Shown here: piece after piece, positions 1 through 43,375 of the stretch | Layout of the letters: each line of letters starts with the position of its first letter | Position numbering within the stretch: the first letter of the stretch is position 1 | Source: a virus | Length of the DNA: 43,375 nt | Virus record (IMG/VR): IMGVR_UViG_3300010413_000065 | Location: 1-43,375 of that record | Reading direction: 5' to 3' (one strand) | Program-made: the position numbers and the translations under genes | The notes under the pieces: generated by a model | Database searches by the model: none | What the model was told of the DNA's origin: nothing | The model's input: only the letters and a program-made list of their open reading frames with translations

Positions 1-144
1 CCAGGAGATATATTTATTCATCTTGGTGATATTTGTATAGGCAATGATTCTTATTGGCATGATTTATTAAACTTATGGGTATCTAAATCGGCTAAAAAAT
101 GGTTATTATTAGGAAACCATGACAGGCAAAGCAAGAACCAGCTT
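1..144. repeat. terminal direct repeat, left copy
   Basis: These 144 bases are identical to 43232-43375. A perfect overlap of this size at both ends is what an assembler leaves on a circular or circularly permuted genome, and an open reading frame continues in frame across the join. The unique genome would be 43231 bp. A true physical terminal repeat is possible but cannot be told apart from an assembly overlap here. Confidence 0.95.
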
Positions 145-156
145 AAAATGTTTTAA
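1..156 (+). CDS. calcineurin-like metallophosphoesterase, C-terminal part (wraps from 43118)
   Basis: This is the 3' part of a gene that starts at 43118 and reads through the terminal overlap in frame, giving an 89-aa protein with its stop at 154-156. The part visible here carries two metallophosphoesterase motifs, GDIFIHLGD and GNHD, which bind the two metals in this family. The protein ends a few residues after GNHD. Phage relatives usually run to about 150-180 aa and end with a GH-x-H metal motif, which is missing here. It is therefore a C-terminally truncated or reduced enzyme whose activity is doubtful. The next gene starts 12 bases after the stop. Confidence 0.8.
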   Translation, partial: PGDIFIHLGDICIGNDSYWHDLLNLWVSKSAKKWLLLGNHDRQSKNQLKMF

Positions 157-168
157 TAGGGGCATATT

Positions 169-516
169 ATGAAACGACGAAATTTTCTAAAATCATTGAT
201 CGCTATTCCTATCGCCTTAAAGATCGGAAATAAAATCAAGCCATCGGAAACCGATCAAGAGCCTAAAAAGAAGGGTTTAAGGCTTTCATGTATCAAGTCG
301 GATCCAGGTTATGCGCCCGAGGCATGCGGATTCTATGAGGCTTATCTCGATGGTCGGCCGGTTTTAGATTGTCATACCGCCGATGAGGGAACAGGCGAAT
401 GTATTGTATTCGAAACGCCAGGAAACAAACGGTTAAAGGGCGAGCGGGTAATCGACCATTTTGGCAGGGTGAGCAAAATACTAAAGGGCGATGTTAAAAT
501 AATGAGGATTAGATAG
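169..516 (+). CDS. small protein with Tat-like N-terminus
   Basis: This 115-aa protein is not recognised as a member of a known family. Its N-terminus, MKRRNFLKSLIAIPIAL, has two arginines, a phenylalanine-leucine pair and a short hydrophobic stretch, which resembles a twin-arginine export signal. The remainder is hydrophilic, with three cysteines that could form disulfides outside the cell. A purine-rich stretch (AGGGGC) precedes the ATG at 169. The gene opens the series ahead of the terminase genes, and its stop codon touches the ATG of the next gene. Export is inferred only from the N-terminus. Confidence 0.6.
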   Translation: MKRRNFLKSLIAIPIALKIGNKIKPSETDQEPKKKGLRLSCIKSDPGYAPEACGFYEAYLDGRPVLDCHTADEGTGECIVFETPGNKRLKGERVIDHFGRVSKILKGDVKIMRIR

Positions 517-939
517 ATGGGCCTCTATCCAAGCGAGCACGACGAGCAGGCGGCATACTTTAGGTGGCTTAACCTTCAGGCGAGCTTCCCTGATAATAGC
601 GATTTATTATTGCCATGGTCGGTACCAAACGAGCGGCGCTTCAGAGCCGATCCGAGAAGTCGAAAGATTATCGGCCAGCGCTTTAAAGCTGAAGGCATGA
701 AAAAGGGCGTTCCCGATGTAACCTTTCCGATCCCGAGATATCCGTATCATGGATTATATATCGAGTTTAAGAGTAAGGATCCGAAAGCGAAGGTAAGCGA
801 TGATCAGGAACATTACCGAGAGGCGCTGAATAGGTTAGGTTATTTGTCCGTTATCTGCTACGGATGCGATCACGCGATCAAGGTGACGACCGACTACCTT
901 AAGTTGCCACAATGGTCTGAAAAGATGGCGTGCTGGTGA
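517..939 (+). CDS. VRR-NUC domain nuclease
   Basis: This 140-aa protein matches the VRR-NUC fold, a PD-(D/E)XK-type nuclease domain common as a stand-alone protein in phages. The signature is GVPDVTFPI (about residues 64-72), then LYIEFKSKD, holding the catalytic D, E and K, then a DQEHYREAL helix and a final strand-helix with GYLSVICYG. The length suits a stand-alone VRR-NUC protein. It starts one base after the preceding stop and lies near an HNH gene and the terminase, where such nucleases often sit in phages. A role in DNA processing during replication or packaging is inferred. Confidence 0.85.
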   Translation: MGLYPSEHDEQAAYFRWLNLQASFPDNSDLLLPWSVPNERRFRADPRSRKIIGQRFKAEGMKKGVPDVTFPIPRYPYHGLYIEFKSKDPKAKVSDDQEHYREALNRLGYLSVICYGCDHAIKVTTDYLKLPQWSEKMACW

Positions 940-942
940 TTT

Positions 943-1149
943 ATGGGAACAATCGAAGATTATCATAACTATAACTATAATCACAATGAAATAGAGCCTG
1001 GCGGCAATGGGGGCCTTGGTTATGCGGTAGGGCAAATAATTTATGATGCGGTAACTAATAAATATTTTGAATGTATAGCGATTGGAAAGCTACCCGAAGA
1101 AGATAAGACAGGCGAATATTGGAGGGAATTGATTAAGGATGCCGACTAA
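943..1149 (+). CDS. small protein with carbohydrate-binding-like motif
   Basis: This 68-aa protein has no certain family. After a tyrosine- and asparagine-rich N-terminus it shows Y-x-VGQIIYD followed by KYFECIAIG and a late YWRE. The same spacing of a Y-x-x-GD/GQ turn, a short strand with Y and a closing W recurs in the tail proteins at 19719 and 20645. That layout is typical of small chitin-binding-like (ChtBD3 type) folds. The resemblance is weak. The gene overlaps the HNH gene at its 3' end by 11 bases, which suggests coupled translation. Confidence 0.5.
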   Translation: MGTIEDYHNYNYNHNEIEPGGNGGLGYAVGQIIYDAVTNKYFECIAIGKLPEEDKTGEYWRELIKDAD

Positions 1150-1438
1150 GCCGATAAGCGAAGGCGCATATGACGCAAGGCACCGACCGGAGCGAAAACC
1201 ATGGGAAAACAACCGGCATCGAGAAAAGCGGGTAATTACCGGCAGGAAGCTCCAAAGGATACGGAAGCGAGGGCTTAGAAAGCACCCGCTTTGCCAGATA
1301 TGTAATATAAGGCCGTCGATGTTTAGAGATCATATAATACCGATTAGCGAGGATGGCGAGGATAACGAATCGAATGTTCAATATTTGTGCGGGATTTGTC
1401 ATGATGAGAAGTCGAAGCGAGAACGTAACAGGAAGTAA
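1139..1438 (+). CDS. HNH endonuclease
   Basis: This 99-aa protein has the full HNH layout: a basic N-terminal half, a zinc-binding pair CQIC (about residues 52-55), the DHIIPIS core with the catalytic histidine, an asparagine in ESNVQYLC, and a second pair CGICH. Small HNH proteins beside terminase genes are a recognised arrangement in HK97-type phages, where the nuclease is needed for genome packaging in the cases studied. The gene overlaps its upstream neighbour, so coupled translation is likely. It could also be a free-standing homing-type nuclease. Confidence 0.88.
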   Translation: MPTKPISEGAYDARHRPERKPWENNRHREKRVITGRKLQRIRKRGLRKHPLCQICNIRPSMFRDHIIPISEDGEDNESNVQYLCGICHDEKSKRERNRK

Positions 1439-1461
1439 CACCTTTTCGGGGAAATGTAAAG

Positions 1462-1689
1462 ATGGATGAAATTAAATTATTTGCGGAACTAAACGAGGCT
1501 TTTGATAAGATTGACAAAAACTTCGATATTATCGCTAACGATGCGGCAAAGGTTTATGAAATATTGAAGCGATATCTTGAGCTATTTAAGGGAATTACCG
1601 ACAGACTCGACGCTATTGAGCAAGGGATGAACGATGTGGAGTATTTTATTTGTGAACAAAAAGAAATGACGAAGGGTAGGGGCTATTGA
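1462..1689 (+). CDS. small coiled-coil protein
   Basis: This 75-aa acidic protein is not recognised. Nearly the whole chain (residues 3-65) is helix-favouring, with hydrophobic residues spaced in heptads such as LNEAFDKIDKNFDII and LELFKGITDRLDAIEQ, so a coiled coil is likely. A GGGG-containing stretch lies upstream of the ATG at 1462. It lies between the HNH nuclease and the structured element at 1765-1873. No function is proposed. Confidence 0.6.
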   Translation: MDEIKLFAELNEAFDKIDKNFDIIANDAAKVYEILKRYLELFKGITDRLDAIEQGMNDVEYFICEQKEMTKGRGY

Positions 1690-1764
1690 ATCTTAAACGC
1701 GATCAGGACGGAAACCGAGCCGCTCCCCGGATGCATATTTGCGCAAAATTACAACTTTTTATTA

Positions 1765-1873
1765 TTTATTATACTATCTTTTGTGGGGGGGCCTGACTGT
1801 AGAGCAGGCCATTATCGGCTCAGAGAAAAGGCGCCACTGCCCCGATAAACCCCACAAAAGATGGTATAATAAA
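1765..1873 (+). ncRNA. three-way-junction RNA fold upstream of a secreted protein gene
   Basis: Bases 1765-1788 pair with 1850-1873 over 24 positions (23 Watson-Crick plus one G-U). Inside this stem lie two further hairpins: GGCCTG 1790-1795 with CAGGCC 1805-1810, and TTATCGG 1812-1818 with CCGATAA 1842-1848. The element ends about 7 bases before the ribosome binding site GGAGG (1880-1884) of the gene at 1892, so it would lie in the leader of that mRNA. It matches no riboswitch class that I recognise. It could instead be a small palindromic mobile element. Confidence 0.6.
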
Positions 1874-1891
1874 CCAAGTGGAGGTAAAAAA

Positions 1892-2362
1892 ATGAAAAAA
1901 CTATTTATAACCTTAATCCTTCTATTCGTTTTCGCAACATCGGCCCAGGCGATCGTCGTTAATTTCGGATGCCTGACCCCTTACGATGGCGACTTCGTTA
2001 TCGCTCCGCCGCTTCAAGCCGAATTCGGCGCAAGCGTGATCATCCAGCCCGGCAAGGATCTGGACTACGTTTATTTAAAAACGATCGGAACCGATTTGAT
2101 ATTCGTTGGCTATGTGCCAGATGATGAATATCCATGGCGTCGATACAGCGTATTTGAATCGTTACTAGGAACGCTCGGCAGTAAGTATTTTGTACTTGAT
2201 CCCGGCATCCACAGCTTTCCGGTGAAACAATTGTTCAGGTTTTATTCCGAAGGAATCTTCGATATCATATCGCGATGCGTCGATAATGGGGAAATCAGCG
2301 ATACCGACATGGATGATATCTCGGGCTTACTCGAGGATATTTATTTACTCGGGACAGATTAA
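1892..2362 (+). CDS. secreted protein with Sec signal peptide
   Basis: The ATG at 1892 was chosen because it follows GGAGG closely and begins a classic signal peptide, MKKLFITLILLFVFATSAQA, with cleavage expected after AQA. An in-frame TTG further upstream would translate through the hairpin and was rejected. The mature part, about 136 aa, is acidic with several aromatic residues and no recognised domain. A phage gene with an export signal amid the packaging genes is unusual; it could act in the periplasm or at the cell surface, for example in superinfection exclusion, but no evidence goes beyond the signal. Confidence 0.7.
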   Translation: MKKLFITLILLFVFATSAQAIVVNFGCLTPYDGDFVIAPPLQAEFGASVIIQPGKDLDYVYLKTIGTDLIFVGYVPDDEYPWRRYSVFESLLGTLGSKYFVLDPGIHSFPVKQLFRFYSEGIFDIISRCVDNGEISDTDMDDISGLLEDIYLLGTD

Positions 2363-2391
2363 AACCGATCCTTAACGATGGAGGTGGCATT

Positions 2392-2883
2392 ATGGCTCAG
2401 GGCCGACCACAAAAATCAGCCGCACTCGATAAGCTTCACGGCAACCCGGGAAAGCGCTCCGGTTCAAAGCGTACACTTCCGGCATCTACCGGTAAGCTCG
2501 GCCTTCCTCGAGGGCTCAACCAAACGGTAAAGCGCCATTGCAGTGAAATGGCCAGATATCTAATAAATTCGGGTGTTCCAATCGCCTTGGTTCGCCCGAT
2601 ATTCGATCGATATTGCCGTCATTACCAAGTGTATAGCAATGCGTGCAAAATCATGGATCAGAACAGCCCGGAACAAGGCATTGACGATAAAATTTTTATT
2701 TTTAAACAAAACCAAGCCCTAAAAGCGGCAAAGGAGAATTCCGATATAATGCTAAAGCTGGAAAAGCAACTTGAATCGATTGTGATGAAAGCGACTCCGC
2801 TATCAGATAATAAAAAGAATCCGCTCGAAGTTTTTATGGAAAAGAATAGCGGGAAGGCTAAAATCATGCGAGGTAGACCATGA
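2392..2883 (+). CDS. terS: terminase small subunit, P27 family
   Basis: This 163-aa protein carries the P27-type signature near its N-terminus: a basic GRPQK segment, then LHGNPGKR at about residues 15-22. A helical body follows with an aromatic-rich segment (FDRYCRHYQVY). Small terminase subunits recognise the phage packaging site and hand the DNA to the large subunit. The large-subunit gene pieces start about 1.4 kb downstream, with five small genes and an attC-like site in between, which is a wider gap than usual. A strong GGAGG precedes the ATG. Its stop overlaps the start of the next gene (ATGA). Confidence 0.88.
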   Translation: MAQGRPQKSAALDKLHGNPGKRSGSKRTLPASTGKLGLPRGLNQTVKRHCSEMARYLINSGVPIALVRPIFDRYCRHYQVYSNACKIMDQNSPEQGIDDKIFIFKQNQALKAAKENSDIMLKLEKQLESIVMKATPLSDNKKNPLEVFMEKNSGKAKIMRGRP

Positions 2884-3077
2884 AAGAGAAAAGATATTTT
2901 TGCTCAACACCGTCCAACAGATCAAGTATCTTTTATGAGATATTCAAGCATGTCCATATGAACAATCCTATTTGGGTTGGCGTAGATTGGGCCAAAGATA
3001 GTGGGATGAATCGTGGAGACATAATCAAGACCGAGAGCAATGTAATCCACGTGCGCTTTAAAACTATTGGCGTATAA
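2880..3077 (+). CDS. small protein whose stop codon overlaps an attC-like site
   Basis: This 65-aa protein is not recognised. It starts in an ATGA overlap with the small terminase gene, so translation is likely coupled. Its stop codon TAA lies inside the R''-like box GTATAAC of the attC-like site at 3072-3166. Stop codons in integron cassettes commonly fall there. It could therefore be a captured cassette gene or an ordinary phage gene beside which a cassette was inserted. Confidence 0.6.
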   Translation: MKEKRYFCSTPSNRSSIFYEIFKHVHMNNPIWVGVDWAKDSGMNRGDIIKTESNVIHVRFKTIGV

Positions 3078-3166
3078 CACTTAAATACAGCAGAGCCTCA
3101 GGGCGGCGCGGCCTTGGTAATTTGAAAGCTTGTTTCGCCCTGGGCTTGCTAATTAAACCGTTATGG
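3072..3166 (+). repeat. isolated attC-like site (site M)
   Basis: On the plus strand the site begins with R''-like GTATAAC (3072-3078) and ends with R'-like GTTATGG (3160-3166). The left arm has AGCAGAGCCTCAGGGCG and the right arm CGCCCTGGGCTTGCT; these pair except for two unpaired bases on the left, like the extrahelical bases of integron attC sites. The outer parts, TAACACTTAAAT and ATTAAACCGTTA, also pair imperfectly. Its orientation is opposite to most of the array at 29663-33536, matching the direction of its neighbouring genes. Confidence 0.8.
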
Positions 3167-3345
3167 TGACTAAAATGACAGTAGATGAATTAGTTTTAGA
3201 AATCAGAAAGAACTTCGAAGAGTCAATATCTCAAAAAACAGGATGGGGCAAAAACGAGATATTGAAACAGCTCGACTTGGCTATCGCTCGTGCGGCGTTG
3301 GCGGCTTTAAAACCATATACGGAAGGGTCAATTCCAGAGAGATAA
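3163..3345 (+). CDS. small helical protein directly after attC-like site
   Basis: This protein of up to 60 aa is not recognised. The ATG at 3163 lies within the R'-like box, as in several cassettes of the main array; a second ATG at 3175 would give 56 aa and neither has a clear ribosome binding site. The sequence is largely helical (VDELVLEIRKNFEES, ILKQLDLAIARAALAALK). Its position just 3' of the attC-like site suggests either an inserted cassette gene or the original downstream neighbour. Confidence 0.55.
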   Translation: MVTKMTVDELVLEIRKNFEESISQKTGWGKNEILKQLDLAIARAALAALKPYTEGSIPER

Positions 3346-3348
3346 ATT

Positions 3349-3813
3349 ATGGATGCAATAATATTTGGCGGCGGCCGGAATCGCTACGATCATTATAAAT
3401 TCGCATGTTCACAAATAGATAATTTTATTATTGTATCGGCAAATCATTGGTCAATGAGCCATTTCGTAAAACCCGATTATATCGCCTTTATCGATCGCAT
3501 CGACGGCCCGATCGGCGCAAGGGTGCGACAGAATGTCGAATTCGCCGCCAGGCATAAAATTAAAACGATCTCGACCGATGGCCATGGCCAGACAACCGGA
3601 GATATTATCATCCTGAATCGATCTAAAAAGAAAATATTCGACTCGGGCCAGCTTGCAACCTATTACGCAATCAAGAATGTATCCGGCCTGGTTTACCTTT
3701 GCGGGGTCGATATGCGCCACGGAACCTGGCAATATACTTCCTGCAGGATGAAATGGAAGGTTTTTCTAAGCTCGCTTTCGATCAATGAAATAATAAGAAT
3801 CAGATGGTTATAG
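3349..3813 (+). CDS. DUF115-like Rossmann-fold protein, probably shortened
   Basis: This 154-aa protein starts with a strand-turn motif, IIFGGGRNRYDH, followed by IIVSANHWS and PDYIAFIDR, then a later segment SGQLATYYAIKNVSGLVYLCGVDM. This order resembles the 6-hydroxymethylpterin pyrophosphokinase MptE-like/DUF115 group, found in sugar-modification loci and in some phages. Members usually continue well past the final G-x-D motif, whereas this one stops after about 30 more residues, so it may be truncated. The assignment rests on motif pattern only. Confidence 0.5.
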   Translation: MDAIIFGGGRNRYDHYKFACSQIDNFIIVSANHWSMSHFVKPDYIAFIDRIDGPIGARVRQNVEFAARHKIKTISTDGHGQTTGDIIILNRSKKKIFDSGQLATYYAIKNVSGLVYLCGVDMRHGTWQYTSCRMKWKVFLSSLSINEIIRIRWL

Positions 3814-3829
3814 ATATGGAGGTTTCATA

Positions 3830-4126
3830 ATGAGCTTCGCAAGAAAAATCAGAAAAAAGAAAGGATATAAAATGAACAAAAGACCAGCAAACGGAAACGG
3901 AATGAACCGCGGCGGCCAGCGGCAAGTAACGATCAATAACGTGAATGATCTTCCGCTAATTCAGTGCTCCAAATGCGGCGGAACGGTCTTTCAGGATTGC
4001 GTACAGGTTCGGGAAGTATCGGCCATCCATCCAGAGAATCCGACCGGCAAGAAGCTCTATGTAAATCAGATCGTCAGGATTTGCACAAAACAGGAATGCA
4101 GGGAGATCCTGCCCAATAACCCATAA
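3830..4126 (+). CDS. zinc-ribbon phage protein
   Basis: This 98-aa protein has a very basic N-terminus (RKIRKKKGYK) and then a zinc-ribbon layout: CSKCGG at about residues 46-51 and a second cysteine pair CTKQEC near residue 86. Small proteins with this C-x2-C ... C-x4-C pattern are common in phage packaging and head regions, but their role is not settled. An internal ATG at 3872 (residue 15) could be an alternative start. GGAGG upstream of 3830 supports the longer form. Confidence 0.65.
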   Translation: MSFARKIRKKKGYKMNKRPANGNGMNRGGQRQVTINNVNDLPLIQCSKCGGTVFQDCVQVREVSAIHPENPTGKKLYVNQIVRICTKQECREILPNNP

Positions 4127-4171
4127 TGTTGTTTAGATTGGATAGATGGATATATAGAGCATTGTGATCAT

Positions 4172-4273
4172 ATGCCCGGCTATGTGGCCGAAATGCTTTT
4201 CGGTAGCGTATCAAGTTCGGATATTGGAGCATTAACCGGCATTTTAGCGGATAGGAAAAATGGGAAAGATTAA
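4172..4273 (+). CDS. possible 33-aa protein overlapping terL start
   Basis: A short reading frame (starts MPGYVAEMLFGS) fills most of the gap between the zinc-ribbon gene and the large terminase and overlaps the start of the latter by 14 bases. The ribosome binding site is poor. The peptide composition looks like normal protein (PGYVAEML, SSDIGALTGILADRK), and the overlap would allow translational coupling. It may equally be chance. Confidence 0.3.
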   Translation: MPGYVAEMLFGSVSSSDIGALTGILADRKNGKD

Positions 4274-5432
4274 AAACCATCCCTCAGTCGAGTATGCCGA
4301 GGCGGTCTTATCCGGCGACCTGATCGCATGTAGATGGATTAAGCTTGCCTGCCAGCGGTTTATCGACGATCTTGAACATGGCCAGGAGCGCGGATTATTC
4401 ATGGATTGGGAAGCCGCGGATCATGCGCTTGAGTTTTTCGGCCATCTGAGATTGTGGAAGGGCCGGGAATACAAGGGATTGCCCTTCGTGCTCGCGCCGC
4501 ATTATCAATTCGCGGTTTCGAATATTATGGGCTGGAAATGGGTTTCGACCGGGTTCAGGCGATTTAAAACCGCATATCTCGAAATGGCCAGGAAGGGCGC
4601 TAAAACAACCTTTGCGGGCGGTGTTGGCGCATATTTTTTTATAGCCGACGGAGAGGATGGGGCCGAATGCTATACCGGTGCGGTTACGAGGGATCAGGCC
4701 AAGCTGGTATGGATTAATATTCAGAATCTTACTAGGCCGTCGATATTCGCGCCGATGATATCATACCTGAAAAACAACCTGAGCATTGAAGCGACATGGT
4801 CGAAATGCGAGCCACTGGCATCCGAGGCCAGGTCGCTCGATGGGCTCGATACTCATTTTGCATCGCTTGACGAGCTTCATGCGCATCCGACGCCGGATGT
4901 TCATGACCTGATCGATGATTCGACCGGGGCGAGATCCCAGCCGTTGATTTTGATCATCACGACGGCCGGGTTCGACCAGACAGGCGTTTGTTACCAGCGC
5001 CGGGAATATTTAACAAAGGTGCTTAAGGGCCTGGTGCAGGATGATTCTTTTTTCGGGCTGATCTATACGCTCGACACAAAAAAGGATTGGCCGGAACTTA
5101 AATCGGCTGATGAGATTCGTAACGGTATTGAAGGCCCGCCGGAAGATGATTGGACTGACGAGGAAAACTGGATTAAGCCGATGCCGGGCCTTTGCGGTAT
5201 CACTCTGTCAGGCAAGCGATACGGAATCGACGAAAAAGGCAATCCGATAGCAGGATATATGACGAAAATCGAGGATGTCAGGAAAAAATGCAAGTATGCC
5301 ATGGAGGTTCCGGCGGCGCAAAATAATTTCCTGACTAAAAGAATGAACGTATGGACGCAACAGGCAACCAGATGGCTTACGCTTGAAATTTGGGACTCTA
5401 ACTATTCAAGGGAGATTTATCAATATGAATGA
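4260..5432 (+). CDS. terL: terminase large subunit, ATPase part (split gene)
   Basis: This 390-aa protein is the ATPase half of a Terminase_1-type large subunit, the packaging motor. The Walker A region is ARKGAKTTF (residues 110-118) and the Walker B/catalytic region is ASLDELHAH (201-209); a coupling-motif region follows with LIITTAGF. It ends with MNVWTQQATRWLTLEIWDSNYS, which in intact homologues leads directly into the nuclease domain. Here a TGA stop at 5430-5432 closes the frame. The nuclease domain begins 75 bases later in the same frame but behind several more stops. The separated parts may assemble, or the gene may be broken. Confidence 0.9.
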   Translation: MGKIKNHPSVEYAEAVLSGDLIACRWIKLACQRFIDDLEHGQERGLFMDWEAADHALEFFGHLRLWKGREYKGLPFVLAPHYQFAVSNIMGWKWVSTGFRRFKTAYLEMARKGAKTTFAGGVGAYFFIADGEDGAECYTGAVTRDQAKLVWINIQNLTRPSIFAPMISYLKNNLSIEATWSKCEPLASEARSLDGLDTHFASLDELHAHPTPDVHDLIDDSTGARSQPLILIITTAGFDQTGVCYQRREYLTKVLKGLVQDDSFFGLIYTLDTKKDWPELKSADEIRNGIEGPPEDDWTDEENWIKPMPGLCGITLSGKRYGIDEKGNPIAGYMTKIEDVRKKCKYAMEVPAAQNNFLTKRMNVWTQQATRWLTLEIWDSNYSREIYQYE

Positions 5433-5542
5433 ATCTAATAGAACATCGGCTGGAAGCGGCGGCCAAGAAGCTTCCGCCGGAATCGAATTCAATTTGGAAA
5501 TTAAAATATGATCCATACAGTCGATTGGCAAAAAACGCTTGA
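5429..5542 (+). CDS. possible 37-aa protein between the terL halves
   Basis: This frame starts in an ATGA overlap with the stop of the ATPase part and runs through the inter-domain gap into the beginning of the nuclease part in another frame. The peptide looks protein-like (RLEAAAKKLPPESNSIW, KLKYDPYSRLAKNA). A second short frame starts at 5425 (28 aa). Upstream GGGAG (5410-5414) could serve either. It could keep ribosomes moving between the two terminase parts. Reality as a protein is uncertain. Confidence 0.35.
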   Translation: MNLIEHRLEAAAKKLPPESNSIWKLKYDPYSRLAKNA

Positions 5543-6221
5543 ACAATACCGCGGCCGCTGGTGTACCGCAGGCGCTGACCTGGCATCGGTGGAAGATCTG
5601 ACTTGTTGCGCCTATCTTTTCCCGCATGACAACGATCGGGAAACCGTTGATTTAATCCTTAGAACGTGGTGCTGTGAAAAAAAGATCCATGATAAAAAGA
5701 ACAAATACCGAGATCAGTATATCGCCTGGGCCGAAGCCGGATGGATTCAGGAAACCGGCGGCGATGCGATCGACTATCATCTGATCAGGAAACAGATCGT
5801 CGAAGATTCGAAAATATTCGATATCGGCCTAATAGGAATCGACCGGGGGCATCAGGGTTTCCAGTTCGCCATGGATTTGATGGAAGAACTCGGGCATACC
5901 GATAAAAATCCTCGGGTGATAGCATGTACGAATCACAAGCCGGATGTGTGGCCGGTGCTTCAGGAATTCGAGCGGCGGCTATTGAGCAAGAAGATCCACC
6001 ATGGCAGTAATCCTATTTTGCGATTCATGGTCGATTCATGCGCTCTATCAAAGCCGGATTCGGATGGAAATTGTAAGATTGACAAAGCCGCGAGCCAGGC
6101 GAAGATAGACGGCGTGATGTCAACGATCTATGCCCTCGGGCGGCTCATGAAGTCGAGGCCGAAAAAATCAGCTTATGAGGGTAAAACCAAAAAGGAAATA
6201 CTTGAACGATTAAAAATGTAA
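5508..6221 (+). CDS. terL: terminase large subunit, nuclease part (split gene)
   Basis: This 237-aa protein corresponds to the RNase H-like nuclease domain of a Terminase_1-type large subunit. It begins with DWQKTLEQYRGRWCTAGADLASVEDLT: the acidic residues D24 and D30 are in the place of the first metal ligands, and the later LIGIDRGHQGFQF and the lysine-rich end match the family. In most phages this is the C-terminal half of one polypeptide of about 550-600 aa. The ATG at 5508 has only a weak GGAAAT ribosome site, so its expression may depend on translation of the small overlapping frame at 5429. Confidence 0.88.
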   Translation: MIHTVDWQKTLEQYRGRWCTAGADLASVEDLTCCAYLFPHDNDRETVDLILRTWCCEKKIHDKKNKYRDQYIAWAEAGWIQETGGDAIDYHLIRKQIVEDSKIFDIGLIGIDRGHQGFQFAMDLMEELGHTDKNPRVIACTNHKPDVWPVLQEFERRLLSKKIHHGSNPILRFMVDSCALSKPDSDGNCKIDKAASQAKIDGVMSTIYALGRLMKSRPKKSAYEGKTKKEILERLKM

Positions 6222-6236
6222 AATAAGGGGATCCGA

Positions 6237-6512
6237 ATGGAAAAACAGGCTAAAGAACAAAAAAAACGAGGCCCGAAACCGAAAAATCACGTAAAAATCA
6301 ACGATTTTAGCACTGAAAATGTCAAAGATGATCCGAGATTGCCTCAAAAATCGCTTTTCAGGCTCGACGAAGTGGCCGATTATTTCGGGTGCTCGGTATC
6401 GTGTATCAGGGTTTGGATTCAACATGGCCATTTAAGAGGCGAGAAAATAGTCGGCGGAATGAGGGTATCCAGGGAGTCGATTTTATCATGCCGCTTTAGA
6501 AAATCGGCCTAA
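6237..6512 (+). CDS. helix-turn-helix DNA-binding protein (MerR/excisionase type)
   Basis: This 91-aa protein has a lysine-rich N-terminal tail (about residues 1-25, KKRGPKPKNHVK) and a winged-helix segment LFRLDEVADYFGCSVSCIRVWIQHGHLRGEKIVGGMRVSRESI. The layout, with a helix-turn-helix followed by a G-rich wing and VSRESI, is that of the MerR-like excisionase/helix_turn_helix_17 group. The ATG follows AGGGG. Placed between terminase and portal, it may bind phage DNA at packaging or regulate late transcription; neither is shown. Confidence 0.75.
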   Translation: MEKQAKEQKKRGPKPKNHVKINDFSTENVKDDPRLPQKSLFRLDEVADYFGCSVSCIRVWIQHGHLRGEKIVGGMRVSRESILSCRFRKSA

Positions 6513-6605
6513 AGTTATTAAATTTTGCCAAGTTTTAGCATATTTTGAACTAATTATGGCATAAAACCCCACTTTTTGCTTTACAATCAGCCGAAACTAT
6601 AAAAA

Positions 6606-6659
6606 AATTTATCTCGAACTTGATCGGGTCATCAATCTGAATCATATACGAGATAAATT
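6606..6659 (+). promoter_or_regulatory. hairpin sequestering the portal gene start
   Basis: AATTTATCTCG (6606-6616) is the perfect complement of CGAGATAAATT (6649-6659), giving an 11-bp stem that ends two bases before the GTG start of the portal gene. The loop contains a nested TTGAT/ATCAA pair. The only ribosome-binding-like bases (GAGA) are in the right arm, so the fold would hide them. This suggests translational control of portal synthesis. The surrounding 6513-6661 gap is otherwise AT-rich with no gene. Confidence 0.55.
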
Positions 6660-6661
6660 AT

Positions 6662-7945
6662 GTGAAGCTGATACAGCGCATCCGAAAATTTTTCAATCTT
6701 TCCGTAAGTGATCCGAAAGCATGGAATCCGCTTTTATGGAATATCCGGCAATACGGATCGCAATCAATAAGCGGTGAAATCGTAACTGAGGAAACCGCTC
6801 TCACCTATTCTGCTTTCTGGAACGCGGTCAATCTTATTTCCGGCACTATTGCGAGCCTGCCTTGCAACCTTATGCAGAGAAAAAGCCGCGGCGCTGATAT
6901 CTATACTGAATCGACGGCATATGATGTGATGCATACCCGATGGAATCCCTATATGACGGCTAAGGTCGGCCGCCAGGTAATAACCGCGCATGTACTGACA
7001 TGGGGCAACGGCTATGCCGAAAAAGTAGTGAACGGACTCGGCGAGCTGATAGAATTATGGCCAATTGCGCCGGATCGGGTAACTAAAATCGATCTCATTG
7101 AGAACGATCTCGTTTATACGATTCGAACAAAAGACGGCCCGAAATATTTGCCGAGGCGTAATATCCTGCATCTTCACGGCTTAGGGTTCGATGGTTTCCA
7201 GGGGTATAGTGTTGTGGCGATGGCAAGGAAAAACCTCGGCCTGGGCATGGCTATGGAAACCTACGGATCGAAATTTTTCGCGAATGGTATCAATCCAGGG
7301 GCTATCATAAAGCATGATGGAACAGTCGAAAACATTAAGGAAATGCGCGAAGCTCTCAGCGAGGCTTATGCCGGGCTCGGCAATACACACCGGCTGATGT
7401 TGCTTGAGGATGGAATGGATTTCGAGGAAATCGGCGTCAAGCCCGAAGATTCTCAATTCTTACAAAGCCGACAATTTCAAATTACCGATATCGCCAGGTG
7501 GTTTAATCTTCCACCTCATAAACTGAAGGATCTTTCGAAGTCCTCTTTTAACAATATCGAGCAGGAACAAATAAGCTTCGTAACCGATTCAATCCTGCCA
7601 TGGCTGATTGATTTCGAGCAGGAATATAATACACAGCTTTTGACTGACGGACAGCGCCTGAAGGATAAGCTTTATTTCAACCATATCGTCGAGGGCCTAC
7701 TCCGGGCCGATGCCAAAAGCCGGGCTCAATATTATGCGCTGATGAAGCGAAATGGATTCATGTCGATAAATGAGGTTCGCGAAAAAGAAAATCTCAATCC
7801 TCGCGAGGATGAGCTCGCCGACGATCTATGGACAGAGATTAATCTCGCACCGATCTCGAAATGGGATCAGATCACCAAGAAACAAGCCGGGGTTACACCT
7901 AATGCTCAAAATTTAATCGAATTAAAATTAAAACAGGGGGAATAA
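6662..7945 (+). CDS. HK97-family portal protein
   Basis: This 427-aa protein has the size and sequence order of HK97-type portals: an N-terminal segment, then ALTYSAFWNAVNLISGTIASLPCNLMQR (about residues 46-73), HVLTWGNGYAEKV, RNILHLHGLGFDGFQGYSVV, and a C-terminal part with QFLQSRQFQITDIARWFNLPPHKL. Portals form a dodecameric ring at one capsid vertex through which DNA passes and which binds terminase. The start is GTG at 6662; no ATG fits. It lies directly upstream of the head protease with one base between them. Confidence 0.95.
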   Translation: MKLIQRIRKFFNLSVSDPKAWNPLLWNIRQYGSQSISGEIVTEETALTYSAFWNAVNLISGTIASLPCNLMQRKSRGADIYTESTAYDVMHTRWNPYMTAKVGRQVITAHVLTWGNGYAEKVVNGLGELIELWPIAPDRVTKIDLIENDLVYTIRTKDGPKYLPRRNILHLHGLGFDGFQGYSVVAMARKNLGLGMAMETYGSKFFANGINPGAIIKHDGTVENIKEMREALSEAYAGLGNTHRLMLLEDGMDFEEIGVKPEDSQFLQSRQFQITDIARWFNLPPHKLKDLSKSSFNNIEQEQISFVTDSILPWLIDFEQEYNTQLLTDGQRLKDKLYFNHIVEGLLRADAKSRAQYYALMKRNGFMSINEVREKENLNPREDELADDLWTEINLAPISKWDQITKKQAGVTPNAQNLIELKLKQGE

Positions 7946-7946
7946 A

Positions 7947-8837
7947 ATGTTGATTTCCCGAAAGACATCGATACGGCAAAGGGCGAACAAGCATGATATT
8001 CAAAACAAGGAAACGGAATCGACCATTTATCTTTATGGCGATATCGGCGGATGGTTCGGCGTTGATCCCTTAGAATGGGTCAATCAGTTCAATGCGCTGA
8101 ATTCCGATACGATTCATGTTCGGGTAGATTCGAGCGGCGGCGATGTTTTCGCGGCCCGGGCGATGAAAACCGCCATAATGCAGAGCAAAGCCAAGGTGAT
8201 CGCTCACGTTGACGGCCTGGCGGCATCCGCGGCCAGCTTTTTTATTATGGGTGCCGATGAAATCGAGATTGTCGATGGCGGCTTCCTGATGATCCACAAT
8301 GCGATGAGCTTCATGGATATTTTCGGGTATTTCAACCTTTCCGACCTGGCCAAGCTTTATGAGGATGTCGGTAAGGAAATGAGCCTGCACGAAAAAATAA
8401 ACGAGGCCATAGCATCGGATTATGCGAAGCGAAGCGGTGATGATCTGAAAACGGTTTTAAACTGGATGGCCGAAGAAACGTGGTTTACGGCCCAGGAAGC
8501 GCTCGATAACAATCTTGCCGATCGCATTTATGACGGCGAGCCGGTCGAGGGCAGTTATGATCTTTCGGTATTCGGCCGGGTACCGGATCAAATCCAGGCG
8601 AGAAATACCAAGATCAACAAGAGAACAGTGGAAAAAGCCTTGCGCGACGTCGGGCTGACCAATAAAGAGGCCAAACGCATCATATCGGAAGGTTTCAAGG
8701 AAGAAACTCGCGACGAGAATCGACCGCCGGAACCGGAAGCGGTGGAGGAACAGCGCGACGCTGAAAATCCCGAGCCGAAATATGACCGGGTGGCTCAGCT
8801 CATGGTACGTGCCGAGATTATGGCACCAGCGGCTTGA
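7947..8837 (+). CDS. ClpP-like head maturation protease
   Basis: This 296-aa protein carries a ClpP/SppA-type serine protease domain: IYLYGDIG, VRVDSSGGDVFAA (oxyanion region, about residues 58-70), GLAASAASFF with Ser94 as the likely nucleophile, and FLMIHNA with His117. The C-terminal third after residue 200 is charged and likely disordered, as is usual for head proteases that also cleave themselves. The enzyme would trim the capsid scaffold domain. GGGGGAA precedes the ATG at 7947. Confidence 0.94.
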   Translation: MLISRKTSIRQRANKHDIQNKETESTIYLYGDIGGWFGVDPLEWVNQFNALNSDTIHVRVDSSGGDVFAARAMKTAIMQSKAKVIAHVDGLAASAASFFIMGADEIEIVDGGFLMIHNAMSFMDIFGYFNLSDLAKLYEDVGKEMSLHEKINEAIASDYAKRSGDDLKTVLNWMAEETWFTAQEALDNNLADRIYDGEPVEGSYDLSVFGRVPDQIQARNTKINKRTVEKALRDVGLTNKEAKRIISEGFKEETRDENRPPEPEAVEEQRDAENPEPKYDRVAQLMVRAEIMAPAA

Positions 8838-8863
8838 AAATTCTAAAATTCGGAGGTTAAGAA

Positions 8864-10171
8864 ATGAAAACTTTGACACAATACCGGGAAGATATCAAAA
8901 ACCTGATGAAAAAGGTCGCCGATATCGATGCCCAATGCGTAAACCAGGGCAGGGAAATAACCGAGGCCGAGCTCGCGCTCAAGAATGAAATTCTCGACGA
9001 GGTTGAGAATATTCGGAAAATCGTCGCCGCCATGGAGCGCCATGAGCGCATCCAGAAGGCGATCGACGGCCCGGCGGAACCGGCACAAACAGTTCAGTCA
9101 CCTTCCAGGCCCGAAAGGGCCGAGGATCGATCCCGGGATCGGTTTAACAGCCTCGGCGAACAGCTTTCAGCGGTAATTCGGGCCGCAACACCGGGCGGAA
9201 GCCTTGATCCGAGGCTTTTGAACGCTACCGGCATGAGCGAGGGTGTTAATTCTGATGGCGGTTTCCTCATCCAGCAGGATTTCACCCAAATGATGGTAGA
9301 AGACCTTTTCGATAACAGCCTGATTTTGAGCCAGTGCGAGCAGATCCCAATCTCGTCAAGCTCGAACAGCATCAAGGTGCCTGGCTATGATGAAACCTCG
9401 CGGGCTTCGACAAGGTTCGGTGGGGTAGTAATTTATCATGTCGGTGAAGGCGGAACGATAACCAAGAGCAAGCCCAAATTCAGGAATGTGGAGCTCAATC
9501 TCCATAAACTCGCTGGGCTTTGCTACCTGACCGAGGAAATGGTACAGGATGCGCCCGCCATGGAATCGAGAATATCGAGCGCATTTACGAAAGCGATCAA
9601 CTTCCAGGTGCAGGATGATATCATCAACGGTACCGGTGCGGGCATGGCGCTCGGCGTTATGAATGCCGGATCTCTTGTCACGGTGGCCAAGGAAACAAAC
9701 CAGGGTGCCGCGACTATCCTGCCCGAGAACATCGTCAATATGTATTCTCGCCGGTTCGCCGCTGAAACAGGAAATTATGCCTGGTATTATAACCAGGATA
9801 TCGAGCCGCAACTATTTACCATGACGCTTCAGGGCGGAACGGCCGGAACGCCGATATTCATGCCGCCCGGCGGCTTGAGTGATACGCCGTATGCGCGGAT
9901 TATGGGCCGGCCGGCATATGCTATCGAACAATGCCAGACGCTGGGAACAGCCGGTGATATTATTTTCGGCAACTTCCGCGATGGATATGTCACTGCCAAC
10001 AAGGGCGGAATCAGGCAGGATATTTCAATCCATGTCCAGTTCCTCACGGATGAGCAGACTTTGAGGTTCATACTCAGGTTCGACGGCCAGCCGTGGCGGG
10101 CAAGCGCATTGACTCCGGCAAAGGGATCTAATACGCAATCCCATTTCATCGTGCTGGCCGACCGCTCATAA
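8864..10171 (+). CDS. major capsid protein, HK97 fold
   Basis: This 435-aa protein has a charged helical N-terminal region (residues 1-90, coiled coil), corresponding to the scaffolding delta domain, then a linker and the HK97-fold part beginning near residue 120 (GMSEGVNSDGGFLIQQDF). Family landmarks include QCEQIPISSSSNSIKVPGYDE, LTEEMVQDAP and a late YVTANKGGIRQDISIHVQF. It follows the portal and protease as in HK97. The protease probably cuts at the end of the delta domain. GGAGG precedes the start. Confidence 0.95.
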   Translation: MKTLTQYREDIKNLMKKVADIDAQCVNQGREITEAELALKNEILDEVENIRKIVAAMERHERIQKAIDGPAEPAQTVQSPSRPERAEDRSRDRFNSLGEQLSAVIRAATPGGSLDPRLLNATGMSEGVNSDGGFLIQQDFTQMMVEDLFDNSLILSQCEQIPISSSSNSIKVPGYDETSRASTRFGGVVIYHVGEGGTITKSKPKFRNVELNLHKLAGLCYLTEEMVQDAPAMESRISSAFTKAINFQVQDDIINGTGAGMALGVMNAGSLVTVAKETNQGAATILPENIVNMYSRRFAAETGNYAWYYNQDIEPQLFTMTLQGGTAGTPIFMPPGGLSDTPYARIMGRPAYAIEQCQTLGTAGDIIFGNFRDGYVTANKGGIRQDISIHVQFLTDEQTLRFILRFDGQPWRASALTPAKGSNTQSHFIVLADRS

Positions 10172-10230
10172 TTCGAGGCAAGGCTTTGAATCAGGAAGGT
10201 AATTTTTAAAAATATACGGAGGTTAAAAAA

Positions 10231-10734
10231 ATGAGATCTCTACTCGAAACGATTCACCCTGTCCACTGCGGAAATGCGACATTTGTCGCCGCCAATGAGG
10301 ACATTTTCAATGGAGACCCGGCAACCGATGTTATCAATCTGCAGAATGCCGATGGCGTGATGTTCATTATCGCAATGAACAATAACGCCGGTTCGGGTGC
10401 CGCAACGATCACGGTCGAGGCTTGCGACGATGTAACGCCGAGCAATACGACCGCGATCGCCTTTAAGTATCAATTGATTTCTGCCGGAGACACCCAGGGC
10501 GCAGTTACGGCGGCGACATCATCCGGCGTGGCCTCGATCGGTACCGCTCAAACGATGTTGCTCGTCGAGGTCGATGCCGCGGTAGTAGCGGCGGCGGCGG
10601 TCAATAGCACCTACGGCAATCCGTATGTCAGACTGAAGGCGACGGAAAGTCAGAGCGACGCAATCGACGGCGCGATTCTGGCCTTCCTATTCGGGTTGCG
10701 GTATAAGGGCCTTTCAGCCACTCAATTGACCTGA
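10231..10734 (+). CDS. small head protein, possibly decoration protein
   Basis: This 167-aa protein, rich in alanine, threonine and valine, directly follows the capsid gene and has a strong CGGAGG site. It contains beta-rich stretches such as VMFIIAMNNNAGSGAATITVEACDD and GTAQTMLLVEVDA. Genes in this place commonly encode capsid decoration or head-stabilising proteins. It is not recognised as a named family member, so the role is an inference from position and composition. Confidence 0.6.
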   Translation: MRSLLETIHPVHCGNATFVAANEDIFNGDPATDVINLQNADGVMFIIAMNNNAGSGAATITVEACDDVTPSNTTAIAFKYQLISAGDTQGAVTAATSSGVASIGTAQTMLLVEVDAAVVAAAAVNSTYGNPYVRLKATESQSDAIDGAILAFLFGLRYKGLSATQLT

Positions 10735-10764
10735 TGGGTCAGCCGGTTTAATCGATAGAACTTG

Positions 10765-10790
10765 ATGCCGGGCATTAGGTTGCCCGGCAT
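10765..10790 (+). other. intergenic hairpin before small gene
   Basis: ATGCCGGGC (10765-10773) pairs perfectly with GCCCGGCAT (10782-10790) around an 8-base loop. It is not followed by a run of T, so an intrinsic terminator is unlikely. It lies one base before the GGAGG of the gene at 10804 and may stabilise or process the mRNA between highly and less highly expressed genes. Confidence 0.6.
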
Positions 10791-10803
10791 GGAGGATTTA
10801 AAA

Positions 10804-10935
10804 ATGCGTACTTTTAAAAGGGATGAGATCGAGCAGATCGAGGCGATAGCCGCCAGGGTTGCGGAGGAAATCGTCAAGAAGGCGCTCGAACCGAAACCGG
10901 CCGGAACGAAGGATAAAAAGAAGGCCGATAAATAA
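10804..10935 (+). CDS. small charged helical protein
   Basis: This 43-aa protein begins MRTFKRDEIEQIEAIAARV and ends in a lysine-rich tail (KDKKKADK). It has a good GGAGG site 9 bases upstream and is almost wholly helical and charged. Comparable short helical proteins occur between capsid and connector genes in other phages, with unknown role. No function is assigned. Confidence 0.6.
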   Translation: MRTFKRDEIEQIEAIAARVAEEIVKKALEPKPAGTKDKKKADK

Positions 10936-10985
10936 AAACCATTTCGCCGCTTACGCGGTACCCGAAAGGGTGAAAGGGGTCAATC

Positions 10986-11729
10986 ATGGGTCAGGTAGGA
11001 TGTAACTATTCAAAATTCGGCCATGGCCGCCAGGTTTTTTATGATAAATCGAATGGCGAAACGATCATGCCAATGTACCCGGTATCGGTTTATGATGATT
11101 TTCTCGGAGAGGCGTATAATACGACTTTTTGGGGAACGACCGAAACCGATATCAATACCGCCCCGGCGCTTGTCGGCGATGCCGTCAATGGCGTTATCCA
11201 GCTAACGCTCGATTCCGATGATATTACACAGATCGCCGCGCTCCATTTCGGCGATAACCTTTGTCTGAGCATGGCTCAGGGCCTGGTTATGGAATGGCGG
11301 GCGACCTTTCATGTACTTCCGCTGACAGGCACCGAAACGGTTCAGGCGGTTATGGGCTTCGCGAGCGCTCACAACGCGACGATCGACTCTATCGCAACAA
11401 ACGCATGGTTCAAGGTCGAGAGCGCCGCACAAACCGCGCTGTTATGGGAAACCGACAACGGCGATACCGATGATGATGATAATGCGGCAGGCGTCGTGCT
11501 CGTGGCCGATACCTATAACCTTTACCGGATCGATTGCACAAATACCGCCGCGGTGAAGTTCTACGTTGACGATGTACTGGTCGGTACGTCCGATATGTCA
11601 ACCACGCTATCGGCATCCGAGGCAAAGGTTCAGCCGTATTTCAGGGTGAGCAAGGTTAAATCATCCGGCAATACCGGTACCGGCACCATTTACCTTGACT
11701 ATGTGAGAGTGTTTCAGTCAAGAAGCTGA
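10986..11729 (+). CDS. LamG/ConA-like jelly-roll virion protein
   Basis: This 247-aa protein looks beta-rich throughout. It contains LVMEWRATFHVLP, AWFKVESAAQTALLWETDNGD, an acidic NGDTDDDDNAAG loop that could bind calcium, YNLYRIDCTNTAAVKFYVDDVLVG and a closing TIYLDYVRVFQ. The 'YRI ... VKFYVDD' pattern is typical of concanavalin-like (LamG) sandwich domains. Set between capsid and connector genes, it may decorate the head and bind sugars. It is separate from the LamG protein at 25603 and shows different composition. Confidence 0.6.
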   Translation: MGQVGCNYSKFGHGRQVFYDKSNGETIMPMYPVSVYDDFLGEAYNTTFWGTTETDINTAPALVGDAVNGVIQLTLDSDDITQIAALHFGDNLCLSMAQGLVMEWRATFHVLPLTGTETVQAVMGFASAHNATIDSIATNAWFKVESAAQTALLWETDNGDTDDDDNAAGVVLVADTYNLYRIDCTNTAAVKFYVDDVLVGTSDMSTTLSASEAKVQPYFRVSKVKSSGNTGTGTIYLDYVRVFQSRS

Positions 11730-11739
11730 TGAGGTGATT

Positions 11740-12345
11740 TTGATAGTTGCCAAGGTTTTATATACAGCGCCGACGGTCTACCCGGTTAAACTCGGCGACG
11801 ATATCTTGCAGGCGCATTTAGGCACGAATGCAATATTTAACGATATCCAATATCGCCGTATCGAAATGCTGATCAAGGTAGCGACCGATGCGGCCGAAAA
11901 ATATACCCGGCGGCGCTTTATTACCCAGACTTGGCAAGTCTATCTCAGCGCCTGGCCTTCCGGCGATTCAATGAAGCTTCCCTTCGGCAATTTGCAATCG
12001 ATTACCCATGTCAAATATACCGAAACAGACGGAACGGTTACAACATGGGACTCAGGCGAATATAACGCCGATATAAAACAGGAGCCGGGCCGGGTCGTAC
12101 TCGAGTACGGCTATACATGGCCGAGCGCGAGCCTGCATCCTCAGAATCCGATCGAGGTGCAATATGTTTGCGGTTATGGGGATACCGATACGGATGTGCC
12201 TGAGTCGATCAGGCATGCGATCTCGGTTTATGTCGCCGATCTTTACGAAAACCGGCAGGATATCAATTTTACGAATCAGCAAATGACGCAACTGAAAACT
12301 TTCGAATCTCTTTTGATGCCGCGAAGGTTATGGCATGAGTTTTAG
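11740..12345 (+). CDS. head-tail connector protein (HK97 gp6-like)
   Basis: This protein of about 201 aa matches the phage connector group: an N-terminal helical region with a run ending AEKYTRRRFITQTWQVYLSAWP, then a beta section (GNLQSITHVKYTETDG, VQYVCGYGDTDTDVPESIRHAI) and a C-terminal helix with YVADLYENRQD. The 'YTGR.F..qTw...l..wP' and 'vP..i..Ai...v..lYenR' patterns are diagnostic. The start is taken as TTG at 11740 behind GAGGTGA (11731-11737); an in-frame GTG at 11734 lies inside that site. It forms the ring between portal and tail. Confidence 0.88.
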   Translation: MIVAKVLYTAPTVYPVKLGDDILQAHLGTNAIFNDIQYRRIEMLIKVATDAAEKYTRRRFITQTWQVYLSAWPSGDSMKLPFGNLQSITHVKYTETDGTVTTWDSGEYNADIKQEPGRVVLEYGYTWPSASLHPQNPIEVQYVCGYGDTDTDVPESIRHAISVYVADLYENRQDINFTNQQMTQLKTFESLLMPRRLWHEF

Positions 12346-12356
12346 AAGGGGGTTTT

Positions 12357-12707
12357 ATGGCGATAACGCTTGATACCAGCGGGGCCGACCGGGCCGGATT
12401 CGTGGCAAACGGATATTCGGCCGATTGGTCGGGATGCGAACAGCTCGTTGCGGCCGTAACCGGTAAATCGATATATGTCGAGAAGATTTATATCAGTAGC
12501 GGTGCCGCGATAACATTGACGATCGGAGCCGGTGAAACCGGCGGAGCGGTCACGAATGAAGTGATCGGGCCGGTATATATGGCCGCTAATAGTCAAGCCG
12601 CTTTCGAGTTTTCGAGGCCGTTAAAAATAGCCGCGGCGACGGCGCTCGTGGCTGACGGCTCAGGTGCCGGTGCCGCAACTATTGTCGTACAGGGTTTTAT
12701 CAAATGA
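12357..12707 (+). CDS. small beta-rich virion protein
   Basis: This 116-aa protein is not recognised. It is rich in alanine, glycine, threonine and valine, and looks like a compact beta sandwich (KSIYVEKIYISSGAAITLTIGA, AATIVVQGFIK). Placed among the connector genes, it could be a head- or neck-associated protein. GGGGG precedes the ATG at 12357. Confidence 0.55.
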   Translation: MAITLDTSGADRAGFVANGYSADWSGCEQLVAAVTGKSIYVEKIYISSGAAITLTIGAGETGGAVTNEVIGPVYMAANSQAAFEFSRPLKIAAATALVADGSGAGAATIVVQGFIK

Positions 12708-12715
12708 GGTGAAAC

Positions 12716-13051
12716 TTGAGGATCGGCGAGCTGACTGAAATAGTTGACTTTCAAAGCCCTTCGGATGGCGAGGATGATTACGGCGGTAAAACGATCGTTT
12801 ACAGCGATTCGCTGTTAAATGTACCGGCGAAGATAACCACGCTCCGAAGCGATGAGGCGATCGTCAGCATGCAAACAACCGCGGCGGCGATCCATAATTG
12901 CGTTGTGAGATATAATCCGAGCATAACGGCTGACATGAGGATCAAGCATCATCACCCGAGCGGATCGCGGTATTATGAAATAATCGGGCCGCCGATCGAT
13001 CTTGGCATGAAACACCAATGGCTTGATATCAAGTGCCGGGAGCTCAAGTAG
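12716..13051 (+). CDS. head-tail joining protein (phage head closure)
   Basis: This 111-aa protein fits the SPP1 gp16/HK97 gp7-type joining family: IGELTEIVDFQSPS at the start, DDYGGKTIVYSD, a central strand, and the ending YYEIIGPPIDLGMKHQWLDIKCRE. The family closes the connector and provides the surface for tail docking. The start is TTG at 12716 behind GAGGTGA. It sits in the expected order after the connector. Confidence 0.87.
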   Translation: MRIGELTEIVDFQSPSDGEDDYGGKTIVYSDSLLNVPAKITTLRSDEAIVSMQTTAAAIHNCVVRYNPSITADMRIKHHHPSGSRYYEIIGPPIDLGMKHQWLDIKCRELK

Positions 13052-13402
13052 ATGTCAACCGAAACGGATATCAGGGATGCCCTCGACGGTATCCTGACAG
13101 GCGGTGGACATAACCAGGTAAATGTAAATGTCAATCAAACGCTTCCATATGGGGTATTTTATGAAATCACAGGCACGATCTATCCTGATATCCATGGAAG
13201 CATACAGGCTGAAGCGAGGCTTTACCAAGTCGATATTTTCGCCGCTACCCAGGAGCAGGCGAAGGGCCTGGCGCTCGGGAGCGTTAAAACAGCGATCCTT
13301 GCGCTCGGCGGCGATATTGTTACAACAGGGTTCAATGGCGATTACGACCCGGTATCAAGGAGTTATTGCTATATAACCGAGTACAGATTTTGGATAACTT
13401 AA
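13052..13402 (+). CDS. tail terminator/completion protein (DUF3168-like)
   Basis: This 116-aa protein fits the DUF3168-type tail completion family: an N-terminal helix (DIRDALDGIL), PYGVFYEITG, a central ARLYQVDIFA strand and AKGLALGSVKTAIL helix, and a closing beta pair with YCYITEYRFWIT. Such proteins cap the tail tube and join it to the head. The stop codon of the joining gene immediately precedes its ATG. The order joining, terminator and tube protein is the classic one. Confidence 0.82.
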   Translation: MSTETDIRDALDGILTGGGHNQVNVNVNQTLPYGVFYEITGTIYPDIHGSIQAEARLYQVDIFAATQEQAKGLALGSVKTAILALGGDIVTTGFNGDYDPVSRSYCYITEYRFWIT

Positions 13403-13424
13403 TTCAACAAAGGAGGGTTTCACT

Positions 13425-14063
13425 ATGGCGACAATATGGAAAAATGTAGCGGTGAGCATGCAATCCGCGATCGGGTCTGCGCTTCCAATCACGGCCTTGA
13501 CAAACGCCGACCCGGGGGTTGCGACTTCGGCCTCGCATGGATTGTCCGATACGAATATCGTATTGATCGAATCCAGCGGGATGTGGCAAGTCAACGATAA
13601 GGTCGTGCGGGTCGATAACAAGACCGCCGACACCTTCGAGCTCGAGGGCGTTGACACAAGCGATTTCGATACTTTCTCGAGTGGTAATGCATATCTGCTT
13701 ACTTTCGGGACATCGATCACGACCGCGACAACGATATCGAGCTCGGGCGGCGATTTCGATATGATCGACATCACCACGATCCATGTCAATCAGAAGCTGG
13801 AACAGCCGGGATTGCCGTCGGCAATCAGTTTCTCCATGGAGCATATTTGGGATCCGACCGATACCGGCCAGATCGCGCTCAAGGCGGCGGCTGACACCCA
13901 GGCGAAAACCGCGTTCAAGTTCACCTTCGGAACAGGTGGCAAGATTCTGTATTTTGTCGGCTATGTTGGCTTTTCCGGCCTGCCCGGCGGTAACGCTCAA
14001 GACAAGGTTACGACTCAGGGCGTTATCACCATCAACGGCACGCCGACCTATTACGCATCGTAA
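13425..14063 (+). CDS. major tail tube protein
   Basis: This 212-aa protein has the position, length and beta-rich content of a siphovirus tail tube protein. It begins MATIWKNVAVSMQSAIGSALPITALT, has an internal VATSASHGLSDTNIVLIESSG segment, and ends in KILYFVGYVGFSGLPGG with ITINGTPTYYAS. The strand-rich C-terminal part and 'QGVITINGTPTYYAS' end are typical of tube proteins. GGAGG lies upstream. It would form stacked rings whose length is set by the tape measure. Confidence 0.85.
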   Translation: MATIWKNVAVSMQSAIGSALPITALTNADPGVATSASHGLSDTNIVLIESSGMWQVNDKVVRVDNKTADTFELEGVDTSDFDTFSSGNAYLLTFGTSITTATTISSSGGDFDMIDITTIHVNQKLEQPGLPSAISFSMEHIWDPTDTGQIALKAAADTQAKTAFKFTFGTGGKILYFVGYVGFSGLPGGNAQDKVTTQGVITINGTPTYYAS

Positions 14064-14096
14064 TTTCAACCTTAAAGCTTTTTCAACGGGGGCTTT

Positions 14097-14408
14097 ATGT
14101 TCAAAATTCAACCGGATCCAACTTTCGAGGCGGATGTCAAGCTATCGGTGCCGGGTCAGAAAGACCCGGCCACCGTTAGAATTAAATTCCACTACAAAGG
14201 GCGCGACGAATCAGCAGAATTCGTTAAAACCCTTAAAAAAAAGAGTTATTATGAAGCATGCAAGGAAATTATCGTTTCCTGGCAGGATTTCGATGTTGAA
14301 TACAGCGAGGACAATCTCGCGAAGCTTCTCGCGAACTATGTGCCTGCAGGCAATGAAATTCTAATGGCTTATTGCTCTGAGCTGGCAGGCGCTCGCGAAA
14401 AAAATTAG
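14097..14408 (+). CDS. tail assembly chaperone, short form (G-like)
   Basis: This 103-aa protein lies between the tail tube and the tape measure, where lambda G and its analogues lie. It has a beta start (MFKIQPDPTFEADVKLSVPG), a helical middle (DESAEFVKTLKKKSYYEACKEIIVSW) and ends REKN. Its last codons contain the heptamer A AAA AAT just before the TAG, so part of the ribosomes would shift to the -1 frame and continue into the next frame (14405-14749). The chaperone guides tape-measure folding and tube assembly. Confidence 0.8.
   Translation: MFKIQPDPTFEADVKLSVPGQKDPATVRIKFHYKGRDESAEFVKTLKKKSYYEACKEIIVSWQDFDVEYSEDNLAKLLANYVPAGNEILMAYCSELAGAREKN
14399..14405 (+). promoter_or_regulatory. probable -1 ribosomal frameshift site
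   Basis: Seven A bases at 14398-14404 followed by T place A AAA AAT in the zero frame of the first chaperone gene, directly before its TAG stop (14406-14408). A -1 slip continues as TTA GAA ACT ATC, joining the frame of the second gene. The resulting fusion would be about 217 aa. This is the arrangement of lambda G/GT and most siphovirus chaperone pairs. Confidence 0.8.
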
Positions 14409-14422
14409 AAACTATCGCCGCA

Positions 14423-14749
14423 ATGCTGGTCAGCGGTGATAGGAAAAAAGGGGCCAGCAACGAGGCAAAATTACTTGGGCTTCCGGTCGAGCTGATAGAG
14501 GAATCGGAAACATTCGCAACCGTGGATTATATCTATCCAGATTGCGTAAAGCCGGTAAAGATTTTCAGGCGGTCTATAACTCAGTGGCGGATGGCATACG
14601 GCGGCCCTTACGGACTCGATTATAATATCGTTTTCAAGTTTATGGACAAATTGGTTTCGGATAGCGAGTGGGATTTGATCCTTGACGATATACAACTCAT
14701 GGAAAGCGCGGCCTTAAAGGTATTCAATGAGAAGAAGGGTAGCAAATAG
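14423..14749 (+). CDS. tail assembly chaperone, frameshift extension (T-like)
   Basis: This frame of 108 aa from the ATG at 14423 has no ribosome binding site, and open reading extends upstream to the slip site at 14399-14405. It is therefore best read as the C-terminal extension of the chaperone made by -1 frameshifting (LETIAAMLVSG joins in front). Features such as RRSITQWRMAYGGPYGLDYN are consistent with the T part, which in lambda binds the tape measure. It overlaps the next gene by 23 bases. Confidence 0.78.
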   Translation: MLVSGDRKKGASNEAKLLGLPVELIEESETFATVDYIYPDCVKPVKIFRRSITQWRMAYGGPYGLDYNIVFKFMDKLVSDSEWDLILDDIQLMESAALKVFNEKKGSK

Positions 14750-15134
14750 TAATGTCGCATCAGTCGCCCTTTCGGATATCGATAGCGGCTTTGCCGATCA
14801 ATTGAAGGGCAATAAGGATGCCATTGATAATACCCTGAATAAAACAGCCAGTTTCGTCGCGCAACATGCAAAAAGCACCTCGGCCTTTATCGATAAAACC
14901 GGCAATCTTCGCAAATCAATAAAAAAGAAAAAATCCAAATATCCCGACGGCGGTTATATCGTAAGCGCAACCGGTAAGTCGGGCGATGGCCAGAAGGGGT
15001 ACCATGCCCACCTTGTCGAATATGGGCATGTCGCCAGGGATGGCGGCAGGGTGCCGCCTCACGCGTTTATGCGCCCGGCGCTTGAAGTCGGAAAAGAGTT
15101 AGCGGCGGCTGAAATAAAACAATTAAAGGGTTGA
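14727..15134 (+). CDS. HK97 gp10-like minor tail/neck protein
   Basis: This 135-aa protein has the HK97-gp10 family features: a basic middle (GNLRKSIKKKKSKYPDGGYIV), then HAHLVEYGHVARDGGRVPPHAFMRPALE near the end. The pattern 'vEfG....g..pphPFmrPA' is diagnostic. The gene usually lies between the joining and tail terminator genes; here it follows the chaperones, so the order is rearranged. It overlaps the chaperone frame, which suggests coupled translation. Confidence 0.82.
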   Translation: MRRRVANSNVASVALSDIDSGFADQLKGNKDAIDNTLNKTASFVAQHAKSTSAFIDKTGNLRKSIKKKKSKYPDGGYIVSATGKSGDGQKGYHAHLVEYGHVARDGGRVPPHAFMRPALEVGKELAAAEIKQLKG

Positions 15135-15138
15135 TGAT

Positions 15139-18100
15139 ATGCCAGGCGGTTTACCGGGAATCTATGTCGAAATAAAGGGCGATTATAGCGAGCTTGAGAA
15201 AAATATCAAGGCCGCTAAAAAGATAGTTTCGAGCCAGGCAACCGAAATATCGGACTCGCTGAATAACGCCCTTTCGCCCGCCAAAGTTCGAAGCAGTATC
15301 AACAGCCTAGTAACTCAGTTCGGAACGCTCGACCGGGCATCGAAGATATCGAAGGATACTTTCTCGAAAGTAAATGCCGAGCTCGGTGAATTCGGCAAAA
15401 TGACAGGGCTTACTAAAAAACAACTCGCATCCTTTCAATCCAGACTTCTTGAAACCCAGGCGGCCAAGGCCCAGGAGAATGCGCTAAAGCGACTTAAGAG
15501 CCAGCTTAACCTGACCACCCGGGAAGTATCGGATCTCGGTAAAAAATTCGGGCTCAGCGAGGCATCCATTCGAAGGGTGACTGGCGAATTCCGATCACAG
15601 CAATCAGTATTGCAATCCATGAGATCCCACTGGCTCGGATATACCGCGGCTATCACGGCCGGGTATATCGCTATAAGGCGCATTACCGATGTTATCGGGC
15701 GATTTGTCGAAAAGGCAGGCGAACAGGCTTCGGTCGAGAAGCGGCTCGATGCGGTTATAAAATCGACCGGGAACGCCGCCGGGCTATCCACGAGGCAAAT
15801 GATCGAAATGGCCGCGGCGCTTCAGAAGGTAACGAAGGTCGGCGATGAAACGATCATCGCTGGCCAAGCCATACTCGCGACATTCAAGGAAATAAAAGGC
15901 GATGCTTTCGAGCGTGCAACTAAAGCGGCGCTCGATATGTCCGAGGTAATGCAACAGGATCTTAAATCATCGATCACCCAGATCGGTAAGGCGCTCAATG
16001 ATCCGATCAAAGGATTGACGGCATTGAGCAAGGTCGGCGTATCATTTACCGAAACTCAAAAACGGCAAATTAAAACACTTCAGGAATCCGGCCGAATTTA
16101 TGAAGCCCAGGCAATTATTTTAAAGGAACTTGAAAGCGAATTCGGGGGTGCGGCGAAAGCGGCCCGGGATGCCGATGGCGGTCTTCAGACGCTCGGAAAC
16201 GCTTTCGGGGATCTTCAGGAAAAAATCGGCGGGGCGCTGATTAACAGCCGTGATTTCAGGGATGTGATCGCGAGCATAGAAAACCTTATAACCGATCCGG
16301 CTTTTGTTTCAGGCGTGGCCGAAACAACGAGCCTTTTAGTTAAATTCGCCGCGGAAACAGTAAAGATATTCAGCGAGCACGACGCTTTTATCGGCTTCAG
16401 GATGTATCTCGAGCTTCAGCGAAAGGTCAAGAAGGCCCAGGCTGAATATATAGAGGAACTTAAAGCGGCTGGCGGTGAAATCGAGCATTATAAAAATGGC
16501 GTACAGATTATAACCAGACTTCTCGATGAGTCGGTGCCTCATTACAAGGCCAATGCGGATGGCGTCGCCGAGTTGGTTGACAAAACTAATGATTTAACCA
16601 GCGCGAATAAGGATCTCTCCGTAGCGTTGAAGCCTACCGCGGCGGAGCTCGCGGAAATTCTTAAAAAGCAAAAAGAATATGTCGCTTTTATCGATCAGCT
16701 TGCGGCGTTCAGGAAAACCGATCTATCGAGCCCGAGCCTTGGCACCGGAAAGCTGATCGATGATTCGGATCCTTTCGGCCTGACATCCTCTTTTAAGGAT
16801 TTAACCGGCCCGGGATCCGGATTAACGGCCGAAGCAAAAAAAATCGGAATAAATACAGGAAATCTTATCGGCGAAGGTATTAATGAAGGGCTCGAAAAGT
16901 CAACCAATGAAGTAACAAAACTATATGAACATCAATTTGAGAGAATTCAGGATTTAACGAGCGATATCTTTAGAGATATAGCGAACCGCCAGATCGAAAC
17001 GATGGAAGATGCATGGAATCGTATCGGCGACTATGCGATCGGCGTGCTGTCCGAGGTGGCGGCCAAGTCCGTTTTAGCGAGCGCATCCACGCTTGAGGGT
17101 TTAAAATCGAGCATAATGGATATCAGTAGATTTATCACGGTGACGCTTTCCAGCAATCCGTATTTCCTGCTCGCCGCCGCGGTAGTTGCCGGGGGATACG
17201 CATTAAGCCAAAACAGCGGGAAGCAGGCCGTTGACGATTGGGTATATTCAACCGGCAAAGGTACGGTGCTCGGCGATTCCACGCTCGAAAGCGAGTCATT
17301 TTCGCATAGCCTCGACCGCCTTAACGAAATCAATCTGGATTCGTATGATGAGCTTCAGGGCATCCGATCTGAAATGATCCAATTAAATTCCAATCTGACA
17401 GGTGTCGTATCGAGTATAGCAAGAAGCATCGGCACCTTCACGGCCGAGGATTTCGGTATCGAGGTCGGAAAGTTTCAAGAAAAAGTTTTCGATAATTGGG
17501 GCAATGCCGCTATCAGCGAAGCTTTCGGCGCCTTATCATCCGTCGCGTTTAATTGGGGTCAACAGCAACTCGGCGGAGCTTTCGAGAATCTTACCAACTG
17601 GATTATAGGCGGCGGTAAAAAAAGAGAGCTCGTAACGTCAGGAATCCAGACAGGCGGAATCAGCATTGAGGATATTCTCGCCGGAGCTGGTATAGATACG
17701 CAGGCATTTGCGAGGGTTAGGACTACTAAAAGCGGGATATTCGGATCATCGAGCTCGTTTATAAGAACGGAATACCAGGCGGTCGACACGATCACCGAAG
17801 GCTTTTTCACCCAGCTTTATGAAAGCATGGGTAAAACGATGATTGAGCTGGCCAAGGGCCTCGGAACCGATAACATAGAACAGGTTATGTCCTATATGTT
17901 CGATGTTTCGAACATCGATCTGAAAGACCTTTCAGGCGATGAGGTTGCGGCGGCCATATCCTCATGGGTGAGCGAGCAGGGCGACATCGCTGTTCAGGCT
18001 CTTTTCGGCGAGTTGGTGTCACAATACCAGCGGCTCGATGAGGGCCTGCTCGAAACGGCCGTCAGGCTATTAACAGATAAAGAGAGCGTTTTTAATGCGC

Positions 18101-19722
18101 TGGAAAAAACCAATCAATCCTTTGTCGGCACTAATAAAGAAGCGATCGCTTTCAGCGAAACGCTTATCGACCTGGCCGGTGATCTTGAAACACTGACATC
18201 GGCGGCCGAAACCTATTACAATTCGTTTTTCAGTGAGAGCGAGCGGTTTGAGGATTTATCGGGCAGTTTATCAGACAGCCTCAGCGGCCTCGGGGTGAAG
18301 CTGCCGGATACAAGGGCAGGTTTCAGGGCTCTGGTGGAAGGACTCGATTTAACGACGAGCTCGGGCCAGGAATTATATACGGCACTCTTGAAGCTATCCG
18401 ACTCCGCCGGTCAATATTATGATCGGCTCGAATCGGTCGAGACATCGCGAAACCAGCTATTGATCCAGCAATATACCCTCGAGGGCAATACCGCCGAAGC
18501 TACGGCGCTCAGCCGCCAGATGCGCATAGAAGAACTTAAAGCCATCGATGATTCGCTCGTGCCGATTCAGGAGAGGATATGGGCGCTTGAGGATGAAAAG
18601 AAAGTCGCCGACGAAAGGCTGGGCCTTGAGCGGCAATTGATGGTTTTAACCGGCGACACTGCTGGCCTCAGAAAATTAGAACGCGATGCGCTCGATGAAA
18701 GCAACCGCGAGCTCTATGACCGAGTGATGGCCTTGCAGGATGAGCAGGACGCCATGGAAGCCGCCGCGGCGGCGGCGAAGGAGCTCGCGAATCAACTATG
18801 GAATACCGAATCGCTCCAATTAAAGCTCAGGGGTTTTTCATCCGACGAGGCGAGGCTGGCTCAGATAGCTGGCCGCTATAGCTGGGAAGGCCGCTACTCG
18901 ACAGGAAACGTATATGATTGGCAGGCCATCGGCGAGAATTTCGATATGTTCGCATCACTTTCAACCGAGGAAGCTCAAAGCAGATTCGCTAAAATAGCGG
19001 AAAGATTGGGCTTAACAATCGATGATGTTATATCGGATATCGCTTTCGTCAGCGACTATATGAATAACGCGACGAGCGGAGCGGCCGATCAGGTGGCGGA
19101 GATAGCATCGGTTATAAGCGACAATAACGACGATCTGCAAAAAGCGCTTGAAGATCAGATCAGGACAATCGAGGATTTCAACGATATGCTTCAATCGAGG
19201 ATCGATCAGCTTTACGGCTTATCCGGTAGCGAGATCGCAACCGAAAGCGCAAGGAGTTATATAAACCAGGCGGTCGCCGCGGCGGTATCCACCGGGATCT
19301 TGCCTGACGCCGATCGCTTATCATCATCGATAGATGCGTTGATCGATTCCTTTACGGCTGAAAATTACGCGACATCCTTCGACCTTGAAAAAGCCCGCCT
19401 GGCACTGGCCGGTCAGCTCAGGTTACTAAAATCTATCGGGCTCGATCAGCTCGCGGGCATCCCGAAATTCGCGTCGGGCGGCTATCATTCCGGCGGTATC
19501 CGGCTCGTAGGCGAGCAGGGGCCAGAGCTCGAGGTGACAGGCCCAGCGATGTACTTGCCATTCGGGAAGGGCGGTAGCGGCGATATAACATCAGAGATAA
19601 GAGCCTTGCGCGAGCAGAATGCGGCCCAGGCCCGGGCGCTGGTGAAGCTGAATCTGAGAGTCGCGAAGGTATTAGAGCAGTGGGATGGCGACGGCATACC
19701 AGAGGAAAGGGCGGTATCATGA
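15139..19722 (+). CDS. tail tape measure protein
   Basis: This 1527-aa protein is by far the longest here. It has an N-terminal coiled-coil segment, a PhageMin_Tail/TMP core (VEKRLDAVIKSTGNAAGLSTRQMIEMAAALQ, about residues 195-225, with AGQAILATFKEI), hydrophobic stretches near residues 168-185 (HWLGYTAAITAGYIAI) and 670-690 (NPYFLLAAAVVAGGYAL), long helical repeats, and the common C-terminal motif FASGGYHSGGIRLVGEQGPELE. At about 0.15 nm per residue, its length suggests a tail of about 230 nm. Its stop overlaps the next start (ATGA). Confidence 0.96.
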   Translation: MPGGLPGIYVEIKGDYSELEKNIKAAKKIVSSQATEISDSLNNALSPAKVRSSINSLVTQFGTLDRASKISKDTFSKVNAELGEFGKMTGLTKKQLASFQSRLLETQAAKAQENALKRLKSQLNLTTREVSDLGKKFGLSEASIRRVTGEFRSQQSVLQSMRSHWLGYTAAITAGYIAIRRITDVIGRFVEKAGEQASVEKRLDAVIKSTGNAAGLSTRQMIEMAAALQKVTKVGDETIIAGQAILATFKEIKGDAFERATKAALDMSEVMQQDLKSSITQIGKALNDPIKGLTALSKVGVSFTETQKRQIKTLQESGRIYEAQAIILKELESEFGGAAKAARDADGGLQTLGNAFGDLQEKIGGALINSRDFRDVIASIENLITDPAFVSGVAETTSLLVKFAAETVKIFSEHDAFIGFRMYLELQRKVKKAQAEYIEELKAAGGEIEHYKNGVQIITRLLDESVPHYKANADGVAELVDKTNDLTSANKDLSVALKPTAAELAEILKKQKEYVAFIDQLAAFRKTDLSSPSLGTGKLIDDSDPFGLTSSFKDLTGPGSGLTAEAKKIGINTGNLIGEGINEGLEKSTNEVTKLYEHQFERIQDLTSDIFRDIANRQIETMEDAWNRIGDYAIGVLSEVAAKSVLASASTLEGLKSSIMDISRFITVTLSSNPYFLLAAAVVAGGYALSQNSGKQAVDDWVYSTGKGTVLGDSTLESESFSHSLDRLNEINLDSYDELQGIRSEMIQLNSNLTGVVSSIARSIGTFTAEDFGIEVGKFQEKVFDNWGNAAISEAFGALSSVAFNWGQQQLGGAFENLTNWIIGGGKKRELVTSGIQTGGISIEDILAGAGIDTQAFARVRTTKSGIFGSSSSFIRTEYQAVDTITEGFFTQLYESMGKTMIELAKGLGTDNIEQVMSYMFDVSNIDLKDLSGDEVAAAISSWVSEQGDIAVQALFGELVSQYQRLDEGLLETAVRLLTDKESVFNALEKTNQSFVGTNKEAIAFSETLIDLAGDLETLTSAAETYYNSFFSESERFEDLSGSLSDSLSGLGVKLPDTRAGFRALVEGLDLTTSSGQELYTALLKLSDSAGQYYDRLESVETSRNQLLIQQYTLEGNTAEATALSRQMRIEELKAIDDSLVPIQERIWALEDEKKVADERLGLERQLMVLTGDTAGLRKLERDALDESNRELYDRVMALQDEQDAMEAAAAAAKELANQLWNTESLQLKLRGFSSDEARLAQIAGRYSWEGRYSTGNVYDWQAIGENFDMFASLSTEEAQSRFAKIAERLGLTIDDVISDIAFVSDYMNNATSGAADQVAEIASVISDNNDDLQKALEDQIRTIEDFNDMLQSRIDQLYGLSGSEIATESARSYINQAVAAAVSTGILPDADRLSSSIDALIDSFTAENYATSFDLEKARLALAGQLRLLKSIGLDQLAGIPKFASGGYHSGGIRLVGEQGPELEVTGPAMYLPFGKGGSGDITSEIRALREQNAAQARALVKLNLRVAKVLEQWDGDGIPEERAVS

Positions 19723-20648
19723 GTATGTATCAGTTTGCCATAAAGGTTATGCCGCCGGTGGAAATTACCGATACCATCTTGACCGATACCGATATCGCCG
19801 AAACGGATTACAGCGAATATAATGCCGGTACAACTTATGATGCCGGAGATCGTGTGATCGTCGCGGCTGACCATTTAATCTACGAATCGGCGCAAGGATC
19901 GAATACCGGAAACACGCCAGCGGATTCGCCGACATGGTGGGTTGAAGTATCCGCGACGAACCGCTGGAAGGCATTTGATGCATATAATAGCACCAGAACG
20001 ATTACAGACGGAGGAAGCCAGCCAACTATTATGTACGAGCTGACGCCGGCGGTGGCCATATCGGCGATAGGCGTACTGGATATCGTGAACGCAACCACGC
20101 TCACGATTAATATGACCGACCCTACCTATGGCGAGGTTTACGATGAGGAAATCGACTTGTCGGCGTTACCGGCGACAAGCGATTGGTGGGCATGGTTTTT
20201 CGGAACAAAGTATGCGCCCACTCAATATATCGCTACCGATCTTCCGGCTTACCCGGCCGCTGTTTTAACGATTACGCTCGAGGGTACTACCTCGCTCGGA
20301 GTCGGAAAGATCATTATCGGCCCGCAACAGGAATTCGGCGTCGGCGTAAGGTATGGGGCCAGGGTAGGTATTCAGGATTATAGCCGAAAGGAGACAAACG
20401 ATTTCGGCGATGTCGAATTGATACAGAGGGCATATGCGAAGCGGGCAAGCGTTGATTTCAGAATCACAAGCCTTGAGCTCGATCAGTTGGAAGCGTTTCT
20501 CGCGGCGATCAGAACTACGCCATGCCTTTGGGTACTTTCATCGAAGTACGAGGCTTTGCAGATATTCGGTATTTATAAAAGCTTCGATATTTTAATCGAT
20601 TATTTTCAATTCTCGGATTGCAGTTTAGAAATTGAGGGGTTGACATGA
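19719..20648 (+). CDS. distal tail protein with carbohydrate-binding-like domain
   Basis: This 309-aa protein starts at the ATG overlapping the tape-measure stop. After an N-terminal strand it has YNAGTTYDAGDRVIVAADHLIYES (about residues 32-55) closing with WWVEVSATNRW, a small chitin-binding-like module. A beta-rich middle and a C-terminal section with RASVDFRITSLELDQLEAFLAAIR follow. The place directly after the tape measure is where distal tail (Dit-like) or tip proteins are encoded. It would form part of the tail tip and may touch the host surface. Confidence 0.65.
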   Translation: MSMYQFAIKVMPPVEITDTILTDTDIAETDYSEYNAGTTYDAGDRVIVAADHLIYESAQGSNTGNTPADSPTWWVEVSATNRWKAFDAYNSTRTITDGGSQPTIMYELTPAVAISAIGVLDIVNATTLTINMTDPTYGEVYDEEIDLSALPATSDWWAWFFGTKYAPTQYIATDLPAYPAAVLTITLEGTTSLGVGKIIIGPQQEFGVGVRYGARVGIQDYSRKETNDFGDVELIQRAYAKRASVDFRITSLELDQLEAFLAAIRTTPCLWVLSSKYEALQIFGIYKSFDILIDYFQFSDCSLEIEGLT

Positions 20649-21742
20649 GCACAATATCAGCATTGCCTTCGGCACCTTCGCCGTCGGATACGCAATCACA
20701 GTTTAACAGCAAGGCTTTTGCATGGGTGGCGGCGCTCGCGACATTCGTATCTGAGACAAACGTCGTCGCTGGTGAGGTTAATTCCAATGCCTCGGCCGCA
20801 TCCGCATCACAAACAGCGGCGGAAACCGCAGAAACGAATGCAGAGGCCGCATATGTTGCGGCGCTATCGGTCGCGAACGCAGAGCCTTATAATGCTGGCA
20901 CGACTTATGATGTCGGCGATGCCGTTATCGGATCGAACGGCCTGACGTATGTCAGGATAAATGCCAGCGGTTCGGGCGATAATCCGGTAACATCCGTAAC
21001 CGGGAACTGGCAACAGGTGAATGTACGGCCGCCTTCTTTTACCGATCATACTTCTTCGCCATCTTTGAGCATATCCGATCTTGACGGTACGGTAGTTCAT
21101 ACGACCATCGGCGCGAGCGGCGAAGTGGTATTCGCGCTTCCCGCAGGATATGAGGGCGCTCATTTTAAAGGATATGTCGGCGCGGCTCAGAATTTTAAAT
21201 TGACTTTCGACGGATCTGAAACAGGTAGATATCAGGATAAAACTTCTGCAGGCGGCGGCTTTATACAGAGCAGTACAATCGGCAATTATATCGAAGCTAC
21301 ATGGCTAACATCATACTGGCTGATTAAAATCATCGGCAAGTGGAGTATCGACGGATCGACCAATATCGGCCAGCTCGAATCGTCGCCGGAACTTCGCGGA
21401 GAGCTCGATTGCCTTGATAACAGTGTCGGCTTTACGCTTCAATCTTCTACAGGCGACGGCACTACGACGATCGATTGGCGGAACGGAAATCTGTATAAAT
21501 TCACCTTCGGCGCTCAGAGCGAAACCTTTACATTTACCGCGCCGACGAAACCGGGAACCTTGACATTGATTTTGGTTCAAGACGGTGTCGGGAGCCGCAC
21601 TATTACATGGCCGACAATAAAATGGATTTACGGTACCGCGCCGACACTTTCAACCGGCGCATCAGCCGAGGATATCGTCGTGCTCGTATATGACGGCACG
21701 AATTATTATGGATCATACGGCCTTGGATACGCGACACCTTAA
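20645..21742 (+). CDS. tail fibre/tip protein
   Basis: This 365-aa protein begins ISALPSAPSPSDTQSQFNSKAFAWVAALATFVSETN, a proline-serine start plus helix that is a common N-terminal attachment module of phage tail fibres. An alanine-rich coiled-coil stretch follows (SAASASQTAAETAETNAEAAY), then a second copy of the YNAGTTYDVGDAVIG module (about residues 82-96), and a beta-rich C-terminal half with GNLYKFTFGAQSETFTFT. It overlaps its upstream neighbour by 4 bases. It probably assembles as a trimeric fibre. Confidence 0.75.
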   Translation: MSTISALPSAPSPSDTQSQFNSKAFAWVAALATFVSETNVVAGEVNSNASAASASQTAAETAETNAEAAYVAALSVANAEPYNAGTTYDVGDAVIGSNGLTYVRINASGSGDNPVTSVTGNWQQVNVRPPSFTDHTSSPSLSISDLDGTVVHTTIGASGEVVFALPAGYEGAHFKGYVGAAQNFKLTFDGSETGRYQDKTSAGGGFIQSSTIGNYIEATWLTSYWLIKIIGKWSIDGSTNIGQLESSPELRGELDCLDNSVGFTLQSSTGDGTTTIDWRNGNLYKFTFGAQSETFTFTAPTKPGTLTLILVQDGVGSRTITWPTIKWIYGTAPTLSTGASAEDIVVLVYDGTNYYGSYGLGYATP

Positions 21743-21753
21743 AGGGTAAAATT

Positions 21754-22665
21754 ATGGCCTCAGTTTATGGAACCGGAGCGGATGGCGATGTTGTAATATC
21801 ATCTGATACTCAACTCGCGGCCGACAAGAATTATCGAAACCTGACGATCAATGCCGGGAAGATACTTACGACCGCAGGCTATACGATCAGGGTATCCGGC
21901 ATCCTTATCAATAATGGCCAGATCAAGGGCGGCAATACCGGCACGCCGGGAACCGGAGGAACAGGCGGAACCGGATACAGCGGTGGCAACTACCCGGGCG
22001 GAAACGGAACAAATGGAACAGCCGGGAGCGGCGGGGCCGGTAGTGGCGGCGGCGGTGGTGGCGGTGGTGGATCGGCATATTATAATATTGGAACGCCATA
22101 TGATTCAGGCGGTACAAATGGACGAAGTGGAGGGGCGGGCGGTTACGGCTCTAAAGATGTTATAATATATGCCAGGGTGCTTTTAAATAATGGAACTATA
22201 TTGGCCGATGGCCAGGATGGGAACGATTCGAGCAATTCGAATCCGACATCGACAGATTATCACTCGTGGACGCCGCCGGATTCAGACATAGGCGGCGGTT
22301 CAGGTGGTGGTGGCGGCGGTGGTGGTGGCGGTGATGCGGGCGATATAGATTTATATTATATGGTTAGGATTACAGGCACGACCAGCGCCGACGGAGGGGC
22401 CGGAGGAAACAAGGGCCTTGCAGGTGCCGGGTGCAACTGTATTTATGGAAGCCCGGGAACTGGCGACAACTCAGGCGGAACCGCCGGAACTGGAGGAAGC
22501 GGAACCGGCGGCGATGGCGGAGCGGCGGGCAATGGCGGTACCGGAATACTCGGAACCGGAGCGTCTAAGGGCTCGGACGGTTCGAATGGTTCGGCCGGTG
22601 CCAATGGCAATATAACATGGACTCAATTGATTGAGCCCTCATTATCGGTATTCGCGCCATTTTGA
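21754..22665 (+). CDS. glycine-rich tail adhesin-like protein
   Basis: This 303-aa protein has a short strand-rich start (GDVVISSDTQLAADKNYRNLTINAGKILTTAGYTIRVSGILINNGQIKGG) and then about 200 residues dominated by glycine: runs of up to nine glycines, GTGGTGGTGYSGG, and GGGSGGGGGGGGGGDAGD. Two ordinary beta segments interrupt it. Polyglycine sandwiches of this kind form the receptor-binding tips of some phage adhesins (such as gp38 of T-even relatives). A role in host recognition is inferred. The repeats make this a likely hotspot for variation. Confidence 0.6.
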   Translation: MASVYGTGADGDVVISSDTQLAADKNYRNLTINAGKILTTAGYTIRVSGILINNGQIKGGNTGTPGTGGTGGTGYSGGNYPGGNGTNGTAGSGGAGSGGGGGGGGGSAYYNIGTPYDSGGTNGRSGGAGGYGSKDVIIYARVLLNNGTILADGQDGNDSSNSNPTSTDYHSWTPPDSDIGGGSGGGGGGGGGGDAGDIDLYYMVRITGTTSADGGAGGNKGLAGAGCNCIYGSPGTGDNSGGTAGTGGSGTGGDGGAAGNGGTGILGTGASKGSDGSNGSAGANGNITWTQLIEPSLSVFAPF

Positions 22666-23645
22666 AAAAACTATTTCACATATTTTTGTCTCTTATATTG
22701 TTTCCGGCCCTCGCTATGGCTCAGGGCATGAAAACGATATCGATCGATTATGCCTATAATGCCGGGTCATGGTCTTCGTCGGTCGTAGTGCATAATAAAT
22801 CCGATCGCGAAGATGTATTCGAGGCGAAGATATTTGTATATTTTGATAAGGGCGGGAATGTTTACGGCAAGACACTTTCGGTCAGGCCGCTCTATAAAAC
22901 GCTCGGCCCGGGTGATAGCTGGATCTTGCGCGACATTAAGAATATCGTAAATCCCAACAAGTGGTATGCAATCATATTGTCAGGCCCGGTCGACATGGAA
23001 GCGGTTGCTTCAATGGTAAATAGCGGCGGCGGATATGGCTTTCTACCTCAGATGGAAGCCGAAACGCTTTCGGAAGCTATTTTGCAAAACGCTTCAAACC
23101 CGTTGAATGTCTGGCCGGGCCTTTCATGCCCTTATGACGAATTTTTGGGTAATTGCCGGTATCTAAAATTCAATCAAATGGCGGTGCTCCGCCATATATT
23201 CCAGATAATATATTATGAGTATCCAGATCGCAACGATCGCGCAATAAGAGTTTACGACGCATGCGCTGAGTATGGCCAGGATTGCCCGGGGCATCCGGCA
23301 GGATCGCATAACGGAATGTATGGTAATAGCGTTGATCTTGCATATTATACGCTCGATATAAATCATACCCAAGGCCAGGGAGCGGCTCGGATATGGCTCG
23401 ACGAATCAGACCCGAATTCGGTTTTAATAGCCGAAAAAGGAAAGCTGATATTAGATGTTGAGCGGAACAACAGGCTTTTCGAGCTGATAAGGCTTTACTT
23501 TCCAGAATCGCGAAGCAGGGTTGACGCCAGGATTAAAAACGTATTATCGGCCGATATCCGGGGCGATGATCCGCTCTTATACAATCATCATTTACATTCG
23601 CATAATGTTTTGGGCGATGTTATTAATTGGGGGGCCATGCCATGA
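22662..23645 (+). CDS. secreted protein with LAS-type metallopeptidase motifs
   Basis: This 327-aa protein starts at TTG (22662), overlapping the previous stop, and has a clear Sec signal peptide, KKLFHIFLSLILFPALAMAQ. The first half is beta-rich with VVVHNKSDREDVF. The second half contains HPAGSHNGMYGNSVDLAYY (about residues 224-242), with the H...D arrangement of the M74/M15 (MepA-like) peptidases, and a C-terminal HHLHSHN histidine cluster. These would be zinc ligands for cleaving peptidoglycan cross-links. Export would place it in the periplasm. The assignment is by motif only. Confidence 0.55.
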   Translation: MKKLFHIFLSLILFPALAMAQGMKTISIDYAYNAGSWSSSVVVHNKSDREDVFEAKIFVYFDKGGNVYGKTLSVRPLYKTLGPGDSWILRDIKNIVNPNKWYAIILSGPVDMEAVASMVNSGGGYGFLPQMEAETLSEAILQNASNPLNVWPGLSCPYDEFLGNCRYLKFNQMAVLRHIFQIIYYEYPDRNDRAIRVYDACAEYGQDCPGHPAGSHNGMYGNSVDLAYYTLDINHTQGQGAARIWLDESDPNSVLIAEKGKLILDVERNNRLFELIRLYFPESRSRVDARIKNVLSADIRGDDPLLYNHHLHSHNVLGDVINWGAMP

Positions 23646-24079
23646 GAATAGAAACCTCGGCGCTTGAAATTGCCATGCGATATATAGGAACGTCCGAAGT
23701 CAGCGGCATGATAGATAATCCGCTGATTATGGCCATGCTCCGCCTCGATGCCGATTGGCCGGAACATGACGAGGTGCCGTGGTGCTCTGCTTTCGTCAAC
23801 TGGATAGCCTGGCATTTAGGATTGAGCCGGAGCGGTAGCCTGATGGCGCGGTCGTGGCTCGCGGTGGGCGAGCATATCGAAAAGGAACACGCTGAGCAGG
23901 GCCTCGATATCGTCGTACTTTCCCGGGGATCTGATCAGCGCTTCGGCCATGTCGGTTTTTTTTATCAATATAATGCTCTAAACGTCGGGGTTGTGGGGGG
24001 CAACCAGGGCGATAGGGTCAGCCTGGTATATTACGATATCGATCATGTGCTGGGCGTTAGACGGCTTGTAAAAGGGTGA
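23642..24079 (+). CDS. TIGR02594-type endolysin candidate
   Basis: This 145-aa protein matches the TIGR02594 (NlpC/P60-CHAP-like) group seen in phage lysis cassettes: AMRYIGTSEVSGMIDNPLIMAML, VPWCSAFVNWIAW with the catalytic cysteine, ARSWLAVGEHIE, DIVVLSRGSDQRFGHVGFFYQ with the histidine, and VVGGNQGDRVSLVYYD. The ATG at 23642 was chosen because it overlaps the upstream stop (ATGA). No signal peptide is seen, so release would need the nearby holin-like proteins. It probably cuts peptidoglycan at lysis. Confidence 0.85.
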   Translation: MRIETSALEIAMRYIGTSEVSGMIDNPLIMAMLRLDADWPEHDEVPWCSAFVNWIAWHLGLSRSGSLMARSWLAVGEHIEKEHAEQGLDIVVLSRGSDQRFGHVGFFYQYNALNVGVVGGNQGDRVSLVYYDIDHVLGVRRLVKG

Positions 24080-24083
24080 TGAT

Positions 24084-24431
24084 ATGGTACAGAAAATTAA
24101 AAATGTGCTATGCGCAAACGAAAAGGTAATCTCGATAGCAAGCAAGATTTTAGTAGGCGTCGCCATTGTTATTATAGCAAGCGCCGTAATGATCGGTGTA
24201 AATAAAATCGATGCCAATTCACTTTCGATCAACACCCTTTGCGTTGATGTCAAGAAAAACACGACCGATATTAATTCCTTGAAGACCGATATGAATTCAA
24301 GGGATTCGGAAAACTCAAAGCGGATAGAAGAATGGGTAAAAACCGTCAACACAATGAACCGGGAGCTCGGCGAACAATCCAAAATGATCGAATTCCTTGC
24401 AAAAGAAAAGGGGTATAAGGATGGAAAATAG
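24084..24431 (+). CDS. membrane-anchored coiled-coil protein
   Basis: This 115-aa protein has one hydrophobic segment (ILVGVAIVIIASAVMIGV, about residues 22-39) followed by a long polar coiled coil (NTTDINSLKTDMNSRDSENSKRIEEWVKTVNTMNRELG). One transmembrane helix plus a periplasmic coiled coil is the shape of an inner-membrane spanin or of some holins. It lies right after the endolysin candidate and overlaps the next gene by 11 bases. With the lipoprotein at 24657 it could form a spanin pair, which is an inference. Confidence 0.6.
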   Translation: MVQKIKNVLCANEKVISIASKILVGVAIVIIASAVMIGVNKIDANSLSINTLCVDVKKNTTDINSLKTDMNSRDSENSKRIEEWVKTVNTMNRELGEQSKMIEFLAKEKGYKDGK

Positions 24432-24642
24432 GCGATGGTTTTGGAAATGGCTTGAAGCGTTTTGGAAGGAGAATGGCCAACGAATCATTTATGCAGGCTT
24501 CGCGTTAATGCTCGGCGCTATGATGATTTATATCGGGATGAAATTAAAAATTGATGAGTTTGTGGCGAGCGGATCCACGTTGATAACAGGCGTGTCTTTT
24601 GTGTTGGCTACAAAAATCAGGGCGGGTAAAATAGATCAATAA
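24421..24642 (+). CDS. holin-like small membrane protein
   Basis: This 73-aa protein starts with aromatic-rich ENRRWFWKWLEAFWKENGQ, then two hydrophobic segments, IIYAGFALMLGAMMIYIGM and FVASGSTLITGVSFVLATK, and a short charged tail (KIRAGKIDQ). Two transmembrane helices, small size and a place in the lysis region fit a class II holin. It overlaps the previous gene, which suggests coupled translation. Family assignment is not certain. Confidence 0.65.
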   Translation: MENRRWFWKWLEAFWKENGQRIIYAGFALMLGAMMIYIGMKLKIDEFVASGSTLITGVSFVLATKIRAGKIDQ

Positions 24643-24656
24643 AAGGAGAATTTAAA

Positions 24657-25052
24657 ATGCGAAATTTACTAATACTTTTAATCGGCTTTGCGATCACACT
24701 GGCCTCAGGTCTTTCGGGGTGTTCTAATATAAAAATTGATCCAGAAATGAAAGATTTTGTAATCGAAACAGCGGCGGAAATGGCGGGATATGAAATCGGT
24801 GATAATAATCCGCAACTGATTGATGTTGCCATTACCTATTGCGACGGCATGATCGAAAGCGGAATTACCGAATCTATTTTTTCAGCCGGTGTTGACTTGC
24901 TTCTTGAAAGGTATTCGGTGCATCCGGTTTTGAAATCACGACTTCAGAAGCTTATCGGGTATGTGCATGTAGATACCGGATTCAACCCCGAAATTGCATT
25001 ATCAGTTGTTAAGAGCTTTCGGGATGGGCTTGAGCTGGCAAAAGGGCAATGA
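24657..25052 (+). CDS. lipoprotein, lysis-region (outer spanin candidate)
   Basis: This 131-aa protein has a signal sequence ending in the lipobox LSGC (ILLIGFAITLASGLSGC), so it would be lipid-modified at the cysteine and probably sorted to the outer membrane. The mature part is helical (MKDFVIETAAEMAGYEIGD, SAGVDLLLERYSVHPVLKSRLQKLIGYV). AAGGAG precedes the ATG. A lipoprotein near holin and lysin genes suggests the outer spanin or a superinfection-exclusion lipoprotein. Many outer spanins are shorter, so the role is open. Confidence 0.7.
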   Translation: MRNLLILLIGFAITLASGLSGCSNIKIDPEMKDFVIETAAEMAGYEIGDNNPQLIDVAITYCDGMIESGITESIFSAGVDLLLERYSVHPVLKSRLQKLIGYVHVDTGFNPEIALSVVKSFRDGLELAKGQ

Positions 25053-25083
25053 TTTTTCAGGGTAATTTTTAGAAGGAGAAATG

Positions 25084-25599
25084 ATGAAAAAAATATTATT
25101 AATTCTTGCATGTATAGGTATAATCATGGCTAACGGAAAAGAAAGTATAGCTGGTTTTACAGATCATCCTAATATCGCTACGCTCAACAGCTTTTCGTCT
25201 TCAATGGTTGGAACAATCGGAGGGCTACAGCAGGCATATTTTGTAAAGTATGGTGTTTATTTTCAGGGTCTTTGGCTGCTTGGTGACGAAGCATTCCCGG
25301 ATGGAATAGAATATTTAGAAGCCGAGTACACTCGAAAACCGAGTGATCAAGCTGATACGTGGCAGAATTTTGGGCCTGCGCTGTTTAAGCCTGGGCTATC
25401 ATGCCCTGCAAATGTTAAAATAGACGTCTATGAGTCTCCTGACGGATGGGGGTATATTGTTACGTTAGAGATTTATTACCCTGGCATCGGGCCGGACGCG
25501 AACGGGAACGATGGAGATCATTGGGTTTATAAGCACAATGAAGGACCGGAAGCAAGAAACGGTATTTTTGATGAATGGTATATTCAGCCGGATATGTAA
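25084..25599 (+). CDS. secreted protein of unknown function
   Basis: This 171-aa protein has a signal peptide, MKKILLILACIGIIMANGKESIAG, and a mature domain with many aromatic residues (QQAYFVKYGVYFQGLWLLGDEAFPDGIEYLEAEY) and a C-terminal acidic DANGNDGDHWVYKHNEG loop. AGGAG (25075-25079) favours the ATG at 25084; another ATG lies at 25081. Base composition is lower in GC than in the tail genes before it, and this difference continues into the next gene. Recent acquisition is likely. No family is recognised. Confidence 0.6.
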   Translation: MKKILLILACIGIIMANGKESIAGFTDHPNIATLNSFSSSMVGTIGGLQQAYFVKYGVYFQGLWLLGDEAFPDGIEYLEAEYTRKPSDQADTWQNFGPALFKPGLSCPANVKIDVYESPDGWGYIVTLEIYYPGIGPDANGNDGDHWVYKHNEGPEARNGIFDEWYIQPDM

Positions 25600-25602
25600 A
25601 CA

Positions 25603-27084
25603 ATGGCAAATGATTTCTCAGGCGATAGCAACTGCGTAGCCCTTTGGAGATTTGAATCTGGTGCTTTGACGACAGATTCAAAGGGAACGAATACCCTTAC
25701 AGATAATAATACTGTTGGTGAAGCTACTGGTGCGGGAGATTATAAAGAGGGTTCTTGTGCGGCTGATTTTGAACTAGGCAACAGTGAATTTTTTAGTTGT
25801 TTAGATTCAAATTTAGATGCTGGATTTCCTTTAAAAAATGGAGACCTAAGCAAAAAAATATCTATTTGTTTTTGGGTTAAACCAGAATCACAAGCATCAT
25901 CCAATAGGTATCTATTCTCAAAGTGGGATGCTTCTACCAGTAAACGCTCGTTTGCAGTAACATTAACCAGTTCAGCAGGAACCGGCATAAATGCTTTAAA
26001 TGGATACAACTCGGGAGCATCCTACGAAACAGTAAGTTTTGGGACGGTTATTAATAATGCTTCATGGTATCATGTTGGGATAACTCTGGATGGTGTATCA
26101 AAAACGTATAGAATTAGAATTTGGGATGATTCCGCATCCAATCTGCTTGCGGCTGACGCGACAGGATCATTTGGTAACGAGACAAATGTGGAAGATGGTG
26201 AGTTGGAAATAGGAAGCGTCAATGGTGGAGCAAATTATTTTGACGGAATTTTAGATGAATTTGTGGTTTTTAAAGACATTCTTACCGCTGATGAAATAGA
26301 TCAGATTCGAGCTGGAACGTATGGGGGTGGAACCACAACCGCATCTCCGTCAGCTTCCGGCTCTGCATCAGAATCCGCGAGCCCTTCAGCGAGCGAAAGC
26401 GCCAGCGAATCCGCATCCCCCAGCGCCAGCGAATCAGCTTCCGAATCAGCTTCCGGCTCTGTATCTGAATCCGCAAGCCCGAGCGCTTCGGGGAGTGCAT
26501 CGGAATCCGCGAGCCCTTCTTCCGGTGTATCCGGTTCAGCCTCGGAATCCGCGAGCGAGAGTGCTTCGCCCAGCGCTTCGGAATCCGCCAGCGAATCAGC
26601 ATCACCCTCGCCTTCCGCGTCCGAATCAGCCTCGGAATCCGCGTCGCCTTCAGCTTCCGGCAGTGCTTCCGAATCGGCTTCACCGAGCGGTTCGCCATCG
26701 CAATCCGCATCGGCCAGCGAAAGCGCTTCGCCTTCGGCTTCCGAATCCGCTTCGGGTTCAGCGAGCGAATCGGCAAGCCCGAGCATGTCAGAATCCGCAT
26801 CGTCGTCGCCTTCCGCATCCGAGTCGGCCAGCCCGAGCGCGAGCGAATCGGGTTCGGAATCAGCGAGCCCTTCCGCATCCGAATCGGGTTCGGAATCCGC
26901 TTCATATTCGCCCAGCGCCAGCGAATCCGCGAGTCCATCCGCTTCAGAATCCGCATCGGAAAGCGCTTCGCCATCGGGCGATGAGCTGATCCAGGCACCT
27001 ATGCGAATTGTATTTACAGCTCGAAAACCATCGATCACATTTACAGCTCGAAAACCTTCTATTGTATTTACAGCGAGGACTTAA
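25603..27084 (+). CDS. LamG-domain protein with long serine-rich repeat region
   Basis: This 493-aa protein has three parts. Residues 1 to about 240 form a LamG/ConA-like sandwich (NCVALWRFESGAL, ICFWVKPES, WYHVGITLDGVSKTYRIRIW, and the closing ILDEFVVFKDILTADEIDQI). Residues 245 to about 460 are almost wholly serine, alanine, glutamate and proline in SASESASPS-type repeats. The end has three copies of an FTAR/KPSI unit. The shape is a binding head on a stalk anchored at the C-terminus. The serine stalk is a plausible glycosylation target, and a glycosyltransferase follows directly. Confidence 0.75.
   Translation: MANDFSGDSNCVALWRFESGALTTDSKGTNTLTDNNTVGEATGAGDYKEGSCAADFELGNSEFFSCLDSNLDAGFPLKNGDLSKKISICFWVKPESQASSNRYLFSKWDASTSKRSFAVTLTSSAGTGINALNGYNSGASYETVSFGTVINNASWYHVGITLDGVSKTYRIRIWDDSASNLLAADATGSFGNETNVEDGELEIGSVNGGANYFDGILDEFVVFKDILTADEIDQIRAGTYGGGTTTASPSASGSASESASPSASESASESASPSASESASESASGSVSESASPSASGSASESASPSSGVSGSASESASESASPSASESASESASPSPSASESASESASPSASGSASESASPSGSPSQSASASESASPSASESASGSASESASPSMSESASSSPSASESASPSASESGSESASPSASESGSESASYSPSASESASPSASESASESASPSGDELIQAPMRIVFTARKPSITFTARKPSIVFTART
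26338..26985 (+). repeat. serine/alanine/glutamate-coding low-complexity repeats
   Basis: About 650 bases encode short repeats of SASESASPS type within the LamG protein. The DNA uses mixed serine codons (AGC, TCC, TCG, TCA, TCT), so the protein repeat is better conserved than the DNA repeat. That suggests selection on the peptide, not simple recent slippage. Confidence 0.85.
27004..27080 (+). repeat. three tandem copies of a 27-bp unit coding FTARKPSI
   Basis: The motif TTTACAGCTCGAAAACC occurs at 27013 and 27040, and a diverged third copy begins at 27067, a period of 27 bases. It codes the last residues of the LamG/serine-repeat protein, FTARKPSI repeated. The C-terminal place suggests a small attachment or anchoring peptide. 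Confidence 0.85.
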
Positions 27085-27088
27085 CCGC

Positions 27089-29197
27089 ATGGCGAAAGTA
27101 TCATTGATCATACCCGGCCGATGCGAGCCCTATTTTCAGCAAACGATTAATTCGGCATGCGAGCGAGCGGCCGGTGATTATGAAATAATCGCGATTATTG
27201 ACGGCCCGGGCCAGGATCCGATTACGGCGCCTAACGATCGGGTAAAGATAATCGAACTATCAGAATCTATCGGCCAGCGGGCAGGATATAACTTCGGCGT
27301 TAGGGAATCATCCGGCGATATCGTTGGAAAAATCGATGCCCATGCCTTAATGAGCGAGGCGTGGGATATAGAAATCGCAAAGAATATGCCCGATAAAACG
27401 GTGATCCTGCCCGAAATGCGCAACCTCGATGTTGAATTGTGGAAGGAAAAGACCGGCAAGGGCAAGCGTACCCACTTTATGTATCCAGGGCTCGATCTAT
27501 ATTGCCATTTTTGGTCGGACTATAAGAGGCGGCCAGCGGCAAAATATGCCTTTCCCGAGGTTATGACCGGTCAGGGATCATGCTGGTTTACAACAAGAGA
27601 ATGGAACGATTATATCGGCCTGCTTGATGAAGGGGTCGGGTCGTGGGGAAATGTCGGCATCGAGGTTTCGCTCCGCACCTGGCTTTGCGGCGGGCAACAG
27701 TTATTGAATAAAAACGTATGGCAGGCGCACTGGTTTCGGCGCGACGAGGGCGGCTTTACTTATCCCATGAACGGCCGGAATGTAAAAAAAGCGCATGATT
27801 ATACTTGGAACAATTATTATTTCAAAGATGATGCTTTCGAGCATCAGGTTCGGCCCTTCTATTGGTATATCGATCGTTTCGCTCCGGTACCGAGCTGGGA
27901 AGCATACTTGACCGATCGGTTTCGATCACCGAGATATATCGTTTATTATACAGATAGCCAGATTGAGGATAGGCTTGCAAATGCTGTCAGGAAAAATATC
28001 AAGAAGTGGGCAGGGCCTATACCAATTATCTCGGTAAGCCAAGCGCCTTTGGACTTCGGCGAAAACATCTGCATAGGCGAACAGCCGCGCAAATACAAAA
28101 GCATCTACGAGGCCGTTTTACGCGGCGTGAGCGCCGCGCCTGAAGGGGCGGTGATCTATCTGCTCGAACACGATGTTTTTTATCATCCATCGCATTTCGC
28201 TTTTTTACCGGCCGATAGGGATTCGATGTATTTTAACCGCGAGCGGTATTATTATATTTTAGGCAAGGATTCATTTTATCCGGCCCGGGGCAGGAGAGCT
28301 TTAAGTCAGTGCGTCGCTTACAGAGAGGCTATTATAAGGCATGCCGAAGAAAGGCTATCCTCCATAGCCGGGGATGATATAACCGAGCGCTGGGATGATC
28401 TGGAAAAGCGATCGAGCGTAAAATATGAGAATTTCAGAAGCGACCGACCGAATGTCGATATCCGGCATGGAAATAACTTCACCGGCCATGGAACATATAA
28501 AAAAGACTATGCGAAGGATCGAAAAAAAGGCGTTGTCAATTTGCCGGGATGGGGTCGCCCGAAGCATTTTCAGTCTAAAACCGGATACAAGGAATTAATA
28601 GGCGATCCGGCCGAGTATCTGCATAATAAATATAATAAAGAATCCGCCCAGGTGAGCCCGGTAAGGATACCGAGATTCACCCGAGCCGACCTGGCGTCAT
28701 TGTTTAATAATCTCGGATATAAGCGCGGGGCCGAGATCGGCGTCAGGGAAGGCGCTTTTTCAAAAGTCCTTTGCTCGAAAAATATCGGCCTCGAGCTCAG
28801 GTGCATCGATCCATGGGCGGAATATCACGAATATAATCAACAGAAGGTAACTCAGGCGAAAGCGGATGCCCAATATCGAAAGGCCGCGGAAATACTCGAG
28901 CAATATAACGCGACATTGATTCGGAAAACGAGTATGGACGCCGTGAAGGATATTCCGCTCGAATCGCTCGATTTTATTTATATCGACGCCAATCATACTT
29001 TTGACTTTGTTATGCAGGATGTGATTGAGTGGGCGAAGCGGGTCAGGCCCGGCGGCATGGTAGCGGGCCATGATTATTTTCGGTTTCGAAACGCCGGAGT
29101 CGTGCCTGCGGTCGATGCTTATACCCATGCACATCAAATAACCGAATGGTTTATAACCGATGAGAAGGAAGCTTCTTTTTTTTGGGTAAAGAGGTGA
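27089..29197 (+). CDS. three-part glycosyltransferase/methyltransferase
   Basis: This 702-aa protein begins at the ATG at 27089. Residues 1 to about 280 are a GT-A (family 2-like) glycosyltransferase: VSLIIPGRCEPYFQQTINS, IIAIIDGPGQD, SIGQRAGYNFGV and GKIDAHALMS, where D-A-H stands for the usual DxD. About residues 285-460 form a second sugar-transferase-like part (RYIVYYTDSQIEDRL, VIYLLEHDVFYHPSHF). About residues 530-702 are a class I methyltransferase of Methyltransf_24 type (GAEIGVREGAFSKVL, LRCIDPWAEY, LDFIYIDANHTFDFVMQD). It may modify virion or host-surface glycans. It directly follows the serine-repeat protein. Confidence 0.8.
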   Translation: MAKVSLIIPGRCEPYFQQTINSACERAAGDYEIIAIIDGPGQDPITAPNDRVKIIELSESIGQRAGYNFGVRESSGDIVGKIDAHALMSEAWDIEIAKNMPDKTVILPEMRNLDVELWKEKTGKGKRTHFMYPGLDLYCHFWSDYKRRPAAKYAFPEVMTGQGSCWFTTREWNDYIGLLDEGVGSWGNVGIEVSLRTWLCGGQQLLNKNVWQAHWFRRDEGGFTYPMNGRNVKKAHDYTWNNYYFKDDAFEHQVRPFYWYIDRFAPVPSWEAYLTDRFRSPRYIVYYTDSQIEDRLANAVRKNIKKWAGPIPIISVSQAPLDFGENICIGEQPRKYKSIYEAVLRGVSAAPEGAVIYLLEHDVFYHPSHFAFLPADRDSMYFNRERYYYILGKDSFYPARGRRALSQCVAYREAIIRHAEERLSSIAGDDITERWDDLEKRSSVKYENFRSDRPNVDIRHGNNFTGHGTYKKDYAKDRKKGVVNLPGWGRPKHFQSKTGYKELIGDPAEYLHNKYNKESAQVSPVRIPRFTRADLASLFNNLGYKRGAEIGVREGAFSKVLCSKNIGLELRCIDPWAEYHEYNQQKVTQAKADAQYRKAAEILEQYNATLIRKTSMDAVKDIPLESLDFIYIDANHTFDFVMQDVIEWAKRVRPGGMVAGHDYFRFRNAGVVPAVDAYTHAHQITEWFITDEKEASFFWVKR

Positions 29198-29201
29198 TAT
29201 T

Positions 29202-29549
29202 ATGACTACCAACTTGACCGAAGTCGCCAGCGAAAAAGGCGTTTATATTATCAATGCGGCGTTTTTCGATGCCCAGGATGATGAGGTAACACCCAAAACG
29301 GCGGCATGGACGCTATCGGCTCTTGATGGTACTGTAATAAATTCCAGAACGAGCGAAAATATAGTTTCGCTCGATACCGATGTCGATATCGTATTGTCAG
29401 GTAATGACCTTGCCTATCAAACAGGAGAGTCGGGCAAGGTTTATAGAATCCTGACAATCCAGGGAACTTATGACTCCGACGAGGGCAGTGACATGCCGCT
29501 CAAGGATCAGTGCGTTTTTCCGATCGAGGATTTAAAGAAGGTGGCTTGA
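29202..29549 (+). CDS. last late-operon gene, small beta-rich protein
   Basis: This 115-aa protein is beta-rich (GVYIINAAFFDAQDDEV, AAWTLSALDGTVINSR, KVYRILTIQGTYDSD) and resembles small virion proteins seen near tail genes in many phages, without a firm family. GAGGTGA precedes it. Its stop lies just before a terminator, so it closes the late operon. Confidence 0.6.
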   Translation: MTTNLTEVASEKGVYIINAAFFDAQDDEVTPKTAAWTLSALDGTVINSRTSENIVSLDTDVDIVLSGNDLAYQTGESGKVYRILTIQGTYDSDEGSDMPLKDQCVFPIEDLKKVA

Positions 29550-29553
29550 CCCT

Positions 29554-29574
29554 AAAGCCCAGGTAAGGCTTTTT
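29554..29574 (+). terminator. intrinsic terminator of the late operon
   Basis: AAAGCC (29554-29559) pairs with GGCTTT (29667-equivalent positions 29567-29572) around a seven-base loop and runs into TTTT. It lies four bases after the stop of the last late gene, which is where a terminator would be expected. The stem is short, so efficiency may be moderate. The late operon converges here with the minus-strand array. Confidence 0.65.
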
Positions 29575-29645
29575 GATACTGAATCGGCGCTATCCTGATT
29601 GAGGTTTTGATTATTGACGAAAGTTATAAGAATCGGTTCGGGGGG

Positions 29646-29669
29646 GTAGCGTTGATTTACGGGTTATGC
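29646..29669 (-). repeat. half attC at the distal end of the array
   Basis: Reading the minus strand, GCATAACCCGTAAATC begins at 29669 and is identical to the R''-L'' start of site K (33301 downward). The right half with an R' box is not found; instead the sequence runs into a C-rich stretch and the late terminator. The array thus appears to end in a truncated attC, as if a deletion or illegitimate junction joined it to the phage late operon. Confidence 0.6.
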
Positions 29670-29852
29670 ATACCAGTGTTCGAATTCTGGTACAGATAAT
29701 ATAAGCCTCGCCTTTTCACCAAGAGAGTCTTTGCGGGTGGCCACATATGAAACGAACTCGTATAGCAGATCGTCCTCTTTTCTATGAGCCATTTCGCTGT
29801 CAAGGCTGGATTTTATAGCATCAATCGCTGATAATATTTCTGACTTTTTCAT
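29664..29852 (-). CDS. cassette 12: small helical protein
   Basis: This 62-aa protein, starting MKKSEILSAIDAIKSS, is mostly helical and charged; it is not recognised. The ATG at 29852 follows GGAG. A longer start at 29870 overlaps the R' box of site A and is less likely. The stop codon TAA falls inside the R''-like box GCATAAC of the half attC. It is the last gene of the array. Confidence 0.6.
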   Translation of the reverse strand: MKKSEILSAIDAIKSSLDSEMAHRKEDDLLYEFVSYVATRKDSLGEKARLILSVPEFEHWYA

Positions 29853-29866
29853 TGCAAATCTCCGAT

Positions 29867-29962
29867 GCATAACAAGTTAATCAGTGGGCAAGTGGGCGAT
29901 ACGCTATTCCAAACTGCCGTGGCCGCCCGGCCCACTTGTTCCACTGGATTTAATTGTTAGAT
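29867..29962 (-). repeat. attC-like site A
   Basis: On the minus strand: R'' ATCTAAC (29962-29956) and R' GTTATGC (29873-29867). The arms CAGTGGAACAAGTGGGC and GCCCACTTGCCCACTG pair with one or two extra bases. The outer TAACAATTAAATC and GATTAACTTGTTA also pair. It is one of the clearest sites in the array. Confidence 0.88.
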
Positions 29963-30143
29963 GTCTGCATTCAAAATAATTTATATTATGCAATCTCTTT
30001 ACCATAGATCTTCCGGTCTTGTTAATTTCTACAGATATTCTTTTGTCCTCGTACCCATATTGGGATAGCATCTTGTTTGGTGCTATATTGGGGCTTTCGA
30101 TCACATCCCCGCCAATTGTGTGTAAAATTAAACGATACGGCAT
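29904..30143 (-). CDS. cassette 11: unknown small protein
   Basis: This 79-aa protein from the ATG at 30143 (MPYRLILHTIGGDVIES) is not recognised; its first half looks like a mixed strand-helix domain. The reading frame passes through the R'' box of site A and ends inside the attC (last residues SSGTSGPGGHGSLE are attC-encoded). The start lies 6 bases after the R' box of site B and lacks a ribosome binding site, so it might be translated from a leaderless or coupled start. Confidence 0.55.
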   Translation of the reverse strand: MPYRLILHTIGGDVIESPNIAPNKMLSQYGYEDKRISVEINKTGRSMVKRLHNINYFECRHLTIKSSGTSGPGGHGSLE

Positions 30144-30148
30144 GATAC

Positions 30149-30250
30149 ACCTAACGTGGGCGCTCACCTGACAAAAAAGCGACCACCATAAGTAAAAGTA
30201 TTAACTAATTTTCCCCGCTTTTTTGTTCTGAGTGTAGCGGATTGTTATGA
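30149..30250 (-). repeat. attC-like site B
   Basis: On the minus strand: R'' TCATAAC (30250-30244) and R' GTTAGGT (30155-30149). The arms CTCAGAACAAAAAAGCG and CGCTTTTTTGTCAGGTGAG pair apart from two extra bases. The core GAACAAAAAAGCGGGG is shared with site H, so the two sites belong to one attC family. Confidence 0.87.
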
Positions 30251-30443
30251 AATCTTTGATATTACCAAGAAGATGCCATATCCCATAAAACACAAAAAAC
30301 AAAACCCATATGGAATTAATAACCAGCCATATGTCGATCGTGTAAGCTGGAAGGGTTTCTCCTATTCTGGGTAACAGCGTAATTGCGACATATCCCAGAG
30401 TGATACATACGCACCAAATGAAATTGCTATTCAAAATTTTCAT
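30201..30443 (-). CDS. cassette 10: two-helix membrane protein
   Basis: This 80-aa protein starts MKILNSNFIWCVCITLGYVAITLLP and has a second hydrophobic segment, IDIWLVINSIWVLFFVFYGIWHLLG, so two transmembrane helices are expected with a short loop between them. The C-terminal residues after FITIRYTQ are encoded by site B. An in-frame ATG at 30458, inside the R' box of site C, is an alternative start. Small membrane proteins are common integron cassette products; the function is unknown. Confidence 0.6.
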   Translation of the reverse strand: MKILNSNFIWCVCITLGYVAITLLPRIGETLPAYTIDIWLVINSIWVLFFVFYGIWHLLGNIKDFITIRYTQNKKAGKIS

Positions 30444-30454
30444 GCGAGACCCTT

Positions 30455-30517
30455 TCATAACGCCAAAGCTAACGCGCGCCCGATGTTTGGGCGTCGCCGT
30501 TTAGCGCCGTGTTAGGC
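30455..30517 (-). repeat. attC-like site C
   Basis: On the minus strand: R'' GCCTAAC (30517-30511), a perfect RYYYAAC match, and R' GTTATGA (30461-30455). Arms: GCTAAACGGCGACGCCC against GGGCGCGCGTTAGC, with extra bases on one side. At 63 bases it is a typical short attC. Confidence 0.87.
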
Positions 30518-31104
30518 ATTTTACACCCCCTTGCAATGCCCACAAGGTACTCTGCAAAAGCTTGCGGGGTGTGGTTTGCCTCTCGTTTAGATAATGTGGG
30601 CTTGTTTGCATCTTTGCCGCGTTGGTCGTGAAAGCCTACCTGATGAGAGCCAACAGGACGTTCCCAAAAGGCCGGAACGGGTGAACCGTAACAGTATAGC
30701 CACGTTGCCTTGTTTGCACGATGCCCGTAAGCGGATTGCCACACTTCGCAGACCCATCCACCATCGATACACATCTGCCACCCCCTACCACGAGGTCTTT
30801 CAAGGCCGTATTTTGCCCATGCCCTACTTTTTGCCGGATGCTCCAAAACGCCGCCACAACGCCTGACTGTTTCGAGTGCGAACTTGAACAAGCCGCCGTC
30901 ATTGCCGGGGCGGTTGTGCTCACCACCCCACCGAGCAAAGTTGACAGCCGCGAGTGCACCCCATAACTGACATGGTGGATGGGCAACAACCGGGAAACTA
31001 CCAGAATAATTCAAGGCGTTTCTTTCCACATCGTAACAGTCGCACCCCGGCATGTTTTTATATATGCTGTCTTTCATAACGAACAGTATTGCTACTTCCT
31101 GCAT
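30469..31104 (-). CDS. cassette 9: phage-type protein with HPPC-x-W-G motif
   Basis: This 211-aa protein starts near the R' box of site D. It contains FPVVAHPPCQLWGAL (about residues 35-49), a GGVLEHPAKSRAWAKYGL segment and a later KATWLYCYGSPVPAFW. This order marks a protein family seen in phages of several Gram-negative hosts; its HPPC motif recalls DNA cytosine methyltransferases, but no activity is established. The last residues, MPNTALNGDAQTSGAR, are encoded by the attC. It is the largest cassette gene and looks phage-derived, which is unexpected inside a cassette. Confidence 0.7.
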   Translation of the reverse strand: MQEVAILFVMKDSIYKNMPGCDCYDVERNALNYSGSFPVVAHPPCQLWGALAAVNFARWGGEHNRPGNDGGLFKFALETVRRCGGVLEHPAKSRAWAKYGLERPRGRGWQMCIDGGWVCEVWQSAYGHRANKATWLYCYGSPVPAFWERPVGSHQVGFHDQRGKDANKPTLSKREANHTPQAFAEYLVGIARGCKMPNTALNGDAQTSGAR

Positions 31105-31106
31105 AT

Positions 31107-31164
31107 GCCTAACACGGTTTTTACCTGCCCGGTAGTTCGGGTCCGGTACAAAAAATTGTTAGAA
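31107..31164 (-). repeat. attC-like site D
   Basis: On the minus strand: R'' TTCTAAC (31164-31158) and R' GTTAGGC (31113-31107), a perfect GTTRRRY match. The arms TACCGGACCCG and CGGGCAGGTA pair with extra bases, and TTTTT/AAAAA extends the stem. It lies between the inverted two-gene cassette and the 211-aa gene. Confidence 0.85.
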
Positions 31165-31202
31165 ATATTTTCAATTTTTTTAAAAAAACTTGCATTTTTC
31201 CC

Positions 31203-31231
31203 TTGACAAACGCACCTATTAGGTACATGAT
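31203..31231 (+). promoter_or_regulatory. promoter and operator of the inverted cassette
   Basis: TTGACA (31203-31208) and CATGAT (31226-31231) are 17 bases apart. The spacer holds the perfect palindrome ACCTATTAGGT (31214-31224), a likely operator for the downstream helix-turn-helix protein. A cassette with its own promoter is typical of integron-borne toxin-antitoxin genes. Confidence 0.65.
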
Positions 31232-31261
31232 GGAATCAAACAACAACGAAAGGGGTAAAAA

Positions 31262-31444
31262 ATGCAAATGACAGACTCTCAAAAAAACGGAATGCTCAAC
31301 TTTCACGAGAGAGCGGCAAGGGCTTACGCAAAATATGGGAAAACCGAAGACGCTGCTTCTGCGAAAAAACATGCTGACAAAATCAAATCTAAAATGTATT
31401 GGAGCGAAAACCTTAAAAGATACGTAACAATTCCGGAAGATTAG
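31262..31444 (+). CDS. cassette 8, first gene: small basic protein
   Basis: This 60-aa protein is not recognised. It is helical and charged (FHERAARAYAKYGKTEDAASAKKHADKIKSKMYW) and preceded by AAAGGGG. It is read in the opposite direction from the other cassettes, from its own promoter, and is followed 7 bases later by a helix-turn-helix gene. The pair resembles a toxin-antitoxin or a repressor with partner, but neither product matches a known toxin by eye. Confidence 0.6.
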   Translation: MQMTDSQKNGMLNFHERAARAYAKYGKTEDAASAKKHADKIKSKMYWSENLKRYVTIPED

Positions 31445-31451
31445 AAATTTT

Positions 31452-31658
31452 ATGAAGTCTAAAAACCCCAAAGAGGCCCGTGAATATCTGGGCCTCAACC
31501 AAACCCAAATGGCCTCCACAATGGGTGTGCATCGCAACCTATGGCTGAAATGGGAACGCGAGGAACAGCGCATCACCGCCGCCCCGTTGCGGCTCATTGA
31601 GGTGTTGCTATGGCTAAAATCAAAAAACATGCTCGTTGACTACCTCGATCATTTCTAA
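31452..31658 (+). CDS. cassette 8, second gene: helix-turn-helix regulator
   Basis: This 68-aa protein has an XRE/Cro-type helix-turn-helix: AREYLGLNQTQMASTMGVHRNLWLKWEREEQRITAA (about residues 9-44), followed by a helix ending WLKSKNMLVDYLDHF. It probably represses its own promoter at the palindrome 31214-31224. Its stop codon lies in the R' box of site E. It could be an antitoxin, or a phage-type regulator carried as a cassette. Confidence 0.75.
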   Translation: MKSKNPKEAREYLGLNQTQMASTMGVHRNLWLKWEREEQRITAAPLRLIEVLLWLKSKNMLVDYLDHF

Positions 31659-31748
31659 CGGTTTAATCACCTGAAAACATGGCGAACAGGCAATCAAAAT
31701 TACCACCAAAGACCGGCCCTGTTTTTCTGGTGGATTTGATTGTTATGC
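31653..31748 (-). repeat. attC-like site E
   Basis: On the minus strand: R'' GCATAAC (31748-31742) and R' GTTAGAA (31659-31653). The left arm AATCAAATCCACCAG and AAAAACAGG pairs with CCTGTT and TTTTCAGGTGATTAAAC on the right, with several extra bases. Both flanking genes end inside it because they converge. Confidence 0.83.
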
Positions 31749-31919
31749 CTGCAAACATTCCATGCAGGTAGCGACTTCTTCACTTTTGAAAGATTTGTTT
31801 GCTGGCACATCTTTATTGCATTTCGTCCAAACCACATAAGTTGATGGATCACCAACGGCAATTTGGCCTCCTTCACATTTGTGGATTACCCCATCTGGTG
31901 ATTGATATAGATGATTCAT
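31743..31919 (-). CDS. cassette 7: small cysteine-containing protein
   Basis: This 58-aa protein starts MNHLYQSPDGVIHKCEGG and ends ATCMECLQA, with cysteines at about 15, 33, 52 and 55 that could bind one zinc ion. AAGGAGGT lies 6 bases before the ATG, the strongest ribosome site in the array. The stop TAA is in the R'' box of site E. No known family is recognised. Confidence 0.65.
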   Translation of the reverse strand: MNHLYQSPDGVIHKCEGGQIAVGDPSTYVVWTKCNKDVPANKSFKSEEVATCMECLQA

Positions 31920-31932
31920 AAGTACCTCCTTG

Positions 31933-31988
31933 GCATAACAATGCGTTAAGCGGCAGGCGATTTATACCTGACGCAGTTGATTTTATGC
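31933..31988 (-). repeat. attC-like site F
   Basis: On the minus strand: R''-like GCATAAA (31988-31982, last base deviating from AAC) and R' GTTATGC (31939-31933). Arms AACTGCGTCAGG and CCTGCCGCTTAACGCA pair with a three-base bulge. At 56 bases it is short and slightly degenerate. Confidence 0.78.
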
Positions 31989-32197
31989 TGGCCAAGTTCA
32001 ACGCCACAATCAGGGCAAATTTGCCATGTGTTCGCCTGTCCGACTTGAATGGATGGTTGTTGAGCGCCGTGATTCTTGCACGGGCGCTGGTGACAACACG
32101 ACCCTGAGTAGCCGCATGTGTAAGGATACCCTATACGGACATAATTACAGGGCGGCCCTACAGAACAAACTGTTTCTTGAAAATCTCCTGTTGGCAT
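31946..32197 (-). CDS. cassette 6: cysteine-rich, probable zinc-binding protein
   Basis: This 83-aa protein starts at 32197 behind GGAGGT. It has about nine cysteines: CSVGPPC, CGYSGSCC, CKNHG and ICPDCG. The spacing suggests two zinc sites or disulfides. Final residues (NCVRYKSPAA) are encoded by site F. A longer start at 32242 overlaps the R' region of site G and is less likely. It is not recognised; similar cysteine-rich small proteins occur in three other cassettes here. Confidence 0.62.
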   Translation of the reverse strand: MPTGDFQETVCSVGPPCNYVRIGYPYTCGYSGSCCHQRPCKNHGAQQPSIQVGQANTWQICPDCGVELGQHKINCVRYKSPAA

Positions 32198-32208
32198 TTT
32201 ACCTCCAA

Positions 32209-32306
32209 GCTCAACAACAATTAGGTGAGACGCCGCAGCCACATCTCACAAGTTTAAATTTTTACATCCGCCCGGTGGCTGCGGTCTGCTCTACCGGGTG
32301 TTATGC
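32209..32306 (-). repeat. attC-like site G
   Basis: On the minus strand: R'' GCATAAC (32306-32300) and R' GTTGAGC (32215-32209). The arms AGACCGCAGCCAC and GTGGCTGCGGCGTCT pair with one extra base, and the loop is AT-rich. An alternative R' three bases upstream (GTTGTTG) is possible. Confidence 0.83.
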
Positions 32307-32340
32307 GCGTTGCGTTGATTGCCGGATGCGCGCCCCCCGG

Positions 32341-32466
32341 CTATAACCCTTCAACTGGAAATTTAACACCTTTAATAGTAACCATAGGTCTACCAGACTT
32401 AGGAGCACCTTTAGAGCTAAAATCCTCACCGAGCATCACCCCCTTTCGAGCCTTAAATAAGCGCAT
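32341..32466 (-). CDS. cassette 5: 41-aa protein
   Basis: This very small protein begins MRLFKARKGVMLGEDFSSKG and ends in a TIKGVKFPVEGL strand. Its start lies inside the R' box of site H (GTTATGCGC), so no separate ribosome site is present. It is the only reading frame that spans this cassette. The N-terminus is basic and the remainder looks like a short beta hairpin. No family is recognised. Confidence 0.5.
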   Translation of the reverse strand: MRLFKARKGVMLGEDFSSKGAPKSGRPMVTIKGVKFPVEGL

Positions 32467-32558
32467 AACGTGCTGTTCACTTGACAAAAAAGCGAACAGA
32501 CAGTTCAAATTGTTAAAAGCGCCCCGCTTTTTTGTTCAAGTGCAATAGCGGGTTATGT
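32463..32558 (-). repeat. attC-like site H
   Basis: On the minus strand: R'' ACATAAC (32558-32552) and R' GTTATGC (32469-32463). The arms CACTTGAACAAAAAAGCG and CGCTTTTTTGTCAAGTG pair with a single extra base, the best arm match in the array. It shares its core with site B. Confidence 0.9.
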
Positions 32559-32699
32559 GCAGTACGGATTTGCACCATACATGACCCGCCCACCTCCTCG
32601 GAACGGGTCGATATCAGATAGAACCACGCAAAGCATGGAACCGGTCACGGGAGAACGCCTTAACTGATTTTCTGTGTCTACCTTTTCCACCATGCACAT
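32553..32699 (-). CDS. cassette 4: 48-aa protein
   Basis: This small protein begins MCMVEKVDTENQLRRS and ends NPYCT, with the stop in the R'' box of site H. Its ATG overlaps the R' box of site I. The body has a central SMLCVVLSDIDPFRGGG segment. It is not recognised and may not be expressed; it is listed because it fills the cassette exactly. Confidence 0.45.
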   Translation of the reverse strand: MCMVEKVDTENQLRRSPVTGSMLCVVLSDIDPFRGGGRVMYGANPYCT

Positions 32700-32737
32700 A
32701 ACGTGGCGCTAACACGCCACGGCCAAATGATTATTTG
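32696..32737 (-). repeat. attC-like site I, short and degenerate
   Basis: On the minus strand R' is GTTATGT (32702-32696). The stem CGTGGCG/CGCCACG is perfect but short. The expected R'' box is degenerate (around CAAATAA, 32737-32731, at the stop of the 74-aa gene). It is accepted because it sits exactly between two cassettes, but alone it would be doubtful. Confidence 0.5.
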
Positions 32738-32955
32738 CAATGGCACACACACGGTTCATGCCCACACACAATACATAGATACCCGTGGCCGTGGTCGCCG
32801 TTGAATGGGGTGTTATAAAGGTTTTGCCAAACTTCTGAGGCGAGTTTTGAGTCTGTTGGGATACCCAAGCAATATTGTTTACCATTAGCTAATTTGGGGA
32901 TATGAACCCAAAGGCCATCAGAACCGGCTTGCAATTCCACTACTATTTTTTTCAT
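32731..32955 (-). CDS. cassette 3: small protein with C-terminal cysteine cluster
   Basis: This 74-aa protein starts MKKIVVELQAGSDGLWVHIP with a good AAAGGAGG site right after the R' box of site J. The first 40 residues look like a compact beta fold. The end, CIVCGHEPCVCHC, holds five cysteines and two histidines and is likely metal-binding. It is not recognised. Confidence 0.65.
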   Translation of the reverse strand: MKKIVVELQAGSDGLWVHIPKLANGKQYCLGIPTDSKLASEVWQNLYNTPFNGDHGHGYLCIVCGHEPCVCHCK

Positions 32956-32967
32956 TTGAAGCCTCCT

Positions 32968-33019
32968 TTATAACATATAAGTTAAGACGCAGGCAGATAC
33001 TTACTGCATTGCGTTGATG
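32968..33019 (-). repeat. attC-like site J
   Basis: On the minus strand: R''-like CATCAAC (33019-33013) and R' GTTATAA (32974-32968). The arms ACGCAATGCAG and CTGCCTGCGT pair with one extra base. At 52 bases it is short, and its R'' box differs from the others in the array. Confidence 0.72.
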
Positions 33020-33227
33020 GATTGGTACAGGCACATGTTTTGTTTAAACAAAAAACCGAAGATTTTTGCCTGTCGGCTTGAACGTTTTGTTCTTGAGCCG
33101 ACTTGGATACGAAATCCAAACAAGATCCTATACCACTAATGTGAAGACGGCCGAGACCACAAATGCCGCCTTGTTTTTCTAGAAACTCCTCCAAATTGGC
33201 ACAACTTTTATTGTTACAATAGACCAT
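32982..33227 (-). CDS. cassette 2: cysteine-rich small protein
   Basis: This 81-aa protein, starting MVYCNNKSCANLEEFLEKQ behind GGAGG, has eight cysteines in pairs: YCNNKSC near the start and FCLNKTCACTNPSTQC near the end. The two pairs CNNKSC and CLNKTC look like internal repeats of one zinc-binding unit. The end is encoded by site J. It is not recognised. Confidence 0.63.
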   Translation of the reverse strand: MVYCNNKSCANLEEFLEKQGGICGLGRLHISGIGSCLDFVSKSAQEQNVQADRQKSSVFCLNKTCACTNPSTQCSKYLPAS

Positions 33228-33243
33228 TAGAACCTCCAAGGCT

Positions 33244-33301
33244 CAAGAACATGGTAATCACGGGATCGTCGGTTTGGTTCCCGTGGATTTACGGGTTATG
33301 C
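33244..33301 (-). repeat. attC-like site K
   Basis: On the minus strand: R'' GCATAAC (33301-33295) and R'-like GTTCTTG (33250-33244). The arms GTAAATCCACGGGA and TCCCGTGATTAC pair with one extra base. Its first 16 bases recur at the array's far end (29669 downward), where the second half is missing. Confidence 0.8.
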
Positions 33302-33474
33302 TGTCTTGTTAAAGCTAAACTGCACCGGTGCGGTAAGCAACCCCTGGCGCTCATTATATCCTGACGAGTTGGGGTTTTAGCGTTTCCATTTTCATCAAGA
33401 CAAGCTCCAATGAATTTGTTGAAATTTTCTGACAGTCGCTCAATAGCTATTTTTAAAATATCAATATCTTCCAT
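33289..33474 (-). CDS. cassette 1: small helical protein
   Basis: This 61-aa protein starts MEDIDILKIAIERLSENFN behind GAGGT and is helical at first; the later part has TPTRQDIMSARGCLPHRCS. The last residues (TRQHNP) are encoded by site K. A longer frame to 33525 would read through site L and is less likely. It is the first gene of the array after the Pc-like promoter. No family is recognised. Confidence 0.57.
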   Translation of the reverse strand: MEDIDILKIAIERLSENFNKFIGACLDENGNAKTPTRQDIMSARGCLPHRCSLALTRQHNP

Positions 33475-33486
33475 TTCTACCTCAAA

Positions 33487-33536
33487 GCATAACAAACGAT
33501 ATTGAAAAAATTTTTGCAATATCATAAAAGTTAAAG
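33487..33536 (-). repeat. site L, attC- or attI-like entry site of the array
   Basis: On the minus strand R' is GTTATGC (33493-33487). A stem GATATTG/CAATATC encloses an A/T loop, and an R''-like CTTTAAC lies at 33536-33530. It is the first site behind the Pc-like promoter and before the first cassette, the place of attI in an integron. It is AT-rich and simpler than the other sites. Confidence 0.55.
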
Positions 33537-33540
33537 TTAA

Positions 33541-33568
33541 ATTATACCAAAAAATAGCAAACGGTTAA
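33541..33568 (-). promoter_or_regulatory. Pc-like promoter pointing into the cassette array
   Basis: On the minus strand, TTAACC (33568-33563) and a consensus TATAAT (33546-33541) are separated by 16 bases. Transcription would begin near 33534 and run into site L and the first cassette. In integrons the Pc promoter has this place. The -35 match is moderate (four of six). Confidence 0.6.
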
Positions 33569-33607
33569 TGATTAAGAGCTAAATATTGAATCTGGAAAAT
33601 TGAACAT

Positions 33608-33868
33608 TCATTTCAAACCATGGGCCTCACAATGACAATAGTTACAAAGCCATGCAACATTATCTATGGTATCCCCACCCCCCAAGGATCTATGCTTAAT
33701 GTGGTGCATATGTCCTCTTGCGAAAATAGGACCATCCCATACAGCAGGAGCACCACATCCTTCACAATTACCACCAGCCCGATCAAAGCATTCGCGCCGT
33801 AATTTCCGAAGCTTTTTGCCCTTCAGCCGGATCGGTGGATTCTTTAGGTATTGTTTTACGAGTGTCAT
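33608..33868 (-). CDS. HNH endonuclease of the recombination block
   Basis: This 86-aa protein has a basic helix (LKGKKLRKLRRECFDRAGG), a CEGCG zinc pair, then HMHHIKHRSLGGGDTIDNVAWLCNYCHCEAHG, which is a complete HNH motif with both histidines, the asparagine and the second cysteine pair. It is the last gene of the early minus-strand operon ahead of the array. It may process recombination intermediates, like NinG-type proteins, or act as a mobile nuclease. Confidence 0.87.
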   Translation of the reverse strand: MTLVKQYLKNPPIRLKGKKLRKLRRECFDRAGGNCEGCGAPAVWDGPIFARGHMHHIKHRSLGGGDTIDNVAWLCNYCHCEAHGLK

Positions 33869-33917
33869 AGTTTTTGTCGTAGCTTTGTCGTAACTTTATG
33901 CAAACCCCAATATTTTA

Positions 33918-34325
33918 TCAACAAGGTTCCACGTACTCCCCGTTTTCCGCCGCTTTCCTGATAACCCAATCCATAAACTCAGCCCTTTTTTGTGATCCTA
34001 CGCCACTTTTAAGGCTGAATACCGATGGAATGTCCTTATCTCTATATATACCATGCTCATCCGGTTGAACATGGAAAAATAATATTTTCAGTTGGCGATG
34101 TACCATTAAAGCTTCTTCCGGATCATAACCGCAACCCCTCAAGAGTGCCGGTAGAATAGCTGAAAAATAATATCCTCTTTGCGGATCAGTGGCTTTCGTG
34201 TTGTCAATCCGCGTGAGTTCAAACCTAAATTCAGTGTGCGGTTTCCATCTTGCAACATAGGCTTCAATGGCTACCATGTTTAGGTTTAGTTTTCTGTCTT
34301 GATTTGATTTCAGCACTGATTTCAT
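33918..34325 (-). CDS. conserved phage protein of recombination/replication blocks
   Basis: This 135-aa protein has the pattern FELTRIDNTKATDPQRGYYFSAILPALLRGCGYDPEEALMVHRQLKILFF. Proteins with this 'K..Q..yYf..ilP.l....Gy...E.H..lK..ff' arrangement occur beside annealing proteins and exonucleases in many phages, with a NinB-like or unknown role. Here it lies with ERF and YqaJ genes, in keeping with a recombination function. The true start could be later. Confidence 0.55.
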   Translation of the reverse strand: MKSVLKSNQDRKLNLNMVAIEAYVARWKPHTEFRFELTRIDNTKATDPQRGYYFSAILPALLRGCGYDPEEALMVHRQLKILFFHVQPDEHGIYRDKDIPSVFSLKSGVGSQKRAEFMDWVIRKAAENGEYVEPC

Positions 34326-34350
34326 GGCAATAGTCCCGAAAGCGATTTAA

Positions 34351-34707
34351 TTAGTGTGGCTTGCATAGCGAATCTACCTTTTCGGATATTTCATTTAAAA
34401 GCTGAACGGTTCTACTCTGGTCTTCAATGCTATGTTCAACTGTCTCATAGCGTTTTAGGGCACCATTAATTAGTTCGTTGGTGGTTTCTATTGTGTCAAG
34501 AACATCGGATAGTGTGCGGGCTTCTGAGCGAAGCAGGGAATGTTTAAGAATAGCCCTGAGAACATGGCTGAACTCAACATAATACCCAAGACTATCAAGG
34601 TACTTTTCACCGGCATTCTTGCTCTTTTCCCCGAACTCCTTTTCAATGTTGAGTATAAAACAATTTGAATCGCTTGTAATCACGAAATCTGCAACCTTGA
34701 TATTCAT
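34351..34707 (-). CDS. helical protein of the recombination block
   Basis: This 118-aa protein starts NIKVADFVITSDSNCFILNIEKEF and continues as long helices (SHVLRAILKHSLLRSEARTLSDVLDTIETTNELINGALKRYETVEHSIEDQSRTV), probably coiled coil. Its ATG overlaps the exonuclease stop (ATGA). It is not recognised, but the tight coupling suggests a partner of the YqaJ/ERF pair. Confidence 0.6.
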   Translation of the reverse strand: MNIKVADFVITSDSNCFILNIEKEFGEKSKNAGEKYLDSLGYYVEFSHVLRAILKHSLLRSEARTLSDVLDTIETTNELINGALKRYETVEHSIEDQSRTVQLLNEISEKVDSLCKPH

Positions 34708-35339
34708 TTCCCTATATCCTTGATAATATTATCAACATCTTTTATAAATTGGGGCATAAATTTATCAAGTGCTTCGGAATAAACTTTATACCCTTCGTCA
34801 TTTCGGTCAACCCGAATTAAAAAATATGGCATGTCAGGATGATAACTAAAGAAATCCCACCACTCAAGCTCGTCGCATATCCAGAGTGAACCGTAAACCT
34901 GTGGGCGGTATTCAAGCGGAAGGACTTTTTTGTGCAAGTATTTGGATTGCGTCCCCTGATTCGGGCATTTAAGCTCTAACCCGCCCTTCGTTTTGTCGGT
35001 CTGAGTCGGTAAACCAATTCCATCGGGGGAGCATGACCATAATCTTTTCTCGTTTCGGTAAACAGCACCGACCTCAATAATAGTTCTATCCTGGTAAAAT
35101 TCGTAGGCTTTTCGGGCTTCGGCTTCCAACTCTTTTCCCCGGTCCATCCATGCCGAACTATAAGAATCTTCACACTTTCCGGACAGCTTCTCACCGACAA
35201 GTTTATAAGCGAATGTACTCCATGACTTTGATTTTTGACCGGTTGAGGTTACAATTTTATCAAAGTTGGAGCTGGTAGGAATACCCACCCTGCTTTGCCA
35301 CCATTCATCCGAATATTGAGGACAATCGAGGAGTATCAT
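34704..35339 (-). CDS. YqaJ-type viral exonuclease
   Basis: This 211-aa protein is a YqaJ/lambda-exonuclease-like PD-(D/E)XK enzyme: WWQSRVGIPTSSNFDKIVTS near the start, AWMDRGKELEAEARKAYEF, CSPDGIGL and GGLELKCPNQGTQSKYL, with the catalytic D, E and K, and the late YRPQVYGSLWICD. These enzymes chew one strand at DNA ends to give single strands for the annealing protein. It overlaps the ERF gene by 4 bases, so the pair is made together. Confidence 0.92.
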   Translation of the reverse strand: MILLDCPQYSDEWWQSRVGIPTSSNFDKIVTSTGQKSKSWSTFAYKLVGEKLSGKCEDSYSSAWMDRGKELEAEARKAYEFYQDRTIIEVGAVYRNEKRLWSCSPDGIGLPTQTDKTKGGLELKCPNQGTQSKYLHKKVLPLEYRPQVYGSLWICDELEWWDFFSYHPDMPYFLIRVDRNDEGYKVYSEALDKFMPQFIKDVDNIIKDIGK

Positions 35340-36040
35340 TGTCTCTTTCTCTCAATGTCTTTGATTACCCGCTCATACTTTTCAGCCGGAATATCAGCAA
35401 GGTCTTCAATTTTGTAATATTCAAGAAACCTGTTTAGATCGGCCCCGACTTCTTGCATCAGGGCTTCAATGTTTGCTACCTGTTCTGGTGTTATTGTTTC
35501 CCTTATGTCTCCACCGTCATTGTCCATATCATCAGTGGCAAGCCCTGTGATAGACAGGAGTGTGTATCTTTCTAAATAAGATACCGTTGACCCGAGAGCC
35601 TGAATTGCATTTTTACCGCCGCTTTCATCCCTGCCGGCTGATAAGGTTGTGCGTTCTTGATGCCCGAGTTCGTGAGTAATGCAACAAGTCACTGAAACAA
35701 GCTGTTCGTCTTGAAAAGTTTTCCAAGATGCCGATAAACCATACTTAGATAGCTCTGAGTTGATTGTACGGCACACATTGGCAAGGGTCGCATGGTCATA
35801 CTCTGTAACTCCCTTAGCTGTCTGAAAACGAACGTGGCGGTCTTTAAATATAGAGGGCGGGTTGGCCTTGAAAGACGCCATTGCTTTATGATAGGCTTTT
35901 TTTGCTTCGTTGGCTTCATATCTTTCCTGAAGTTCAAGAAGTTTTTCAAGTCGGTCAATATCAGCGCCCTGTGTGATTGCGAGCTGTATTACCTGATTCA
36001 CATTGTTTGTTGGAACTAAATCCTTTTGGTCTGTGGTCAT
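35336..36040 (-). CDS. erf: ERF-type single-strand annealing protein
   Basis: This 234-aa protein matches the ERF superfamily: KAYHKAMASFKANPPSIFKDRHVRFQTAKGVTEYDHATLANVCRTINSELSKYGLSASWKTFQ, then CCITHELGHQERTTLSAGRDESGGKNAIQALGSTVSYLERYTLLSITGLA. The 'GS..sYl.RYtL...tGla' motif is diagnostic. It anneals complementary strands with the YqaJ exonuclease, for genome circularisation and recombination. Its C-terminal part is acidic. GAGGTGA precedes the start. Confidence 0.93.
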   Translation of the reverse strand: MTTDQKDLVPTNNVNQVIQLAITQGADIDRLEKLLELQERYEANEAKKAYHKAMASFKANPPSIFKDRHVRFQTAKGVTEYDHATLANVCRTINSELSKYGLSASWKTFQDEQLVSVTCCITHELGHQERTTLSAGRDESGGKNAIQALGSTVSYLERYTLLSITGLATDDMDNDGGDIRETITPEQVANIEALMQEVGADLNRFLEYYKIEDLADIPAEKYERVIKDIERKRQ

Positions 36041-36093
36041 TATATCACCTCTCCCATGTTCATTTGTTTTGCGTGTTCATGCAAAGTGAACGG

Positions 36094-36360
36094 CTATGAC
36101 ACCTCATCTATAGCGGGTTCGAGACCCCTGTTTAAGCATACATAAGCATCTGAAATATGGACAAGCGCATCGAGAACATCATCCATTGCTTTTGTGGTTC
36201 GATGATCGCCCTGTAGTGATGGGAGGTCGGTCATAGCCTCAATTCCATTAACTAAATCCTCAAGGGTTGTTAGGTGGTGTCTAAGCTCAATGAGTTCGAT
36301 CTTGAGTTTACTTACCTTTTGTTCTGGTGGTGATGTTGTTGTGTGTTGGGATTCGTTCAT
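36094..36360 (-). CDS. small coiled-coil early protein
   Basis: This 88-aa protein has a polar N-terminus and two long helices (KLKIELIELRHHLTTLEDLVNGIEAM, AMDDVLDALVHISDAYVCLNRG). It is not recognised. It lies between the first early gene and ERF on the minus strand with good spacing, so it is likely translated. Confidence 0.57.
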   Translation of the reverse strand: MNESQHTTTSPPEQKVSKLKIELIELRHHLTTLEDLVNGIEAMTDLPSLQGDHRTTKAMDDVLDALVHISDAYVCLNRGLEPAIDEVS

Positions 36361-36401
36361 TGTTTCCTCAATCTCGTTATATGTCCTTAAGTCACCAACG
36401 G

Positions 36402-36680
36402 TTAAGCTGACGGGTGCCCAGCTTTTTGGGCATCCTCGTCAAGCGATTTGTTAGCGTCTAAAGAATCCCCGCAAAAAGGACAGTATTTCATGATTACCGG
36501 GACTTCTATGACTTTTTTCTGCCCAACGGCCTCAACGATCAGATTCAAATTGTAAATCGTTTTTCCGGTCGAAAAGTTAAGGCCACATGGAAAATTAGCG
36601 GAATGGATTTGTTTACCCTTCCATCCGTCCGCGTATTTCTCTTTAAACTTTCTCGGAATGTCGGTTAAACACTCACACAT
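36402..36680 (-). CDS. first gene of the leftward early operon, zinc-knuckle protein
   Basis: This 92-aa protein contains an N-terminal CECLTDIPRKFKEKY and a central CGLNFSTGKTIYNLNL, and near residue 70 the zinc-ribbon-like YCPFCGDSL. GGAGG precedes the ATG. Phage proteins with a late 'CPFCG' are common in early operons and have no set role. It is the first gene behind the leftward promoter at 36885-36913. Confidence 0.6.
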   Translation of the reverse strand: MCECLTDIPRKFKEKYADGWKGKQIHSANFPCGLNFSTGKTIYNLNLIVEAVGQKKVIEVPVIMKYCPFCGDSLDANKSLDEDAQKAGHPSA

Positions 36681-36689
36681 TTAAATACC

Positions 36690-36741
36690 TCCTTTACGCT
36701 AACCATTGATTATCAAGCCACCGCGACCTGATAATTATTAA
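36690..36741 (-). other. leader hairpin with attC-like end
   Basis: On the minus strand, ATTATCA and TGATAAT pair around a GC-rich loop, followed by GTTAGCG and then AAAGGAGG and the start of the 92-aa gene. The order hairpin, GTTAxxx, GGAGG, ATG is like sites F and J of the array. The R'' side is degenerate. It may be a relic attC or an ordinary leader hairpin. The remaining part of this gap (36742-36884) holds another GC-rich palindrome (GGGCCGGG region) and no gene. Confidence 0.3.
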
Positions 36742-36884
36742 ATCGGGCCATTTTACCCGGCCCCCGAAACTCCGGTTAAATTTCAAGGGCCGGGTTCCGC
36801 TGAATTGCGGAATGTGTTGCCAGAGCCAAGATCATCTTGGATAGCACAGTTACCATTCGATGCCCCCCGTTTAGGTTATGGCTT

Positions 36885-36913
36885 AGTAAAACATAGTAAA
36901 AATCTTTTGTCAA
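36885..36913 (-). promoter_or_regulatory. leftward early promoter
   Basis: On the minus strand, TTGACA (36913-36908) and TTTACT (36890-36885) are 17 bases apart. The -35 box is the left arm of the palindrome 36908-36932. It would drive the 92-aa gene, the recombination block and, if not terminated, the cassette array. Confidence 0.65.
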
Positions 36914-36932
36914 GCAAAAAAAAAGCTTGACA
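36908..36932. promoter_or_regulatory. operator palindrome shared by divergent promoters
   Basis: TGTCAAGC (36908-36915) and GCTTGACA (36925-36932) are perfect inverted repeats with nine A bases between. Each arm contains the -35 box of one of two divergent promoters, so one bound dimer would control both. The adjacent Cro-like protein (36976) is the obvious candidate regulator. Confidence 0.75.
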
Positions 36933-36955
36933 TAAAAAAAATTATATTTTAGTAT
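36927..36955 (+). promoter_or_regulatory. rightward early promoter
   Basis: TTGACA (36927-36932) and TAGTAT (36950-36955) are 17 bases apart with an A/T-rich spacer. Start of transcription would be near 36962, just before the AGGAG of the gene at 36976. It would drive the regulatory and replication genes. Confidence 0.75.
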
Positions 36956-36975
36956 GCAATCAAAGGAGAATCGAA

Positions 36976-37170
36976 ATGGAACAATTTAAAAATATAGGTG
37001 ATGAAATCAAGTGGATCAAGTTTAAGACCGGGGTAACGGCAAGGCACATCGGAGATCTTGTAAATGTAACACCGGCAACCATTTGGAACTGGATTATGAA
37101 CAGGTCAGAGCCGTCTGCCAGTCAAATGGATATCATTCGTAAATTCTTTGCTGAAAACATAACAGAATGA
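36976..37170 (+). CDS. Cro-like helix-turn-helix regulator
   Basis: This 64-aa protein is almost only a Cro/CI-type helix-turn-helix: GDEIKWIKFKTGVTARHIGDLVNVTPATIWNWIMNRSEPSASQMDIIRKFF. AGGAG precedes the ATG. It is the first gene of the rightward early transcript and lies 43 bases from the palindrome over both promoters, so self-control and control of the leftward operon are likely. No second repressor and no integrase are found, so a lysogeny switch is not indicated. Confidence 0.83.
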   Translation: MEQFKNIGDEIKWIKFKTGVTARHIGDLVNVTPATIWNWIMNRSEPSASQMDIIRKFFAENITE

Positions 37171-37286
37171 TCGTTTCCCGATCGGTTAACAACACCGATT
37201 CAAACAACAAGATAGAACTACCAGACGAGGATTAACTCACAGTTTTGAGGACACAAAACGACTCTCTTTGAATCCATTGGTGATAA

Positions 37287-37472
37287 ATGAATTGCCCTAA
37301 ATGCAAGTCTAAAACACGATGTATTGATTCCAGGGCTACATCTTTACCAATCCGTAAGGTATGCGATGAGTTTATAACGACAAGTCATATACCCGCTACC
37401 CGGCGGCGGTTAGAGTGTGTTTCTTGCGGATATCGAGATACAAGCTATGAACTTTGGAAAAAGGACAGATGA
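37287..37472 (+). CDS. small zinc-ribbon protein (NrdR/Ogr-like)
   Basis: This 61-aa protein has CPKCKSKTRCIDSRATS at the start, RKVCDEF in the middle and TRRRLECVSCGYRDTSYELW near the end, so two C-x2-C pairs form one zinc ribbon. The 'CPxC...DSR...RRRxxC..CgyR..TyE' order recalls the NrdR zinc ribbon and phage Ogr/Delta activators. A role as a transcription regulator is plausible. It overlaps the helicase start. Confidence 0.65.
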   Translation: MNCPKCKSKTRCIDSRATSLPIRKVCDEFITTSHIPATRRRLECVSCGYRDTSYELWKKDR

Positions 37473-38845
37473 AATCATATAACGAGTTTATCGATAGTAA
37501 GTCTCAGAGCACTCTTTTTCACGGATTTGAACCAACATTCATGCCGGAAAAAGCCTTCGATTTCCAGAAGTTCCTCATCGGATGGTCAGTAAAAAAGGGT
37601 CGTGGGTCCGTGTTCGCAGATTGTGGTCTTGGCAAAACTCTAATGGAGCTTGTCTGGGCGCAAAACGTAGTCGAGCATACCAATAAGCCGGTTTTGATTC
37701 TTGCCCCCCTGGCCGTATCGTATCAATTTCAGGATGAGGCCGAAAAGTTTGGAATTTCATGTAGGGTGTCAAGGGACGGTAAAATCACCGACAAAATAAT
37801 GGTCACTAATTATCAGAGGTTACATTATTTCAATCGTGATGATTTTGTCGGTGTTGCTTGTGACGAAAGCGGGTGTATTAAACATTTTAAGGGTGTGCTT
37901 CAGCGCAACGTTACAGAGTTTATGAAAAAAATGCCGTATAGATTATTGGCGACAGCGACAGCGGCACCGAATGATTATATAGAGCTTGGCACCTCAAGCG
38001 AGGCTCTCGGTGAGATGGGTTTTATGGATATGGTTAATATGTTTTTTAAAAATCAGCAAAATACGAGCGATCTTGGCAGACGATGGGCCAATCACGGTGG
38101 CGGTGCCCCAAAGTGGGATTTTAAAAAACATGCAGAAACGGCTTTCTGGAAATGGGTTTCATCCTGGGCAAGAGCGATTAGAAAACCATCAGACCTTGGA
38201 TTTAACGACGATGGGTTCAAACTTCCCGAATTGATTGAGGAACAGCATGTTATAAAAAACACGAAACCGTTAAATGGTAAAATGTTTATAGAGGAAGCCG
38301 TTGGGAATAAGGAGGAAAAAGAGGAACTAAGAACGACACTCAATGAACGATGTGAAAAGGCGGCCTCACTTGCAAACGCAAACGGACGCTCAGTAGTTTG
38401 GTGCCAATTGAATACAGAGGGCGATTTACTTGAAAAACTTATTGATAGTGCCGTACAGGTAAAAGGATCACAGCCGGATGAAGAAAAAGAGGAAAAGCTT
38501 ATGGCGTTCTCGAGGGGTCAAATCGATAGACTTGTTACAAAGGCAAAAATAGCTCAGTTCGGCATGAATTGGCAAAACTGCCATCATAGCGTGTCGTTTC
38601 CTAGCCATTCATGGGAGAGCTATTATCAAACAATAAGAAGATTTTGGCGGTTTGGTCAGAAACATAATGTTAAGTCCGATATTGTAACTACTCCCGCCCT
38701 ACAAAGGGTTTTAAACAATCTCCGAAGAAAAGCAGATCAGACCGACAAGATGTTTTCTGAGTTAATATCCCACATGAACGATTCAATACAAATTAAATCC
38801 AATATTGAGCCTAAAATGGAAATGGAGAAACCGGCATGGCTGTAA
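37469..38845 (+). CDS. superfamily 2 (SNF2-like) helicase
   Basis: This 458-aa protein starts in an ATGA overlap with the zinc-ribbon gene. Helicase motifs are clear: FADCGLGKTLMEL (motif I), VLILAPLAVSYQF (Ia), VACDESGCIKHF (II), LLATATAAPND (III), and in the C-terminal half FPSHSWESYYQTIRRFWRFGQ (VI). It is a SNF2-like helicase of a kind common in phage early regions and coupled to DNA methyltransferase genes. Its stop overlaps the methyltransferase start by 10 bases. A link with modification or replication is inferred from this coupling. Confidence 0.88.
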   Translation: MKSYNEFIDSKSQSTLFHGFEPTFMPEKAFDFQKFLIGWSVKKGRGSVFADCGLGKTLMELVWAQNVVEHTNKPVLILAPLAVSYQFQDEAEKFGISCRVSRDGKITDKIMVTNYQRLHYFNRDDFVGVACDESGCIKHFKGVLQRNVTEFMKKMPYRLLATATAAPNDYIELGTSSEALGEMGFMDMVNMFFKNQQNTSDLGRRWANHGGGAPKWDFKKHAETAFWKWVSSWARAIRKPSDLGFNDDGFKLPELIEEQHVIKNTKPLNGKMFIEEAVGNKEEKEELRTTLNERCEKAASLANANGRSVVWCQLNTEGDLLEKLIDSAVQVKGSQPDEEKEEKLMAFSRGQIDRLVTKAKIAQFGMNWQNCHHSVSFPSHSWESYYQTIRRFWRFGQKHNVKSDIVTTPALQRVLNNLRRKADQTDKMFSELISHMNDSIQIKSNIEPKMEMEKPAWL

Positions 38846-39792
38846 TAGACCAAGTTGTTAATGAAAACTATGCTATATACAACGCTGATTGTGTTGATAT
38901 TTTATCAACCCTAAAAGATGAAAGCATCCATCTTTCGATTTATAGTCCACCGTTTGCCGGATTGTATCAATATTCAAGTAATCCGAAAGATGTTTCGAAC
39001 TGCTCGAGTTATAAACAGTTTTTAAATCATTACGAATATATAATATCTGAAATTTCAAGAGTCACCATACCCGGTAGGATTTCGGCGGTTCATTGTATGG
39101 ATGTGCCGAAGAATGGTGCTAATATTTGTGGATCAATTGATTTTCCTGGTGACATCATCAGACTTCATGAAAAACATGGTCTCGAGTACACACCGAGAAT
39201 ATGCATATGGAAAGAGCCTCTAAGGGTGAGGAACAGAACTATGGCTAAGGCTCTTGCACACAAGCAAATAGTAGACGACTCAACCCAAACCAATGTCGCT
39301 TCAGCAGATTATTTGATACCTTTTAGGAAAAAGGGACGAAACCCCATCCCGGTTACTCATCCGATAGGGTTAATGAATTATGCCGGCGAACGTCAAGTTC
39401 CTAATGATTTATTGCGATATCGTGGATGGACCGGAAAACAGACGGAAAATAGGTATAGTCATTGGATCTGGCGTCAATATGCATCCTGTTTCTGGGATGA
39501 TATAAGAATTGATAGGGTTATGCCATACAAAGAAGCAAGGGACGAGGAGGATGAAAAGCACGTTCATCCATTACAGCTTGATGTTATTGAGCGTGCAGTT
39601 ATTTTGTGGTCGAACCCCGACGAAATTGTATTGACGCCGTTCATGGGTGTTGGATCTGAGGTATATGGCGCTGTTATAAATGGCAGAAAGGGAATAGGGG
39701 CCGAATTAAAGCCGACATATTTTAACCAGGCAGTAAAAAATGTTGCTTCGGCACTCGAGAAACAACAGGAACAAATGGAGATGTTTGAATGA
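38836..39792 (+). CDS. DNA methyltransferase (N4-cytosine/N6-adenine, beta-type order)
   Basis: This 318-aa protein has the catalytic motif IYSPPFAGLYQYSS (motif IV, S-P-P-F, about residues 35-48) near its N-terminus and the S-adenosylmethionine part (motif X/I) near its end: DVIERAVILWSNPDEIVLTPFMGVGSEVYGAVINGRKGIGAELKPTYF. That order is the beta group of amino methyltransferases. Target bases cannot be read from sequence; SPPF occurs in both N4-cytosine and N6-adenine enzymes. It could protect the phage from host restriction. It is overlapped by the helicase and by the next gene. Confidence 0.88.
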   Translation: MAVIDQVVNENYAIYNADCVDILSTLKDESIHLSIYSPPFAGLYQYSSNPKDVSNCSSYKQFLNHYEYIISEISRVTIPGRISAVHCMDVPKNGANICGSIDFPGDIIRLHEKHGLEYTPRICIWKEPLRVRNRTMAKALAHKQIVDDSTQTNVASADYLIPFRKKGRNPIPVTHPIGLMNYAGERQVPNDLLRYRGWTGKQTENRYSHWIWRQYASCFWDDIRIDRVMPYKEARDEEDEKHVHPLQLDVIERAVILWSNPDEIVLTPFMGVGSEVYGAVINGRKGIGAELKPTYFNQAVKNVASALEKQQEQMEMFE

Positions 39793-40127
39793 AAAAAATC
39801 TACGTAGCCGGAAAATATTCAGGCGATAATGTTTTAGATGTTCTAATAAACATCGGAAGGGGCGAAAAGGCTTGCTCCAAGCTATTTAATCTTGGATATG
39901 CCGTTTTTTCTCCTTGGGCAGATAGGCAACACATTTATCAAAACCCAGATTTTAAATATAATGTCGATAAGTTTAAAAAAGCATCAATGGCATGGCTTGA
40001 GGTTTCGGACGCTGTTTATGTTGTTTCAATGAGTGGTGGCGTTATGACCGAAATAAAACGAGCTAAGAAACTTGGTATCCCGGTTTTTTACAATCTTTCA
40101 GACTTATTAAAAGAAATGCCAGCATAA
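39789..40127 (+). CDS. nucleoside deoxyribosyltransferase-like (DUF4406) protein
   Basis: This 112-aa protein begins KKIYVAGKYSGD and has helix-strand units with LFNLGYAVFSPWADRQ, WLEVSDAVYVVSMSGGVMTEIKRAKKLGIPVF. This is the layout of the DUF4406/nucleoside 2-deoxyribosyltransferase-like fold: an IYVAG-x-x start, an acidic residue in the D-A-V segment, and the G-x-x-x-E motif (GVMTEI). It could act on nucleotides needed for replication. It overlaps the methyltransferase by 4 bases. Confidence 0.8.
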   Translation: MKKIYVAGKYSGDNVLDVLINIGRGEKACSKLFNLGYAVFSPWADRQHIYQNPDFKYNVDKFKKASMAWLEVSDAVYVVSMSGGVMTEIKRAKKLGIPVFYNLSDLLKEMPA

Positions 40128-40182
40128 ACCCTTTGCATTTGATCGGTGTTTTTGATATGCTAACCATATCGAAAGGTAAGAT

Positions 40183-40287
40183 ATGGAATTATTTCAAAAA
40201 TTAAAAAAGCTCTTGGATTCTGGGTCCGGTAACGGCCCAGGGGTACTTACCTACCTGATTAAATCCAAGGGCTTTTTTAGTGGTTGA
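40183..40287 (+). CDS. possible 34-aa protein within a hairpin RNA
   Basis: A short frame, MELFQKLKKLLDSGSGNG to GFFSG, follows a GAAAGGTAAG ribosome site. It covers the structured element at 40203-40278. Whether it is a protein or an RNA gene is unclear: the helical N-terminus looks protein-like, but the pairing constrains the sequence. The next gene begins 9 bases after its stop. Confidence 0.4.
   Translation: MELFQKLKKLLDSGSGNGPGVLTYLIKSKGFFSG
40203..40278 (+). ncRNA. three-way-junction RNA fold with GNRA loop
   Basis: Bases 40203-40219 pair with 40262-40278 over 17 positions (one G-U). Inside lie a hairpin CTGGG-T-CCG / CGG-CCCAG closed by a GTAA tetraloop (40220-40240), and a smaller GGTA/TACC hairpin (40242-40255). 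The 3' arm ends in six T bases, so it could also terminate transcription in part. It resembles no RNA class known to me but shares its plan (long closing stem with two hairpins) with 1765-1873. Confidence 0.55.
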
Positions 40288-40296
40288 GGTGAAAAA

Positions 40297-40458
40297 ATGG
40301 ACGAGAGAACAGCCAGAAAAATAAGGGTTAAGCTTGATTATGTTAAATTTTTAATAAAAAGATATAAAAAGGGACACCCATCCTGGCGAAAATATCTAAT
40401 AGAAAATTGTGAGGCTCTTTTAAGTCAATGTGAGAACTTGATAGGGGACAAACAATGA
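40297..40458 (+). CDS. small basic protein before the replication initiator
   Basis: This 53-aa protein starts MDERTARKIRVKLDYVKFL behind GAGGTGA and is basic and helical, with KRYKKGHPSWRKYLIENCEALLSQCENL. Its stop overlaps the ATG of the replication gene (ATGA), which supports translation. It is not recognised; a DNA-binding or replication accessory role is possible. Confidence 0.6.
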   Translation: MDERTARKIRVKLDYVKFLIKRYKKGHPSWRKYLIENCEALLSQCENLIGDKQ

Positions 40459-41147
40459 GAGCCAGAAACATAAAACCATCCTTTTTTAAGAATGAGTTTT
40501 TAGCAGAATGTGATCCATTGGCGAGACTTCTTTTTATAGGTTTGTGGTGCGCTGCCGATAAAAATGGATTTATAGAATATAGGCCCAAAAGACTTAAAAT
40601 CGAAATCTTGCCATACGATTCGTGTAATTTAACTGAATTACTGGAAAGTTTAAGTAATTACGGATTTATTACTATTTGGTGCAAGGAAGTTGATGGAAGT
40701 GACCCGGTAAGAGAATTTATTGAGGTTGACACCTTCCTGGTTCACCAAAAACCCCACGTAAATGAATATGACAGTGGAATCAGTGACTTGTTGAGTTTAC
40801 ATGAAACTTCCAGTAATTACGTGAAACTTTCCGTAACTACGTGTAGAAAGTCCTTGAATGATGAATGTGGAATGATGAATGATGAATGTGGAATACCGAG
40901 AAAACCAAAACGAAAAGTAAAACAAAAAATACCATCCATTGAAGCTGTAAAATCATATTTTATTGAAAATGGATATACAGAAGATTCTGCAATTAAGGCT
41001 TTTGAATATTACAAAGCTGGCGATTGGACTGATTCAAAAGGAAACCCGGTTTTAAACTGGAAACAAAAGATGAGAATAGTGTGGTTCAAGGATGAAAATA
41101 AAGTCAGAAACCTAAATCAAAAAACGCTTGAGGAACAATTATCTTGA
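40455..41147 (+). CDS. replication initiation protein
   Basis: This 230-aa protein starts RARNIKPSFFKNEFLAECDPLARLLFIGLWCAADKNGFIEYRPKRLKIEILPYD, a winged-helix N-terminal part typical of phage O-like replication initiators. Its end has IEAVKSYFIENGYTEDSAIKAFEYYKAGDWTDSKGNPVLNWKQKMRIVWF, the common C-terminal segment that contacts the helicase or its loader. The middle (about residues 115-160) is encoded by direct DNA repeats, the putative origin. It overlaps the helicase gene by 4 bases. Confidence 0.85.
   Translation: MRARNIKPSFFKNEFLAECDPLARLLFIGLWCAADKNGFIEYRPKRLKIEILPYDSCNLTELLESLSNYGFITIWCKEVDGSDPVREFIEVDTFLVHQKPHVNEYDSGISDLLSLHETSSNYVKLSVTTCRKSLNDECGMMNDECGIPRKPKRKVKQKIPSIEAVKSYFIENGYTEDSAIKAFEYYKAGDWTDSKGNPVLNWKQKMRIVWFKDENKVRNLNQKTLEEQLS
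40801..40894 (+). repeat. iteron-like repeats, putative replication origin
   Basis: Within the initiator gene, two 23-base units beginning ATGAAACTTCC (40801) and GTGAAACTTTCC (40821) match at 19 of 23 positions. Next, AATGATGAATGTGGAAT occurs exactly at 40857-40873 and at 40878-40894, 21 bases apart. An A-rich stretch follows. Iterons inside the initiator gene followed by AT-rich DNA are the arrangement of the lambda origin. Confidence 0.65.
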
Positions 41148-42439
41148 ATCTGCCCCCTCAAAACATAATAGCCGAAGAAAGCATATTATCAGGCTGTTTG
41201 TTATATCCAGACCTTGCCAAAGAAGCCGCTACGCTTTTAATACCAGATGCTTTTTACAAAACATTAAATCAAAAAATATTTCGGAGCATCTTAAAATCAA
41301 TCGAAAAAGGAATAACACCGGATATCACAAGTGTTTATTCAGACCTTAAAAACATCGAAGGAATATCCATTGAATTAAACAAGATAACAGATGAACCGAT
41401 ACCAATAGACCTAAAAAACACCGCTAAAATCATAAATGATTGCTATACCGCAAGGCTTGCGCTGATAATATGCCAAAACACATCTGCGGCTATATTTGAT
41501 AATATTCACTCCGTTGAAGAAATTATAAACACATTACAGAATCAAACACTTGAACTTGGAGCAGAATCTAAAGAATCGTTTATAACAATGTGTGAACTCA
41601 CAAACCAATCGATAGACCGATATGAACTCCTGAAAGATCAAAAGGCAACGGCAGGATTAAAAACCGGGTATTATGATCTTGATAGCCTTACCGGAGGCTT
41701 CAGAGGTTCAAAACTGATTATTATAGCGGCAAGACCTGCGATCGGTAAAACGGCATTTATGTGCAACATGATAGAAAATATGGGTAAACTCAGAATAAAA
41801 TCGGGTGTTTTTGAGCTTGAAATGGACAAAGAAGACCTCGATGACAGGTGGTTTGCGTCCATGTCTGGAATAAATAGCATTCGGCTTTCAACACCCCCGT
41901 TGAAAAAAGAACACGAATTAAACCAGAAAGAATGGGAATTGCTGACCGAAGCAGCGAGTAAAAAATCAGAGTGGCCGGTAATATTGGATGATACTGGGAG
42001 CTTATCAGTTGCCGAAATTAAAAGAAGATCCCGGAAGATGAAACAAATGGGAGTTGAAATAATATTTATTGACCAGCTTTCAGAAATAAAAGGAAACAGC
42101 AGGAAAAGCCTGTTTGAATCGAACACAGAAATTGTTGAGGAACTTGGAAGATTGAAAAAAGAGTTGAGGATCCCGATAGTTTTATTAGCCCAACTAAACA
42201 GACAGGTTGAAAACCGTGAAGACAAAGAGCCAAGGCTTTCAGACCTGAAAAATACCGGCATGCTTGAGGAAAAAGCTGACATTGTTCTGCTTGGATATCG
42301 AAAGCATGTTTATACCCAAGCTGCTGAAGACGAAACACATGCACAATGGCATATAGCTAAACACCGTGGAGGGCCAACGCGAAAAATTGAAATGATTTGG
42401 CACTCAAAACAGGCAAGATTTGAAAATCTTGCAAAATAA
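41144..42439 (+). CDS. DnaB-type replicative helicase
   Basis: This 431-aa protein has an N-terminal domain (NLPPQNIIAEESILSGCLLYPDLAKEAATLL) and a RecA-like C-terminal domain with LTGGFRGSKLIIIAARPAIGKTAF (Walker A, about residues 178-201), VEIIFIDQLSEIKG (Walker B) and IVLLAQLNRQVENREDKEPRLSDLKNTGMLEEKADIVLLGYR. It is the hexameric helicase that unwinds DNA at the fork. The start is TTG at 41144, overlapping the initiator stop (TGA). Its place next to the initiator fits a lambda-like replication module. Confidence 0.94.
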   Translation: MNLPPQNIIAEESILSGCLLYPDLAKEAATLLIPDAFYKTLNQKIFRSILKSIEKGITPDITSVYSDLKNIEGISIELNKITDEPIPIDLKNTAKIINDCYTARLALIICQNTSAAIFDNIHSVEEIINTLQNQTLELGAESKESFITMCELTNQSIDRYELLKDQKATAGLKTGYYDLDSLTGGFRGSKLIIIAARPAIGKTAFMCNMIENMGKLRIKSGVFELEMDKEDLDDRWFASMSGINSIRLSTPPLKKEHELNQKEWELLTEAASKKSEWPVILDDTGSLSVAEIKRRSRKMKQMGVEIIFIDQLSEIKGNSRKSLFESNTEIVEELGRLKKELRIPIVLLAQLNRQVENREDKEPRLSDLKNTGMLEEKADIVLLGYRKHVYTQAAEDETHAQWHIAKHRGGPTRKIEMIWHSKQARFENLAK

Positions 42440-42480
42440 TCCTGGCAAAACATCCCGGCCAGGAAGCCAAGGAGGATATA

Positions 42481-43017
42481 ATGAAAAATAATGATGAAAT
42501 GTTGATAGAGTTAACGGATGAAAAAAATCCTGACATGAGCGCCTTTTTATTTTGTGCGGCAATTTTGTTAAAAGAATCTGCTGACCAACGCCCATATGTT
42601 ACTTGCTTAATTATTAAAAGAACATTTGTTTACTCAACAAACGGTGCAACATGCAGAAAAGCACATATTGAGGGAGAATATAAAGATGGTCTGTATCGTG
42701 TTTTCCGTAAGGATAAAAAAAATATTATTTTATATCCGTCAAAACACAATGATTATCCAGAAGGTATTATAGATTTGTTTGATATATCAGACACACAACC
42801 GATAGGACAAATTGATATGCATGATGGAAATTTTATCGGTCATGCTGCAATTACGGCAATGATAAAAGGGGAAAACGCATATAATGCAAAGTTTCTTGAA
42901 AAAGCTGATGGGATTTTTGATGTATACCGAAAAGACAAATTGATAATACTTGCAAACGAGATAATGTTTTTGGCTATGGCACCGCTTCAAATTCAAGATA
43001 ATTTGCCAGGAATGTAG
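42481..43017 (+). CDS. early protein of unknown function
   Basis: This 178-aa protein starts MKNNDEMLIELTDEKNPDM behind AAGGAGG. It has a hydrophobic helix (FLFCAAILLKES), then a beta-rich centre (YKDGLYRVFRKDKKNIILYPSKH) and near the end EKADGIFDVYRKDKLIILANE, a second copy of the 'G.Y.VFRKDK..I' strand motif, so the protein may contain an internal repeat. No family is recognised. Confidence 0.6.
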   Translation: MKNNDEMLIELTDEKNPDMSAFLFCAAILLKESADQRPYVTCLIIKRTFVYSTNGATCRKAHIEGEYKDGLYRVFRKDKKNIILYPSKHNDYPEGIIDLFDISDTQPIGQIDMHDGNFIGHAAITAMIKGENAYNAKFLEKADGIFDVYRKDKLIILANEIMFLAMAPLQIQDNLPGM

Positions 43018-43096
43018 GCAACTATAAATCAAAATCCTATCAACTCAAATCCCTGGTTGATAGGAAGCCATGCGCCGGTTATGCGGATTTCCGGCG
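43018..43096 (+). other. paired hairpins, possible degenerate attC
   Basis: CCTATCAAC (43036-43044) pairs with GTTGATAGG (43056-43064), and CGCCGG (43073-43078) pairs with CCGGCG (43091-43096). Read as an attC, GGCAAC after the stop of the previous gene would be R'' and GTTATGC (43078-43084) R', with equal spacing to the stem on both sides, but the outer arms do not pair. It could equally be an RNA terminator or processing fold, though no T run follows. Confidence 0.35.
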
Positions 43097-43117
43097 TGTG
43101 GCGAAAACAGGCATTAT

Positions 43118-43375
43118 ATGAAATATTGGATTACGACAGACACACATTTTGGACATGATAAACTCATGGAATATTCTGGAAGACCCGAGGGTTTTGAGGA
43201 TAAGATTTTAAGGGGTTTTTCAGTTGTTTCTCCAGGAGATATATTTATTCATCTTGGTGATATTTGTATAGGCAATGATTCTTATTGGCATGATTTATTA
43301 AACTTATGGGTATCTAAATCGGCTAAAAAATGGTTATTATTAGGAAACCATGACAGGCAAAGCAAGAACCAGCTT
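43118..43375 (+). CDS. calcineurin-like metallophosphoesterase, N-terminal part (continues at 1)
   Basis: The gene starts MKYWITTDTHFGHDKLMEYSG, with the D-x-H-FGH metal-binding motif, and continues with GDIFIHLGD and GNHD. It is cut by the window end and completes at 1-156, in total 89 aa. The family (about 150-180 aa in phages) hydrolyses phosphodiesters; this copy lacks the C-terminal histidine motif. It lies between the replication block and the late genes. Confidence 0.8.
   Translation, partial: MKYWITTDTHFGHDKLMEYSGRPEGFEDKILRGFSVVSPGDIFIHLGDICIGNDSYWHDLLNLWVSKSAKKWLLLGNHDRQSKNQL
43232..43375. repeat. terminal direct repeat, right copy
   Basis: Identical to 1-144. It shows that the window is one complete circle with its first 144 bases repeated at the end. 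Confidence 0.95.

Follow-up and report, generated by a model that had tools for sequence, protein, structure and literature searches.

A probable integrase-less array of about twelve integron-type gene cassettes in a tailed-phage genome

Integrons are bacterial gene stores, which also hold anti-phage defences. Their attC sites are bounded by an R″ box resembling RYYYAAC and an R′ box resembling GTTRRRY. Cassettes with such sites have also been described in phage DNA. Complete integrons are carried by Vibrio anguillarum phage Va_90-11-286_p16 and the Shewanella prophage M16-3 (PMC9892861), and attC clusters without an integrase (CALINs) by the virulent Tetrasphaera phage TJE1, Polaribacter phage P12002L and Pseudoalteromonas phage PH101 (Qi et al. 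2023, PMC9892861). When phage attC sites were tested with IntI1, five of six recombined (PMC9892861). The first-pass annotation of the locus considered here, which knew of no precedent for it, was mistaken on this point, because attC clusters that lack an integrase and are active with IntI1 had been reported from virulent phages in 2023.

The window analysed here is an entire IMG/VR tailed-phage record of 43 kb (43,375 nucleotides), in which 12 minus-strand palindromes with small genes between them occupy 33536-29867 (Table 1). We consider it highly likely, from sequence evidence, that this is a CALIN of about 12 canonical cassettes with a broken half-site at its end and two extra attC sites, supplied with IntI in trans by inference. 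Like the CALINs of virulent phages, it consists of small genes separated by attC sites, lacks an integrase and includes a methyltransferase-like gene in its cargo, and it shares its canonical cassette orientation with TJE1 and PH101. It differs in scale from TJE1, for which 3 attC sites and 4 ORFs were described (PMC9892861) against about 12 sites here. The window further adds two lone attC sites and two cassette genes that unrelated phages also have as cassettes, and has no activity data. Array size, extra sites and these shared phage-family cassettes look new relative to published phage CALINs. The integrons of temperate phages and prophages likewise place attC cassettes in phage DNA, but they carry intI, and the array of Va_90-11-286_p16 is a subset of its host's integron, whereas the window has no recognisable host match. 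Sedentary chromosomal integrons and those of class 1 (L207, L218, L132-L139) resemble the window in their R″ and R′ boxes, their L arms with a pair of extrahelical bases, the signature A residues and the gene orientation. Those integrons, however, are bacterial, possess intI and have attC sites mostly alike within an array, while attC sites in the window differ between neighbours.

Table 1. Sites and genes of the array in minus-strand order, followed by the two lone sites; in each minus-strand site R″ is at the higher coordinate. EHB, extrahelical bases; R1 and R2, covariance models described in the text.
Feature	Position	Strand	Remarks
First palindrome	33487-33536	-	CTTTAAC..GTTATGC; R′ at start of cassette gene 1; decayed or atypical
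Cassette gene 1, orphan	33289-33483	-	No family match
attC-like site	33244-33301	-	Weak R′ GTTCTTG; 10/12 arm pairs; EHB C/A
Cassette gene 2, orphan, Cys-rich	32982-33227	-	No relative in viral, genome, phage, plasmid collections
attC-like site, degenerate R″	32968-33031 (about)	-	Hand alignment: L arms AT(C)AACGCA(A)TGC
Cassette gene 3, orphan	32731-32955	-	Viral, genome, phage, plasmid collections searched
attC-like site, long (123)	32696-32818	-	Descriptor 20.8; signature bases A/A
Cassette gene 4, short ORF	32551-32700	-	Starts at R′ box; minus-strand translation
attC-like site	32463-32558	-	12/12 arm pairs; EHB G and A; descriptor 30.2
Cassette gene 5, short ORF	32341-32467	-	Starts at R′ box
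attC-like site	32212-32306	-	R′ GTTGTTG; arms GT(A)GAGCAG(A)CCGC, hand alignment
Cassette gene 6, orphan, Cys-rich	31946-32200	-	Viral, genome, phage, plasmid collections searched
attC-like site, left side decayed, degenerate R″	31933-31995 (about)	-	Recognised by anatomy
Cassette gene 7, orphan	31743-31919	-	Viral, genome, phage, plasmid collections searched
attC-like site	31653-31748	-	11/12 arm pairs; descriptor 28.6
Cassette 8, two ORFs (31262-31444, 31452-31658)	31205-31658	+	Opposite strand to array
attC-like site, best in genome	31107-31164	-	Descriptor 32.3; R1 11.7 bits
Cassette gene 9, phrog_12600, C5-methyltransferase-like fold	30469-31104	-	Carried as cassette in other phages
attC site	30455-30517	-	R′ GTTATGA; R2 27.0 bits, E 3e-4 (significant); descriptor 28.9
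Cassette gene 10	30201-30458	-	Small membrane protein predicted by eye
attC-like site	30149-30250	-	Descriptor 24.6
Cassette gene 11, orphan	29904-30155	-	ORF
attC-like site	29867-29962	-	11/12 arm pairs; descriptor 29.8
Cassette gene 12, phrog_10733	29664-29870	-	Recurs as cassette in phage L241
Left attC half	29640-29669	-	R″ GCATAAC and L″ only, right half missing; broken end of array
Lone attC	36393-36456	-	End of gene 36402-36680; R2 27.9 bits, E 2e-4
Lone attC-like site	3072-3166	+	Between genes 2880-3077 and 3163-3345; descriptor 25.5; signature A/A

The anatomy of attC, with R″ and R′ boxes, L″ and L′ arms and two extrahelical bases, is recognisable in 10 or 11 of the 12 array palindromes; the first lacks the two-base pattern. 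Boxes are clear in nine or ten of the 12 and in both lone sites, R″ being degenerate at 33031 and 31995 and R′ weak in one array site and at 36393. As in class 1 attC, the 5′ arm of the cassette strand bears both extrahelical bases, with a spacing of six pairs. Apart from cassette 8, whose two genes are on the other strand, the units have the layout of a gene cassette, namely one small gene and one attC in the same orientation, with the gene starting just past R′ (at most sites within 20 bases), and eight gene starts are canonical against none reversed. The predicted fold of the bottom strand is slightly the more stable in 9 of 12 sites, which is weak evidence only. The second ORF of cassette 8 encodes an Xre-type HTH protein, and a promoter-like TTGACA was seen upstream of this cassette, by eye only.

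These features exceed chance expectation. A descriptor scan, with box weights taken from bacterial attC sites only and 40 dinucleotide shuffles as control, found five sites genome-wide that scored at least 28, every one of them a minus-strand site of the array, compared with 0.025 per shuffled genome. At a score of at least 24 there were six in the array and one outside, against 0.2 per shuffled genome. Two signature bases that the scanner does not use served as an independent check: bacterial attC sites have A at position two of the six-pair arm in 143 of 152 cases and as the second extrahelical base in 139 of 152. The nine window sites scored (seven in the array, 3072 and 36393) carry A at both positions without exception, while background descriptor matches have A in 17/48 and 14/48, or about one third by chance. 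Candidate sites at 39385, 27229, 25128 and 36697 were rejected for weak pairing, wrong signature bases or a position off gene ends.

Covariance models gave a more restricted picture. The first-round model, R1, was built from class 1 integron attC sites alone and recognises integrons in many other genera; as a detector of this array it was abandoned as too narrow, with weak array matches. R2, built from 43 bacterial attC sites, made significant matches to one array site (27.0 bits) and one site outside the array (27.9 bits). Most array sites are divergent and fall below its threshold (ten of the 12 were called non-significant), and are recognised by anatomy only. The definition of a CALIN asks for at least two attC sites called by covariance model close together with no integron integrase nearby; of the array sites R2 calls a single one, and the others rest on anatomy. 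Rfam, which to our knowledge contains no attC family, gave no match at the gathering threshold. The array that the first-pass annotation proposed is present at the coordinates given there, and its reading as integron-type attC sites with canonically oriented cassettes is supported by anatomy, signature bases and gene starts. Two site boundaries need correction, as the tenth site ends at 30455 rather than 30467 and the sixth at 32212. A covariance search of the kind that it put forward as a check yielded two matches beyond background and left most sites sub-threshold.

Both lone sites, each at a gene end, had been missed in that annotation. Insertion of cassettes at attG sites (Loot et al. 2024, as cited in PMC12444791 and PMC11023631) would account for the presence of lone cassettes, 36402-36680 for instance, which lies behind a GTTAGCG sequence. 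The GTTAGCG box is at 36703-36697, just before the gene.

Two array genes belong to phage families that occur as cassettes elsewhere. Sites resembling attC flank phrog_12600 in 17 of the 80 viral contigs examined, and the covariance model finds attC in 15 of 35 phrog_12600 carriers, as opposed to 0 of 15 relatives of the capsid, tail or early module. In the unrelated phages L061, L066 and L067 the common DNA is exactly one cassette, running from inside one attC to the next GCATAAC box and ending there, as expected of a unit that moves with box boundaries; for the window itself, the resemblance to L052 and to L241 is gene-wide and no more. In the phrog_12600 gene tree, attC-flanked copies are scattered, forcing at least four changes. 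Among about 770 sampled proteobacterial genomes there were nine phrog_12600 matches, one adjoining an attC-like site; the other ORFs of that contig appear phage-like by eye, which is unconfirmed. Comparison of phrog_12600 with PDB sequences gave nothing useful. The phrog_10733 gene has a 57% relative in phage L241, placed between attC sites of 28.1 and 19.7 bits, and L241 has no other gene in common with the window. That two array genes are also cassettes in unrelated viruses suggests gene sharing among phages via the bacterial integron system.

Searches for the remaining cargo were less informative. A concatenated query of the cassette proteins against viral and genome contigs, phages and plasmids returned nothing, with limited power because contig scans require exact short peptides. 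Whole-array DNA searches of phages and plasmids were also empty, and PADLOC yielded nothing beyond a weak HTH match. For most cassette proteins no relatives turned up in the collections searched, and a bacterial source is therefore not shown. Conservation of the same genes and palindromes among relatives would have counted against cassettes; this is not what was found, as sampled relatives sharing the capsid, tail or early module have no comparable array. No close relative is known to carry the array in another version, and no direct excision or rearrangement was seen.

Every site is a hairpin between genes, and attC sites are possibly weak terminators too (PMC9892861), so the palindromes could be unremarkable hairpins in the gaps between small phage genes, terminators for example. 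This is very improbable and already disfavoured: the R″ and R′ boxes, the strand-specific extrahelical pair and two signature A residues are unexpected of terminators, two sites have covariance matches, and the remaining genome is almost free of such sites. The record is a metagenomic contig whose reads are unchecked, leaving room for an assembly chimera of a bacterial cassette array and a phage contig. We find this scarcely credible, since the array lies inside the contig, flanked by tail genes to the left and by HNH, early and replication genes to the right, the two further attC sites lie within phage modules, and similar cassettes occur in other phage contigs bearing terminase, portal or tail genes.

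A more serious rival, though still an unlikely one, is that the phage acquired part of a host's chromosomal integron once, in one block, by illegitimate or homologous recombination, and that this has since decayed as an inert relic without further traffic. The half-site at 29669, the two degenerate R″ boxes, the mostly low covariance scores and the absence of an integrase from the record would all fit such decay. It accounts poorly, however, for two more attC sites outside the array on both strands, for best sites that keep their arm pairing intact although the arm sequences differ, and for cassette genes from two phage families that unrelated phages hold in common as cassettes.

The attC anatomy, cassette layout, patchy distribution and two phage-family cassette genes with other neighbours elsewhere are read from the DNA itself; how the array was filled is inferred. 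Most likely, an integron integrase acted in trans, for which there are no activity data. Neither a tyrosine or serine recombinase nor an IntI-like match was found in the record, which may be incomplete, so that it does not qualify as a complete integron (intI in the same element). No attI was recognised in it either, and no general attI model exists. A virulent lifestyle is unproven, resting only on the missing recombinase. The integrase may come from the host or from a second phage infecting the same cell, for example the IntI-encoding one that contig L065 represents. By recombining the bottom strand of each attC in its folded form, it would let cassettes insert either at attC or at secondary GTT sites of the attG type, and would allow phages and the integrons of hosts to exchange them. 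Accessory or counter-defence roles are probable for the cargo, the methyltransferase-like phrog_12600 being one example.

It remains evenly balanced, in our judgement, whether phages own a cassette pool, in which the phrog_12600 and phrog_10733 families have been turned into cassettes at least several times independently and pass from one phage to an unrelated one via host- or phage-supplied integrases, with arrays like this one as stores. If large phage arrays do exchange phage-gene cassettes with exact boundaries, the integron would link phage with host, and unrelated phages with one another, in both directions. Further, because phrog_12600 exists in phages both with and without attC, it offers a concrete case for the unresolved problem of how an ordinary gene is converted into a cassette.

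The window, an entire IMG/VR virus record of 43,375 bases, carries terminase, portal, capsid and tape-measure genes, and its tail genes reach 29.5 kb. About twelve short cassettes with palindromes between them lie on the minus strand between these tail genes and an HNH gene, with early and replication genes, running rightward from 33.6 kb. The first-pass annotation had placed a cassette array here, and its presence stands; the exact boundaries do not, with slight shifts at the tenth site, the sixth site and the array end. By eye only, the 729-aa ORF past the tail genes has a C-terminal FkbM-like methyltransferase domain (28660-29197).

Coordinates of the cassette array and of attC sites and genes within and outside it
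Feature	Position	Strand	Remark
Cassette array	33536-29867	minus	
Lone attC	3072-3166	plus	outside array
Lone attC	36456-36393	minus	outside array, R2 significant
Site behind 211-aa gene	runs to 30455	minus	boundary differs from first-pass annotation
Sixth site	ends at 32212	minus	boundary differs from first-pass annotation
Half-site closing array	29669	minus	array end
Cassette 8	31205-31658		
phrog_12600 gene	30469-31104		
Gene preceding minus-strand lone attC	36402-36680		

Reference attC sites were drawn from class 1 integrons on plasmids and, using our covariance model R1, from diverse bacterial integrons found by an integron-integrase query. A second covariance model, R2, built from 43 attC, was run as the attC check and gave two significant matches, one inside the array (30517-30455) and one outside it; the remaining sites fall below significance and are too divergent for R2. 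A descriptor combined box weights from the bacterial set with the arm geometry: two arms, the 5′ one bearing extrahelical bases separated by six pairs. Its five matches scoring at least 28 all fall on the minus strand within the array, against 0.025 in shuffled genomes. Two further bases carry no weight in that score. A stands at the second position of the six-pair arm in 94% of 152 bacterial attC, in 9/9 window sites and in 35% of background matches, and at the second extrahelical base in 91%, 9/9 and 29%, respectively. We take the identity of the palindromes as integron-type attC to be established by sequence, while recombination activity remains untested.

Site orientation relative to the genes is canonical, as had been proposed: the gene that follows begins at the R′ outer box or shortly behind it, the preceding gene ends in or near R″, and an automatic test scored eight gene starts as canonical, none as reversed and two as unclear. 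Bacterial integrons are similar (85 canonical, 11 reversed), and both are unlike the phage arrays of viral contigs L053-L130, a sample biased to phrog_12600 carriers, most of which have cassette genes pointing opposite to the attC polarity (29 reversed, 6 canonical, 13 unclear). The exception is cassette 8, whose Xre-like regulator is accompanied by a small ORF, both on the opposite strand behind promoter-like sequence. It resembles the toxin-antitoxin cassettes with their own promoters known from chromosomal integrons; no toxin was recognised. Outside the array, the gene that precedes the minus-strand lone attC has GTTAGCG and a ribosome-binding-like AGGAGG ahead of it, the layout expected of a single inserted cassette.

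Related phages were checked for the same genes and palindromes. Within the sequence stretches examined, no such array was found in phages that have the early module or capsid of the window in common with it. This fits an acquired, variable island, although the relatives are distant (~45-66% protein identity) and incomplete.

For most cassette proteins, no relatives were found in the collections that could be searched. The largest falls in phrog_12600, whose PPCQ and EHP motifs are invariant across 50 sequences. Its predicted structure (mean pLDDT 89) matches C5-cytosine methyltransferases weakly but consistently in Foldseek (E 5e-3, probability ~0.8), and VIA gives Z 8.5 to DNMT3A and ~8 to M.HhaI, although a Z near 8 is by itself no proof. 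Structure matches and motifs together make a methyltransferase-like fold likely; function is inferred.

This family recurs as a cassette elsewhere. Sites resembling attC adjoin phrog_12600 in 17 of the 80 viral contigs carrying the gene, and the covariance model finds attC anywhere in the record for 15/35 carriers versus 0/15 capsid, tail or early-module relatives. Of the attC-bearing records, 13 encode a terminase, portal, adaptor or tail protein. DNA at least 80% alike between such contigs amounts to one block of ~600 bases, which in the contigs L061, L066 and L067 starts within one attC and stops at the GCATAAC box of the attC that follows, between unrelated flanks. Similarity between the window gene and its nearest relative, in contig L052, is confined to the start codon through the gene end; L052 has no attC there. 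On the gene tree, the copies with flanking attC are scattered (12 changes versus 14 expected at random, at least four forced by well-supported branches), so on more than one occasion phrog_12600 became a cassette or lost its attC. A 57% relative of the final window cassette gene (phrog_10733) occurs in L241, which its genes for tail chaperone and ligase mark as a different phage; there too both methods find attC sites on either side, and the neighbours differ. Large attC clusters of ~10-11 sites each, comparable in size to the window array, occur by covariance model in phage contigs L096 (3347-8646) and G024, the L061 record (2184-6447).

The suggestion that such an array lacks a described precedent does not survive the literature: Qi et al. 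2023 (PMC9892861) report 17 CALINs, attC clusters without an integrase, in 10,705 phage genomes, and the window array is of the same kind. It is a larger example, with divergent sites, although sizes there may exceed those in the figures. In the literature searched, which excluded preprints and subscription papers, we found no phage gene family common to unrelated phages as a cassette.

Neither a tyrosine nor a serine recombinase turned up in the window record, so any cassette movement would need an integrase in trans, supplied from elsewhere by the host or by a phage such as L065. This model, not demonstrated in the window phage, is plausible because integron integrases are frequent in hosts and because one (TIGR02249, 473 bits; 55% identity to IntI1) is encoded on L065, a phage contig that also has a tail protein. 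In L065 (IMGVR_UViG_3300031616_000017) the integrase, at 8676-9698, adjoins an attC array with phrog_12600 as the first cassette. This looks like a complete integron carried by a phage. The plausibility of the in-trans model rests also on the recombination of phage attC with IntI1, shown in PMC9892861, and on the ability of cassettes to enter at non-classical attG sites, for which PMC12444791 cites Loot et al. 2024.
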